Program-made: the position numbers and the translations under genes | From: Verrucomicrobiia bacterium | GTDB lineage: Bacteria; Omnitrophota; Omnitrophia; Omnitrophales; Aquincolibacteriaceae | Length of the DNA stretch: 43,835 nt | Reading direction: 5' to 3' | Assembly: GCA_035495615.1 (NCBI GenBank) | Contig: DATJFP010000034.1 | Span: 1-43,835, forward strand | Shown: positions 1-43,835 of the stretch, one piece after another | Position numbering within the stretch: position 1 is the first letter of the stretch | Layout of the letters: the number at the start of each line of letters is the position of its first letter | Notes under the pieces: generated by a model | Database searches by the model: none | The model's input: the letters and a program-made list of their open reading frames with translations, nothing else | Told to the model about the DNA's origin: nothing

Positions 1-302
<302 letters not shown>

Positions 303-316
303 TTATACCGTGCCGG

Positions 317-1345
317 TCAGAAAAGGATACGGACCCGGGGGTCCTCGCCCTTGGTGCGCCGGATTGTCCCAATGACCCAGGAGGGAAGCTTCTGGGCCTG
401 CAGGATGCGCCGGGCGGCGGGTAAGGCACGAGGCTTCAGGACAAGGACCATCCCGATGCCCATATTAAAAGTTCTAAACATTTCAAAAGACGGTATGTTA
501 CCAGAATCCTGGACCCATTGGAACAACTTTGGCCGCGGCCAGGACAGCGGATCGATCTCCGCGCCGAGGCCTTGAGGGATGACGCGCGGCAGGTTGTCGA
601 TCATGCCGCCGCCGGTGATGTTCACGATGCCGGCGATGGGGACAGACCGCAGAAGCCGGAGGACAGGCTTCACGTAAATCCGCGTAGGCGTCAGGAGTTT
701 TTTTCCGGCTTCGCCGCGCAGCTGCTTGGCGGAGAAAAGTCTGCGGAGGAGCGAATAGCCGTTCGAATGAAATCCCGTGGATGCAAGCCCGAGGAGCAAA
801 TCTCCTTCTTCGATCCTGTTCCCGGTGATGATGCGGCTGCGGTCCACGACGCCGACGGAGAAGCCCGCGACATCATACTGCGACGAGCCGTTGTGCGACT
901 GGTAAAAGCCAGGCATGATCGCGGTCTCGCCGCCGGTGAGCGCGCAGCCGGCCTGGCGGCAGCCGTTCACAATGCCCTTCAGGACTTCGGCCATGACCGG
1001 AGCTTCGAATTTTCCGGTGGCAAAGTAATCGAGGAAGATAATGGGCTGGGCGCCGCAGGTGATGATGTCATTGACGCACATGGCCACGAGGTCGACGCCG
1101 ATCGTGTCGTGCTTGTGCCGCGCGCGCGCGATCTCGAGCTTGGTTCCCACGCCGTCGGTGGACGTCACCAGCAGCGGGTCGCGGACGCCTGATTTTTTCA
1201 CGTCGAAGAGCGAGGCAAATCCCGTGGCGCTTCCGAGCACGCCGGGAATGCGGGTGGAATGGATGAGGCTTGTGATCTTGCGGTTGTACGACGGGTCCCC
1301 TTTCAAGTGAGGGACGCCCGCCTTTTCATAAGTCCAGGATTTCAT
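317..1345 (-). CDS. purM: Phosphoribosylformylglycinamidine cyclo-ligase (AIR synthetase)
   Basis: PurM closes the imidazole ring of FGAM with ATP to give AIR, the fifth step of purine synthesis. The 342-residue length is normal for the family. The ATP/substrate segment DGVGTKLEIA is at residues 64-73, followed by GVDLVAMCVNDI and GAQPIIFLDYFATG, and ASTGFHSNGYSLLRR appears near residue 190. The ATG at 1345 has no close upstream partner: 110 bases separate it from the giant gene upstream. A TATACT hexamer at 1395-1400 could be a -10 element, so purM-purD may have a promoter of its own. The gene is separated from the rest of the pur operon by the two giant genes, which is the odd point here. 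Confidence 0.97.
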   Translation of the reverse strand: MKSWTYEKAGVPHLKGDPSYNRKITSLIHSTRIPGVLGSATGFASLFDVKKSGVRDPLLVTSTDGVGTKLEIARARHKHDTIGVDLVAMCVNDIITCGAQPIIFLDYFATGKFEAPVMAEVLKGIVNGCRQAGCALTGGETAIMPGFYQSHNGSSQYDVAGFSVGVVDRSRIITGNRIEEGDLLLGLASTGFHSNGYSLLRRLFSAKQLRGEAGKKLLTPTRIYVKPVLRLLRSVPIAGIVNITGGGMIDNLPRVIPQGLGAEIDPLSWPRPKLFQWVQDSGNIPSFEMFRTFNMGIGMVLVLKPRALPAARRILQAQKLPSWVIGTIRRTKGEDPRVRILF

Positions 1346-1394
1346 ACGCTCATCAGGGGTAAAAGTTCACGTGCGGGTGGCTTCGTAAGGGGGG

Positions 1395-1400
1395 AGTATA
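1395..1400 (-). promoter_or_regulatory. Possible -10 element upstream of purM
   Basis: The minus strand reads TATACT, one mismatch from the consensus -10, about 50 bases upstream of the purM ATG and downstream of the giant gene's stop. I see no good -35 hexamer at 16-18 bases. This is weak support for separate transcription of purM-purD. Confidence 0.25.
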
Positions 1401-1455
1401 GCGTATTTCATGCGGAACCTCTAGCAGATATTTAGCGGTGTGCGCGGGAAAAAGA

Positions 1456-4400
1456 TTACGCGGCGCTCTTGATCGCTTCGCGCGCTTCGGCCCAGTTGAC
1501 GAGAGCCCGGGCCACGCTGCCAAGCGAAACGCTGGCGCCGTCGCCGGTCAGTTGGATCATGCCGCCGCCCTCGTAGGTCATGAGCAGGCGCATGTTGCCG
1601 AGAAGCTCGGCCTGGAGAAGTTTGCGGTTGGCTTCGGGCTCCTTGAGATCGCGGATGTTGGCCGCGGCCACGATGCCCAGCACGATCTGCAGGAGCGCCG
1701 CGTAGGTGCGGACGCGCGGGTCGTTGACTTCCTGATCCGCGACGAGCTCGACGCCGAAAAATCCCTGCCCCAGATTTTCTTCGAGCTTGCCCGCGGCAAC
1801 CGCCGGAAGCACCACCTGCCCGTCGCCCAGCACTTTGACGCCGCGCAGCGTACGCACGGGATTGAGCCGAGCCGGCCCCACGATCTGCCCGATCTCTTTC
1901 CCCTGCCTTCCCATGTCGCCTTTGACGACCAGCCGCTCGATCATGGCCCGAACCTGCTTCAGCGGGTCGGCGTAATTGGCCGCTTCGCTTTCCGAGTCCA
2001 CTTCGAGCGCGAGCGTAAAGGCGCGGTTCGGGAATTTCGTCCGGAGATAAGTACCGAGCACTTCGTCCACGAGATAATGCAGCGCGTCTTCGAAATTCGC
2101 GTCGCTGACAAGCTCTTTCGCCTGCGCGGCTTCGCGCGCGGACCGTTTGAGGCTGTCGAGGAATTGTTCGAGCGTGATGGCGTTCTCGTTCAGCACCTGG
2201 CGCGTGGACCGCGTGGCTTCTTCGACTTCCTGTCCCGTGGCCGCGGCGCCTCTGTCCAGAACGCGGACGACAAGCTGCGTGGCTTTTCTCGCCTCGTCGG
2301 TGAGCCCGGAAGGGTTGCCTTGGCGCAATTCCGCCCGCGGCGTCACACGCACGTCGGTCCGGGCCTGCATTTTCCCGGCGATTTCTTCGCGCGGCATGTT
2401 TTGCTTCGCGAGCGCCAGGGCATCGGCAAAAATCCGGTCCGCGGCCGCGGCGTCGGTAGTGTCGAGGTCCATGATGATCCACGGCGCCGCCGCATTGTCC
2501 TTCACCGTAAGATTCATCTCAAACGTTTCCAGCCCCGGCCGTTTCTGCACGATGACAAAAATGCCGTTGGCTTCTTCGATCCGCACCTGGTAAAGGCCCG
2601 TACGCAATTCGGCTTTGCGCTCCGCTTCGGCGCGCTGGAACGCCTCGAGCGCCGCGAGCAATTCCTCCTGCGTGAAGACCGTGCCTTCGGTCGTCAGCAC
2701 AAGACGATCGCGCAGGGCCTCTTTCCAGAAAATCTTGTCGCGGTTGTCGGCTTTCGGCTCCGGGCTTAGCCCGCGTTCCCGGCGGGTCTGGGTCTCGCGC
2801 TCATTCAAATAAGCCGCCAGGCCCCGCACCGTGACGCCGGCCTGGTCGCTGACGGCGAGGACAGCCTTCGAGCCTTGAACGCCTTCGAGCGGCTGATAGT
2901 CGCGGTTCGGCTGCCCGTTCAGCTGCTGCGTGTTGTCTTTGTAGATCACGCCGCCCAGTGTTCCCATCGTGTACAGATAATCGAAGAAGATGCTTTCCGG
3001 ATTGCGGGAGGCCACCATGTCCAGGTCCTTCAGGTCTTCCCCTTCCACTTCGCTGACCAACCGAACGTTCAGCTTCACGGAACGGTCCGGCGCCATTTCG
3101 CGCGCAAAGTCGTCCAGGTCTTTGCGGACTTTTTCTTTTGCGCTTCTGAAGAGCGCCTGCAATTCGGCGGGGACGTCGTTTTCCAGGATCTCGCCTTTCC
3201 TGACGTCGAAGTCGTAGCCGGTGTCCAGCATGTGATTCAAAAGGCCGTTCAGGAAATTACTGACAAGTTCGACGCGCCGCACATCCTTGATTTCGCCCAG
3301 GCGTCCGAAAAAGGCGCCGCGCCGCGCCGCGAAATCCGGCGCGAAGACCTGCCCGAAACTCTGAAGCCCGAATTCCTTCAACGCCGCGGCCGTGGCTTCG
3401 TCGTCGGCGATTTTATTCAACGCGAAGACAAGAATGCCGAGAGTGTTTTGCAGCTGCGGGATGCTTTTGATGTCGAGCTGGCCGCTGTCCCAGGAATTGA
3501 CGTAGTTGACGTAATCCACGAACCCTTTCAACTGTTCCGGCAAAAAGCCGAAGCGCCGGACGAAGTTGACGAGCACGACGGACGCAATGGCGTCGAAGTC
3601 GGGATCGGCATGGGTCATGATTTTCAGGATTTTTCCGGAAGACGCGAGCTTCTGGCGGTTGTCGAAAACCAGGCGCGTCGCGCTCAGGCCCCGGTATTGG
3701 TGATGGTCGAGGATGCCTTTGGCCAGACCCGCGGAAGCAGCCACGACGCTGTTGACGCGGCCGATGTCGGTCACGATGGTTCCCTCTTCGATCGCGTCCA
3801 GAGAAAGGACGCGGTCTTTGGTAAAGCCCAGCTTGACGTCTTTGAGATCGAGGCTGAAATCCAGAGCGCGCAGCTCATTGCGGCCCTGCGCCGCCCGTTG
3901 GGCTTCGCGCTGCGCGCCGGTAAACCAGGCGCGCCATTTTTCTTCGAGGGTCTTGGAACCGTAATTTTTCCCTCCCGTGATTTCGAGCATGAGCTTGAGG
4001 TAATACGTGTCGTCGATCTCGGGCGCGGCTTGTTTTCCCGCGGCCTCCAGCGCGCGCTGCTGCGCCCTTCTCGTCAGCTCATGGATTTCGCCCATCCAAA
4101 TAAAGGAAGGCTCCGTGCGTCCCCAGGCCGTACCGAGAACGTACGGGCTTTGTTCTTTGAGGAAGTCGGGAACCAGCTCGCGGGCGCGCTCAGAATCCGC
4201 GCCCTTCAGGCTGAGTTCCGCGCGCACGGCCGAAGTTCTTTCGTCCCCTTCAATCCACTCGCGCCAGGCTTCCTGAATCTCGGGCACGCTCTTGAGGTTT
4301 CCAGCCAAAAAATCCCGGATGATGCGGTTTCCTGCCTCTTTGTCGGCTCCGAACTTCTGATAGTCAATGCCTCCCACGAAGTAAACCAGCCTGTTCGCAA

Positions 4401-7400
4401 GGTAATTCAGGCGTTCAGGATCCTTGGCGAAGGCTTTTTTCAGCGCTTCAAAGTCCGCCTCGTCCACGGGCCCTTTAAAGATTTTGCTTTCGAAAATTTC
4501 CCATGCCTGGGTTCCGGCCTGAAATTGCTGGCGAGCCTCAGCGATTTTATTTTCGCGCACCTGATTCACCGCGACGCCTGCGAGCACGGCCGACAACAAC
4601 AGCAGGAGGGGCCAATTATTGCGAAGGCCGCGGACGAAATCACCGAAGAATCCGCGCAGCTCGGCGCGCTGATTGTCGTTCAGAGCCCCCGCCTGCTGCA
4701 GCACCGGGAGAAGAGCGTCCCAGTCCGGAAGCGCGGGGCGCGAGCCCATCTCCATCAGAGTTTCCGCGAGAGACGCCACAGCGGGATCCGCCGCGAGCAG
4801 CGAGCCGGTTTCTTCGAAGCTGCGAAGTTCCGGATGATACAGCTGGCGCGCGTACGCCACGGTCCTGTCGTAGACTTGTTCGACGTCCAATTTTTGGCGG
4901 GCAAGCGCCACGGCGTTTTCGAAAACCCGGCGCGCGATGTCCCCATCCGGCGCGATCTCGACGATCTCGGCGCCCGGCCGTCTGACTTGCGGGAAATGAA
5001 TCGTGTAAAGCTGATTGGCGCCGTCCCAGGCGACGTTGATCCGGACGCCATTAACCTCCGCATGGTCATGATAACCCAGATGCCGGACCTGCACGTCCGC
5101 GAAAGCGTCGGTCTGCCGGCGGACCTGATCGAGCTTCAGGCCCTGCGCGGCCAACTCCACGGCCCTTGCAAAGACGCTGCGGGCATCGTCCACGTCATCG
5201 GACAAAATCAAAGGAGCCGGGGCCTTCCCGTCGGAGCGGAATTGCGGGAATTCGACGGCATAAGCCGCGGCCGCATCGTCCCAGTACACTTCGATGCGGA
5301 TCCCCTTTTCGACAACCTCCGAATAGATCCTGTCCGCACGCGCCAGCCGCCCGGACTGCTTTTCCGCTTCGACATGCAGCGCGTAAGCATCCAGTCCCAG
5401 CTGCGCGAGCATTTTCGTCCGTTCCATCACCTTGAGCGCGGTTTGCCTGTTCGCGGGAATCGAAATCGACGGGGAAGCTATGCCCCGGTCGTTCGGGACC
5501 TGGATTTGGGGAAAAGTGAGCTTGATCGAATTGGCCGCATTATCCCAGGCCGCGGTAATGTCCACGCCGTTCACGCGGGCTTTATCCGAATACCGGGACG
5601 CGTCTTCGGCCAGGATTTGGCGCGTATCGTCGGCGGTTTTTTTATAGAGATCGTAGACGTCAGACGTGCCCGCCGCATGCGCCTTGGCCTTTTCGAACAC
5701 GCTCAAGGCCAGCTTTTCATCGGGTGAAATCCTGATGTAGCTGGAATTCACGCGCTCGAAGTCCACCAGCATTTCCGGGAATTCCACGATGTATTCGTTC
5801 AGGTCCGAATGCCAAAGCAGCTCGATGGCGATTTTGTTGACGACGGTCCTTTCGTACCGCTTCCCCTGGGCGCGCAATTCCGATTTCCCCGCCGCCGCCG
5901 TTTCAAGGGGAGCTCCCGGCAGGCGCCTGAAAGCAAAACCCGCAGCATCGAGAAGAACACGGCGCGTCGAGCCTAGACCGGGCGCGTCTTCATCCAGCGC
6001 GCCGGCCATCACGGCTTCGGTCATGGTCCCGGGCCGTAAAAGCTGGCGGATGTTCTGGTCCGTGAGTTGATTCTGCGCCTGGAGCTGTTTGAGGCCTTCC
6101 ACAAAATTTTCCACTTTGCCGACAAGCTTTTTCTCATAGGCATCTGCCGCAGAGCCGCCCGTTTTTTCGTCGATGAAACGCGTGTAGCGCCCCGCTTCGG
6201 CCACCTGTTTTTCGCTCGAAAGGTCGCGGATGATCTGGTCGCGCCATTCCTTAAGCATGCTTCCCTGGTCCGGACTTTTGAGGAGCAGCCGGTCACGCGC
6301 CGCGCGGACAAAAGCCTTGTAAACGTCGACCTTCCCTTCCTCCACGCGGAAATAATCTTTCCAGGAAACCAGGCCCCGCATGTGGTCTTTGTAACGGACC
6401 TCGCGGGGAAGTCCCGTGATTTCCGGCGCAAGAAGCAGGTACGAAACACCCCGCTCCTTCAGCCGCTCGACAAGGCCTTCGGTATGAAAGCCTCCGGCCA
6501 CGAACAGGACGGCCGCAGGCCCGTTGCCCTGTGAGTCGAGCATCTTTTGAAGCCGCTCGGCAAACACACCGTCGCGGGCTTCCGCATTCTTATAAAAGGC
6601 GACCTGCGCGTCCATCATTCCCGCGGGCGCCAAGCGGTCGAGGCCCCTGATTTTCAGCTCTTCCCACTGATGGCGCGTCAACTCGAGACTGCCGAGTTTT
6701 TTCAGCAGCTCCAGCTCGCGCTCTTCGCGGTCGAGCTGCTTCACGTCTTCTCCGGCCATCAAGGTCTCTTTGACCGCGGCCGCGTAATTTTCGAAAGCGT
6801 CGAAAAAACGAGTCCCTTCGATGTCACGCATCCGCTTCTGCTGCCGGGTGAGGCGCAGGAGGTCTTCGGAAATCTGAAGTTTCAGATCCATCTTGGAATT
6901 GAGGTCCCGGATAAAAAGCATGAATTCCTGCGGGCTGAGCTGAGAGACTTTGAGCGCCTGGAATTTTTCGTTGAAGGCCGCCTGCAGTTTGAGCTCTTCC
7001 GAAGAAGGACGGGACAGGGCCGCGAAGCGCGCCGTCACGGTCTCCCCGATTTTTTTGGCCTCGATCTCCGCGGGCACGCGGTTTTCCGGACGGCGCTCGC
7101 CTTCTTCGAGGATCAGCGCAAGCTCGCTTCCGGCTTCCGGCTTTTTGATCTTGGCCAGCAGCCGCAGCGCGGTCAGCAGGTCTGTATCGCCCTTGCGGAA
7201 ACTTCTCAGGCCGCGGTCGATTTCGAGGAGCGGCGCCGGATAAATTTTTTCCTGGCGCGCTCTGAGGTCTTCGTCACGGCGCGAAAGATTCTGCTCGACG
7301 GCCGCGGAGCGCGAAAGCGCGTCGAGGAAATCCGCATAGCCGGTTTCGTACAGCGCCCAGTCTTCGATCCCTTCGTAGGCGGCGGGATGCTCATTGAAGA

Positions 7401-7839
7401 TGGCGGCCATGGTCGGGCCGGTCAGCTCCCCCTGGTCGAGGTATTCCTTGAAAGTCTTTTTGAGAATTTCCGCATTCGGAAAACTTTTGAAGATTTGCGG
7501 GTTCAGCCGGGATGCGGCGCCTTCCAAAGCCACGTGTGACAGGCCGTAGGTCTGCTGGAAAAAATCGATCAGGTTGCGGATGTTCCGCTGCGCGTCGGGA
7601 ATACCGTGCGCGTCCTGGATCAGCACCACGACCCTCCGGCCGCTTTGATGGGTTTCTTCTTTCTTTCCGATGTTGGAGGGAATTCGAATTTCGTTCAGGT
7701 CGGACGGCAGCCACAGCTGAGCCGGGGCCGCCGGCGTTTCCGCGGCGGCAACCACGACGGGAATGCCGTTCGGGCTGGTGATAAAGGAAGCCAAGGCCAA
7801 GGCCGCGATCAGGCGATTCATCCTTGTTTTTTTGTGCAT
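1456..7839 (-). CDS. Giant secreted multidomain protein A (TraB/ChaN/Tiki-like N-module, tandem repeats, DHH-like centre)
   Basis: 2127 residues. A signal peptide is seen (basic MHKKTRMNR, hydrophobic core, likely cut after AAA near residue 33), so the protein should leave the cytosol. Residues 50-605 match giant protein B closely; in residues 76-150, 63 of 75 positions are identical. This module has QDAH (H78), ALEG (E106) and AGGFH (H452), resembling the paired GxxH motifs of the TraB/ChaN/Tiki superfamily. Residues 667-1000 hold four ~87-residue repeats centred on W676, W765, W853 and W938, with a worn fifth copy at about 1749-1825. One membrane segment lies near 1076-1091. Residues 1326-1600 contain VTDIG (1356), ILDHHQ (1376) and THADPDFDAIAS (1409), DHH-phosphoesterase-like motifs in unusual order. 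Residues 1850-2127 form the C-module shared with protein B. ELR motifs mark the boundaries. GAGG lies 8 bases before the ATG. The function is unknown and the enzymatic roles are inference. Confidence 0.85.
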   Translation of the reverse strand: MHKKTRMNRLIAALALASFITSPNGIPVVVAAAETPAAPAQLWLPSDLNEIRIPSNIGKKEETHQSGRRVVVLIQDAHGIPDAQRNIRNLIDFFQQTYGLSHVALEGAASRLNPQIFKSFPNAEILKKTFKEYLDQGELTGPTMAAIFNEHPAAYEGIEDWALYETGYADFLDALSRSAAVEQNLSRRDEDLRARQEKIYPAPLLEIDRGLRSFRKGDTDLLTALRLLAKIKKPEAGSELALILEEGERRPENRVPAEIEAKKIGETVTARFAALSRPSSEELKLQAAFNEKFQALKVSQLSPQEFMLFIRDLNSKMDLKLQISEDLLRLTRQQKRMRDIEGTRFFDAFENYAAAVKETLMAGEDVKQLDREERELELLKKLGSLELTRHQWEELKIRGLDRLAPAGMMDAQVAFYKNAEARDGVFAERLQKMLDSQGNGPAAVLFVAGGFHTEGLVERLKERGVSYLLLAPEITGLPREVRYKDHMRGLVSWKDYFRVEEGKVDVYKAFVRAARDRLLLKSPDQGSMLKEWRDQIIRDLSSEKQVAEAGRYTRFIDEKTGGSAADAYEKKLVGKVENFVEGLKQLQAQNQLTDQNIRQLLRPGTMTEAVMAGALDEDAPGLGSTRRVLLDAAGFAFRRLPGAPLETAAAGKSELRAQGKRYERTVVNKIAIELLWHSDLNEYIVEFPEMLVDFERVNSSYIRISPDEKLALSVFEKAKAHAAGTSDVYDLYKKTADDTRQILAEDASRYSDKARVNGVDITAAWDNAANSIKLTFPQIQVPNDRGIASPSISIPANRQTALKVMERTKMLAQLGLDAYALHVEAEKQSGRLARADRIYSEVVEKGIRIEVYWDDAAAAYAVEFPQFRSDGKAPAPLILSDDVDDARSVFARAVELAAQGLKLDQVRRQTDAFADVQVRHLGYHDHAEVNGVRINVAWDGANQLYTIHFPQVRRPGAEIVEIAPDGDIARRVFENAVALARQKLDVEQVYDRTVAYARQLYHPELRSFEETGSLLAADPAVASLAETLMEMGSRPALPDWDALLPVLQQAGALNDNQRAELRGFFGDFVRGLRNNWPLLLLLSAVLAGVAVNQVRENKIAEARQQFQAGTQAWEIFESKIFKGPVDEADFEALKKAFAKDPERLNYLANRLVYFVGGIDYQKFGADKEAGNRIIRDFLAGNLKSVPEIQEAWREWIEGDERTSAVRAELSLKGADSERARELVPDFLKEQSPYVLGTAWGRTEPSFIWMGEIHELTRRAQQRALEAAGKQAAPEIDDTYYLKLMLEITGGKNYGSKTLEEKWRAWFTGAQREAQRAAQGRNELRALDFSLDLKDVKLGFTKDRVLSLDAIEEGTIVTDIGRVNSVVAASAGLAKGILDHHQYRGLSATRLVFDNRQKLASSGKILKIMTHADPDFDAIASVVLVNFVRRFGFLPEQLKGFVDYVNYVNSWDSGQLDIKSIPQLQNTLGILVFALNKIADDEATAAALKEFGLQSFGQVFAPDFAARRGAFFGRLGEIKDVRRVELVSNFLNGLLNHMLDTGYDFDVRKGEILENDVPAELQALFRSAKEKVRKDLDDFAREMAPDRSVKLNVRLVSEVEGEDLKDLDMVASRNPESIFFDYLYTMGTLGGVIYKDNTQQLNGQPNRDYQPLEGVQGSKAVLAVSDQAGVTVRGLAAYLNERETQTRRERGLSPEPKADNRDKIFWKEALRDRLVLTTEGTVFTQEELLAALEAFQRAEAERKAELRTGLYQVRIEEANGIFVIVQKRPGLETFEMNLTVKDNAAAPWIIMDLDTTDAAAADRIFADALALAKQNMPREEIAGKMQARTDVRVTPRAELRQGNPSGLTDEARKATQLVVRVLDRGAAATGQEVEEATRSTRQVLNENAITLEQFLDSLKRSAREAAQAKELVSDANFEDALHYLVDEVLGTYLRTKFPNRAFTLALEVDSESEAANYADPLKQVRAMIERLVVKGDMGRQGKEIGQIVGPARLNPVRTLRGVKVLGDGQVVLPAVAAGKLEENLGQGFFGVELVADQEVNDPRVRTYAALLQIVLGIVAAANIRDLKEPEANRKLLQAELLGNMRLLMTYEGGGMIQLTGDGASVSLGSVARALVNWAEAREAIKSAA
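4840..5841 (-). repeat. Four tandem ~87-residue protein repeats inside giant protein A
   Basis: Residues 667-1000 of the encoded protein show a recurring pattern: a short strand such as NGVRINVAWD, then Y-x-[IV]-x-F-P-[QE], a variable charged or proline segment, and a helix of the type A-x-x-V-F-x-x-A-x-x-L-A. The anchoring Trp residues are at 676, 765, 853 and 938 (spacings 89, 88 and 85), and the FP pairs start at 687, 776, 864 and 949. A degenerate fifth unit lies near residues 1749-1825, after the DHH-like region. The copies are diverged, so this is an old domain duplication rather than a recent DNA expansion. I do not recognise the fold. Confidence 0.75.
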
Positions 7840-7909
7840 TACGAAAGCCTCGATCGTGAAGCGCCGTGACGGGCGCCTGGATGCGTTTCTCCCCCTTGGA
7901 CTTATTAAA

Positions 7910-7938
7910 AGACTAGCATAAGATAGCAGGGATTACAA
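7910..7938 (-). promoter_or_regulatory. Candidate promoter for giant gene A
   Basis: Reading the minus strand, TTGTAA (933-938 of the 7 kb block, i.e. 7933-7938) is followed after 17 bases by TAGTCT (7910-7915), with TG one base before the -10. It lies in the 147-base gap between the two giant genes, about 70 bases before the ATG of gene A. The hexamers are imperfect, so the call is tentative. Confidence 0.35.
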
Positions 7939-7986
7939 AAAACATAGCCTCGGAGAGACGATTGTAAGTAGCGGTTCCCTTTGACG

Positions 7987-10900
7987 TTATGCGGCGGATT
8001 GGACGAGTTCGCGCGCTTCCCAGTTGATCAGCAAAGCCGACAGGCGTTTCATGGAAATGCCGGCGCCGTTGACCGTGGGCTGGATCATCTGCCCATCGCC
8101 GTACTGAACAAACACGCCCATGTTCTGAAGGAGGGACGCTTTCAGAAGCTCGCCTTTCATCTTGAGGGCGTTTTGATCTTTCAAATTGGCCGCGGCCATG
8201 ATGCCGAGTACCAGTTGCAGCAATGCGGCATAGGTGCGGATGCGGGGATCCGTAATGTCGGTGCCGTCGTCGAAAATGAGCTCGACGCCGTAAATCCCTT
8301 CGTTGAGCGATTCCTGGAATTGTCCCGGCGTGACGGCCGGCAGCACGATCTGCCCGCCGTTCAAGACCTGGATGCCACGGAAACTTTTCACCGGGCTGAG
8401 GCGGGAAGCGCCGAGCGCATCGCGAAGCGCCTTGCCCTGGCCTCCCACGTCGCCTTTCACGATGAGGCGTGAGATGAAATCCTTCAAACGCTGGACCGGC
8501 TCCAGATAATCGGCAGCCTCGCTTTCGGAGTGGACGTCGAGCGCCAGCGTAAAGGCCTGGTTCGGGAAATTCGTTTTCAAATAATTTCCCAGCACTTCGT
8601 CGAGCAGGTAATTCAAAGCGGCTTCGTAATTCGCGTTGGGGATGATGCCCTGCTTGGCAAGCGCCATGGCCTTCAATTCCGCGATGAACCGGTCAAGACT
8701 CATTTCGTTCCCCGTGACGATCTGGCTTGTGCCGTGCGCCGCGCGCGCCACTTCTTCGCTGCCGGCGCCGGGTTCTTCCATGACATGTACGACAAGCTGC
8801 GTGACGCGGCGTATCTCCGCCTGATCCGCCTGTTGCTGCGGAGGCGCTTCATTCACGCGTTCGGCCGGCGTCCGGGCTTCTTCGGGGGATTGTCTCAATT
8901 CCGATTTGGTTTCCGCTTTCTCCAGCGCGGCAAGGCGGGTATTTTCGGCCGTGACCGTGGCTAGACGCGCCTTCGTATCAGCAAGTACGCGCACGCCCTC
9001 CGATTCGAAGTCCGCGACGAACTTGCGGTAGGCGGTGGCTGCGGCCGTGAAAAGGTCGTGAGCCGCCTTGAGATCCGCGGCCGCGGCGATACCGTCGGTC
9101 GCGGTCTTAACCTGGTCGAGGCGCACATCCAATTCGGCGAGGGCTTTGTCGTACTCCTGTTTCGCGCGGTCTTTTTCCGCCGTCTTTGCCGTCTGCCGCT
9201 CCTGGGCCGTATTCACGGCGGTTTCATAATCGGAAGTGTCTTTTGCCGTGGCGCCGCTGTCTTTAAAAGCGAGATAGGCTTCGCGCAGCAGTTTCATCTG
9301 CGGAGGACTAGGCACCATGTTTTTTTGCAGCGCTCCCTGCACGGCCGCAAGCGCATTGCGGAATTTTGAGCTGACCGCCGCGTTCGGCGGCAAGGGATTG
9401 ATCTTGGGCGCGGGTCTTGCCGGCAAGGCAGAAGACGGCGGCGTGGCCGGAGCGGCCGGCGGCACGGCCACCGCGGGCGCCTTCACCGTTTCGTCCGGAG
9501 TCCCCACGGTCGCGGCCGGAGGAAGCGCGTCGTTTCTTTCCGGCTGTTCCACGGGAAGCACTTTGAAGGAAACAAACTGTTTGTCCCCGTCCACGCGGAT
9601 CGTGAGCGTGAATTTGTGAATGCCCGACGGCGCTTCCGCGGAGAAATCAATCTGGGTCTTTTGCGGGTCGATTTTTGTGATCCTGGCGGTCAGTTCCCTG
9701 CTTTTCGTGAAACCCGCTTCCCGGAAAGCCTTGGGGATATTGATATTGTCGGTCCGCATGTCCATCGCGCGCTGCAAACGGCTCAGGAATTCTCCGAAGC
9801 CGCGGGATTTGAATCCGCCTTTGAAATCCCCGGCATCGAATTTGAACTCCTTGGCCGCGAAGGGATCCGCCGTCGCGGCAGCCGCGGCTCTCTTTCCCTT
9901 TTGCTGGTCCAGATTTTCGAGGAAGGAACCGCCGTTGGCAACAAAGACAATAGCGAGATAAAACGCAATTCCCAAAGAGATCCGCGCGCCCAAAAGCCCC
10001 ATGGCGGGGAACAGCGCGGGCACTGCCAGCCCCGCGACCACGGTGACGGCCGTGAAGGCCATGCCTACGGCAAAAGCTCCCCATGGGCCGAAACGTTTAT
10101 TCGCGCGGCTGAAAAGCCCCAGTGCAGGATTACTCAAAGGAAGCCAGGCCAGTTTTTTTTGAAAAGGCGTGCGGGTGTCCGGCTCTACCTTGGCCGGCGC
10201 GGGCTTTGCCTTGGCGGGTTCAGGAAGATCCGACACTACCGCATCCGGCTTGGACGGTTTTCTCAAGTTTGCGGGATGAAAATTTTCTTCGGCGATGTAG
10301 GCAATGCTGCTGAAGATAAAAAGCGCGCCGGCATAAAGGCCGACAGCAAAGGCAATGACGCCCCATACAGGTCCCAGCATCGCAGCGCCCACGAAAGTGG
10401 CGACCCCGGTCAGGATGCCCGTGATCATGCCCGCGATGCCGGCGCCCGGCTCGCCCCACCGCTCGGTCAGCCAATCCAGAAGATCTTCAATTTGAAATCC
10501 TCCCGGCAAGGCTCTCACGAGTCTCTGGAGCCAGGCCGTGGCGAGGCCTTCCTTGCGTTTTTCCGCTTCTTCTTTTTGAGCCGCTTCCGCACGCAGCTGG
10601 GCCTTGGTCTTTCCGCTCTTAGGCTGCGAGCGCATTTCCGCTTTCATTTCCTGAAGGGTGCTGAGAACGCCCAGCATGATCTGTTCCACATTTGTGCTGC
10701 CGGTCAGGTTGGGATCGCGGGCCAGTTTTCTCCGGTTTTCCAAAAACACGAGTTCCTGGTCGATTTCACGCTTGGCAAGCTGGAGAAATTGATCGCGGAC
10801 GAACTGCTTTGCTGCATCACTCAGGTCGAGCCCTTGAAATTGCTTCGCCGGATCGCCCAGGATTTGCCCGCTCAATTCGAGAAGGCCCTGATAAATCAAC

Positions 10901-13900
10901 CTGCTGTTCTCGAGAAAATCTCCCGTCTCCGCGACCCCGTCCACGCGGATAGGCACCTTTCTCGCGATGAGATCGCGTACGAGGTCAGACAGAAGGTCCG
11001 CGATGAAACCGCCGATCTCGGCGTCGGCGTTCTGCGGCGCGGCCGCAGGAGGCGTCACACGCGGCGTATGCTCGAAATACCATTTCAAATCCGCGAGGAT
11101 CGCGGCCTGAAAATCAAACAGCTTGTTCTTTTGAGACGGTTCGACGAGGTCTTCCAGGGGCATGCGCTTGAGGTCCTCCAACTCAGTCCCGCGGATAGCC
11201 GGGTTCGGTCGGATCTCCCCGATTCCGCCGTCGGTCAAATGAGCTCTCAAGATACTGGAGACGCGGTCGGCCACGGCTTCTTTGATATCCGCCCACTGGG
11301 CCGCCGGCCCCGCGCGGAGCGCCAAAGCCTCGATTCCCTTTTCACGGTTGCTGATGAAGTCCTGTTTAAAGGAGCTCGCCCAGCCAGCCCAAAGCCCTGC
11401 CACTGCCGTGGCGGTATTGCCGAAAATTTCCTTGGCCTGGATTTCTTCCAGCTCCCGTTTTTTCTTGTCCGCGTATTGCTCGGGCAGGGTGACGATGACC
11501 CTGCGGATATCCTGAAAAAAATCGCCTTCGCCCGCTTCAAAAGCCGCCGGATGGGACCAGTTCAGGTTTAGCACCATACCCAAAAGAGTCGTGAGCTGCT
11601 CCTCCATAAACTCGCCGAAACCTTCCAGATCCAATCCTTCCGTCTGCAGGAAGGTGGCGATTTTGTTAAACGTGGCCGCGTGGGTTCCCATCTGGTTTTC
11701 CAGGAATGCGAAAATCTTCGGCCCATCCAGCCGCTTCTCGGTAGGATCGACTCCCATCTGCCGGAAAATGCGGTAGATGAATTGCGCCGTGTTCCCGGAC
11801 CGCTCGGCGACCAGATTGTTGATGAATGCGGCGCCGTCCGTCACCTTCGTCTCGTCATCCGTAAGACTTCCCAGATTGTTGCGGACATATTTGATCAAAT
11901 ACGTGGCGAGCTTGGTCAAAATGACTTTCCTCACGTCCTCCGCCCGGATCTCAGCGCGAACAGCTTCGGGCTGGCCCTCCATGCGGATCGCGGCTTCAGG
12001 CGGCGCATAGACCTGCCCCGCACGGTTGAAGTCCTCGGTCTTTTCCGCGACGCTCAGGCCGGAAGGCGTCTGCGTGACTTTATAATTCGTGCCGAGGAAC
12101 GTGAACTCCGCGAGGCCCTGCGCGGTGAGGTCCGCGATTGTGGCCGGACGCAGGAGCCGCATGATGTTTTGCTCGTTGAGCTGGTTATGGGATTCCAGGT
12201 CCTGCAGCCCCTGGACGAATTTCTCGACTTTCTGCAGGAGCTGGTTCTCGACGGGCGCGCCTCCGGATTTTTCGTCGATGAATTTCGTGTAATTTCCGAC
12301 CTCGATGATGCGCTTCTCGTCCGCCAGGTCACGGATGATCTGGTCGCGCCAGTCTTTGAGCATACGCCCCTGGTCCTGGCTCTTGGCGAGCATCTTGTCT
12401 CGGGTCGCGCGGACAAACGCCTTGTAGACGTCAACCTTGCCCTGCTCCACTTCGAAATAATCCTTCCACGAAACCAGGCCTTTCATGTGGTCCTTGTAGA
12501 GGATTTCGTCCGGCAGCCCGTTGATATCCGGAACGAGCAGCACGTAGGAGATATTCCTCTCCTTCAGCCTCTCGACCAGCCCTTCGGTATGGAAACCGCC
12601 CGCGACAAAAAGCACGGAAGGATTCGCTTCCCCTGTTTTTTTCAGCAATTCGCCCAGACGGTCCGCGAACACCCCGTCGCGCGCTTCGGCGTTCTGATAA
12701 AAGGCGATGTGGGATTTCAGGATGGCGGGATCGGCCCGCTTGCCGGCGCGCAGCGTCTTGAATTCTTCCCACTGATGGCGGGTCAGCTCCATGCTTCCCA
12801 GCTTTTTCAAGAGCTCCAGCCGGTGGGATTCGGAATCCAGTTCCCTTTCCTCGTCACTGCGGAAAAGCTTTTCTTTCACGGAGTCGGCATAAGCTTCGAA
12901 CGCCTCGAAAAAGCGGGTGCCCTCAATGTCCTTGATGCGTTTCTGCTTGCGCATCATGCGCTGCATGCCGCCCGAAACCTGGAGCTTCAGGTCCATGCCG
13001 GCCGTGATCTCCTTGACGAAGAGCATGAATTCCTGCGGGCTGATTTCCGAGACCTTCAGCGCCTGGAACTTTTCGTTGAACGACGCGAGCAGCTCGCGGT
13101 CGCCGGCGGACGGATTGGGTTTGGACAGAAGGTAATCGCGGATCTGCTGACCGATTTTTTTCGCTTCGATGTCAACCGGCACCTGGCTTTCCGGATCCTT
13201 CAGGCTTTCTTCATAAACCAGCGCCAGTTCGCTGCCTTCGGGCGGAGCCTTTATGGCCGCGAGCACGCGGATGACTTCCAGAAGATCCATGCCGTTTTTC
13301 CGGAAATTCTTGAGCGCGCGCGCGACCCCCAGCAGCTTTTCCGAATAAACTTTTTCCTGCCGAGACTCGAGTTCTTTTTCCTGCGCCTCCATCGTCTTCC
13401 GGATGTTTTCCGCTTTCGACATGGCCGCCAGGAAATGGCCGTAGCCTTCTTCGTAAAGCTTCCAGTCTTCGATGCCCTGGTAAACGCCGGGCTGCTCGTT
13501 GAAAATCGCGGCCATGGAAGTGCCGGTGAGCTCGCCTCGTTCGAGATATTCTTTGAAGGTCTTTTTCAGGATTTCACGGTCGGGAAAGCTCTTGAAGATC
13601 TGCGCGTTGAGACGCGAGGCCGCGCCCTCCAGCGCCACCTGCCGCACGCCGTAGGTCTGCTGGAAAAAATCGATAAGGTTGCGGATACTTCGCTGCGCCT
13701 GCGGAATACCGTGCGCGTCCTGCACCAGAATGACCACGCCCTTGGAATCGGGTGCCTGCCGGATTTCTTCTTCCTTTCCGATGTTCACGGGAATCTGAAT
13801 TTCGGAAAGAGTGGCGGGCAGGCTGGACACGGAAGCGGGAGGCAGAGGTTCGGCGGACGCGATGCGGACAAAAGAAGTTTCGGACAGACTAAAGGCGATG

Positions 13901-13947
13901 AGGACAAAGCCGGCCGTCAGCTGTCGGGTTAACTTGAACCTTGTCAT
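7987..13947 (-). CDS. Giant secreted multidomain protein B (paralogue of A with a different, membrane-spanning centre)
   Basis: 1986 residues. It has a signal peptide with likely cleavage after ASA near residue 32. Residues 50-603 are the same N-module as protein A, with QDAH (H79), ALEG (E107) and AGGFH (H453). The centre is unlike A. Residues 670-1100 are mostly helical and charged. Residues 1168-1220 and 1286-1340 contain about four hydrophobic membrane segments rich in Gly and Ala. A small mixed domain lies at about 1366-1465, a Pro/Ala-rich linker at 1473-1520, and a probable coiled coil at 1575-1680. Residues 1712-1986 are the C-module shared with A. The boundary motifs are RAEIR (664), KAEMR (1102) and KSELR (1681). 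The gene lies 194 bases after purF and 147 before gene A. The paralogy and architecture are directly visible; the function is unknown, and the N-module's hydrolase-like nature is inferred only from its histidine motifs. Confidence 0.85.
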   Translation of the reverse strand: MTRFKLTRQLTAGFVLIAFSLSETSFVRIASAEPLPPASVSSLPATLSEIQIPVNIGKEEEIRQAPDSKGVVILVQDAHGIPQAQRSIRNLIDFFQQTYGVRQVALEGAASRLNAQIFKSFPDREILKKTFKEYLERGELTGTSMAAIFNEQPGVYQGIEDWKLYEEGYGHFLAAMSKAENIRKTMEAQEKELESRQEKVYSEKLLGVARALKNFRKNGMDLLEVIRVLAAIKAPPEGSELALVYEESLKDPESQVPVDIEAKKIGQQIRDYLLSKPNPSAGDRELLASFNEKFQALKVSEISPQEFMLFVKEITAGMDLKLQVSGGMQRMMRKQKRIKDIEGTRFFEAFEAYADSVKEKLFRSDEERELDSESHRLELLKKLGSMELTRHQWEEFKTLRAGKRADPAILKSHIAFYQNAEARDGVFADRLGELLKKTGEANPSVLFVAGGFHTEGLVERLKERNISYVLLVPDINGLPDEILYKDHMKGLVSWKDYFEVEQGKVDVYKAFVRATRDKMLAKSQDQGRMLKDWRDQIIRDLADEKRIIEVGNYTKFIDEKSGGAPVENQLLQKVEKFVQGLQDLESHNQLNEQNIMRLLRPATIADLTAQGLAEFTFLGTNYKVTQTPSGLSVAEKTEDFNRAGQVYAPPEAAIRMEGQPEAVRAEIRAEDVRKVILTKLATYLIKYVRNNLGSLTDDETKVTDGAAFINNLVAERSGNTAQFIYRIFRQMGVDPTEKRLDGPKIFAFLENQMGTHAATFNKIATFLQTEGLDLEGFGEFMEEQLTTLLGMVLNLNWSHPAAFEAGEGDFFQDIRRVIVTLPEQYADKKKRELEEIQAKEIFGNTATAVAGLWAGWASSFKQDFISNREKGIEALALRAGPAAQWADIKEAVADRVSSILRAHLTDGGIGEIRPNPAIRGTELEDLKRMPLEDLVEPSQKNKLFDFQAAILADLKWYFEHTPRVTPPAAAPQNADAEIGGFIADLLSDLVRDLIARKVPIRVDGVAETGDFLENSRLIYQGLLELSGQILGDPAKQFQGLDLSDAAKQFVRDQFLQLAKREIDQELVFLENRRKLARDPNLTGSTNVEQIMLGVLSTLQEMKAEMRSQPKSGKTKAQLRAEAAQKEEAEKRKEGLATAWLQRLVRALPGGFQIEDLLDWLTERWGEPGAGIAGMITGILTGVATFVGAAMLGPVWGVIAFAVGLYAGALFIFSSIAYIAEENFHPANLRKPSKPDAVVSDLPEPAKAKPAPAKVEPDTRTPFQKKLAWLPLSNPALGLFSRANKRFGPWGAFAVGMAFTAVTVVAGLAVPALFPAMGLLGARISLGIAFYLAIVFVANGGSFLENLDQQKGKRAAAAATADPFAAKEFKFDAGDFKGGFKSRGFGEFLSRLQRAMDMRTDNINIPKAFREAGFTKSRELTARITKIDPQKTQIDFSAEAPSGIHKFTLTIRVDGDKQFVSFKVLPVEQPERNDALPPAATVGTPDETVKAPAVAVPPAAPATPPSSALPARPAPKINPLPPNAAVSSKFRNALAAVQGALQKNMVPSPPQMKLLREAYLAFKDSGATAKDTSDYETAVNTAQERQTAKTAEKDRAKQEYDKALAELDVRLDQVKTATDGIAAAADLKAAHDLFTAAATAYRKFVADFESEGVRVLADTKARLATVTAENTRLAALEKAETKSELRQSPEEARTPAERVNEAPPQQQADQAEIRRVTQLVVHVMEEPGAGSEEVARAAHGTSQIVTGNEMSLDRFIAELKAMALAKQGIIPNANYEAALNYLLDEVLGNYLKTNFPNQAFTLALDVHSESEAADYLEPVQRLKDFISRLIVKGDVGGQGKALRDALGASRLSPVKSFRGIQVLNGGQIVLPAVTPGQFQESLNEGIYGVELIFDDGTDITDPRIRTYAALLQLVLGIMAAANLKDQNALKMKGELLKASLLQNMGVFVQYGDGQMIQPTVNGAGISMKRLSALLINWEARELVQSAA

Positions 13948-14033
13948 AGCAGCCTCAAGATGTCACCTGTCTCGTTTGGGCATAATATTACAGTCTTTAT
14001 ACCCCCTTTTTAAATACATTTTAAATTTAGCTT

Positions 14034-14058
14034 AAAAACGGCCCTTATACAAATAAGG
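14034..14058 (-). terminator. Weak possible terminator after purF
   Basis: On the minus strand a 6-bp stem, CCTTAT/ATAAGG with a four-base loop, is followed by GCCG and five T. The stem is AT-rich and the T-run is not adjacent, so any termination would be partial. It lies between the purF stop and giant gene B. Confidence 0.22.
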
Positions 14059-14141
14059 AAGGCTAGCAGGAGGGAACTCTTTATAGCGTGTACAAACAGA
14101 GGAAATCGGTATTGAGTGACGCGGGAAAGGGTTGCGGCGGA

Positions 14142-15551
14142 TTAACTGCGCTTTTTTTCGAGCTTGAGCTTGTCGATCTCGTCAGAAACCGGCGTGGGAT
14201 AATGCCCCGTAAAGCAGGCAGCGCAATAGAGGCTCTTCTCATGGCTGGCCGCACTGAGCATGCCGTCAAGGCTGAGGTAGCCGATGCTCTCCACGTCGAG
14301 AAATTTTTTGATCTCCTCCATGGAGTTGTTGCAGGCCAGCAATTCTTGCTTGGACGGGAAATCGATGCCGTAATAACACGGCGAAATATGCGGCGGGCAG
14401 CTGATCCGCATATGGACTTCTTTTGCTCCGGCGCGCCTCAAAAGCTTGACGCGCGAGCGTGCCGTGTTGCCGCGGACAATGGAGTCGTCGACCACGATCA
14501 CGCGCTTGCCGTGGATCATCTCCCGGATCGGGTTCAGCTTGATCTTGATCTTGGTGGCCCGCATGGATTGCGTAGGATTGATAAACGTCCTTCCGATGTA
14601 GTGATTGCGGGTGAAGCCGTGCGCCAGCGGGATGCCCGACTCCTGGGCATAACCCAGGGCTGCGAAGTTCCCCGAATCCGGAACGGGCACGACAATGTCC
14701 GCCTGCACCGGATGCTCCTTGGCAAGGTTCCTTCCCATTTTTTCACGCACCTGCGCCACGTTATCCCCAAAAACAAGCGAGTCCGGTCTCGCGAAATACA
14801 CGTGTTCGAAAATGCAATGGGCCTTCTTTTTTCCCTGGTCTTCAAACGGGAAGAAGCTGCGCGGGCCTTTGTCGTCGATGATCAGGACTTCCCCGGGCTG
14901 GACGTCGCGAATGTAATCCGCATCGATGAGATCGAACGCGCAGGTCTCGGAAGCCACGACGTATCCTCCGCCGAGTTTGCCGAAGCACAACGGACGGAAG
15001 CCGTGTGGGTCCCGGACCGCGAAGAGCTGGTTTTCTTTGAGCATCACGACACTGAAGGCGCCTTCCACCCTTTTGACGGATTCGATGACAGCCTCTTCCG
15101 GAGAACGGTATGAAGGCTTGGCCATCAGGTGGATAAAGAGTTCCGAATCCGTGGTGCTGCCGAAAATCGAACCGTAAGCCTCGAGTTCCGCGCGGAGAAT
15201 CTGGGCATTCGTGAGATTGCCGTTATGGCCGATGGCCACCTGGCCACGGGAGTAATCCACGCGGTAAGGCTGGGCATTGATCAGGCTGGACGATCCTGTT
15301 GTGGAATAGCGTGTATGCCCGATGGCATGCTGGCCCGGCAGCGAGGCGAGGACTTTTTCGTTGAACACGTCGCCGACAAGCCCCATGCCCTTGTGCAGGT
15401 GCAGGTTTTCCCCGTCACTCGAGCAGATACCGGCCGATTCTTCGCCGCGGTGCTGGAGCGCGAACAGGCCGAGATACGTGATGTAGGCCGCGTTGGGAAG
15501 ATTGAAGGCCCCGAACACGCCGCAATGGTCTTTGATGTTTTCGCCGCTCAT
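14142..15551 (-). CDS. purF: Amidophosphoribosyltransferase, iron-sulfur (B. subtilis) type
   Basis: PurF makes phosphoribosylamine from PRPP and glutamine, the committed step of purine synthesis. It has 469 residues. The nine-residue propeptide MSGENIKDH precedes the nucleophile C10 of the glutamine amidotransferase domain, so self-processing is expected. The amidotransferase continues through RYSTTG (81) and GHNGNL (108). The PRPP-binding stretch VIVVDDSIVRGNT is at 351-363. C246, C392, C443 and C446 match the four ligands of the 4Fe-4S cluster in the B. subtilis-type enzyme, whose cluster is oxygen-sensitive. The start codon overlaps the purL stop (TAATG), fixing the start and indicating translational coupling. 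It is the last of the tightly packed pur genes before the two giant genes. Confidence 0.97.
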   Translation of the reverse strand: MSGENIKDHCGVFGAFNLPNAAYITYLGLFALQHRGEESAGICSSDGENLHLHKGMGLVGDVFNEKVLASLPGQHAIGHTRYSTTGSSSLINAQPYRVDYSRGQVAIGHNGNLTNAQILRAELEAYGSIFGSTTDSELFIHLMAKPSYRSPEEAVIESVKRVEGAFSVVMLKENQLFAVRDPHGFRPLCFGKLGGGYVVASETCAFDLIDADYIRDVQPGEVLIIDDKGPRSFFPFEDQGKKKAHCIFEHVYFARPDSLVFGDNVAQVREKMGRNLAKEHPVQADIVVPVPDSGNFAALGYAQESGIPLAHGFTRNHYIGRTFINPTQSMRATKIKIKLNPIREMIHGKRVIVVDDSIVRGNTARSRVKLLRRAGAKEVHMRISCPPHISPCYYGIDFPSKQELLACNNSMEEIKKFLDVESIGYLSLDGMLSAASHEKSLYCAACFTGHYPTPVSDEIDKLKLEKKRS

Positions 15552-17806
15552 TACTGCTCCATCTTTTTGGGAATGGCCGAATCGTAAATTTCGCGCAGGT
15601 CCGCTATTTTAGCACGAATCGCGTCGCCGACGTGAAGTTCCTTGCCGCCTGTCCGCCCGATCTGGTAAAGCGGCACGGAAAACGACTTGGCCTTGCGCAG
15701 GATTTCCTCTTTGTGTTCGGGCTTCACGGTGATCAGCACGCGGCTCTGGCTTTCGCCGAAGAGCAGCGAGTCTTTGCGCAGCGATTTCTTGTCCGCGGCC
15801 CTCGGCGTGACCAGATCTAGCTGGTCCACCACGGCGCCTATCCCCTCTTCTTTACCGAAGCAGCTCTCGGCAAGCGCAACGGCCAAACCGCCCTCAGCGA
15901 GATCGTGGCAGGATTTCAGAAGGCAGGAATCCCCCATGGCCAGGATAAAATTCTGCAGCGCTTTTTCCTTCGCGAGGTCGAGCCGCGGCGGCAGTCCTTT
16001 TTTCAGCCCATGCTCGATCATAAGGTAATGCGAGCCGCCGATTTCATCGTACGTGTCGCCGGCCAGGAAAAGAATGTCACCTTCGTTTTGAAAATGCGAA
16101 GGCACGCGCTTCGAGAGATCGTCCAGGATACCGACCATGCCCACCGTAGGCGTGGGATAAATCGCGGCCTTCGGGCTTTCGTTATAGAAGCTCACGTTGC
16201 CGCCCGTCACCGGCGTGTTCAGCGCCTTGCAGGACGCGATCATGCCGTTCACGGACTGATGAAATTGCCAGAAGACGTCGGGCTTCATGGGATTGCCGAA
16301 GTTCAGGCAGTTGGTAATCGCAACAGGCCGCGCGCCGGAACAAACCACGTTGCGGGCGGATTCGGCCACGGCGATCTTGCCGCCTTCGAAAGGATCGAGA
16401 TAGCAATACAGGCTGTTGCAGTCGGTCGAAACCGCGATGCCGCGTTTCGTGCCCTTCACCCGGATGAGCGCCGCGTCATGGCCGGGATAGAAAACCGTGT
16501 CCGTCCGCACCATGTGGTCGTACTGGCGCCACACCCAGCCCTTCGAGGCAATCGTGGGATGGCCAAGAAGCTTCTTGAGCACGGCCGTGCAATCCTGGGG
16601 CTCTTTCACCGAGGACGGATCAAACTTCCGCGTTTCTTCCAAATAAGCGGGCACGGCTTCTTCGCGCACATAGATGGGGCCTTCTTCGGCCAGAGCACGC
16701 GCGGGAATCACCGCCACTTTTTCCGGACCATCATACACGGTCATGAGGGTCCCTGCTTTGATCTCGCCGATCTTCACGGCATGCAGATCCCACTTGTTGA
16801 AAATGTCTTCGATTTTCTTTTCCTTGCCCTTCTGCGCGATGATGAGCATGCGCTCCTGGGATTCGGAAAGCATGATTTCGTACGGCACCATGCCGGTCTC
16901 ACGGCGCGGCACTTTCTGCAAATCGATCTCGATGCCGATGTCGCCTCTGGACGCGGTTTCGCAGGTCGAGCAGGTGAGACCGGCCGCGCCCATATCCTGC
17001 ATGGCGACCAGCGCGTCGGTCTTGATCAGCTCGAGGCAGGCTTCCATCAAAAGTTTTTCCATGAACGGATCACCCACCTGCACCGCGGGCCGGTCTTCGT
17101 GGCTTTCTTCACTGAGTTCCTTCGAGGCAAACGCCGCGCCGCCCAGACCGTCGCGTCCCGTGGCCGCGCCGACGTAGTAAACCGGATTGCCCACGCCGCT
17201 TGCTTTCGCGCGCACGATCTCGTCTTTTTTCATGATGCCGAGCGCCATGGCATTGACGAGAGGATTGCCTTCGTAACATTCGTCGAAATAAACTTCGCCG
17301 CCGATCGTCGGCACGCCGATGCAGTTGCCGTAATGCGCGATGCCCGCGACCACGCCGCGGAAAAGCCTCTTGGTCACGGGCTTTTCCAGGCTGCCGAAGC
17401 GGAGCGAGTTCATCAGGAGAATCGGCCGCGCGCCCATGGTGAAGATATCGCGCAGAATGCCGCCCACGCCCGTGGCCGCGCCCTGGAAAGGCTCGATGGC
17501 TGATGGATGGTTGTGGCTTTCGATCTTGAAGCAGACGGCCAGGCCGTCGCCGATGTCCACGATACCGGCGTTCTCTTCACCCGCCTTCACGAGCAGGTCC
17601 GGGCCTTCGGTCGGAAAGGTCTTGAGGATGGGCTTGGAATTTTTATAAGAGCAATGCTCGCTCCACATCACGCTGAAAATCCCGAGTTCCGTGAAATTGG
17701 GCTCGCGCCCCAGAATCTTCACGATCTTTTCGTATTCGGGCTGCGTGATGCCGTGCGCGGCGATCATTTCCGGCGTGATTTTTTCAGGAGTTTTCGTCAT
17801 GGTCAT
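15551..17806 (-). CDS. purL: Phosphoribosylformylglycinamidine synthase, large subunit
   Basis: PurL carries the ATP-dependent synthetase activity that turns FGAR into FGAM, using ammonia delivered by PurQ and held together by PurS. The 751 residues match the small-PurL type that needs separate PurQ and PurS, both encoded just upstream. Motifs seen: [14 protein letters not shown] near residue 42, [23 protein letters not shown] near 90-112, and [12 protein letters not shown] near 250. The ATG at 17806 overlaps the purQ stop as ATGA, which supports this start over a much longer frame reaching 18172 whose extra residues are low-complexity arginine-rich read-through. A second ATG two codons later is equally possible. 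Confidence 0.97.
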
Positions 17807-18510
17807 GTCCGCGATCCCATCGTGACGTCCAGGATGCTCTCCCAGATCTTGCGGCCGTGATCGCAGCCCAGCACGTCTTCGCTCGCGCGCTCGGGATGCG
17901 GCATCATGCCCAATACGTTTCGCTTTTCGTTGAGGATGCCGGCGATATTGCTCTTGGCCCCGTTCGGATTGAAAGCCGCGGAAACGTCGCCGTCTTTGGA
18001 GCTGTAGCGGAACGCGACACGCGACTCGTCCTGCAGGCGCTTCAGCGTGTCGTCGCTGCAATAATAATTGCCTTCGCCGTGCGCGATCGGAAGCGAGATC
18101 GTCTCGCCTTTCTTGAAATGCCGCGTGAAAATGCTGTTCGTGTCTTCCACGCGCAGCCACACGTGCTTGCAAATAAAGGAAAGGGAGAGATTGCGCAGCA
18201 TGGCGCCGGGAAGAAGTCCCGCTTCGAGAAGAATTTGAAAACCGTTACAGATGCCGATGACGGGCTTGCCTTGGTCCGCGTGCTTTTTCACGGCTTCCAT
18301 CACCCGCGAAAAACGCGCGACCGCGCCGGTGCGCAGGTAATCGCCGTAGCTGAAGCCGCCCGGAAGCACGATGAGCTCGGCCTCTCCGAGCGCCGCGTCC
18401 TTGTGCCACACGAATTCGACCTTCATGCCCATCACGTCCTTCAGGACGTTGTAGCAGTCGGTATCGCAATTCGAGCCGGGAAAAACAACGACGGCCGCCT
18501 TCATCGTCAT
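17803..18510 (-). CDS. purQ: Phosphoribosylformylglycinamidine synthase, glutaminase subunit
   Basis: A class I glutamine amidotransferase that supplies ammonia to PurL. It has 235 residues from the ATG at 18510. It begins [16 protein letters not shown], the usual PurQ N-terminus (VxxFPGSNCD). [13 protein letters not shown] and GICNGFQIL contain the oxyanion region and the nucleophile cysteine (GICNG). HPERASED near the C-terminus supplies the catalytic His-x-Glu. The start overlaps the purS stop as ATGA, and the stop overlaps the purL start in the same way, so purS-purQ-purL are translationally coupled. The insert between the nucleophile and the C-terminus is normal for PurQ. Confidence 0.97.
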
Positions 18511-18770
18511 CGGGCGGCCCCGGCGGTCTCTTTGAGCTCCAGCGTGTAGTCTTCGATGACAGGATTGATCAGCACCTTGTCGCACATCTCGCGGATGCGG
18601 GTTTCCGCTTTCGAGCGGTCCTTTTCGTCCACGGTCAGTTCGAAATGCTTGCCCACGCGAAGGTCCTTCGCTTCCTGGTAGCCCAGCGTCGAAAGCGCGT
18701 GCAGCACGGTTTTCCCCTGCGGGTCGAGGACCGACTTTTTCAGCGTGACGTTGATGACGGCCTTGTACAT
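18507..18770 (-). CDS. purS: Phosphoribosylformylglycinamidine synthase, PurS subunit
   Basis: PurS is the small bridging subunit that assembles PurL and PurQ. It has 87 residues. It begins [20 protein letters not shown] and continues with [20 protein letters not shown], the recognisable PurS pattern (strand, then 'LDPQG', then 'LG...VRxGK'). The ATG lies one base after the purC stop (TAACATG), and the stop overlaps the purQ start. A longer reading frame upstream belongs to the purC coding region read in another frame and is not part of the gene. Confidence 0.95.
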
Positions 18771-18771
18771 G

Positions 18772-19689
18772 TTATTCCAGTTCCTTTCCCGAGAGGCGCT
18801 TGTAAGCGTCGCGGTAGGCCAGCGAAGTTTTTTCCACCACGTCCTGCGGCAGCGACGGCGCGGGCGGCTTCTGGTTCCACTTGATGTCGAGAAGGTAGTT
18901 GCGGACGATCTGCTTGTCGAAGCTCGGCTGGTCGTGGCCGGCCTCATACTGGGCCGCGGGCCAGAAGCGCGAGCTGTCAGGCGTGAGCACTTCGTCGATC
19001 AGGATGAGCTCGTCGTTGTAGACGCCGAACTCGAACTTCGTGTCCGCGATCAGGATTCCTTTCGTAGCGGCATACTCGCGGCCTTTTTCGTAAAGCGCGA
19101 TCGAATACTTCTCGGCCTTGTCCGCCAGGTCCTTGCCGATGCGGCGCACGGTTTCGGCGATGTCGATGTTGATGTCGTGGCCCACGGTCTCTTTCGTGGC
19201 GGGCGTGAAAATGCTCTTCTCGAGCTTGGCGCATTGCTGCAGTCCGGCCGGAAGCTTGTGGCCGCAGACCGCGCCGGTCTTCTGATAGTCTTTCCAGCCG
19301 GAGCCTGTCACGTAGCCGCGCACCACGCATTCGATCGGCAGCGGCTTCGCCTTTTTGACCAGCATGGAACGGCCGCGCAGCTGCGCGCCGTACTTTTTCA
19401 CGACTTCCGAAGGCAGGTCCATGGCGTCGACATCGGCCGTAATCAGGTGGTGCGGCATGAAATCCGCGAAATGATTCAGCCAGAACACCGAGGTCTGCGT
19501 GAGCACCTTGCCCTTTTGCGGGATCGGGTTCGGAAGCACCACGTCAAAAGCGCTGAGGCGGTCCGTCGAAATGATGAGGAGCCTGTCTTTGCCCGCTTCA
19601 TAAATATCGCGGACTTTCCCTCTTGCAACAAAAGGAAGCGGAAGCTGGGTCTGCATCACGGTGTCATTCATGTCGGCGCTCGCTTGCAT
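18772..19689 (-). CDS. purC: Phosphoribosylaminoimidazole-succinocarboxamide synthase
   Basis: SAICAR synthetase condenses CAIR with aspartate using ATP. It has 305 residues, matching the longer type rather than the ~240-residue one. FVARGKVRDIYEAG near residue 18, STDRLSAFDVVLPNPIPQKG near 37-56, CVVRGYVTGSGWKDYQ near 110 and LIDEVLTPDSSRFW near 210 are family signatures. The ATG at 19689 was chosen because GGAGGA stands nine bases upstream on the minus strand; an in-frame frame to 19758 has no such site, and an internal ATG at residue 7 is a weaker alternative. The gene starts 28 bases after the purB stop. Confidence 0.96.
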   Translation of the reverse strand: MQASADMNDTVMQTQLPLPFVARGKVRDIYEAGKDRLLIISTDRLSAFDVVLPNPIPQKGKVLTQTSVFWLNHFADFMPHHLITADVDAMDLPSEVVKKYGAQLRGRSMLVKKAKPLPIECVVRGYVTGSGWKDYQKTGAVCGHKLPAGLQQCAKLEKSIFTPATKETVGHDINIDIAETVRRIGKDLADKAEKYSIALYEKGREYAATKGILIADTKFEFGVYNDELILIDEVLTPDSSRFWPAAQYEAGHDQPSFDKQIVRNYLLDIKWNQKPPAPSLPQDVVEKTSLAYRDAYKRLSGKELE

Positions 19690-19717
19690 ACAAGGTTTTC
19701 CTCCGGTTGAAAAACAA

Positions 19718-21040
19718 TCACTTGCCTGACTTGGCACGGGAGCCGTTGATGCCCACACGCGCGAAAATCTTGTCCACGTTTTTGAGATGGTACTTCGTAT
19801 CGAAAACCGCTTCGACTTCGTCGCGGCCCAGATGCTTCAGGATGTCGCGGTCTTTCAGGACCACATCGCGCATGGTGGCATCGTCCTGCTCCCATACTTT
19901 CTTCGCGGCATTCTGCACGAGCGCGTAGCCTTCCTCGCGCGTCAGCCCTTTTTCCACGAGCTTCAACAAAAGTCCCTGGGAATAAACAATGCCGCGGCTC
20001 TTCTCGAGGTTCTTGATCATGTTGTCTTTGAAAACCACCAGGTCTTTGATCACGCCCTGCATGAGCACGATCATGTAATGAAGCAGGATCGTGCTGTCCG
20101 GGAATATCACGCGCTCGACGGACGAATGCGTGATGTCGCGCTCATGCCAGAGCGCCACATTTTCCAGCCCTGCGACCGCATTGCCTCGCAGGATGCGGGA
20201 AAGACCGGCCACGCGCTCGCAGGTGATCGGGTTGCGCTTGTGCGGCATGGCGGATGAACCCTTCTGGCCTTCCTTAAATGACTCCTGGACTTCGAGGGTT
20301 TCGGTTTTCTGGAGGCCGCGGATTTCCGTGGCCAATTTTTCGAGCGACGCGCCGATGACCGCGACTGTGCAAAGGTACTCCGCGTGGCGGTCGCGCTGGA
20401 CCACCTGCGTGGAAATCGGATCGGGCTTTAAGTCCAGTGCGCGGCAGACATCGTCTTCGACAGCCGGATCCACGTTCGCGAACGTGCCCACGGCGCCGGA
20501 AATCTTGCCGTAGCCGATCGTGTCCATGGCCTGCTCGAAGCGCTTGATGTTGCGCTTGGATTCTTCATAAAAGAGCGCCATCTTCAGGCCGAACGTCGTA
20601 GGCTCGGCATGCACGCCATGGCTGCGGCCGACCATCACGGTAGTGCGGTGTTCCATGGCTTTCTTCTTTAAAATTTCCGAAAGCGTCTTCAGCTCTTTCA
20701 GGATCAGCTGTGACGCTTCCATGATCTGCAGCGCCAGCGCAGTGTCGAGGATGTCCGAAGAGGTCAATCCGAAATGGACGTAGCGTCCCGCGGGCCCGAC
20801 GTTCTCGGCCAGGTTCGTAAGGAATGCGATGACGTCGTGATTGACGATTTTTTCGATTTCGCGGATGCGCTCGAGATCGAAACGCGCTTTCTTGCGCACC
20901 TTGGCGGGAATGTCTTTGGGAATGTAGTCGTGCTTGGCCAACGCATCCAGCGCCGCGAGTTCGACGTCGAGCCATTTGGCCACTTTGTTCTGTTCGGTCC
21001 AGATCTTGCCCATTTCGGGCATCGTGTAACGAGAAATCAT
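19718..21040 (-). CDS. purB: Adenylosuccinate lyase
   Basis: PurB removes fumarate from SAICAR (purine pathway) and from adenylosuccinate (AMP synthesis). It has 440 residues. HFGLTSSDILDTALALQ near 90, GRSHGVHAEPTTFG near 140 and the fumarase-superfamily signature GSSAMPHKRNP near 262 give a firm assignment. It begins MISRYTMPEMGKIW, a usual start. It is the first protein gene after the tRNA-Glu; the 27-base spacer holds a 5-bp hairpin (GACGC/GCGTC, 21051-21063) immediately 3' of the tRNA and a weak GGGA ribosome site. This places purB in the same transcript as the tRNA under the promoter at 21217-21245. Confidence 0.97.
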   Translation of the reverse strand: MISRYTMPEMGKIWTEQNKVAKWLDVELAALDALAKHDYIPKDIPAKVRKKARFDLERIREIEKIVNHDVIAFLTNLAENVGPAGRYVHFGLTSSDILDTALALQIMEASQLILKELKTLSEILKKKAMEHRTTVMVGRSHGVHAEPTTFGLKMALFYEESKRNIKRFEQAMDTIGYGKISGAVGTFANVDPAVEDDVCRALDLKPDPISTQVVQRDRHAEYLCTVAVIGASLEKLATEIRGLQKTETLEVQESFKEGQKGSSAMPHKRNPITCERVAGLSRILRGNAVAGLENVALWHERDITHSSVERVIFPDSTILLHYMIVLMQGVIKDLVVFKDNMIKNLEKSRGIVYSQGLLLKLVEKGLTREEGYALVQNAAKKVWEQDDATMRDVVLKDRDILKHLGRDEVEAVFDTKYHLKNVDKIFARVGINGSRAKSGK

Positions 21041-21067
21041 ATCGTATCCCGACGCATGGCGTCCATG

Positions 21068-21142
21068 TAGCGCTAACGGGATTTAAACCCGTGTTTTTGC
21101 CTTGAGAGGGCAACGTCCTAGATCAGGCTAGACGATAGCGCC
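21068..21142 (-). tRNA. tRNA-Glu (anticodon CTC)
   Basis: 75 nt on the minus strand. Acceptor GGCGCTA pairs with TAGCGCT (first pair G-U), discriminator A, no encoded CCA (CAT follows). D stem GTC/GAC with the U13-G22 mismatch typical of tRNA-Glu; anticodon stem TTGCC/GGCAA around loop CTCTCAA, so anticodon CTC reads GAG; T stem ACGGG/CCCGT. A14, G15, A21 and C48 are standard. Unusually, the T loop is TTTAAAT (U56 instead of C56) and the D loop has G18-A19 instead of G18-G19, so the G19-C56 tertiary pair is replaced by a possible A19-U56. It is co-directional with purB, 27 bases upstream, and lies inside the transcribed leader of the pur operon. Likely functional, because all stems pair. Confidence 0.85.
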
Positions 21143-21172
21143 AGAAATCCGTAACAGTTTATTTGATAGTGA

Positions 21173-21203
21173 CTTAAAGCGGATTGGATGAAACGGCTTT
21201 AAG
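21173..21203. promoter_or_regulatory. Inverted repeat in the leader of the tRNA-pur operon
   Basis: Two perfect 8-base arms, CTTAAAGC and GCTTTAAG, are separated by 15 bases. They begin about 8-10 bases after the predicted transcription start and lie before the tRNA. This could be an operator for a dimeric repressor or a hairpin in the leader RNA. It does not match the PurR sites I know from E. coli or B. subtilis. Confidence 0.5.
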
Positions 21204-21216
21204 GGAAGACACGCGC

Positions 21217-21245
21217 AGTATATAAAACCGGTTGTTTCGTGTCAA
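21217..21245 (-). promoter_or_regulatory. Strong sigma-70-type promoter of the tRNA-Glu/purine operon
   Basis: On the minus strand TTGACA (21240-21245, perfect -35) is followed after exactly 17 bases by TATACT (21217-21222, one mismatch). The predicted start is near 21210, about 68 bases before the tRNA 5' end. It is the best promoter in the window and the only strong one ahead of purB. Confidence 0.75.
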
Positions 21246-21260
21246 TGCGGCGGGACGAAT

Positions 21261-21773
21261 TTAGGTCGTGCGCCGCCGCCTGAAATCATCCAATGTTCTG
21301 TCCAGGCTCCTGACTCGCTCGTCCAGCGACCGCACGTCCCGCTCCAGGTAATTGACCTTTCGTTCAAGCTGCGCAACGCTGTTCGAAAGCGAGGCCGCAT
21401 CGCGGCCCATGACACCGACACCGCTGTCCAATCCTTTCGCGATGTCCTGATCCACCGTGGCGGATTCCGGCGCGTGAGTCAGGCTTTCCGAGGGCTCGGG
21501 CGCGGCAGGGGGATCTTGCTGTTCGGCCTGGGATTCTTCGGGAGCGGGCTGGGAATCTTCGACCGCGGCCTGCGTGTCTTGGTTCTCCTGCGAGCTGTCA
21601 TCCGCGGAAACGCTTTCGGAAGGCTGGGGCGAATTTTGAAGCGCGTCCATGGAAGAATTGAGGTCCGAGGCCCAGTCCGTGCCGCTGTCACTGTCGGAAG
21701 GGCCGTCGCTGGCGCGGCAGTAGCCCGCGATCAGCAGGCACGACAGAAGGCTGAAGAAGAAAATCTTTTTCAA
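21261..21773 (-). CDS. Small exported protein with acidic linker and C-terminal coiled coil
   Basis: 170 residues, no recognised family. The N-terminus KKIFFFSLLSCLLIAGYCRA is a signal peptide; the cysteine context does not form a proper lipobox, so cleavage by signal peptidase I after RA is more likely. Residues about 25-110 are rich in Ser, Asp, Glu, Gln and Pro and look disordered. Residues about 125-165 form a clear coiled coil with heptads (LERKVNYLERDVRSLDERVRSL is longer than I quote elsewhere; its leucines repeat every seven). It reads from a TTG start because no ATG lies nearby, with AAGGGG just upstream inside a 14-base palindrome (21772-21785). It is the last gene after xerD in its cluster. 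Confidence 0.6.
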   Translation of the reverse strand: MKKIFFFSLLSCLLIAGYCRASDGPSDSDSGTDWASDLNSSMDALQNSPQPSESVSADDSSQENQDTQAAVEDSQPAPEESQAEQQDPPAAPEPSESLTHAPESATVDQDIAKGLDSGVGVMGRDAASLSNSVAQLERKVNYLERDVRSLDERVRSLDRTLDDFRRRRTT

Positions 21774-21785
21774 AGGGGCCCCTTT
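21772..21785. promoter_or_regulatory. Perfect 14-base palindrome covering the ribosome site of the exported coiled-coil gene
   Basis: AAAGGGG/CCCCTTT is self-complementary and overlaps both the AAGGGG ribosome-binding site and the TTG start at 21773. In RNA it could fold into a 5-bp stem with a four-base loop and mask the start; in DNA it could be a protein site. The role is inferred only from position. Confidence 0.35.
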
Positions 21786-21832
21786 CGGATGACGGAGTAT
21801 ATCATAGGGCCCCGCGGCCTGAGAAGGAAGAA

Positions 21833-22735
21833 TTAACCTCGGGGATGGAACTGGGAGTGGACGCGTTTCAGATGGTCACGCGAAACGTGGGTATAGATCT
21901 GCGTGGTCGCGATGTCCGCGTGGCCGAGCAATTCCTGCACCACGCGAAGGTCGGCCCCATGCTCGAGGAGATGCGTGGCGAACGAGTGCCGGAACGTATG
22001 CGGCGTGATCTTTTTCGTAATCCCGGCCAGCCGCGCGTACTTTTTGATGAGCTGCCAGATGAATTGCCTTGTCAGCCCCTTCCCGCTTTTGCCGAGGAAG
22101 AGATGATTCGTTTTGGGCTTTTGCTTCGGGCGGAATTTTTCCAGGTACTGCTCGAGCGCGCGCACGGCCGCGCGGCCCACGGGCACGAGCCTCTCTTTGT
22201 CGCCCTTGCCCCGGCATTTCAGGAAACCGTTCATCAAATTGACATCTTCGACCTTGAGGCCCGCCACTTCGGAGACGCGCGTGCCGGTCGCGTAAAGGCA
22301 TTCGAGAAGGGCCCGGTCGCGGAGCCCCCTGCCTTTTGCCGGAGGGAGGCTCAGCATGGCCTCGATTTCCCGCGACGACAAAAAGTTCGGGAGTTTTTTC
22401 CAAAGCCGCGGCGATTCGAGCACGCTGGTGACGTCGGTTTCGAGGAAGCGCTCTTTGACGAGAAAACGGTGGAACAGCTTCACCGCGACGAGCCGCCGCG
22501 CCATGGAAGACGATTGCAGCCCTCTTTTTTTCTCCTGGAGCAGAAAGTCCAGGATGTGCGTGCGCGTGACTTTGTCCATGGCCTTCAGCTTTTTGCCGTG
22601 AAGGAATTGGCCATAGGCTCCGAGGTCCTGGCGATAGGCGGCAAGCGTGTTCGCGGCCAGGCCTTTTTCCACGGAAAGGTAATCGAAGAATTCGGTTTCG
22701 AACGGCAGGGCCGCGGGAGAAGGTTCGATTTTCAC
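21833..22735 (-). CDS. xerD: Tyrosine recombinase of the XerC/XerD type
   Basis: Site-specific recombinase that resolves chromosome dimers at dif during division. It has exactly 300 residues, the usual length. An N-terminal SAM-like DNA-binding domain (about 10-105) is followed by the catalytic domain. The expected residues are present: R153 (GTRVSEVAGL), K177 (GKGDKER), H246 and R249 (HTFRHSFATHLLEHG), H272 (LGHADIATTQ) and the nucleophile Y281 (IYTHV). It follows ligA by 32 bases on the same strand. The family is certain; choosing XerD over XerC is not possible from sequence reading alone. No integron or phage context is seen, so a housekeeping role is favoured. Confidence 0.85.
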   Translation of the reverse strand: MKIEPSPAALPFETEFFDYLSVEKGLAANTLAAYRQDLGAYGQFLHGKKLKAMDKVTRTHILDFLLQEKKRGLQSSSMARRLVAVKLFHRFLVKERFLETDVTSVLESPRLWKKLPNFLSSREIEAMLSLPPAKGRGLRDRALLECLYATGTRVSEVAGLKVEDVNLMNGFLKCRGKGDKERLVPVGRAAVRALEQYLEKFRPKQKPKTNHLFLGKSGKGLTRQFIWQLIKKYARLAGITKKITPHTFRHSFATHLLEHGADLRVVQELLGHADIATTQIYTHVSRDHLKRVHSQFHPRG

Positions 22736-22767
22736 CTTAAGGTGATCGGCCGGCGGGGCGGTAAGGT

Positions 22768-25537
<2,770 letters not shown>

Positions 25538-25538
25538 G

Positions 25539-25814
25539 TCAGACCGCGATTTCGAAGGTTTGGAACTTTCCCTGAGGCTCGTCCCAGAACGTGCGCGTCT
25601 CGCGGATGAATCCGGAAAGATGGGAATTGGAAATCGCGTCCAGAAACTGACGGAGCTGGTCTTCCTCGCCTTCGGCCAGCATCTCGACCTGCCCGTCGGT
25701 CAGATTGCGGACATAGCCGGTCACATCAAAGCGGCGCGAGAGGTTCTGTGCCGTGTACCGGAACCCCACGCCCTGCACGGTCCCGCTGAAAAGGGTTCGA
25801 AGCTGCTTCTTCAT
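25539..25814 (-). CDS. acyP: Acylphosphatase
   Basis: 91 residues, normal length. It hydrolyses acyl phosphates such as carbamoyl or acetyl phosphate. GTVQGVGFRY at 11-20 is the family signature carrying the catalytic arginine (R19), and N37 in GYVRNLTDGQVE is the catalytic asparagine. The ferredoxin-like sandwich pattern continues to the end. It sits at the head of the coupled acyP-phosphoesterase-ligA group, 33 bases after the MORN-repeat gene. Confidence 0.93.
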   Translation of the reverse strand: MKKQLRTLFSGTVQGVGFRYTAQNLSRRFDVTGYVRNLTDGQVEMLAEGEEDQLRQFLDAISNSHLSGFIRETRTFWDEPQGKFQTFEIAV

Positions 25815-25847
25815 AGATTTTCAACATACCGCTTCTTGCACGGAGCG

Positions 25848-26399
25848 TCAAGCGCTTCCCCGAAGCTCGCCCCGCTCGTAATGCTCCGTCCGCTCCAGCT
25901 TGCCTCCCGCGTAGACCTTGCAGGGCCCATGCAGCGCGTCGTCCTCGTAGATTTCCTCACGCAGCGGCTTGCCGTCTTCGCCGTAGCACACGCGCAGGCC
26001 CTGGCGCAGATCATGCCGGAAATGGATTTCCTCTTTCAAGGCGCCGCCCGGATAAAACAGTTGCCCCGTTCCTTCCAGCCGGCCGCCTTCGAACGTCCAC
26101 TTTTCTTTCACGGTGCCGTTCTCGTACCAGGAGCGCATGAGCCCGTGCATGAGTCCGCCGCGGTAGGTCACTTCACGCCGCAATTGTTTGTTCGGATAGA
26201 ACCACTGGCACAGGCCGTCCTGCATGCCGTTCTTGAAGCTCAGGATTTCTTTGACCGAGCCGTCTTCGTAATAACTCGTCGTGGGGCCGTCGGGCCGGCC
26301 TTGCTTTAATTTGGTTTCCTGCTCCAGCCCCCCGCCGGGAAACGATTTTTTCCGGACCTCGCGCGCAAAATCTTTCTGCTCATGACTCCATTCGGTCAT
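25848..26399 (-). CDS. Cytosolic MORN-repeat (YwqK-like) protein
   Basis: 183 residues with no signal peptide. About six repeats of roughly 22 residues follow the MORN_2 pattern, W/Y-Y-x-x-G-x-x-[KR]-x-E-x-x-[FY]-x-x-G-x-x-[DH]-G: for example SYYEDGSVKEILSFKNGMQDG and SWYENGTVKEKWTFEGGRLEG. Each repeat should form a beta hairpin. Such proteins are sometimes annotated as YwqK antitoxins, but no toxin gene is adjacent here, so that label is not used. The ATG overlaps the stop of the upstream coiled-coil gene (ATGA). Three related proteins occur at 29089-31041. Confidence 0.8.
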   Translation of the reverse strand: MTEWSHEQKDFAREVRKKSFPGGGLEQETKLKQGRPDGPTTSYYEDGSVKEILSFKNGMQDGLCQWFYPNKQLRREVTYRGGLMHGLMRSWYENGTVKEKWTFEGGRLEGTGQLFYPGGALKEEIHFRHDLRQGLRVCYGEDGKPLREEIYEDDALHGPCKVYAGGKLERTEHYERGELRGSA

Positions 26400-26788
26400 G
26401 CGGCGCCTTCAGCCGGGGACGATGCCGGAGACGGAACCGTGGAAGGCGCGGACACGGGCGAAGACGACGGCGAAGGCGCGGGAGAAGTTTCCGCGGCCGG
26501 CGGCGCGGGGTGCGCGGCCAGCTCGGTTTGCAATTCCGACACTTGCTTTTGAAGGGCTGCGGCGGTCTTGGCGCTTTCTTCGGCCGCGGCCTTTTCCGCG
26601 GTCCAGGCCGTCTGGCTTTCGAGAAGCCGTGCCTTTTCCGCCTCGAGGGACGTGATCTGTTCCTGGAGAAAACCGATCTGGCTCCTGGATGAGCGGAGTT
26701 CCGCGTTGAGACGCTGCTCTTTGATGCTCGAAACGGCGATGACGACGAGCAGCAGCACGAGGGTGACGATGAGAAGAGCTCTTTGCAT
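26396..26788 (-). CDS. Membrane-anchored coiled-coil protein with Pro/Ser/Ala tail
   Basis: 130 residues. One N-terminal membrane segment (residues 4-20, LLIVTLVLLLVVIAV) is followed by a coiled coil (about 25-90, rich in Glu, Ala, Lys and Leu) and a low-complexity tail of Pro, Ser and Ala. No family is recognised. The topology is like other small bacterial envelope tethers, with the coiled coil probably outside the cytoplasmic membrane. It starts 11 bases after the CBS-GGDEF stop and overlaps the MORN gene by four bases, so it is in the same operon. Confidence 0.7.
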   Translation of the reverse strand: MQRALLIVTLVLLLVVIAVSSIKEQRLNAELRSSRSQIGFLQEQITSLEAEKARLLESQTAWTAEKAAAEESAKTAAALQKQVSELQTELAAHPAPPAAETSPAPSPSSSPVSAPSTVPSPASSPAEGAA

Positions 26789-26799
26789 GCGGCCTCCGT

Positions 26800-27798
26800 T
26801 TACCCGGCGTCCGCGCTGATCACGCGGTTGCGCCCCGTGCGTTTGGCTTTGTAAAGCGCCTGGTCCGCGCGCTCGATCAGATCTTCTTTTTTTGTGGCGT
26901 CGGACGGAAATTCCGCGATACCGATACTCACCGTAATGCGAATGTCGTCGCTGCCCAGGTGGTAGAGCTGGTGCTCCACGGCCTTGCGCATGCGTTCGGC
27001 GCAGGTCATGGCCCCGGCCCGGTTGGTTTCCGGCAGGATGAGGACGAATTCGTCGCCGCCCATGCGCACCGCGATGTCCGAACGCCGGATGGAAAAGTCC
27101 ACCTTGGGGCCTTCCCCCATCTCCGGCCTCAGGATTTTCGCGAATTCTTTCAAGAGCAGGTTGCCCTGGCTGTGCCCCTGCGTGTCGTTGAAGGCCTTGA
27201 AGCGGTCGATATCGATGAAGAGCAGGCAGAAAAGATAACCGCGCCGAAGGCTCCGCGAAATCTCCGCGTCCAGGTAATCGTTGAAGAACCGGTAATTATA
27301 GAGGCCGGTCAGCGGGTCGATGCTGAGGTCTTTGGTGCGTTCCCGGACAAGGTTGCGCAGGTTTTCCTCGACGCGCGTGAGAAGATCCCTCATGGACACG
27401 ATGCCCAGCACGTGTCCCTCGGCGTCTACGACCGGGACGTGACGGATATGGGACTCCTTCATCTCTTCAAGGACCTTGCCCAGCGAATAGTCGGGCCGCG
27501 CGGTGATGAGCTTCTGCGTCATGACGTCCGACACGCGCAGTTTTTCCAGCTCCCGCTTCTGCGCGAAGATCTTCGTCACGAAATCGCGCTCGCTCAGGAT
27601 TCCCACCAGCTTGCCGTTTTCGACGACCACGACCGCGCCGATGCGGTGCTCGGTCAGTTTCTGGGCCGCCTCGGTAATGCTCGCATCCGGGGACAGCGCG
27701 ACCACATCCGGGATCATGATGGATCCGATCGTATTGATGAATTCGTTGGTCTGGATGTTGGCGGGCGGGAGGTCGTTTTTCGCGGCGTTCTGCGCCAT
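26800..27798 (-). CDS. Diguanylate cyclase with two CBS domains
   Basis: 332 residues from the ATG at 27798. Two CBS domains (about 28-85 and 92-145), which usually bind adenine nucleotides, precede a GGDEF domain (about 160-330). MGGDEF is intact at 246-251, DPLTGLYNYRFF (161) is the domain's normal start, and R238-x-x-D241 lies five residues before GGDEF, the position of the product-inhibition I-site. An active, feedback-regulated c-di-GMP synthase controlled by nucleotide binding is therefore expected. There is no membrane segment. AGGA six bases before this ATG supports the start; a TTG at 27861 would extend the frame but overlaps the promoter. It leads the cluster that ends with xerD. 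Confidence 0.92.
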   Translation of the reverse strand: MAQNAAKNDLPPANIQTNEFINTIGSIMIPDVVALSPDASITEAAQKLTEHRIGAVVVVENGKLVGILSERDFVTKIFAQKRELEKLRVSDVMTQKLITARPDYSLGKVLEEMKESHIRHVPVVDAEGHVLGIVSMRDLLTRVEENLRNLVRERTKDLSIDPLTGLYNYRFFNDYLDAEISRSLRRGYLFCLLFIDIDRFKAFNDTQGHSQGNLLLKEFAKILRPEMGEGPKVDFSIRRSDIAVRMGGDEFVLILPETNRAGAMTCAERMRKAVEHQLYHLGSDDIRITVSIGIAEFPSDATKKEDLIERADQALYKAKRTGRNRVISADAG

Positions 27799-27832
27799 AA
27801 GCTTTCCTTTGGCTGATCCTCGGCTTTGAAAA

Positions 27833-27861
27833 ATTGTACTCTTTTTTACGACGCGAGACAA
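27833..27861 (-). promoter_or_regulatory. Promoter of the CBS-GGDEF gene
   Basis: Minus-strand TTGTCT (27856-27861) and TACAAT (27833-27838) are spaced by 17 bases. The predicted start near 27826 gives a leader of about 28 bases. It is divergent from the promoter at 27899-27926. Confidence 0.6.
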
Positions 27862-27898
27862 TGGAGGCCGGCTCGATTGCCTTTAAAAATAATTAGCT

Positions 27899-27926
27899 TT
27901 GATTCGGCCCGAACTTCTTCTATAAT
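27899..27926 (+). promoter_or_regulatory. Promoter of the glutathione-S-transferase-like gene
   Basis: TTGATT (27899-27904) is followed after 16 bases by a perfect TATAAT (27921-27926). Transcription should start near 27933, leaving about 90 bases of leader that contain three inverted repeats. Confidence 0.6.
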
Positions 27927-27954
27927 TTCGCCTGTCCTTTTGACGTCATTTTGC

Positions 27955-28002
27955 GTTAAAAATTTTAACTCTGGGGCGCAGCCCCAAGGGACCTCGTGTC
28001 CC
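27955..28002 (+). promoter_or_regulatory. Leader with three successive inverted repeats
   Basis: In order: GTTAAAA-A-TTTTAAC (27955-27969), TGGGGC-GCA-GCCCCA (27972-27986) and GGGAC-CTCGT-GTCCC (27988-28002). The first could be an operator; the next two would form adjacent stable hairpins in the RNA, ending eight bases before the AAGGAG ribosome site (28010-28015). No T-run follows, so they are not a terminator. A structured regulatory leader is possible. Confidence 0.4.
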
Positions 28003-28022
28003 GAACGAGAAGGAGAATTACC

Positions 28023-28646
28023 GTGATCAGTCTTTATTATGCCCCGCCTTCCATTTTCGGCCGGAAGGTCCTTGCGGTTCTGGAAGAAAAAGGCCTCGAC
28101 TACGAGATCAAGCCCATGAGCTTTGCCGAACGCGACATGGACAAGCCCGATTACCTGCGCCTGAATCCGAACGGCGAAGTGCCTACGCTGGTCGACGAAA
28201 ACTTTGCGGTCTATGAATCCACCGCCATCATCGAGTACCTCAACGACGAATATCCGGAACCGCCTCTCCTGCCTGAAGATTCCGAAGGCCGCGCCCGGGT
28301 CCGCATGATCGAAGATTATTGCGACCTTCACCTCTTCAAGGAAATCGTCCGCTGCGTCCTCAAAAAACTCGTCGCCAAGGAAGAGATTACCGAGGAAGAC
28401 CAGAAGGCTTTGCGGGAAAAGATCAAGAGGATCGAGAGCTATCTGGGTCCCCAGGATTTTCTCGCGGGCACGTTCTCGTTCGCGGATTGCGCCTTCATGG
28501 CCGCGGCCGCGAGCCTGGAAGCCCTCGGCGTCCTGGATACGGTCTGCACTTCCGGTCCGCTCAAGCGCTACATCGACCGCCTGAAGCAGCGCAAAGGCTG
28601 GAAGGGCGCGAGCCTCCTCACGATCGAGACCTCGGTTAATTCCTAA
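28023..28646 (+). CDS. Glutathione S-transferase-like protein
   Basis: 207 residues from a GTG at 28023, chosen because AAGGAG stands seven bases upstream; an ATG-like extension to 27996 would run through that site. The thioredoxin-fold N-domain is recognised from SLYYAPPSIFGRKVLAVLEEKGLDYE, then NPNGEVPTLVDE and YESTAIIEYLNDEYP, the glutathione-site motifs. The helical C-domain follows (FADCAFMAAAASLEALG is the usual D-containing helix). The substrate is unknown; many bacterial members act as detoxifying or stringent-starvation-type proteins. It is a lone plus-strand gene with its own promoter, converging on the response regulator with five bases between stops. Confidence 0.88.
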   Translation: MISLYYAPPSIFGRKVLAVLEEKGLDYEIKPMSFAERDMDKPDYLRLNPNGEVPTLVDENFAVYESTAIIEYLNDEYPEPPLLPEDSEGRARVRMIEDYCDLHLFKEIVRCVLKKLVAKEEITEEDQKALREKIKRIESYLGPQDFLAGTFSFADCAFMAAAASLEALGVLDTVCTSGPLKRYIDRLKQRKGWKGASLLTIETSVNS

Positions 28647-28651
28647 GGCCT

Positions 28652-29092
28652 CTAGTCCCTCTCGCTCGGGAGATGATTTTCGGACGCGCCGTTTAAAAGC
28701 GCCGCGACTTTCCGGAGGAGCTGGTCCACGTGAAACGGCTTTACGATGTAATCCGTGCAGCCGTCTTCGAAGGCCTCTTCCACCCACGTTTCCCGCAAAC
28801 CTGAGACCATGAGGACGGGCACTTTACGCATCTCGTCGACGCCGGATTCTTTTTCCTTCCGCCGGATCTGGCGAAGCAGCTCCAGCCCGTCCATCCCCCG
28901 CATGATGATGTCGAGGATCACAAGGTCGTAAGGCTGCCGCTGCAGCGAGGCCATGTAAGCTTTCAGGGCATGCTGGCTGTCCTGAAATGCGTCCATTTCA
29001 TAGCCTTCCTCTTCAAGGAATTCGCGGAGCGTCTGCGTGATGAGGGCTTCGTCATCGACGACCAGCAGCTTTTTGCCTTTGCCCGGCCTCAT
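28652..29092 (-). CDS. Receiver-only response regulator
   Basis: 146 residues, a single CheY-like receiver domain with no output domain. Acidic pair D13-D14, phosphoacceptor D61 (LVILDI), switch S97 and K118 (IVKPF) are all present, so it should be phosphorylated. No histidine kinase is nearby. Its ATG overlaps the stop of the membrane-anchored MORN gene (ATGA), so it is translated with the MORN cluster, which suggests, without proving, a shared task. Confidence 0.9.
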   Translation of the reverse strand: MRPGKGKKLLVVDDEALITQTLREFLEEEGYEMDAFQDSQHALKAYMASLQRQPYDLVILDIIMRGMDGLELLRQIRRKEKESGVDEMRKVPVLMVSGLRETWVEEAFEDGCTDYIVKPFHVDQLLRKVAALLNGASENHLPSERD

Positions 29093-29466
29093 TTCGCCGC
29101 CGTCTGGGAGATCATGTTGCCGCCCGTGTCGAATTCCTTGCGGTTCACCCGCTTGCCGGCCGAGTATTCATCTTCGAACTTAAGATTGCCGTCCGGCGAA
29201 TACTGCTTGGCAAGCCCTTCCCGGCTGCCTTCGCGGAACGTCCATTCCGACTTGATCTTCCCGTCCCCGTAATAAATCTTCGTGAGGCCGTTCAGCTGGC
29301 CGTTGCGGTACGACCGCTCCGCCACCAGCTTGCCGAAGAAATACTGCTTTTCCATTTCACCATCCAGATGCTGTTCCTTTTCGACCGTGAAATTGAGAGA
29401 AAAGAAAATCAGCCCGACGGCAACGAGGCCGAGGACGCTCAGGATCGGAACGAAGAATTTTTTCAT
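29089..29466 (-). CDS. Membrane-anchored MORN-repeat protein
   Basis: 125 residues. The N-terminal hydrophobic segment (about 5-25, VPILSVLGLVAVGLIFFSL) has no clear cleavage site and probably acts as an anchor. About three MORN_2-type repeats follow, such as RSYRNGQLNGLTKIYYGDGK and SEWTFREGSREGLAKQYS. It is coupled to the response regulator by a four-base overlap, and 29 bases separate it from the small membrane protein upstream. Confidence 0.75.
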   Translation of the reverse strand: MKKFFVPILSVLGLVAVGLIFFSLNFTVEKEQHLDGEMEKQYFFGKLVAERSYRNGQLNGLTKIYYGDGKIKSEWTFREGSREGLAKQYSPDGNLKFEDEYSAGKRVNRKEFDTGGNMISQTAAK

Positions 29467-29495
29467 GACTGCCTCCGGATCTCTATCGTTTATCG

Positions 29496-29672
29496 CTAAC
29501 GCATCTTGGTCCCGACGAGCGTGGCCACCATCGCCAGCGCGACTTCCCCGCCGAACTGGACCTTCCAGTCGATGCCGGTCAGCCGCGCGAGCCAGGCCCC
29601 GTCCTGGAAAAGCTGGGTGAAAAAAGCCGAGGTCAACAGGACGGTCGTGATGCCGAACATCCAGCGCTTCAC
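29496..29672 (-). CDS. 58-residue protein with two hydrophobic segments
   Basis: Reading from the GTG at 29672 gives (M)KRWMFGITTVLLTSAFF onward to TLVGTKMR, 58 residues, then TAG. Two hydrophobic stretches (about 5-20 and 40-54) flank a polar middle with three Trp, so a small hairpin membrane protein is plausible. The GTG overlaps the stop of the upstream MORN gene as GTGA, the same coupling used elsewhere in the window, and the frame ends 29 bases before the next gene. This fills a gap that would otherwise be empty. No family is recognised. Confidence 0.55.
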   Translation of the reverse strand: MKRWMFGITTVLLTSAFFTQLFQDGAWLARLTGIDWKVQFGGEVALAMVATLVGTKMR

Positions 29673-30520
29673 TTGGCCTTGCCTTTGCCGTGCGCGCCGC
29701 CGTAAAGCGGCGCCGACGGCTTGAAATCCTCTTCCGTTTCCCCGCCGTTCAAGGCCTTCAAAACGCTTTCCTCGTCCTCGGCATGCTCGCCTGCGGGCGA
29801 AGCCCCTTTGTCGAACAGGACCTCGCGGCTCAGCCCGCCGTTTTCCTGGAATTGCTGCTGGACGCCTTGGCGGACGCCCTCCGAGTACGGCGTCACGGCC
29901 TGCATGCGCCCGTTTTCGTAATAACTTTTACACGGCCCCTGTTTGGCGTCATTGACGTACTCGCATTCCTCTTTCAGGCTTCCGCTCTCATAGAAATTCT
30001 TCACCTTGCCGGCCAACCTGCCGTCGCGGATATGCGCGAGCGTCTTCAGCTTGCCGTTCGGGTAATAGAGCTTGCCCTCGCCCTGGGCGAGCCCCTTCTC
30101 GAAGTAGACTTCTTTTTCCGGCGCGCCGTCCTCGTAATAGCCTTCGGTCAGGCCTTCGAGCATGCCGTCCTTATAGCGGGTGCGGTTTCTAAGCTTGCCG
30201 GATTCGTAATAAGTTTCCTGGATGCCGTCTTCGGTGCCCAGCCGGAACTGCCCCACGCCTTTCAATTTTCCGCTGGAATAATAAACCAGGACCACACCGT
30301 CGAGTTTCCCCTTGCGGTAAGGCTCCTCGCGTTCGAGAAAGCCATCCGGAGAATACATCCGCGTCACGCCGTGAAGGGCGCCGCTCAAATACGAGGCCTC
30401 GAAACGCAGCGTACCGTCGGCGTAATAGTCTTTCCTGATTTCAACCGCGGCTTCCGAGCGCGGCGGGGCTCCGGCGGCCAGCACGGCAAGACATATAAAG
30501 AAGAAGCTGTTTTTATGCAT
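29669..30520 (-). CDS. Exported MORN-repeat protein (about nine repeats)
   Basis: 283 residues. Signal peptide with probable cleavage near residue 24 (RSEA/AVE). About nine tandem MORN_2-like repeats of 22-23 residues follow, for example RKDYYADGTLRFEASYLSG, KNFYESGSLKEECEYVND and KSYYENGRMQAVTPYSEG. The last 50 residues are polar and end in GKGKAK. It is probably periplasmic or surface-exposed, because it has no second membrane segment. Its stop overlaps the start of the 58-residue gene. The function is unknown; extended beta structures of this kind often bind partners. Confidence 0.78.
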   Translation of the reverse strand: MHKNSFFFICLAVLAAGAPPRSEAAVEIRKDYYADGTLRFEASYLSGALHGVTRMYSPDGFLEREEPYRKGKLDGVVLVYYSSGKLKGVGQFRLGTEDGIQETYYESGKLRNRTRYKDGMLEGLTEGYYEDGAPEKEVYFEKGLAQGEGKLYYPNGKLKTLAHIRDGRLAGKVKNFYESGSLKEECEYVNDAKQGPCKSYYENGRMQAVTPYSEGVRQGVQQQFQENGGLSREVLFDKGASPAGEHAEDEESVLKALNGGETEEDFKPSAPLYGGAHGKGKAK

Positions 30521-30570
30521 GAAGGCAGGCTTTCCATTCTTTCTGCGGACGGTGTTGCTCTTGGTATCGA

Positions 30571-31041
30571 TTATACCCCATGCGCGGCATCCGCCGCGGA
30601 CGGCTCCGGCCCGATCTCTTCGCAGACGTCCACGCAGCCGTCGGGGCCGTACTTCCAGCGGTTGGCGGGTTTACCCTCGATATGATTTTGGACTTCGATC
30701 AGGTGTCCGTCTTCGGAAAAGAACTTGGCAGGGCCGACGGGTTTGTTATTTTCGAGGTGGACGATGCGGCGCGGGCTTCCGGTTTCGTAAAAGGTCCAGG
30801 AAAAGCCCTGAAGACGGTTTTTCCGGTAATTCATGAGGGCACCGAGCGCGCCGCTTTCATAATACCATTTGACCGTGCCTTCCAGCTGCCCGTTCGAATA
30901 AGGGAACTCCCCTTTCAAGGCCCCGCTTTCATAATAAAGCTTGGCGTCGCGCGGCATCTCGGCCGCGGCCGCCGCGGCAGATACGGGTGCCATCCCGCAA
31001 AGCAGCAGAAGAACCGCCAGAAAACGTGTTTTTTCTCCCAT
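30571..31041 (-). CDS. Exported MORN-repeat protein (short)
   Basis: 156 residues from the ATG at 31041. Signal peptide (RFLAVLLLLCGMAPVSAAA) with likely cleavage in the Ala run. About four repeats follow (KLYYESGALKGEFPYSNGQ, KWYYESGALGALMNYRKNR, WTFYETGSPRRIVHLENN). The C-terminus contains a CVDVC pair that could form a disulfide. A TTG eight codons upstream is in frame but has no ribosome site. It is first of the MORN group; 50 bases separate it from the longer paralogue. Confidence 0.72.
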   Translation of the reverse strand: MGEKTRFLAVLLLLCGMAPVSAAAAAAEMPRDAKLYYESGALKGEFPYSNGQLEGTVKWYYESGALGALMNYRKNRLQGFSWTFYETGSPRRIVHLENNKPVGPAKFFSEDGHLIEVQNHIEGKPANRWKYGPDGCVDVCEEIGPEPSAADAAHGV

Positions 31042-31145
31042 GCTCGTCTTTCCCGGGAAAGGCAAGTGCTGTTGGAGAACCGGTACGTAGAAAGCTGCTT
31101 CTTATATCGGCGCTTTGGAGAGGAGATTAAGCGGAGCGCGGAAGG

Positions 31146-31592
31146 CTAGGAGATGCGGGAATAGGAAAGCCGGCGTTTGAAAAGCAGGGCGATCTGCCGG
31201 AAAAATGCCGCGATCCAGGGTCCGGTCAGGAACCAGGCCAGCACGATGCCCGTGAAATTGGCAAAAAAATCATGCGTTTCGCAGGTGCGGCAGGTCGTGA
31301 ACCATTTCTGGCACAGCTCGATCGTGGCGCCCATCAGGAGGAAGGACAGGCCGATACGGGAGTGGTAACGGCGAGGGAAGTTCAGGGTAAACCACAGCAT
31401 GAGGCTGAAGTAGGCCAGAAAATGGCAAAACGCATCGCCCGGAACCTTGCGGAGAAAAAGGGTCTTTTTGAAATCCTGAGTAACGGCATTCAGCAAAGCC
31501 GGAATCTCCGGCATAAAGGAAAGAAGCACTACGGCTCCGATGCCTAAAATCCCAACTCCGAACACCATCCACTTTTGTCTTGTCGTGAACAT
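31146..31592 (-). CDS. VanZ-like membrane protein
   Basis: 148 residues with about four membrane helices (near 9-26, 55-71, 80-92 and 110-131). The pattern DAFCHFLAYFSLMLWFTL, then SFLLMGATIELCQKWF and THDFFANFTGIVLAWFL, matches the VanZ family, where a conserved D/H and E-Q/D-F-x-N-x-x-G occur. VanZ relatives are linked to glycopeptide tolerance and to other envelope roles, so the cellular role here is open. The ATG at 31592 was chosen because AAGGG lies six bases upstream; a TTG further upstream overlaps that site. 104 bases separate it from the MORN cluster. Confidence 0.75.
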   Translation of the reverse strand: MFTTRQKWMVFGVGILGIGAVVLLSFMPEIPALLNAVTQDFKKTLFLRKVPGDAFCHFLAYFSLMLWFTLNFPRRYHSRIGLSFLLMGATIELCQKWFTTCRTCETHDFFANFTGIVLAWFLTGPWIAAFFRQIALLFKRRLSYSRIS

Positions 31593-31754
31593 TTGATCCC
31601 TTTCTTGCAAGTCCGCCGGTAAAAAGTTAAGATGATACGCGATTTCCGCCGAATTACCAGAGCATTTTGGATGCCAGACATAAACGCGCGGGGCTTTGAC
31701 GGGGCTTGGAGGATGCTGCTAGAGAATACTAAAAATATTTAGCGGCTTACTGGA

Positions 31755-32159
31755 ATGGACAAAGACAAAATTCGGCTCTTACAGTTTTTCATCTGTAAGG
31801 AATTTACGACAGCCCGGCAGGACAGTTATTTAGCGGAAAACATTCTCGGGAACCTCTACGTTCCCGCCTTCCCCTATCATTTCGAAAAGCTCTACGCCGT
31901 CACGTGTTGGCGCAAGGACCAGAAGTTCCACAAGGAAGTCATCGAATACGAAACCGAGTACGGCGCCAAGGCCCGAAGCGCCCACATGGACATCGAGCCC
32001 ATCACCAACAGCGTCCTCTTCCGCTGGCACAAGCACCGCTTTCCCGCCAATTTTGTCATCGAAAAGCCCACACACTTGACGGTCCGCGTCATTCTGGACT
32101 GGGAAGTCCTGTGGGAATCTTACATCCTCATCGAAAAGACCCACGCAGGGTCAACCTGA
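31755..32159 (+). CDS. Conserved-looking cytosolic protein of unknown function
   Basis: 134 residues, no signal peptide or membrane segment. The pattern LLQFFICKEFTTARQDSYL, then NILGNLYVPAFPYHFEKLYAVTCWRK and a final VRVILDWEVLWESYILIEK, suggests a beta-sandwich of the kind found in small uncharacterised bacterial proteins. I cannot name the family. A weak promoter (TTGACG with TAGAGA) and a CTAAA/TTTAG inverted repeat lie upstream. Its stop is immediately adjacent to the stop of the minus-strand lipoprotein, with no base between. Confidence 0.65.
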   Translation: MDKDKIRLLQFFICKEFTTARQDSYLAENILGNLYVPAFPYHFEKLYAVTCWRKDQKFHKEVIEYETEYGAKARSAHMDIEPITNSVLFRWHKHRFPANFVIEKPTHLTVRVILDWEVLWESYILIEKTHAGST

Positions 32160-32372
32160 TCAAACCGGCGAGGACGGTTGGACGGACGGAGACGTCGCGG
32201 CAGCCGGAGCGGTCTCTTTGGCCGCCTTGGCCGCGGCCTGCTCTTCCAGCTTCTTGGCCCGATCCTGCTTCGCATTGGTCAGCGTGAGCGATTCAAGATC
32301 GTCCTTGGCGCATCCTCCCGCGAGAGCCGCGACGGCCAGGACCAGAACGAGCGCATTTCTTAATTTCTTCAT
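32160..32372 (-). CDS. Small lipoprotein
   Basis: 70 residues. Lipobox LAGGC places the lipidated cysteine at residue 21 after a typical KKLRNALVLVLAVA signal. The mature 50 residues are charged (Lys/Glu/Ala helix) with a Pro/Ser/Ala tail and look largely disordered. The ATG overlaps the pncB stop by four bases (ATGA), so it is co-translated with pncB, although no functional link is obvious. No family is recognised. Confidence 0.75.
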   Translation of the reverse strand: MKKLRNALVLVLAVAALAGGCAKDDLESLTLTNAKQDRAKKLEEQAAAKAAKETAPAAATSPSVQPSSPV

Positions 32373-33850
32373 AGATTCCTTTCCTTTCTGGAAATTGCTT
32401 TTTTTTCCCGGACTCCTAAGCGTCCGGCGATCAAACGTTCCTTCAACTGAAACAGCTTCTGGCTGACACCGACGCGGTAGATATGCGGGTAATAAAACCG
32501 TTTGTGTTCTTCCGGCAAAAGCGCCAGCCGCTCCTGCGCATAACGGCGGGCCTCGGCAGCGGCCGGCTTGGGCCTGACCCGTTTGCCTTTGCGGATCAAA
32601 GGCTGCAGGAGCCGCTCATGCCGCAGTCCTCTTACGGGCGTGTTCGCCAGCTGGTAAAAAGGATGCAGGATCTGAGGAACTTCCTTTTCCCCCTCGAGCA
32701 GAATCGCGTCGAGAAGAAAACTGCCTTCCTCCGAATAAAACCGCCGGACCTGCTTCAAGCCGGGTTCATTCATCTTCGTCAAGCTGTCGGAAATCTTGAT
32801 TTCGGGTTTGTCCCGGATCCGGGCCAGCTTGTAAACCATGTCCAGCGCCGGTTCATCATAAGACGTCGCGAGCTTCGTGCCCACACCGAACCCGTCGATC
32901 TTGGCGTCCTGATTCAAAAGACTTTCGATAATATACTCGTCGAGCTGCCCTGACGCAAAGATTTGAACTTTGGGGAAACCCGCGTTGTCCAGCTGCGCGC
33001 GCACGCGCTTGCTGAGATAGGCCAGGTCTCCGCTGTCGATCCTCACGCCCTTGATCTCGATGCCTTCGCGCCGCAGCACTTCCAACGCCTCCAACAAATG
33101 CGGCAGGCCGCTTTTCAGCGTGTTGTAAGTGTCGATCAAAACGACAGCCTGATCGCGGTACAGCCGGCCGAAATCAAGGAACGATTGTTTTTCGTCGCCG
33201 ACAGCCTGGATCCAGCTGTGCGCCTGCGTGCCGGAGACAGGCAGGCCGTAAGTCTTGGCCGCCAGGACATTAGACGTCGCGTGCACGCCGCCGACGTAGG
33301 CCGCGCGGGAAGCCTGGAATCCAGCCGGCCCCTGCGCGCGCCGCAGCCCGAAGTCGATGACGGTCCTGCCCCGCGCCGCGCGCACGATGCGCGAAGCCTT
33401 GGTCGCAACCAGCGAAGAAAAATGAACGAGGTTGATGAGCACGGTTTCCGCGAGCTGGCTTTCGAGCAGCGGTCCATGCACGCGCATGAGCGGTTCATGC
33501 GGAAAGACCACCTCGCCTTCCCGCACCGCCTCCACATCCAGGCGAAGGCGCATCCCTTTCAGATAGCTCAGGAACTCTTTTTTAAATCCCTGCGCCCGGA
33601 GGTATTCCAAATCCCCGGGATGGAACCGGAAATCCGAAAAATAATCCGCAGCCTCTTCGATCCCCGAGGCGATCACGAAGCCTCCCTCGAAAGGATTGTT
33701 GCGGAAGTGGAGGTCAAAGACCGCGGGCTGGAGATGGCGGCGGGTGAAGAAGTAGCCCTGGGCCATGGTGAACTGGTAGAGATCCGTGTAGAGGGGCGAA
33801 TGAGGAATCAAAACCGGGCTATCTTGACGCGTCATGACTCGTTTTTTCAT
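32369..33850 (-). CDS. pncB: Nicotinate phosphoribosyltransferase
   Basis: Makes nicotinate mononucleotide from nicotinate and PRPP in NAD salvage. It has 493 residues, the longer form. PLYTDLYQFTMAQGYF near residue 19 is the usual N-terminus, DFGLRRAQGPAGF near 166 holds the phosphorylated-histidine-class loop region, and RIDSGDLAYLSKRVR and GVGTKLATSYDEPALDMVYKL are strong family signatures. The first ATG lacks a ribosome site; a second ATG five codons later (MTRQDSP) is an alternative. Expression from the divergent region 33851-33961 is likely. Confidence 0.95.
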   Translation of the reverse strand: MKKRVMTRQDSPVLIPHSPLYTDLYQFTMAQGYFFTRRHLQPAVFDLHFRNNPFEGGFVIASGIEEAADYFSDFRFHPGDLEYLRAQGFKKEFLSYLKGMRLRLDVEAVREGEVVFPHEPLMRVHGPLLESQLAETVLINLVHFSSLVATKASRIVRAARGRTVIDFGLRRAQGPAGFQASRAAYVGGVHATSNVLAAKTYGLPVSGTQAHSWIQAVGDEKQSFLDFGRLYRDQAVVLIDTYNTLKSGLPHLLEALEVLRREGIEIKGVRIDSGDLAYLSKRVRAQLDNAGFPKVQIFASGQLDEYIIESLLNQDAKIDGFGVGTKLATSYDEPALDMVYKLARIRDKPEIKISDSLTKMNEPGLKQVRRFYSEEGSFLLDAILLEGEKEVPQILHPFYQLANTPVRGLRHERLLQPLIRKGKRVRPKPAAAEARRYAQERLALLPEEHKRFYYPHIYRVGVSQKLFQLKERLIAGRLGVREKKAISRKERNL

Positions 33851-33961
33851 TTTAGTATTTCAAAACCGGAACCGATGATTGAGGGGACCTTGTATTCCCG
33901 ATTCCGGGTGTTAGGATTTATTTTGGAACAGGGATCCTTTTCCCGGCTCCCCCTTGAGTCT

Positions 33962-34246
33962 ATGAAAAAAAACCGGGTTTTCAAGCACGCAAAAATAGGA
34001 TTCGCAATTTTGGCGCTCACCGCGCTGAGCCTGTGTTTCATTCCCAGAGCGTTCACGCAGGCGCCCTGGTCTTCCCAAGGCAGCGCCCGCGGGCCCGTGA
34101 AAGCCTGGAAAGAGGCTCAGGCTTCATCCCAGTCCCGGACCGCCGCGCAGGCAAGCGAAGACGGCTCTCTGAATTTCCGCAGCGAGAACCGGTGGCAATC
34201 CGGCGATTTGGCGGTAGAATCCGGCAGCTTCGCTCAAAAGCAGTAA
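33962..34246 (+). CDS. Small exported protein of unknown function
   Basis: 94 residues starting at the ATG at 33962. The N-terminus KKNRVFKHAKIGFAILALTA with FIPRAFTQA is a good signal peptide cleaved near residue 36. The mature part is polar, rich in Ser, Gln, Ala and Arg, with no recognised domain. The ribosome site is weak. A much longer open frame extends upstream but runs antisense to pncB and is rejected. It converges on the receiver gene, with 33 bases between stops. Confidence 0.5.
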   Translation: MKKNRVFKHAKIGFAILALTALSLCFIPRAFTQAPWSSQGSARGPVKAWKEAQASSQSRTAAQASEDGSLNFRSENRWQSGDLAVESGSFAQKQ

Positions 34247-34279
34247 CTCCTCACCTCTCCTCTTGAGCCTTCCTGAGAA

Positions 34280-34648
34280 CTACTTCGGCAGGTAATTTTC
34301 GATAAAGGCGATCAGGTTTTCGCCGCTGGTGGGCTTGGTCAGGATCGGCCGGCCGTTCAGCTTGGCCGCGCTGTCCAGAGTCTCCTGGTAAACGCCCGAG
34401 AAAAACAGGATGGGGATGTCCTTCAACTGGGGATCCTCGGAAATCTGACGGGCGACGTCATACCCCGAAATGTCCGGCATCGAGATGTCCAGAAGGATGA
34501 TGTCCGGCATGAACTTTTTGGCCGCGGGATAGCCTTCTTTGCCGCGATTGACGACTTGGACTTCATAATTGCCGGCATCCTCGAGAAAGATCTTGGTGAT
34601 GCTGGTGTAATCCATTTCGTCGTCGACCATCAGTATTTTCTTAGACAT
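34280..34648 (-). CDS. Receiver-only response regulator
   Basis: 122 residues, single CheY-like domain: acidic pair D9-D10, phosphoacceptor D54 (IILLDISMP), S84 and K105 (ILTKP). All conserved positions are present, so phosphotransfer is expected. No kinase or effector gene is adjacent. GGGAGG lies just upstream of the ATG. It is separated from thiD by 68 bases that include a possible terminator, so it is probably its own transcript. Confidence 0.9.
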   Translation of the reverse strand: MSKKILMVDDEMDYTSITKIFLEDAGNYEVQVVNRGKEGYPAAKKFMPDIILLDISMPDISGYDVARQISEDPQLKDIPILFFSGVYQETLDSAAKLNGRPILTKPTSGENLIAFIENYLPK

Positions 34649-34678
34649 AGCCCTCCCGGGGGGTCATCGAAGCATCGG

Positions 34679-34702
34679 AAAAAACAGGCCTCGCCTTGAG
34701 CC
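34679..34702 (-). terminator. Possible intrinsic terminator after thiD
   Basis: On the minus strand a 5-bp stem with one bulge (GGCTC/GAGGCC around AAGGC) is followed by TG and six T. It lies just after the thiD stop and before the receiver gene. The stem is short, so this is tentative. Confidence 0.35.
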
Positions 34703-34716
34703 CCTAAAAGTCTGCC

Positions 34717-35544
34717 CTAAAGTCCCGTTTTTGCAAAGTGATTTATCGGACCATTGCCGTGCCCGATATGGGGGGAAGAGCTCAGGGCCCGGGTCACATA
34801 GGCCTTGGCTTCCTTGACGGCCTTGTCCAGGGCCCGGCCGCGGGCCAGCAGCGCGGCAATGGCGGCGGAATAAGTACAGCCTGTGCCGTGGGAATGGGCG
34901 CTTTTGATGCGCGGGGCCCGGAAATAATGATCTTCCCCCTGCCAGTAGAGGTAATCCACGGCCTCCCCTTTGAGATGCCCGCCCTTGATCAGCACGGCCC
35001 GCGGGCCATAGCCGCTGATTTTCCGGGCCATGTCACGAAAGGATCCGGAACCTTTGCACGCCATGCCCGAAATCCGAACCGCTTCGGGCACGTTGGGCGT
35101 GACCAGGTAGGCATGAGGCAAAAGGTGTTTGATAAATGTGCGGCAGGCCGGCGGGTCCATAAGCCAGGTGCCGTTCTTGCTGACCATCACGGGATCCACC
35201 ACCAGCGGAAATAAAAACCGCGCAGCCATCTGGCCCACGGCCGCGATCACAGCCGAAGAGCCTAGGGCGCCCGTCTTGGCCGCAAGCGGCGTGATGTCGT
35301 CCAGCACGGCCTGCACCTGCTCCTTTACTTTCTGGGGAGAAAGCACGTGGACTTTGCGTACGCCCAGCGTATTCTGGATCGTGAGAAGGCTGACGGCCGC
35401 CATGCCATAGGCGCCGAACTGATGAAAGGTTTTCAGGTCCGCCTGAATGCCCGCGCCGCCCGAAGGATCGGAACCCGCGATGGTCAGCACCGGCGGGCAG
35501 GAAGACGAAAACGATTTTGATCGGCTCTTTTTCATAACGCGCAT
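34717..35544 (-). CDS. thiD: Hydroxymethylpyrimidine/phosphomethylpyrimidine kinase
   Basis: Phosphorylates HMP and HMP-phosphate in thiamine synthesis or salvage. It has 275 residues from the ATG at 35544. LTIAGSDPSGGAGIQADLKTF near residue 20 is the ThiD signature for substrate binding, VDPVMVSKNG near 118 and HGTGCTYSAAIAALLARG near 220 contain the ribokinase-fold ATP site and catalytic cysteine/aspartate region. An ATG three codons downstream is equally plausible; the frame upstream to 35607 has no ribosome site. No other thi gene is in the window. It is divergent from the helicase. Confidence 0.92.
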   Translation of the reverse strand: MRVMKKSRSKSFSSSCPPVLTIAGSDPSGGAGIQADLKTFHQFGAYGMAAVSLLTIQNTLGVRKVHVLSPQKVKEQVQAVLDDITPLAAKTGALGSSAVIAAVGQMAARFLFPLVVDPVMVSKNGTWLMDPPACRTFIKHLLPHAYLVTPNVPEAVRISGMACKGSGSFRDMARKISGYGPRAVLIKGGHLKGEAVDYLYWQGEDHYFRAPRIKSAHSHGTGCTYSAAIAALLARGRALDKAVKEAKAYVTRALSSSPHIGHGNGPINHFAKTGL

Positions 35545-35631
35545 GATTTTAACCCGAAACAAAAAACACTTCCAGGCCGTCGTCAGGCGGGTTATGATGA
35601 CTCCCATGAATTTCCAACCCGGCTTGGCATC

Positions 35632-37617
35632 ATGACTTGGCGCGAGCGCTTCCCCTTCCGGCTCGATTCCTTCCAGGAACAGGCCCTTGATGCGATCGAA
35701 AAAGACTGTTCCGTCCTGGTTTCCGCACCCACCGGCTCAGGCAAGACCGTGATCGCCGAAGGCGTGCTTGAACGGGCCCGCTCCCAGGGCGTGGGCGTCA
35801 TCTACACGGCCCCGATCAAGGCGCTCAGCAACCAGAAATATCGCGACTTCAAGGAACTCTATGGCGACGGCGTGGGCATCGTGACCGGCGACGTATCGCT
35901 CAATCCCGACGCGCCCATCGTCATCATGACCACCGAAATCTACCGCAATTCCCTTTTCGAAAATTCCCGGCGCATCGCGGCGACGGGCTGGGTCATCTTC
36001 GACGAAATCCATTACCTGAATGACCCCGAGCGCGGCACGGTCTGGGAAGAGGCCATTCTATTCACGCCGCCGCACATCCGGATGCTCGCGCTAAGCGCCA
36101 CCGTGCCGAATATCGACGAGCTCGCGGCCTGGATCCAGCAGGTCCATGCCGCGCCCATCACCGTCATCAAAGAAGACCGGCGCGTGGTGCCGCTCGGCTT
36201 CAGCTTTCAATGCCAGGGCAAGATTTTCCGGGACAAACACGCGCTCCTGCGCGAAGGCTATCTGAACCGCCATGACTGGCGCGGGCATGGAGGCGGGGGC
36301 CGGGGCCGGCATCGCGGCCATTATCACCCACGCGGCCCTTTCCTTCGCGCCAAACCTAACCGCCTCGAGCCGCTTCTGGCCGGGCTCAAGAGCCAAAATC
36401 TGATGCCCTGCATTTATTTTGTCTTCGGCCGCAAGCGGGCCGAATTCCTGGCCTCCGAAGCCATGGAATTCGATTTCCTGACGCCCGCGGAAAAAGACAA
36501 GATCCTGCGCCTCTACGACACGCTGCTCGAACGGTTCCAGCTGACCGAGGAAAAATCAGCCCAGGACATGCGCCCTCTCCTGGAGCGCGGGATCGGTTTT
36601 CATCACGCGGGCATGCTGCCCAGCCTGAAAGAAGTGGTTGAGCAGCTTTTCACGAGCCGGATCCTCAAGCTGATCTTCACGACTGAGACGTTCGCGCTTG
36701 GCATCAACATGCCCGCGCGCACCGTCGTTTTCGACGAGCTGCAGAAGTTCTACGGCAACGGCTTCCGCAACCTCACGACACGGGATTTTTACCAGATGGC
36801 CGGCCGGGCCGGACGCCGCGGCATGGACGACGAAGGCTTTGTCTTCATGCGCATCCACCCCAACGACATTACGTACCACGAGGTCATGCGCGTCATCTAC
36901 GGCACGCCTGAGCCCATCCTGAGCCAGTTCAACGCGGCTTATGCCACGCTCCTCAACCTGTACCGGGAACGCGGCCGAGAGCTCTTCGAAATTTACCCCC
37001 GCTCGCTTCACCACTTCCAGTCGTCCAAAAAGAGGCGGAACGAGGCGCTTTATCTTTTGGAAAGAAAAATGTCGCTTCTCAAGGACTTGGGCCATTGGGA
37101 TGATTCCGGCCTGACGCCCAAGGGAGAATTCGCGGCATCGCTGTTCGGATACGAACTCCTGCTTTCCGAGATGCACGCCGACGGCGTGCTGGAGGGCATG
37201 AGTCCAATCCAACTGTGCCTGCTGCTCTCAGCCATGGTGTTCGAGCCGCGCAAGGACGACCACGCACCTCGCCATGCCCCGGCCATCGTCAAGCTGGAGC
37301 ACACGGCCGCGCATTATTCCAAGCTCATCTACCGCAAGGAATTCAAATTCCGGGTCTTTCCGTATACCCGCCCGCCGCATTTCCATGTGGCGCGGGCCAT
37401 CGAGGCCTGGGCTCAGGGGTCGGAGTTCGACCCTCTTTTCCGCCTGACGACCGTGGACGAAGGAGAACTGATCCGGAATTTCAGGATGGTGATCCAGCTG
37501 CTGCGGGAATTGGAGCATGCGCCGCATGCATCCGAGGGGTTGAAGCAGGCCACGCGCAAGGCCTGCGGCATGATCAACCGGGACATCGTGGACGCGGAGA
37601 AACAACTGCGGGCCTAA
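35632..37617 (+). CDS. Ski2-like superfamily II RNA/DNA helicase
   Basis: 661 residues. Motif I SAPTGSGKT (31-39), motif II DEIH (124-127), motif III SAT (155-157), ETFALGINMPARTVVFDEL (about 352-370) and motif VI GRAGRRG (391-397) are intact. The C-terminal part contains LCLLLSAMVFEPRKD, resembling the DSHCT domain of Ski2/Mtr4 relatives, so RNA unwinding or processing is the favoured role. Residues 213-235 are an odd Gly/Arg/His-rich insert between the two RecA-like halves. The ATG at 35632 overlaps the stop of a nine-codon frame (35606-35635). The stop codon is overlapped by the T-tract of the opposite-strand terminator. Confidence 0.9.
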   Translation: MTWRERFPFRLDSFQEQALDAIEKDCSVLVSAPTGSGKTVIAEGVLERARSQGVGVIYTAPIKALSNQKYRDFKELYGDGVGIVTGDVSLNPDAPIVIMTTEIYRNSLFENSRRIAATGWVIFDEIHYLNDPERGTVWEEAILFTPPHIRMLALSATVPNIDELAAWIQQVHAAPITVIKEDRRVVPLGFSFQCQGKIFRDKHALLREGYLNRHDWRGHGGGGRGRHRGHYHPRGPFLRAKPNRLEPLLAGLKSQNLMPCIYFVFGRKRAEFLASEAMEFDFLTPAEKDKILRLYDTLLERFQLTEEKSAQDMRPLLERGIGFHHAGMLPSLKEVVEQLFTSRILKLIFTTETFALGINMPARTVVFDELQKFYGNGFRNLTTRDFYQMAGRAGRRGMDDEGFVFMRIHPNDITYHEVMRVIYGTPEPILSQFNAAYATLLNLYRERGRELFEIYPRSLHHFQSSKKRRNEALYLLERKMSLLKDLGHWDDSGLTPKGEFAASLFGYELLLSEMHADGVLEGMSPIQLCLLLSAMVFEPRKDDHAPRHAPAIVKLEHTAAHYSKLIYRKEFKFRVFPYTRPPHFHVARAIEAWAQGSEFDPLFRLTTVDEGELIRNFRMVIQLLRELEHAPHASEGLKQATRKACGMINRDIVDAEKQLRA

Positions 37618-37647
37618 AAAAAAGGGACAGGTCCGAAGACCTGTCCC
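37616..37647 (-). terminator. Strong intrinsic terminator of the mur-fts segment
   Basis: On the minus strand the 10-bp perfect stem GGGACAGGTC/GACCTGTCCC closes on a TTCG tetraloop in C-TTCG-G context, then runs straight into eight T. It lies 26 bases after the ftsA stop. On the plus strand the same hairpin is followed only by CGACTCTTTT, so termination of the helicase transcript may be partial. Confidence 0.88.
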
Positions 37648-37673
37648 CGACTCTTTTGACTTGTCCGTTCCCT

Positions 37674-38918
37674 TTAGAAGTAGGAGTAAAACCAGCCTTT
37701 GGCCGAGGCCAGCGTCTTTTCCAAAACATTCTTCGGGGCCGTGAGCTTTTCGTAATTCACCTGCTGGGCCGAAAGCCAGCGGTACATGCCGAGAGCCGGT
37801 GTGAGCGACGGATCGACCAGCACCTCGTTCGCGGCCTCCAGCTTGCGGCTGACGCCCATGCGCGCTTCCCGCTGGAATTTGTGGGTCACGAACTCCATGA
37901 AGCCGTTGAAGGCCGTGCCGCCGCCCGTGAACACGTAATGCGGGTACATCATCTTTTCTTCCTGCGCCAGCGCGTCCACTTCTGCAAAAATCGCGCCGAG
38001 CCATTCCTGTGACGCGGCCGTGAACTTGTCCTGGAAATCCTGGCGGCGGATCTGCTGGTTGGTCTTGCCGTTGCGTTGGACGAGCGGGATCAGTTCGTCG
38101 CCGAAATCCGCCTCCGGTTCCAGCGTGGCAAACCTTTCCTTGAGTTTCTGCGCGTCGTGAAGCTCGATTTCCCATTCGCGCGCGATCTTGTCGGTGAGCG
38201 TGCGGCCGGCCTTCTCGACGTTTTTCGTGCGCGTGAGGCGGCCGTTCTTCCAAAGCACCAACTCCGTCATCGTATCCGCGATGTCGATGAGCACGACACC
38301 TTCCTCTTTTTCCTGTTCCGTCAGTACGGCCTCGGAAACCGTGAGCATGCGCGGAAAAAACCCCTTCACCGTAATGTCCGCGGTCTCGAAGGCGCGCGAC
38401 ACGTTCTTGAACTCCTGGAAATCCATGGTGAAAATCTTCAGCCCGACGCCCAGACGGTTCGCCTCGAGTCCGAGCGGGTTGTGGATGTCGGCCATGTCGT
38501 TGACTAGGAAGCTTTCGGGAAACACCTGCAGCACGAATTCTGTCAGCGGCAGCGTGGCCACGCTGCGCGTCTGCTCAACGATGGATTTCACCTCGTGCGT
38601 GGTGATGGAGCGCGGCGTTTCATAATACTGGGAGCTGGCGAAATGGTGCCCGTGGAGCTTGGAATTACCCAGGACCACGTAGGCTGTGACTTCCCGGTTG
38701 CCCCGCTGCGGCAGGAGCTGGTTGACGAAGATGTCCAGCGTACTGACGGCCGCTTCCATGTTCACGACAAAACCGTTTTCGAAACCTTCCGGCTGAAAAA
38801 TCTCCTGGTACGAAAGGATGCGGGGGCCGTCTTTCAGGATCTGGCCCGCGAAAGCAGAAACCTTGTGCGTTCCCACGTAAAAAACGATTTCGACGTTTCC
38901 GATGCCCTTGATTTCCAT
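37674..38918 (-). CDS. ftsA: FtsA-like cell-division protein (divergent)
   Basis: 414 residues of the actin/Hsp70 ATPase fold. Phosphate-1-like IVFYVGTHKVSAFAG (about 11-25), phosphate-2 VVLIDIADTMTELVLWKNGR (about 212-231) and adenosine motif YVFTGGGTAFNGFMEFV (about 338-354) are visible. FtsA anchors FtsZ to the membrane through a C-terminal amphipathic helix, and the end here (SAKGWFYSYF) could serve that role. The sequence is diverged from textbook FtsA, so the call leans on position: directly after ftsQ in a dcw-type order. A related actin-like protein such as PilM is the alternative. The usual ftsZ neighbour is absent; a terminator follows. Confidence 0.75.
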   Translation of the reverse strand: MEIKGIGNVEIVFYVGTHKVSAFAGQILKDGPRILSYQEIFQPEGFENGFVVNMEAAVSTLDIFVNQLLPQRGNREVTAYVVLGNSKLHGHHFASSQYYETPRSITTHEVKSIVEQTRSVATLPLTEFVLQVFPESFLVNDMADIHNPLGLEANRLGVGLKIFTMDFQEFKNVSRAFETADITVKGFFPRMLTVSEAVLTEQEKEEGVVLIDIADTMTELVLWKNGRLTRTKNVEKAGRTLTDKIAREWEIELHDAQKLKERFATLEPEADFGDELIPLVQRNGKTNQQIRRQDFQDKFTAASQEWLGAIFAEVDALAQEEKMMYPHYVFTGGGTAFNGFMEFVTHKFQREARMGVSRKLEAANEVLVDPSLTPALGMYRWLSAQQVNYEKLTAPKNVLEKTLASAKGWFYSYF

Positions 38919-38921
38919 AGT

Positions 38922-39734
38922 TTATTTTTTCCTTTTTACGATCACGTTGTCGAATTGCAGGTCAATATACTCGATATTCTGGCGTTCGTCACCTTCAAGC
39001 AGGTACATCATCTTTTCAAGCGTTACCAGGCGCGTCGCCGGATGACGGCCGAGGCGGATGTCCGGGCCGGGCCCGAGTGTGATCGTGACATTGCCCTGCG
39101 CGTCGAGGCTGAGCCGCGTGAGAGTTTCGCGCTTCGAGACCGGGTGGTCCCAAAAGGCAGCGAGAAAATTCGCGGCTTCGATATAACCTTTGCTTTTGAC
39201 CTGCAGGCCGATGCGCGGCTGCTTGATGTCGAGCCCGTAGGCTTCGATGAGCGGCAGCGACGCGTTCTTTTCGTCAGCCACGTCGAGGATCATGCCGTCG
39301 CTCGAGATGAGTCCGTACTTGCCCGACGGCGAAAAACGGATGAAGGCCAGCTGCGTGCGGCTCTGGATGCCAATTTTCAGGCCCCAGGGAAGTCGCCGCC
39401 CCACCTGGGCGCTCTGGATCATGGGATTTTTTTCCAGGTCGCGCGCGACCTGCTTCAAGTCCACCTTGAGGATGTTCTTGCCCATGAGCCGGGATTCCAG
39501 GTCCTGCCGGCGTTCCGGCGAAAGCGCGGTCACGGGACTGACTTCGATTTCCCGGATGGACAGATGCGCATCCGCGTAAAGCGCCTGCCGCACGCCGAAG
39601 AAGAGCCCCGTAAAAAGCGCCATCACCAGGATCGTGGGAAGCGCCTTTGCCAGAAATCCGGCCGCGGCCTTGAAGACCACGGCGACTCCCGAGAACATGT
39701 TTTTTTTGCGTGTCGTTTTCCGTTTTCTTTTCAT
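38922..39734 (-). CDS. ftsQ: Cell-division protein FtsQ
   Basis: 270 residues. A basic cytosolic start (KRKRKTTRKK) precedes one membrane segment (about 33-50), then a POTRA domain (LSIREIEVSPVTALS, then NPMIQSAQVGRRLPWGLKIGIQSR near 105-125) and the FtsQ beta domain to the end. FtsQ links divisome assembly to septal wall synthesis in the periplasm. Its ATG overlaps the ddl stop (ATGA), and ftsA begins three bases after its stop. The order ddl-ftsQ-ftsA is the classical one. Confidence 0.88.
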   Translation of the reverse strand: MKRKRKTTRKKNMFSGVAVVFKAAAGFLAKALPTILVMALFTGLFFGVRQALYADAHLSIREIEVSPVTALSPERRQDLESRLMGKNILKVDLKQVARDLEKNPMIQSAQVGRRLPWGLKIGIQSRTQLAFIRFSPSGKYGLISSDGMILDVADEKNASLPLIEAYGLDIKQPRIGLQVKSKGYIEAANFLAAFWDHPVSKRETLTRLSLDAQGNVTITLGPGPDIRLGRHPATRLVTLEKMMYLLEGDERQNIEYIDLQFDNVIVKRKK

Positions 39735-40714
39735 GACTTTTTCTTTCCGTTGCGCGGCCCGCGCTTTTGAGCCCGCTCGTACGCCCAGCGCACGAGTCTC
39801 GAGCAGAGTTCTTCAAAGGAGATGCCCGCCTGGCGCGCGGCTTTGGGCAAAAGGCTCAAGGCCGTGAATCCGGGAATGGCATTGGCCTCGAGCACGTAAG
39901 GTTTGCCGTTTTTGTCCACCATGATGTCGATCCTCGAAAAGTCCCGCAATTGGAGGGCGCGGTGCACCGCGAGCCCCACGCGCTGCAGCTTTTTCGCGAG
40001 TTTCGCCGGGATCGGCGCCGGCACCAGGTATTCGGTCATGCCCTTGGTGTATTTGGACTTGTAATCGTAAAAATCGCTCTTGGGGCGCAATTCGATGACG
40101 GGGAGCGCCTTGCCGCCGAAGATGCCGACCGTAAATTCGCGTCCTTGAATCCTTTTTTCGGCAAGAAGCTGCTTATACTTGCGTACGGCTTTCGCTATTT
40201 TGGGGATTTCTTTAGAAAAATCTTCGACTTTGAGGATCCCGATGCTGGATCCATCCCGCGGCGGCTTGAGGAAAAAGGGCGTTGGGAAACTTCCGAGCTT
40301 GGTTTTCCAGTCACGGTCCGTTACCACGCAGTAGTCCGGCGTGGGAATGCCTTTTTTCTGAAAAATCCTTTTGGAGAGAATTTTATCGTAGGAAAGCCGG
40401 CAGCCGAGAGGATCGGAGCCGGTATAGGAAAGCCCGTGGCGATCCATCCAGGTTTGAAGGGTGCCATCTTCCCCGCCCTCGCCGTGCAAGGCGATGAAAG
40501 CGACGTCCATGGGAGTCGCGAGGATCTTTTTCCTGTCCGTGCGGCCCGGATCCAGCCTTTTGACGCGGAAACCCGCGTTGACGAGAGCCTGGCAGACCGC
40601 GCGGCCCGAACGAAGGGAAATCTTCCGTTCGGGGGAATTTCCCCCGAGAAACACGCCCACCTTAGGGCTTGGCAATGATGCGGACCTCGGGTTCGAGCCA
40701 GATGCCTTTGGCAT
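39731..40714 (-). CDS. ddl: D-alanine--D-alanine ligase
   Basis: Joins two D-alanines for the peptidoglycan stem peptide. VGVFLGGNSPERKISLRSG is the family N-terminus, HGEGGEDGTLQ, then DGSSIGI and EANAIPGFTALS are ATP-grasp signatures. The start is uncertain. The ATG at 40714 gives 327 residues and has AAGG six bases upstream, but its first 18 residues are Ser/Pro-rich and overlap the end of murB. A GTG at 40660, one base after the murB stop, fits the tight spacing of neighbours and gives 309 residues, though it trims the first strand. The gene is certain; the exact start is not. Confidence 0.93.
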   Translation of the reverse strand: MPKASGSNPRSASLPSPKVGVFLGGNSPERKISLRSGRAVCQALVNAGFRVKRLDPGRTDRKKILATPMDVAFIALHGEGGEDGTLQTWMDRHGLSYTGSDPLGCRLSYDKILSKRIFQKKGIPTPDYCVVTDRDWKTKLGSFPTPFFLKPPRDGSSIGILKVEDFSKEIPKIAKAVRKYKQLLAEKRIQGREFTVGIFGGKALPVIELRPKSDFYDYKSKYTKGMTEYLVPAPIPAKLAKKLQRVGLAVHRALQLRDFSRIDIMVDKNGKPYVLEANAIPGFTALSLLPKAARQAGISFEELCSRLVRWAYERAQKRGPRNGKKKS

Positions 40715-41576
40715 GAAAGACCTTTTCTTGGACAAGTGCGATGAGCTGGACAAGTTCGGAGCATTTCCCCTGTCCGACGTTGACAAAATAATTACCGTGT
40801 TTTTCCGAAACCATGATGCCGCCGATGCGCGTGCCTTTGAGGCCTAGTTCCTGAATGAGAGCGCCGGCCGCAGGAGCGGGAGCCGGAGGGTTCTTGAAGA
40901 TGGAGCCCGAGCTCGGGTAGCGCATGTCCTGCTTCGTATTGCGGTATTGGAAGCAGGCGCGGATTTCCTGGTCGATGGTTTCTTTGGGGCGGTGCCAGAG
41001 CCGCAGCCGGGCGTCGGTCACGATGCCTTCCGGCAGGCTCGAATGGCGGTACGTGAACTTCACGTCCCCCTTGGCGAAGACTTTCTTCTCGCCTTCGTAA
41101 GTCATGAGCGTCACTTCTTCGATGAGGTCGCCGATCTCATTCTTTTGCCCGGCATGGCGGCTGAAGCCCGCATTCATGATGACCGCGCCGCCGATCGTCC
41201 CGGGAATGTTGGCCAGGAATTCCATGCCGCCGAGACCCTTGTCGCGGCAGGCCAGCACGAAGCGGTAGAGAAAAACGCCGCCCGAGGCCTTGACCGTGGA
41301 TTTTTCGAGATCGAAGACCATGCGCTCTTTCTGGAATTGAAGGAGCGTGATGACCAGGCCTGGATAACCCGTGTCGGGAAAGACCATGTTCGAGCCTTTA
41401 CCGAGAACCATGAAGGGGACTTTTTCCTGGCGGGCGTATTCTAAAACCGCGGCGAGTTCCTGCTCGTTGGCCGGCTCGGCAAAAAGCTCTGCCGGGCCGC
41501 CGACCTGCATGGTGGTGTACTGGGAAAGAAGGACGTTACGCCGTAGCGAAATTTTTGAGCCGGCACGCAAATTCAT
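40662..41576 (-). CDS. murB: UDP-N-acetylenolpyruvoylglucosamine reductase
   Basis: FAD enzyme reducing enolpyruvyl-UDP-GlcNAc to UDP-MurNAc. It has 304 residues from the ATG at 41576, where GGAGAGG lies six bases upstream; the frame extending to 41654 is read-through of the murC end. YTTMQVGGPAELF, GKGSNMVF, ANIPGTIGGAVIMNAG (FAD binding), the arginine of YRNTK, and SSGSIFKNPP with the catalytic-site serine place it in the shorter MurB type. It overlaps the murC end by 41 bases, consistent with coupling. Confidence 0.96.
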   Translation of the reverse strand: MNLRAGSKISLRRNVLLSQYTTMQVGGPAELFAEPANEQELAAVLEYARQEKVPFMVLGKGSNMVFPDTGYPGLVITLLQFQKERMVFDLEKSTVKASGGVFLYRFVLACRDKGLGGMEFLANIPGTIGGAVIMNAGFSRHAGQKNEIGDLIEEVTLMTYEGEKKVFAKGDVKFTYRHSSLPEGIVTDARLRLWHRPKETIDQEIRACFQYRNTKQDMRYPSSGSIFKNPPAPAPAAGALIQELGLKGTRIGGIMVSEKHGNYFVNVGQGKCSELVQLIALVQEKVFHAKGIWLEPEVRIIAKP

Positions 41577-42936
41577 CCGCAACCTCTCCGATATTTCCCG
41601 CGCCAACAAACGCAACCACGCCCTGGAGATTGGCCAGGGTCTGGAGATGGGCAATGATCCGCTCGCGCGGAACGATCTGCGCCTCGGGATGGCCCAATCC
41701 GAGAAGTTGTTCCTGGATCAGGCGCGCGTGGACATTTCCCGGGTTCTGTTCCCCTGCCGAGTAAATGTCGGTCAAGATGACCTGGTCCGCTTCCGCCAGC
41801 GCAAGCGCGAAATCCTTGAAGAAATACGCGGTGCGCGTGTACCGGTGCGGCTGAAACACGATCGTGACTTTTTTCCCCATCGCGCGGAGCGCCCGGATCG
41901 ACGCCCGGACTTCCGTGGGATGATGCGCGTAATCGTCGATCACCATGACCTGGTGGTATTCGCCTTTGGATTCCAGCCTGCGCTTGGCCCCTCGGAAACC
42001 GCTGAGGGCGCGGCAAATCTCTTCAAGATCATAGCCCATCTGGCTCAAAAGGGCCAGCGTGCAAAGTGCGTTCGCGATGTTGTGCCGTCCCGGGATGCCC
42101 AGCTTCACGCGGGCCACGAAAAACCCGGCTTCCAGCAGGTCGAACTCCGACCCAAAGTTGTTCATGATGATACTGTCCGCGGAAAAATCAAAAGACGGCG
42201 AAAAGCCGACGCTCACCGAAGGCTTGCCACTGTTCTTGACGATCTCGGCCAGGAGCGCGTCTTCGGCCGAGTATACGATCAGACCGGGATTCTTGACGTT
42301 GCCGGCAAAGCGCTCGAACGAACCCTTGAGGTCCGCGAGGTCTTTGTAATTTTCGATGTGGTCCTGCTCCAGGTTCGTGAGCACGGCATAGCTGAGCGCG
42401 TAAAATTCATGGCTGCGGTCGCTCTCGTCGATCTCCGCGACCCAGAGGTCGTCGCGGCCGAGAATCGCGTTCGTTCCCCAGTTGAGCACGTCCCCGCCCA
42501 CGAGGCACGTGGGCTTCTGGCCGAGTTCGGAAAGCACGAAAGACGTCATGGAAGTCGTGGTGGTCTTGCCGTGAGTCCCGGCAATGCCGACCGAGGTCGG
42601 CGCGAAATTAAGGAGCGTGGCCAGGATTTCCGCGCGGTGATGGACCTTGATGCCCAGGCGTTTGGCCGTGATCATCTCGGGATCGCTGGCGGAAATGGCG
42701 CTGGAATAGATGACAAGGTCCGCATCCGCGATAGAGCTTTTCGATTTGTCGGTCCAGACCTGGATGCCGTGCTCGCGGAGGGAATGAGTCGTGGCGCTTT
42801 CCTTGGAATCAAAGCCCGCAACTTCGTAGCCCTGGCGTTTCAAGATGCGGGCAAGGCCGCTCATGCCGACCCCGCCGATCCCGATCAAGTAGATGCGTTT
42901 GGCATTCCCGATGAGGTTAGTACTGATGACGCTCAC
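41536..42936 (-). CDS. murC: UDP-N-acetylmuramate--L-alanine ligase
   Basis: Adds L-alanine to UDP-MurNAc with ATP, the first amino acid of the stem peptide. It has 466 residues, normal length. IYLIGIGGVGMSGLA (15-29) is the UDP-substrate Rossmann loop, GTHGKTTTT (120-128) the P-loop, EIDESDRS and DDYAHHPTEV the Mur-ligase signatures. The ATG overlaps the murG stop as ATGA. It is upstream of murB-ddl-ftsQ-ftsA in one transcription unit. Confidence 0.97.
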   Translation of the reverse strand: MSVISTNLIGNAKRIYLIGIGGVGMSGLARILKRQGYEVAGFDSKESATTHSLREHGIQVWTDKSKSSIADADLVIYSSAISASDPEMITAKRLGIKVHHRAEILATLLNFAPTSVGIAGTHGKTTTTSMTSFVLSELGQKPTCLVGGDVLNWGTNAILGRDDLWVAEIDESDRSHEFYALSYAVLTNLEQDHIENYKDLADLKGSFERFAGNVKNPGLIVYSAEDALLAEIVKNSGKPSVSVGFSPSFDFSADSIIMNNFGSEFDLLEAGFFVARVKLGIPGRHNIANALCTLALLSQMGYDLEEICRALSGFRGAKRRLESKGEYHQVMVIDDYAHHPTEVRASIRALRAMGKKVTIVFQPHRYTRTAYFFKDFALALAEADQVILTDIYSAGEQNPGNVHARLIQEQLLGLGHPEAQIVPRERIIAHLQTLANLQGVVAFVGAGNIGEVADEFACRLKNFATA

Positions 42937-43835
42937 TCGGCTCTCCTTTTATGAATAAATACATCTAATGCAAAATGGGTTGTTTTTTCCGGGGCCTCGG
43001 GACAAGCAAGCTTTCCCATGGCCTCCGACATCCGGCGCCTTCCGTCCTCGTCCGCGACAAGCTCCCGCAAAACCGCGGCGAGCGATTCGGGCGTCAGGCT
43101 CGATTCGAGCTCGACACGCACCGCGCCGCGTTTTTCAAAGTAGCGCGCGTTGTCGGCCTGATGGCCGCCCGCATGGGGGTACGGGATCACCACGGCGGGA
43201 ACGCGGAACATGGCCAGCTCGAACAAGGTGTTCGCGCCGGCCCGCGTCAGCGCCAGATCCGCCTCGGGGTAAAGGCTCTCCATTTTTTCAAAGAAGGGAA
43301 AAACTTTGGCTTCGAGGCCCTGTTTTCGGTACGTTTCGGTCACCGAAACCAAATCTTTTTCACCGGTGATATGAGTAACGGCTATTTTGTTTTTTTCTTC
43401 AGAATTCAGCAGCGAAAAAGCGTCTAAAATCGTGCGATTCAAGAAGCTCGCGCCCTGCGATCCGCCCACGATGAGGAGCTTCACGCGTCCGTTGGCGGGA
43501 GCGGTCCGCGGCGATGATAAAGATTGATAGAAACGGCTTCTTAAAGGCAGTCCCGTCACTTCACGGCGCCGGAGTTTCGCATTTTCGAGCGTCTCAGGAA
43601 AGCTTACCGCAGCGCCGTCCGCATGGCCAGCCAGCCACTGGGTGGCTTTTCCCGGAACTGCGTTCTGCTCGTGGATCACCGTCGGGATTTTCTTCCAGGC
43701 GCTGAGCAGCATCCCGGGAAATGAAACGTAGCTGCCGAATCCGACGCTTAAATCAGGTTTGAGGCGGGTAAGATGGCGGTAAGAAGCACCGAAAGCCCGG
43801 GCCAATTTTAACAAAAAGCCGGCGCTTCTCAAAGA
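42933..43835 (-). CDS. murG: UDP-GlcNAc:lipid-linked MurNAc-pentapeptide transferase, C-terminal part (cut by window edge)
   Basis: MurG turns lipid I into lipid II on the cytoplasmic face of the membrane. The visible 300 codons lack the first ~50-60 residues, including the N-terminal Gly-rich loop, which lie beyond base 43835; the apparent TTG start at 43832 is an artefact of the cut. Visible motifs are GFGSYVSFPGMLLSAW, HEQNAVPGKA, IVGGSQGASFLN and the donor-site LTRAGANTLFELAMF with PYPHAGGHQADNA. The stop overlaps the murC start (ATGA). Confidence 0.95.
   Translation of the reverse strand, partial: SLRSAGFLLKLARAFGASYRHLTRLKPDLSVGFGSYVSFPGMLLSAWKKIPTVIHEQNAVPGKATQWLAGHADGAAVSFPETLENAKLRRREVTGLPLRSRFYQSLSSPRTAPANGRVKLLIVGGSQGASFLNRTILDAFSLLNSEEKNKIAVTHITGEKDLVSVTETYRKQGLEAKVFPFFEKMESLYPEADLALTRAGANTLFELAMFRVPAVVIPYPHAGGHQADNARYFEKRGAVRVELESSLTPESLAAVLRELVADEDGRRRMSEAMGKLACPEAPEKTTHFALDVFIHKRRAE

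What the first reader, a model, noticed from the sequence alone, without database searches (positions are those of the whole stretch)
1456..13947. Pair of giant secreted paralogues with identical ends and swapped centres
Two adjacent genes (1986 and 2127 codons) share an N-module of ~600 residues and a C-module of ~275 residues, while the ~1100-1200 residues between them are unrelated. In one stretch (A 76-150, B 77-151) 63 of 75 residues match, so the shared parts are under constraint or recently exchanged, yet the centres differ wholly. That is the pattern of a modular delivery, display or polyprotein system with conserved terminal modules and variable cargo. Established: giant proteins are known from Omnitrophota. 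Inference: the terminal modules carry out a common export, anchoring or processing task.
Basis: partly seen in the sequence, partly recalled or inferred. Interest (0 to 1): 0.85.

Follow-up and report, generated by a model that had tools for sequence, protein, structure and literature searches.

The report
Giant secreted polyproteins with delimiter motifs
Two neighbouring giant genes of an uncultured Omnitrophota bacterium belong to a family of about 30 exported multi-enzyme proteins that fills 11% of its genome; each begins with the same TIKI-type hydrolase module and continues with swapped enzyme units separated by a short peptide motif whose spelling changes from lineage to lineage, as expected if the chains are cut there.

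Summary
In detail: A (1986 aa) and B (2127 aa) share a ~570-aa N-module (61% identical) and a ~275-aa C-module (49%), with unrelated centres. It is one case of something much larger. The same genome has 28 ORFs with this N-module (up to 23,964 aa; 355 kb, 11% of the genome). All 39 sampled same-order relatives carry it, as do 140 of 285 sampled genomes of the phylum. The N-module follows a signal peptide and has the active-site pattern of the TIKI/EreA-ChaN superfamily (H-28-E, R, H invariant in 54 of 54). Behind it come unrelated, mostly enzyme-like units (kinases, GNATs, methyltransferases, M48 peptidase, a glycolytic set), several with intact catalytic motifs. The units are separated by a peptide motif, [KRH][SAP]E[LM]R here: 164 copies in the giants, 0 and 4 in two sets of other genes. 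Other families use other spellings (RSEVR, RAEAR) or other words ([GA]xSLG, AGFGA) at equivalent places, even beside the same homologous unit. Best reading: exported polyproteins cut at delimiters into separate enzymes, working like MARTX toxins but not members. Cleavage, the protease and the target are not shown. The C-module is a rare terminal unit, not a universal end.

The parts
7987..13947 (-). Gene A, 1986 aa giant
13852..13947 (-). A signal peptide (aa 1-32, ...RIASA|EPLPP; cleavage point judged by eye)
   Evidence: sequence; hydrophobic N-termini in 59 of 70 giants vs 5.8% of random windows
12127..13827 (-). A N-module (aa 41-607), TIKI-superfamily-like; invariant H79, E107, R423, H453 (A numbering)
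11944..11958 (-). Delimiter RAEIR (A 664)
10645..11943 (-). A cargo unit 1 (aa 669-1101), no Pfam hit
10630..10644 (-). Delimiter KAEMR (A 1102)
8908..10629 (-). A cargo unit 2 (aa 1107-1680), with hydrophobic membrane-like stretches seen by eye, no Pfam hit
8893..8907 (-). Delimiter KSELR (A 1681)
8809..8823 (-). Delimiter-like QAEIR (A 1709)
7990..8808 (-). A C-module (aa 1714-1986)
1456..7839 (-). Gene B, 2127 aa giant
7741..7839 (-). B signal peptide (aa 1-33, ...VVVAAA|ETPA; cleavage point judged by eye)
   Evidence: sequence
6022..7716 (-). B N-module (aa 42-606)
5872..5886 (-). Delimiter KSELR (B 652)
4837..5871 (-). B cargo unit 1 (aa 657-1001), appears to be built of ~100-aa repeats (by eye)
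4822..4836 (-). Delimiter HPELR (B 1002)
4654..4668 (-). Delimiter RAELR (B 1058)
3868..3882 (-). Delimiter RNELR (B 1320)
2617..3867 (-). B cargo unit (aa 1325-1741), weakly DHH-phosphoesterase-like (ILDHH, HADPDFDAIAS)
   Evidence: PF01368, E 0.041, below cut-off; motifs by eye
2602..2616 (-). Delimiter KAELR (B 1742)
2323..2337 (-). Delimiter RAELR (B 1835), directly before the C-module
1459..2322 (-). B C-module (aa 1840-2127)

Best explanation
A and B are two members of a lineage-wide family of exported polyproteins. Each chain starts with a Sec-type signal peptide and a TIKI-superfamily hydrolase module, followed by a string of independent protein units, mostly enzymes. A short delimiter peptide between the units ([KRH][SAP]E[LM]R, usually followed by A, T or S, in this genome) is recognised by a protease that releases the units as separate proteins. 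Units are exchanged between chains and genomes as whole delimiter-to-delimiter blocks, which gives 'same ends, swapped centres'. Cofactor needs of the cargo (ATP, acetyl-CoA, SAM) suggest that the released enzymes act in the cytosol of another cell, in line with the predatory or parasitic life proposed for Omnitrophota. Shown by computation: conserved exported N-module, delimiter motif under protein-level selection, position between domains, lineage-specific spelling, exchange of whole units, intact catalytic motifs in several cargo enzymes. Inferred: that the motif is cut, that the N-module or another protease cuts it, and the target.
For: N-module in 28 own ORFs and throughout the order. Motif 164 in 118,503 aa of giants; 0 in 29,666 aa and 4 in 74,034 aa of other genes; 13 in 592,403 aa of shadow frames. 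E-to-D and R-to-K variants and the reversed motif are at chance in this genome. Synonymous codons diverse. 0 motifs inside 28 Pfam domains, 7.3 expected. Spacings of 57-172 aa: 2 seen, 19.2 +/- 3.7 expected. The motif spelling is lineage-specific. One homologous 330-aa APH-kinase unit in nine giants has a delimiter in its own lineage's spelling on one or both sides in every case, including ASSLG...ASSLG in G029. Starts of shared units fall near motifs (48% within 40 aa vs 12% by shift; ends not significant). TIKI active-site pattern and H-E spacing of 28 in 54 of 54; a TIKI protein, RRSP, is a sequence-specific endopeptidase (PMC6254334). Signal-peptide-like N-termini. Intact motifs in APH, kinase, M48, pseudouridine synthase and GNAT cargo.
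Against: No cleavage product, proteome or protease has been observed. The giant PGK and TIM have lost some canonical residues, so not all cargo need be active. Some long stretches (most of the 23,964-aa C88 chain) carry few motifs, so not every domain boundary is marked. Genomes outside this order have the N-module, but I found no clear delimiter in them. No solved structure matches the N-module model significantly. A change of motif word at very many sites of a genome is hard to explain under any reading.
Confidence: 0.58

Rival explanations
1. The giants stay whole. The motif is a docking or linker peptide, spaced one per domain, that binds a lineage-specific partner such as a surface scaffold or chaperone; the chain is a coat or adhesin carrying enzymes.
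For: Published view of Omnitrophota giants as coat, adhesin or predation proteins (PMC10066038). Motifs lie between domains. Linker-specific motifs can co-vary with a binding partner as well as with a protease.
Against: Cargo is soluble cofactor-dependent enzymes rather than adhesion repeats. Doubled sites about 20 aa apart and single domains exactly between two motifs (GNAT 702-883 in C51) fit excision better.
Confidence: 0.25
2. Cytosolic multi-enzyme polyproteins for the cell's own metabolism: a membrane-anchored N-module holds metabolons, and units may or may not be released.
For: One giant carries PGK, GAPDH, aldolase-like, GPI, FBPase and TIM units; similar sets in G024 and G025.
Against: Signal-peptide-like N-termini; this genome and G024 keep ordinary housekeeping PGK and TIM genes elsewhere.
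Confidence: 0.09
3. The motif is a scar or preferred site of domain shuffling: units are inserted at a standard linker sequence, so the motif marks recombination and has no protein function.
For: Units are shared and shuffled between giants; about 20-aa tandem copies occur at some sites.
Against: Codons at the motif are diverse, Ser being written both TCN and AGY, so no DNA word is kept. The motif is kept at fixed residues while flanks drift, and it changes spelling by lineage beside the same unit.
Confidence: 0.08

Closest known systems
MARTX toxins (multifunctional autoprocessing RTX toxins)
   Same: Very long secreted chain, conserved ends, swappable central effector domains, release of effectors by cutting inter-domain regions (PMC6315884).
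   Different: Pfam scans of A, B and the other giants scanned reported no RTX repeats or cysteine protease domain; Sec-type N-terminus; TIKI-like N-module at the front; cargo includes a glycolytic set; up to 24,000 aa; tens per genome.
TIKI / EreA-ChaN / TraB superfamily (e.g. RRSP, BcR135, ChaN)
   Same: Invariant His, Glu 28 residues later, late Arg and final His at strand ends; acidic residue at H-2 in 49 of 54; sub-threshold Pfam hits to three families of the superfamily.
   Different: About 280-residue helical insertion; no significant Foldseek match; substrate unknown; fused to giant cargo.
Omnitrophota giant ORFs (Velamenicoccus archaeovorus 39,678-aa protein and others, PMC10066038)
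   Same: Same phylum, giant ORFs proposed to be extracellular, with few annotated domains.
   Different: The paper reports few domains, poor conservation and proposed coat/adhesion roles. In the passages read no common N-module, delimiter motif or polyprotein reading is mentioned.
Viral polyproteins
   Same: One ORF, several mature enzymes, short linker cleavage sites whose specificity differs between lineages (own knowledge).
   Different: Cellular genes, exported, many paralogues per genome, no known viral protease found.

Membership tests
TIKI/EreA-ChaN superfamily | 2His/2Glu-type active site with conserved basic residue | tested here: met
   H39, E67, R383, H413 (A-N numbering) invariant in 54 of 54; D at H-2 in 49 of 54 in place of Glu; H-E spacing 28 in all, as in BcR135 (85/113) and RRSP (3902/3930)
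TIKI/EreA-ChaN superfamily | Parallel beta-sheet core with active-site residues at strand ends | tested here: inconclusive
   AF2 model pLDDT 93 has strands 31-37, 63-66, 404-410, 427-433, the first three ending at the key residues; Foldseek gives EreC, BcR135, HopBA1 among the listed hits but at E > 1
TIKI/EreA-ChaN superfamily | Sequence similarity to a curated family | tested here: inconclusive
   Weak hits to ChaN (5 members), TraB/GumN (2), erythromycin esterase (2), best E 0.01-0.09, below cut-offs
MARTX toxin | RTX repeat arms and cysteine protease domain | tested here: not met
   No such Pfam hit in A, B or the other giants scanned
MARTX toxin | Swappable effector domains between conserved ends | tested here: met
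   (N-end general; C-end only in a few members)
Autoprocessing polyprotein (general) | Actual cleavage at inter-domain sites | not testable with these tools
   Needs proteomics or biochemistry
Autoprocessing polyprotein (general) | Conserved short motif confined to linkers between folded units | tested here: met

The most novel reading that the evidence does not exclude
A bacterial lineage runs much of its exported proteome through giant polyproteins marked by a genome-wide delimiter code (a peptide 'comma') that has changed vocabulary between families (RxExR, GxSLG, AGFGA) together with its reader, and uses this to load whole sets of cytosolic-type enzymes, including a second glycolytic set, for delivery outside the cell or into prey.
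Probability: 0.4. Interest if true: 0.95.

Novelty: new variant of a known kind. Interest (0 to 1): 0.83.

Why it matters
Omnitrophota giants are among the largest proteins known and have no accepted function. If they are delimiter-marked polyproteins, each giant becomes a list of separate enzymes that can be cut out in silico, folded and expressed one by one, and their size stops being a puzzle. The lineage-specific delimiter offers a rare natural record of one recognition sequence changing at dozens to over a hundred sites in a genome, and a handle for finding the protease. It also points to many exported cofactor-dependent enzymes as candidate effectors of an uncultured, probably predatory phylum.

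Tried and rejected
(1) Chance: near-miss motifs, reversed motifs and shadow frames are at or near chance in this genome. (2) In-frame DNA repeat or DNA-uptake word: codons too diverse and motif almost absent from other genes. (3) Recent gene conversion between A and B: synonymous sites saturated. (4) Chains of dead domains: catalytic motifs of APH, kinase, M48, pseudouridine synthase and GNAT units are intact by eye, though the TIM unit lost its SERR glutamate and PGK its usual first motif. (5) A 24,209-aa 'PGK giant' in G028 is an artefact of masked Ns next to an ordinary gene. (6) N-module by PDB sequence profile: nothing relevant; NCBIfam: nothing consistent. (7) C-module fold: model only pLDDT 69.5 and no usable match. 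(8) No delimiter found in the sampled genomes of other classes, nor in G087; the KYPT/LLxAC patterns in G087 may be a domain repeat. One search was wasted on a wrong reference. (10) The paper on Velamenicoccus that might hold proteome data on a giant (PMC9004380) is not in the library.

Full report
Observation. A (13947..7987, -) and B (7839..1456, -) are intact ORFs of 1986 and 2127 codons. They align over the first ~600 residues (700 bits) and the last ~300 (263 bits); nothing significant aligns between. The 75-residue block is 63/75 identical with B one residue behind A, not one ahead. Fourfold-degenerate sites of the N-module match at 0.35, the value expected for unrelated sites, so the similarity is old and held by selection.

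The family. A search of the window's own genome (3.16 Mb, 106 contigs) with the N-module gave 40 matching stretches; taking out the ORFs gave 28 with a total of 118,503 aa, 355 kb or 11.2% of the genome. Frames reach 23,964 aa, and several run off contig ends. All 39 genomes of the same-order sample have it, as do 140 of 285 sampled across the phylum. Of 67 named loci from the public species genomes, 66 are titled Omnitrophota/Omnitrophica and one Elusimicrobia. Giant ORFs of this phylum are known (PMC10066038); a shared N-module is not mentioned in the passages I read.

The N-module. 54 members aligned show invariant H, E, G, R, G-G-x-H: IQDAH, EGA, RD, AGGFH. The spacing from the first His to the Glu is 28 in all 54. 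In the TIKI-family endopeptidase RRSP the essential residues are E3900, H3902, E3930 and H4030 with R4001, and in BcR135 H85/E113 (PMC6254334): the same 28-residue spacing, an acidic residue two before His, and the basic residue about 29 before the last His. The AlphaFold2 model (pLDDT 93) puts these residues at strand ends. Pfam gives only sub-threshold hits, but to three families of this superfamily; Foldseek lists EreC, BcR135 and HopBA1 without significance. I take it as a divergent TIKI-superfamily hydrolase with a long helical insertion. Whether it cuts peptides is inference. 59 of 70 giants have a strongly hydrophobic N-terminal segment against 5.8% of random windows, and those printed look like signal peptides.

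The delimiter. In this genome the pentapeptide [RKH][ASP]E[LM]R occurs 164 times in the giants, never in 29,666 aa of neighbouring genes, 4 times in 74,034 aa of other genes (two of them in a contig-edge fragment that may itself be a giant), and 13 times in 592,403 aa of shadow frames. With any residue at x, 174 are seen and 22 expected; E-to-D, R-to-K and reversed controls are at chance in this genome. Codons are mixed at every position, so selection is on protein. The flanks carry little information beyond a P/G before and A/T/S after the motif. Motifs avoid domains: 0 in 4,182 aa of Pfam hits, 7.3 expected. Successive motifs are either close together (39 pairs at up to 56 aa, 12 at exactly 20) or at domain distance; only 2 gaps fall at 57-172 aa where random placement gives 19.2 +/- 3.7. 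Behind the N-module a motif of one of the two main classes is found within 150 aa in 88 of 124 cases against 27% of control windows.

Lineage dialects. An unbiased search for enriched gapped words returned R.E.R in most genomes of the order, with preferred x: L here and in G014, G010, G028; V/A in G038, G030, G025; T/M in G005. In G027, G029, G036 and G033 [GA]xSLG takes its place (30, 27, 19 and 4 against 0.7, 0.7, 0.7 and 0.2 expected), with RxExR at chance. In G024 the search returned AGFGA (AGFG 13 against 0.45), again directly behind the N-module in two giants. The decisive comparison is one 330-aa unit (APH phosphotransferase family) found in nine giants of nine further or own genomes: its neighbours are KAELR/KSELR here, RSEVR, RAETR, RTEVR/RSEVR, RSELR, RSEMR, RSEVR/RAEAR elsewhere, and ASSLG on both sides in G029. 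In several of the nine only one side shows a clear motif.

Cargo. Pfam finds kinases, GNAT acetyltransferases, methyltransferases, pseudouridine synthase, ARMT1, an M48 peptidase, FHA, HEAT, a GH77 enzyme, PEP-utilising enzyme, HPr and a dehydrogenase. Giant C49 holds PGK, GAPDH, an aldolase-like domain, GPI, GlpX and TIM, with TIM lying just between KQELR and RAELR. Similar sets in different order occur in G024 and G025, while this genome and G024 have ordinary PGK and TIM genes too. Catalytic motifs are intact by eye in several units (HGDYHQDN, HRDLKLDN, HELTH, GRLDYDVDG, RRQGHA). The A and B centres have no confident Pfam hit; B has a weak DHH-like unit.

The C-module. It occurs in A, B and C11 of this genome and, weakly, in G038 (two N-module giants) and as a 457-aa frame in G020. 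In A, B and C11 it starts right behind a delimiter. It is therefore one exchangeable unit, usually last, and not a general terminal module. Its fold is unresolved.

Mechanism. The best reading is an exported polyprotein cut at delimiters (0.58). The main rival is a whole-chain scaffold with docking motifs (0.25). What is shown is the anatomy; cleavage, the protease and the destination are inferred. The need of many cargo enzymes for ATP, acetyl-CoA or SAM is the argument for action in another cell's cytosol and rests on general biochemistry. MARTX toxins are the closest in working (PMC6315884) but their defining parts are absent from the scanned giants. How over a hundred sites in a genome could change word together remains unexplained.

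Noticed in passing
window 317-21040: A and B sit inside a purine biosynthesis run on the same strand: purB-like (19718-21040), purL-like (15551-18172), purF-like (14142-15551), then A and B, then purM-like (317-1345).
   Followed up: partly
L042/L043 (G000 C49 giant), L150-L152 and L160 (G025), L153-L155 (G024): Second, divergent set of glycolytic/gluconeogenic enzymes inside exported giants, in shuffled order, in three families.
   Followed up: partly
G000 C88:18416-90307 (-), loci L032-L036: A single 23,964-aa open frame behind an N-module, with few delimiters and almost no Pfam hits in its first 10,000 residues.
   Followed up: no
L238: The only N-module locus with a non-Omnitrophota title is an Elusimicrobia bin (RA.bin80), from the same sample series as an Omnitrophota bin with giants; gene transfer or misbinning.
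   Followed up: no
G000 giants C10, C14, C49, C63, C85: Tandem ~20-aa repeats bounded by delimiters (e.g. ASSEESLLSAELKEARSELR); 12 delimiter pairs are spaced exactly 20 aa.
   Followed up: partly
window 4837-5871 (B 657-1001): B cargo unit 1 looks like several ~100-aa repeats (NGVxIxxxWDxAxxxYxxxFPQ); seen by eye, not found by self-BLAST.
   Followed up: no
window 2617-3867 (B 1325-1741): DHH-like unit in which the DHH motif precedes the HADPDFDAIAS motif, the reverse of the usual order as I recall it.
   Followed up: no

Follow-up and report, generated by a model that had tools for sequence, protein, structure and literature searches.

Can the catalytic site of a DHH phosphoesterase be built from motifs that follow each other in a permuted order? 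DHH enzymes control c-di-AMP, pApA, short RNAs, pyrophosphate and DNA ends, and to our knowledge every known member carries its motifs in the same order. In the window analyzed here, the whole stretch of 43,835 nucleotides that forms contig C34 of a genome of 3.16 Mb in 106 contigs, the original prediction had pointed to an exported giant protein in which a DHH triplet precedes the HxxPDxD motif, and had proposed a circularly permuted catalytic set. All features of the window given with coordinates below lie on the minus strand.

Motifs of the DHH-like module

The giant ORF P0001 (2127 aa, 1456..7839) was identified as an ORF call with a signal-peptide-like start. From N to C it comprises an N-terminal module (residues 1-660), repeats, one hydrophobic segment, the DHH-like module and a C-terminal module (1817-2127). 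The DHH-like module covers residues 1320-1745 (2605..3882; also given as 1322-1744) and is bounded by linkers. The hydrophobic segment (1076-1096, 4552..4614), located upstream of the module, is a possible transmembrane helix. The N-terminus fits the predicted export, but this segment makes the label uncertain; judged from the protein sequence, a single hydrophobic segment after a signal-peptide-like start could leave the DHH-like module in the cytosol. An assembly artefact inside P0001 was considered and rejected (junctions without strong repeats, even GC3).

The three motifs VTDIG (1356-1360, 3760..3774), ILDHHQ (1376-1381 with D1378, H1379 and H1380, 3697..3714) and HADPDFD, the latter within THADPDFDAIAS (1409-1420 with H1410, D1414 and D1416, 3580..3615), were found at the predicted residues. 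The HxxPDxDA pattern of motif I is present at residues 1410-1417. The DHH of ILDHHQ follows a hydrophobic strand, as motif III does in the DHH superfamily. The DHH tripeptide stands 29 residues upstream of motif I, which confirms the unusual order: P0001 has III and then I, where the superfamily has I, II and III. An overlooked motif I in the canonical position can be dismissed, since a regex scan of P0001 returned DHH and HxxPDxD once each. Profile and regex scans also returned no motifs II-III downstream.

To examine motif I, local profiles were derived from 31 DHH domains found within the phylum, comprising RecJ and NrnA proteins, proteins of a 369-aa type and a single giant. The motif I profile reached 20.3 bits on the DHH-like module, the next best place within 9,874 residues of giants having 2.3 bits. 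Pfam and hhalign agreed with this assignment. DHH was the sole Pfam family to match a 146-aa core piece (22.9 bits, E 1e-4), and hhalign gave a probability of 87-91% to canonical DHH domains. By these comparisons, motif I of the P0001 module is truly DHH-like.

The upstream half was analyzed in the same way. HMMER reported the local profile on the module as two domains, in the order II-III and then I. The best place in the giants for the local II-III profile is also the P0001 module, with 7.3 bits (an unrelated place reached 5.8). When motif I was moved back in front, the Pfam DHH match became continuous over profile positions 4-76 and scored 25.5 bits; two shuffled controls gave 14.9 and 15.3 bits. 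With the local profile, shuffling the upstream half reached the de-permuted score in 5 of 2000 trials. A permuted DHH profile, scored without P0001's own row, gave 27.5 bits on the core, a score reached by none of 2657 whole shuffles and by one of 3000 shuffles of the upstream half. That the DHH tripeptide stands 29 residues before motif I by chance is unlikely. The DNA pattern DHH-(24-34 aa)-Hx[ND]xDxD occurs at five other places in 384 genomes, and no credible DHH gene is among them.

The signal of the upstream half resides in the DHH hexapeptide, because 744 of 3000 shuffles that kept ILDHHQ and motif I and randomized the rest scored as well. D1358 of VTDIG, a motif II candidate, has the right spacing, yet by the same shuffles its match does not rise above chance. 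The Pfam gathering score of PF01368 (28.1 bits) lies above the values obtained, which were 14.6-22.9 bits depending on the piece and 25.5 bits after de-permutation. Of the proposed circular permutation, the III-before-I order, the DHH-type motif I and the continuous de-permuted match hold; motif II is not above chance, and neither a DHHA1 domain nor a match above the Pfam cut-off was found.

The region behind the DHH strand was compared with a profile from 14 real NrnB-type proteins of Bacillota plasmids and phages, for which an NrnB sequence served only as bait. In a weak alignment, this profile places SATRLVFDN (1386-1394, 3658..3684) on the SAT helix found behind DHH in NrnB, and FVDYVNYVNSWDS (1440-1452, 3484..3522), a motif IV candidate with D1451, on the motif IV region (FvelVrdYDt). 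With the motif I block excised, the SAT helix and the motif-IV-like stretch (WDS) stand at NrnB spacing. When the motif IV stretch alone was shuffled, the NrnB score was reached in 3 and 5 of 2000 cases, and it was still reached in 7% and 5% when all but DHH was shuffled. The alignments thus lend modest support to an order III, SAT, I, IV; beyond motif I and the DHH tripeptide, the catalytic set is suggestive. In the C-terminal half of the module, DHHA1 gave no Pfam match, profiles of the NrnA- and RecJ-type C-terminal parts scored no better than on shuffles, and GGGH is absent from the module. AlphaFold predictions without homologues were uninformative (two models, pLDDT 36 and 40).

Relatives of the module were sought in 27 genomes of the family, 384 genomes of the phylum, viral contigs, plasmids, phages and PDB sequences, and none was found. 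Matches in viral contigs and a single genome-contig match, to an ATPase-like protein of Leucothrix, were due to chance, and matches within the order at E up to 5 were chance or canonical DHH proteins. One candidate locus (L024) proved to be a giant with an HExxH-like stretch, and MYG1 (PF03690), considered as the nearest DHH family, had no match in the own genome. The permuted profile matched DHH proteins in 236 of 237 genomes; among the matches listed, best first, only the P0001 locus spans both halves of the profile. We found no paper on a permuted DHH enzyme in the open-access literature.

Mosaic giants in a purine operon

P0001 and a second giant, P0002 (1986 aa, 7987..13947), lie between purF and purM. 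The AIR synthase gene (purM, 317..1345) is located downstream of P0001, and the genes of a PurF-like amidotransferase (14142..15551), PurL (FGAM synthase, 15551..18172), SAICAR synthetase and adenylosuccinate lyase are located upstream in the same orientation. The purF and purM genes adjoin in 22 of the 27 genomes of the family. In two others (G014 and G018) giants border purF and purM, on separate contigs. P0002 has the same N- and C-terminal modules as P0001 (58.8% and 47% identity, respectively) and no DHH-like module. The N-terminal module of P0001 recurs in many giants of the genome, whose longest open frame has 23,964 aa. In both giants of the window its start (7738-7839 and 13800-13947) is signal-peptide-like and leads into a domain bearing the motifs QDAHG and GGFH, which we take to be reminiscent of the Tiki/TraB/ChaN group.

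The DHH-like module is flanked by the linkers NELRA (1321-1325) and KAELRT (1742-1747). The linker pattern [RK][SA]E[LAVMI]R is strongly enriched in giants (4 seen and 0.10 expected in P0001; 21 seen and 0.26 expected in the giant L080), and seven ordinary proteins of the window lack it. It was observed between unrelated modules of giants (those of the window and L080, L060, L096, L098 and L131), about 5-250x as often as in shuffled sequences. In the checked giants with a complete start it also stands directly behind the N-terminal module, at residues 640-714. Polyprotein-like giants could be processed at this linker.

The slot before the C-terminal module holds UPF0489 in G014. In G018, where the giant has HATPase and cyclic-nucleotide-binding domains besides, it holds a kinase-like sequence, and one giant of the own genome has FHA there. 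Since the content of this slot differs between lineages, its occupants appear to be exchangeable cargo modules, and the DHH-like module would be one of them within a mosaic giant. The giants at L098 (G018:C41:62000-80000) and L131 (G000:C11:8400-26000) carry HATPase, cyclic-nucleotide-binding, partial adenosine deaminase and FHA modules, which suggests signalling roles of giants besides adhesion. A 2945-aa giant (L059, G055:C75:14000-28000) has an embedded DHH domain in canonical order. At L060 (G016:C161:1-8000), an ORF that continues a giant with the N-terminal type of P0001 runs to the end of its contig and finishes there in a RecJ-like II-III piece, in which a glycosyltransferase-like start takes the place of the motif I region. 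UPF0489 domains are common in the phylum (loci L101-L130 among them), often inside giants with open frames to 39,687 aa.

Alternative readings of the module

The main rival holds that the module is a rearranged, non-catalytic DHH fragment captured by the mosaic protein: motif I would derive from a DHH protein, the remainder would be structural, and the upstream DHH would be a remnant or a coincidence. Partial enzymes do occur in other giants, as seen for the RecJ-like piece at L060 and for 46 residues of adenosine deaminase in G018. A motif II candidate no better than chance, the missing DHHA1, the scores below the Pfam cut-off and the middle part of P0001, which is private to its own genome, are also in line with such a fragment. 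However, the H, the two D and the DHH are all intact in a module that has otherwise diverged beyond recognition, and the SAT helix and the motif-IV-like stretch, with motif I excised, keep an NrnB-like spacing. On balance, we regard a captured fragment as rather unlikely, though it has to be taken seriously.

A domain of another fold, bearing both motifs by chance or convergence, would agree with the missing homologue, the low-confidence structure and matches confined to short stretches. The distance of 18 bits between motif I and the next place in the giants, confirmed by the two other methods (Pfam and hhalign), argues against it, and we consider this reading improbable.

A diverged UPF0489 (PF12640) domain was tested as a rival because the order DHH, then HxD is native to this metal enzyme family, which is common in giants. 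UPF0489 is related to arginase and has DxHxD as its metal motif (PMC12707348). Its sequences carry DHH, DNH or DDH and, 20-30 residues later, HxDxHxD, so that the P0001 module fits the normal order and rough spacing of the family with a DHH/DNH-type motif upstream of HxD. Giants of the phylum often carry UPF0489 modules, and the G014 giant upstream of purM has one (E 1e-8) in the slot corresponding to the DHH-like module, of similar length (427 aa vs 424 aa) and with DHHQ followed by HLDGHPDDVVAS. The profile comparisons speak otherwise. A UPF0489 profile from 28 phylum sequences gave no score on P0001, the family had no candidate in the own genome, hhalign returned a probability of 0.1-0.2% against the value above for DHH, and alignment of the P0001 and G014 modules yielded z = 0.48. 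HADPDFD has Asp in the place of the DxHxD histidine, and the DHH motif I profile found no match among UPF0489 sequences (2.5 bits at most). Nor does the shared slot imply homology, because in G018 it holds a kinase-like sequence. A UPF0489 origin is therefore quite improbable, and is kept at low weight because of the shared slot and DHHQ.

Interpretation and comparison with known systems

We favor, with a probability of roughly 0.4, the reading of residues 1322-1744 as a highly diverged domain of the DHH superfamily whose layout is closest to NrnB/COG2404, with motif I placed after the DHH strand and the SAT helix. In such a domain, the first strand and helix, which bear motif I, would sit between the DHH strand with its SAT helix and the motif-IV-like helix (D1451). 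Given a DHH-like fold, H1410, D1414, D1416, H1379, H1380 and D1451 would form a two-metal site. This site might hydrolyze a phosphodiester, most likely in a short oligonucleotide or a cyclic dinucleotide. The domain would be an exchangeable cargo module with ELR-type linkers on both sides, and the mosaic giant that carries it would be made together with the purine-biosynthesis operon.

Of the single explanations, a permuted DHH enzyme ranks first and is plausible, although its chances remain below even. The fuller proposal, a catalytically complete and first circularly permuted DHH phosphoesterase with the motif I strand and helix behind the DHH strand, carried as a cargo module of a mosaic purine-operon giant, is more tentative, at about one chance in three. 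If P0001 does contain a working permuted DHH domain, the two-metal site tolerates a rewired central sheet, and permuted members slip past annotation that depends on motif order. Giants that combine fixed ends with exchangeable enzyme or signalling modules between linkers, within a nucleotide-synthesis operon, offer a concrete lead on the role of the giant proteins of this group.

Among known DHH proteins, the 369-aa proteins of the phylum (L003 type) have a similar motif I (THDYPDPDSLASA vs THADPDFDAIASV in the P0001 module). These proteins, NrnA and RecJ all keep the canonical order I-II-III, in which the P0001 module differs. The NrnB/COG2404 nanoRNases (DHH-DHHA1) share with it, weakly and with motif I excised, the succession of DHH, SAT helix and YDTW-like motif IV; however, motif I precedes DHH in NrnB and follows it in P0001, which has neither GGGH nor DHHA1. 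UPF0489 resembles the module in having DHH, then HxDx[H/D]xD at similar spacing, in its presence in the phylum's giants and in the operon slot of G014, but differs by the histidine of DxHxD and by the profile comparisons. The giant ORFs of Omnitrophota are likewise very long with few annotated domains; the paper describing them stresses adhesins (PMC10066038), whereas the giants considered here have signalling and enzyme-like modules between ELR-type linkers.
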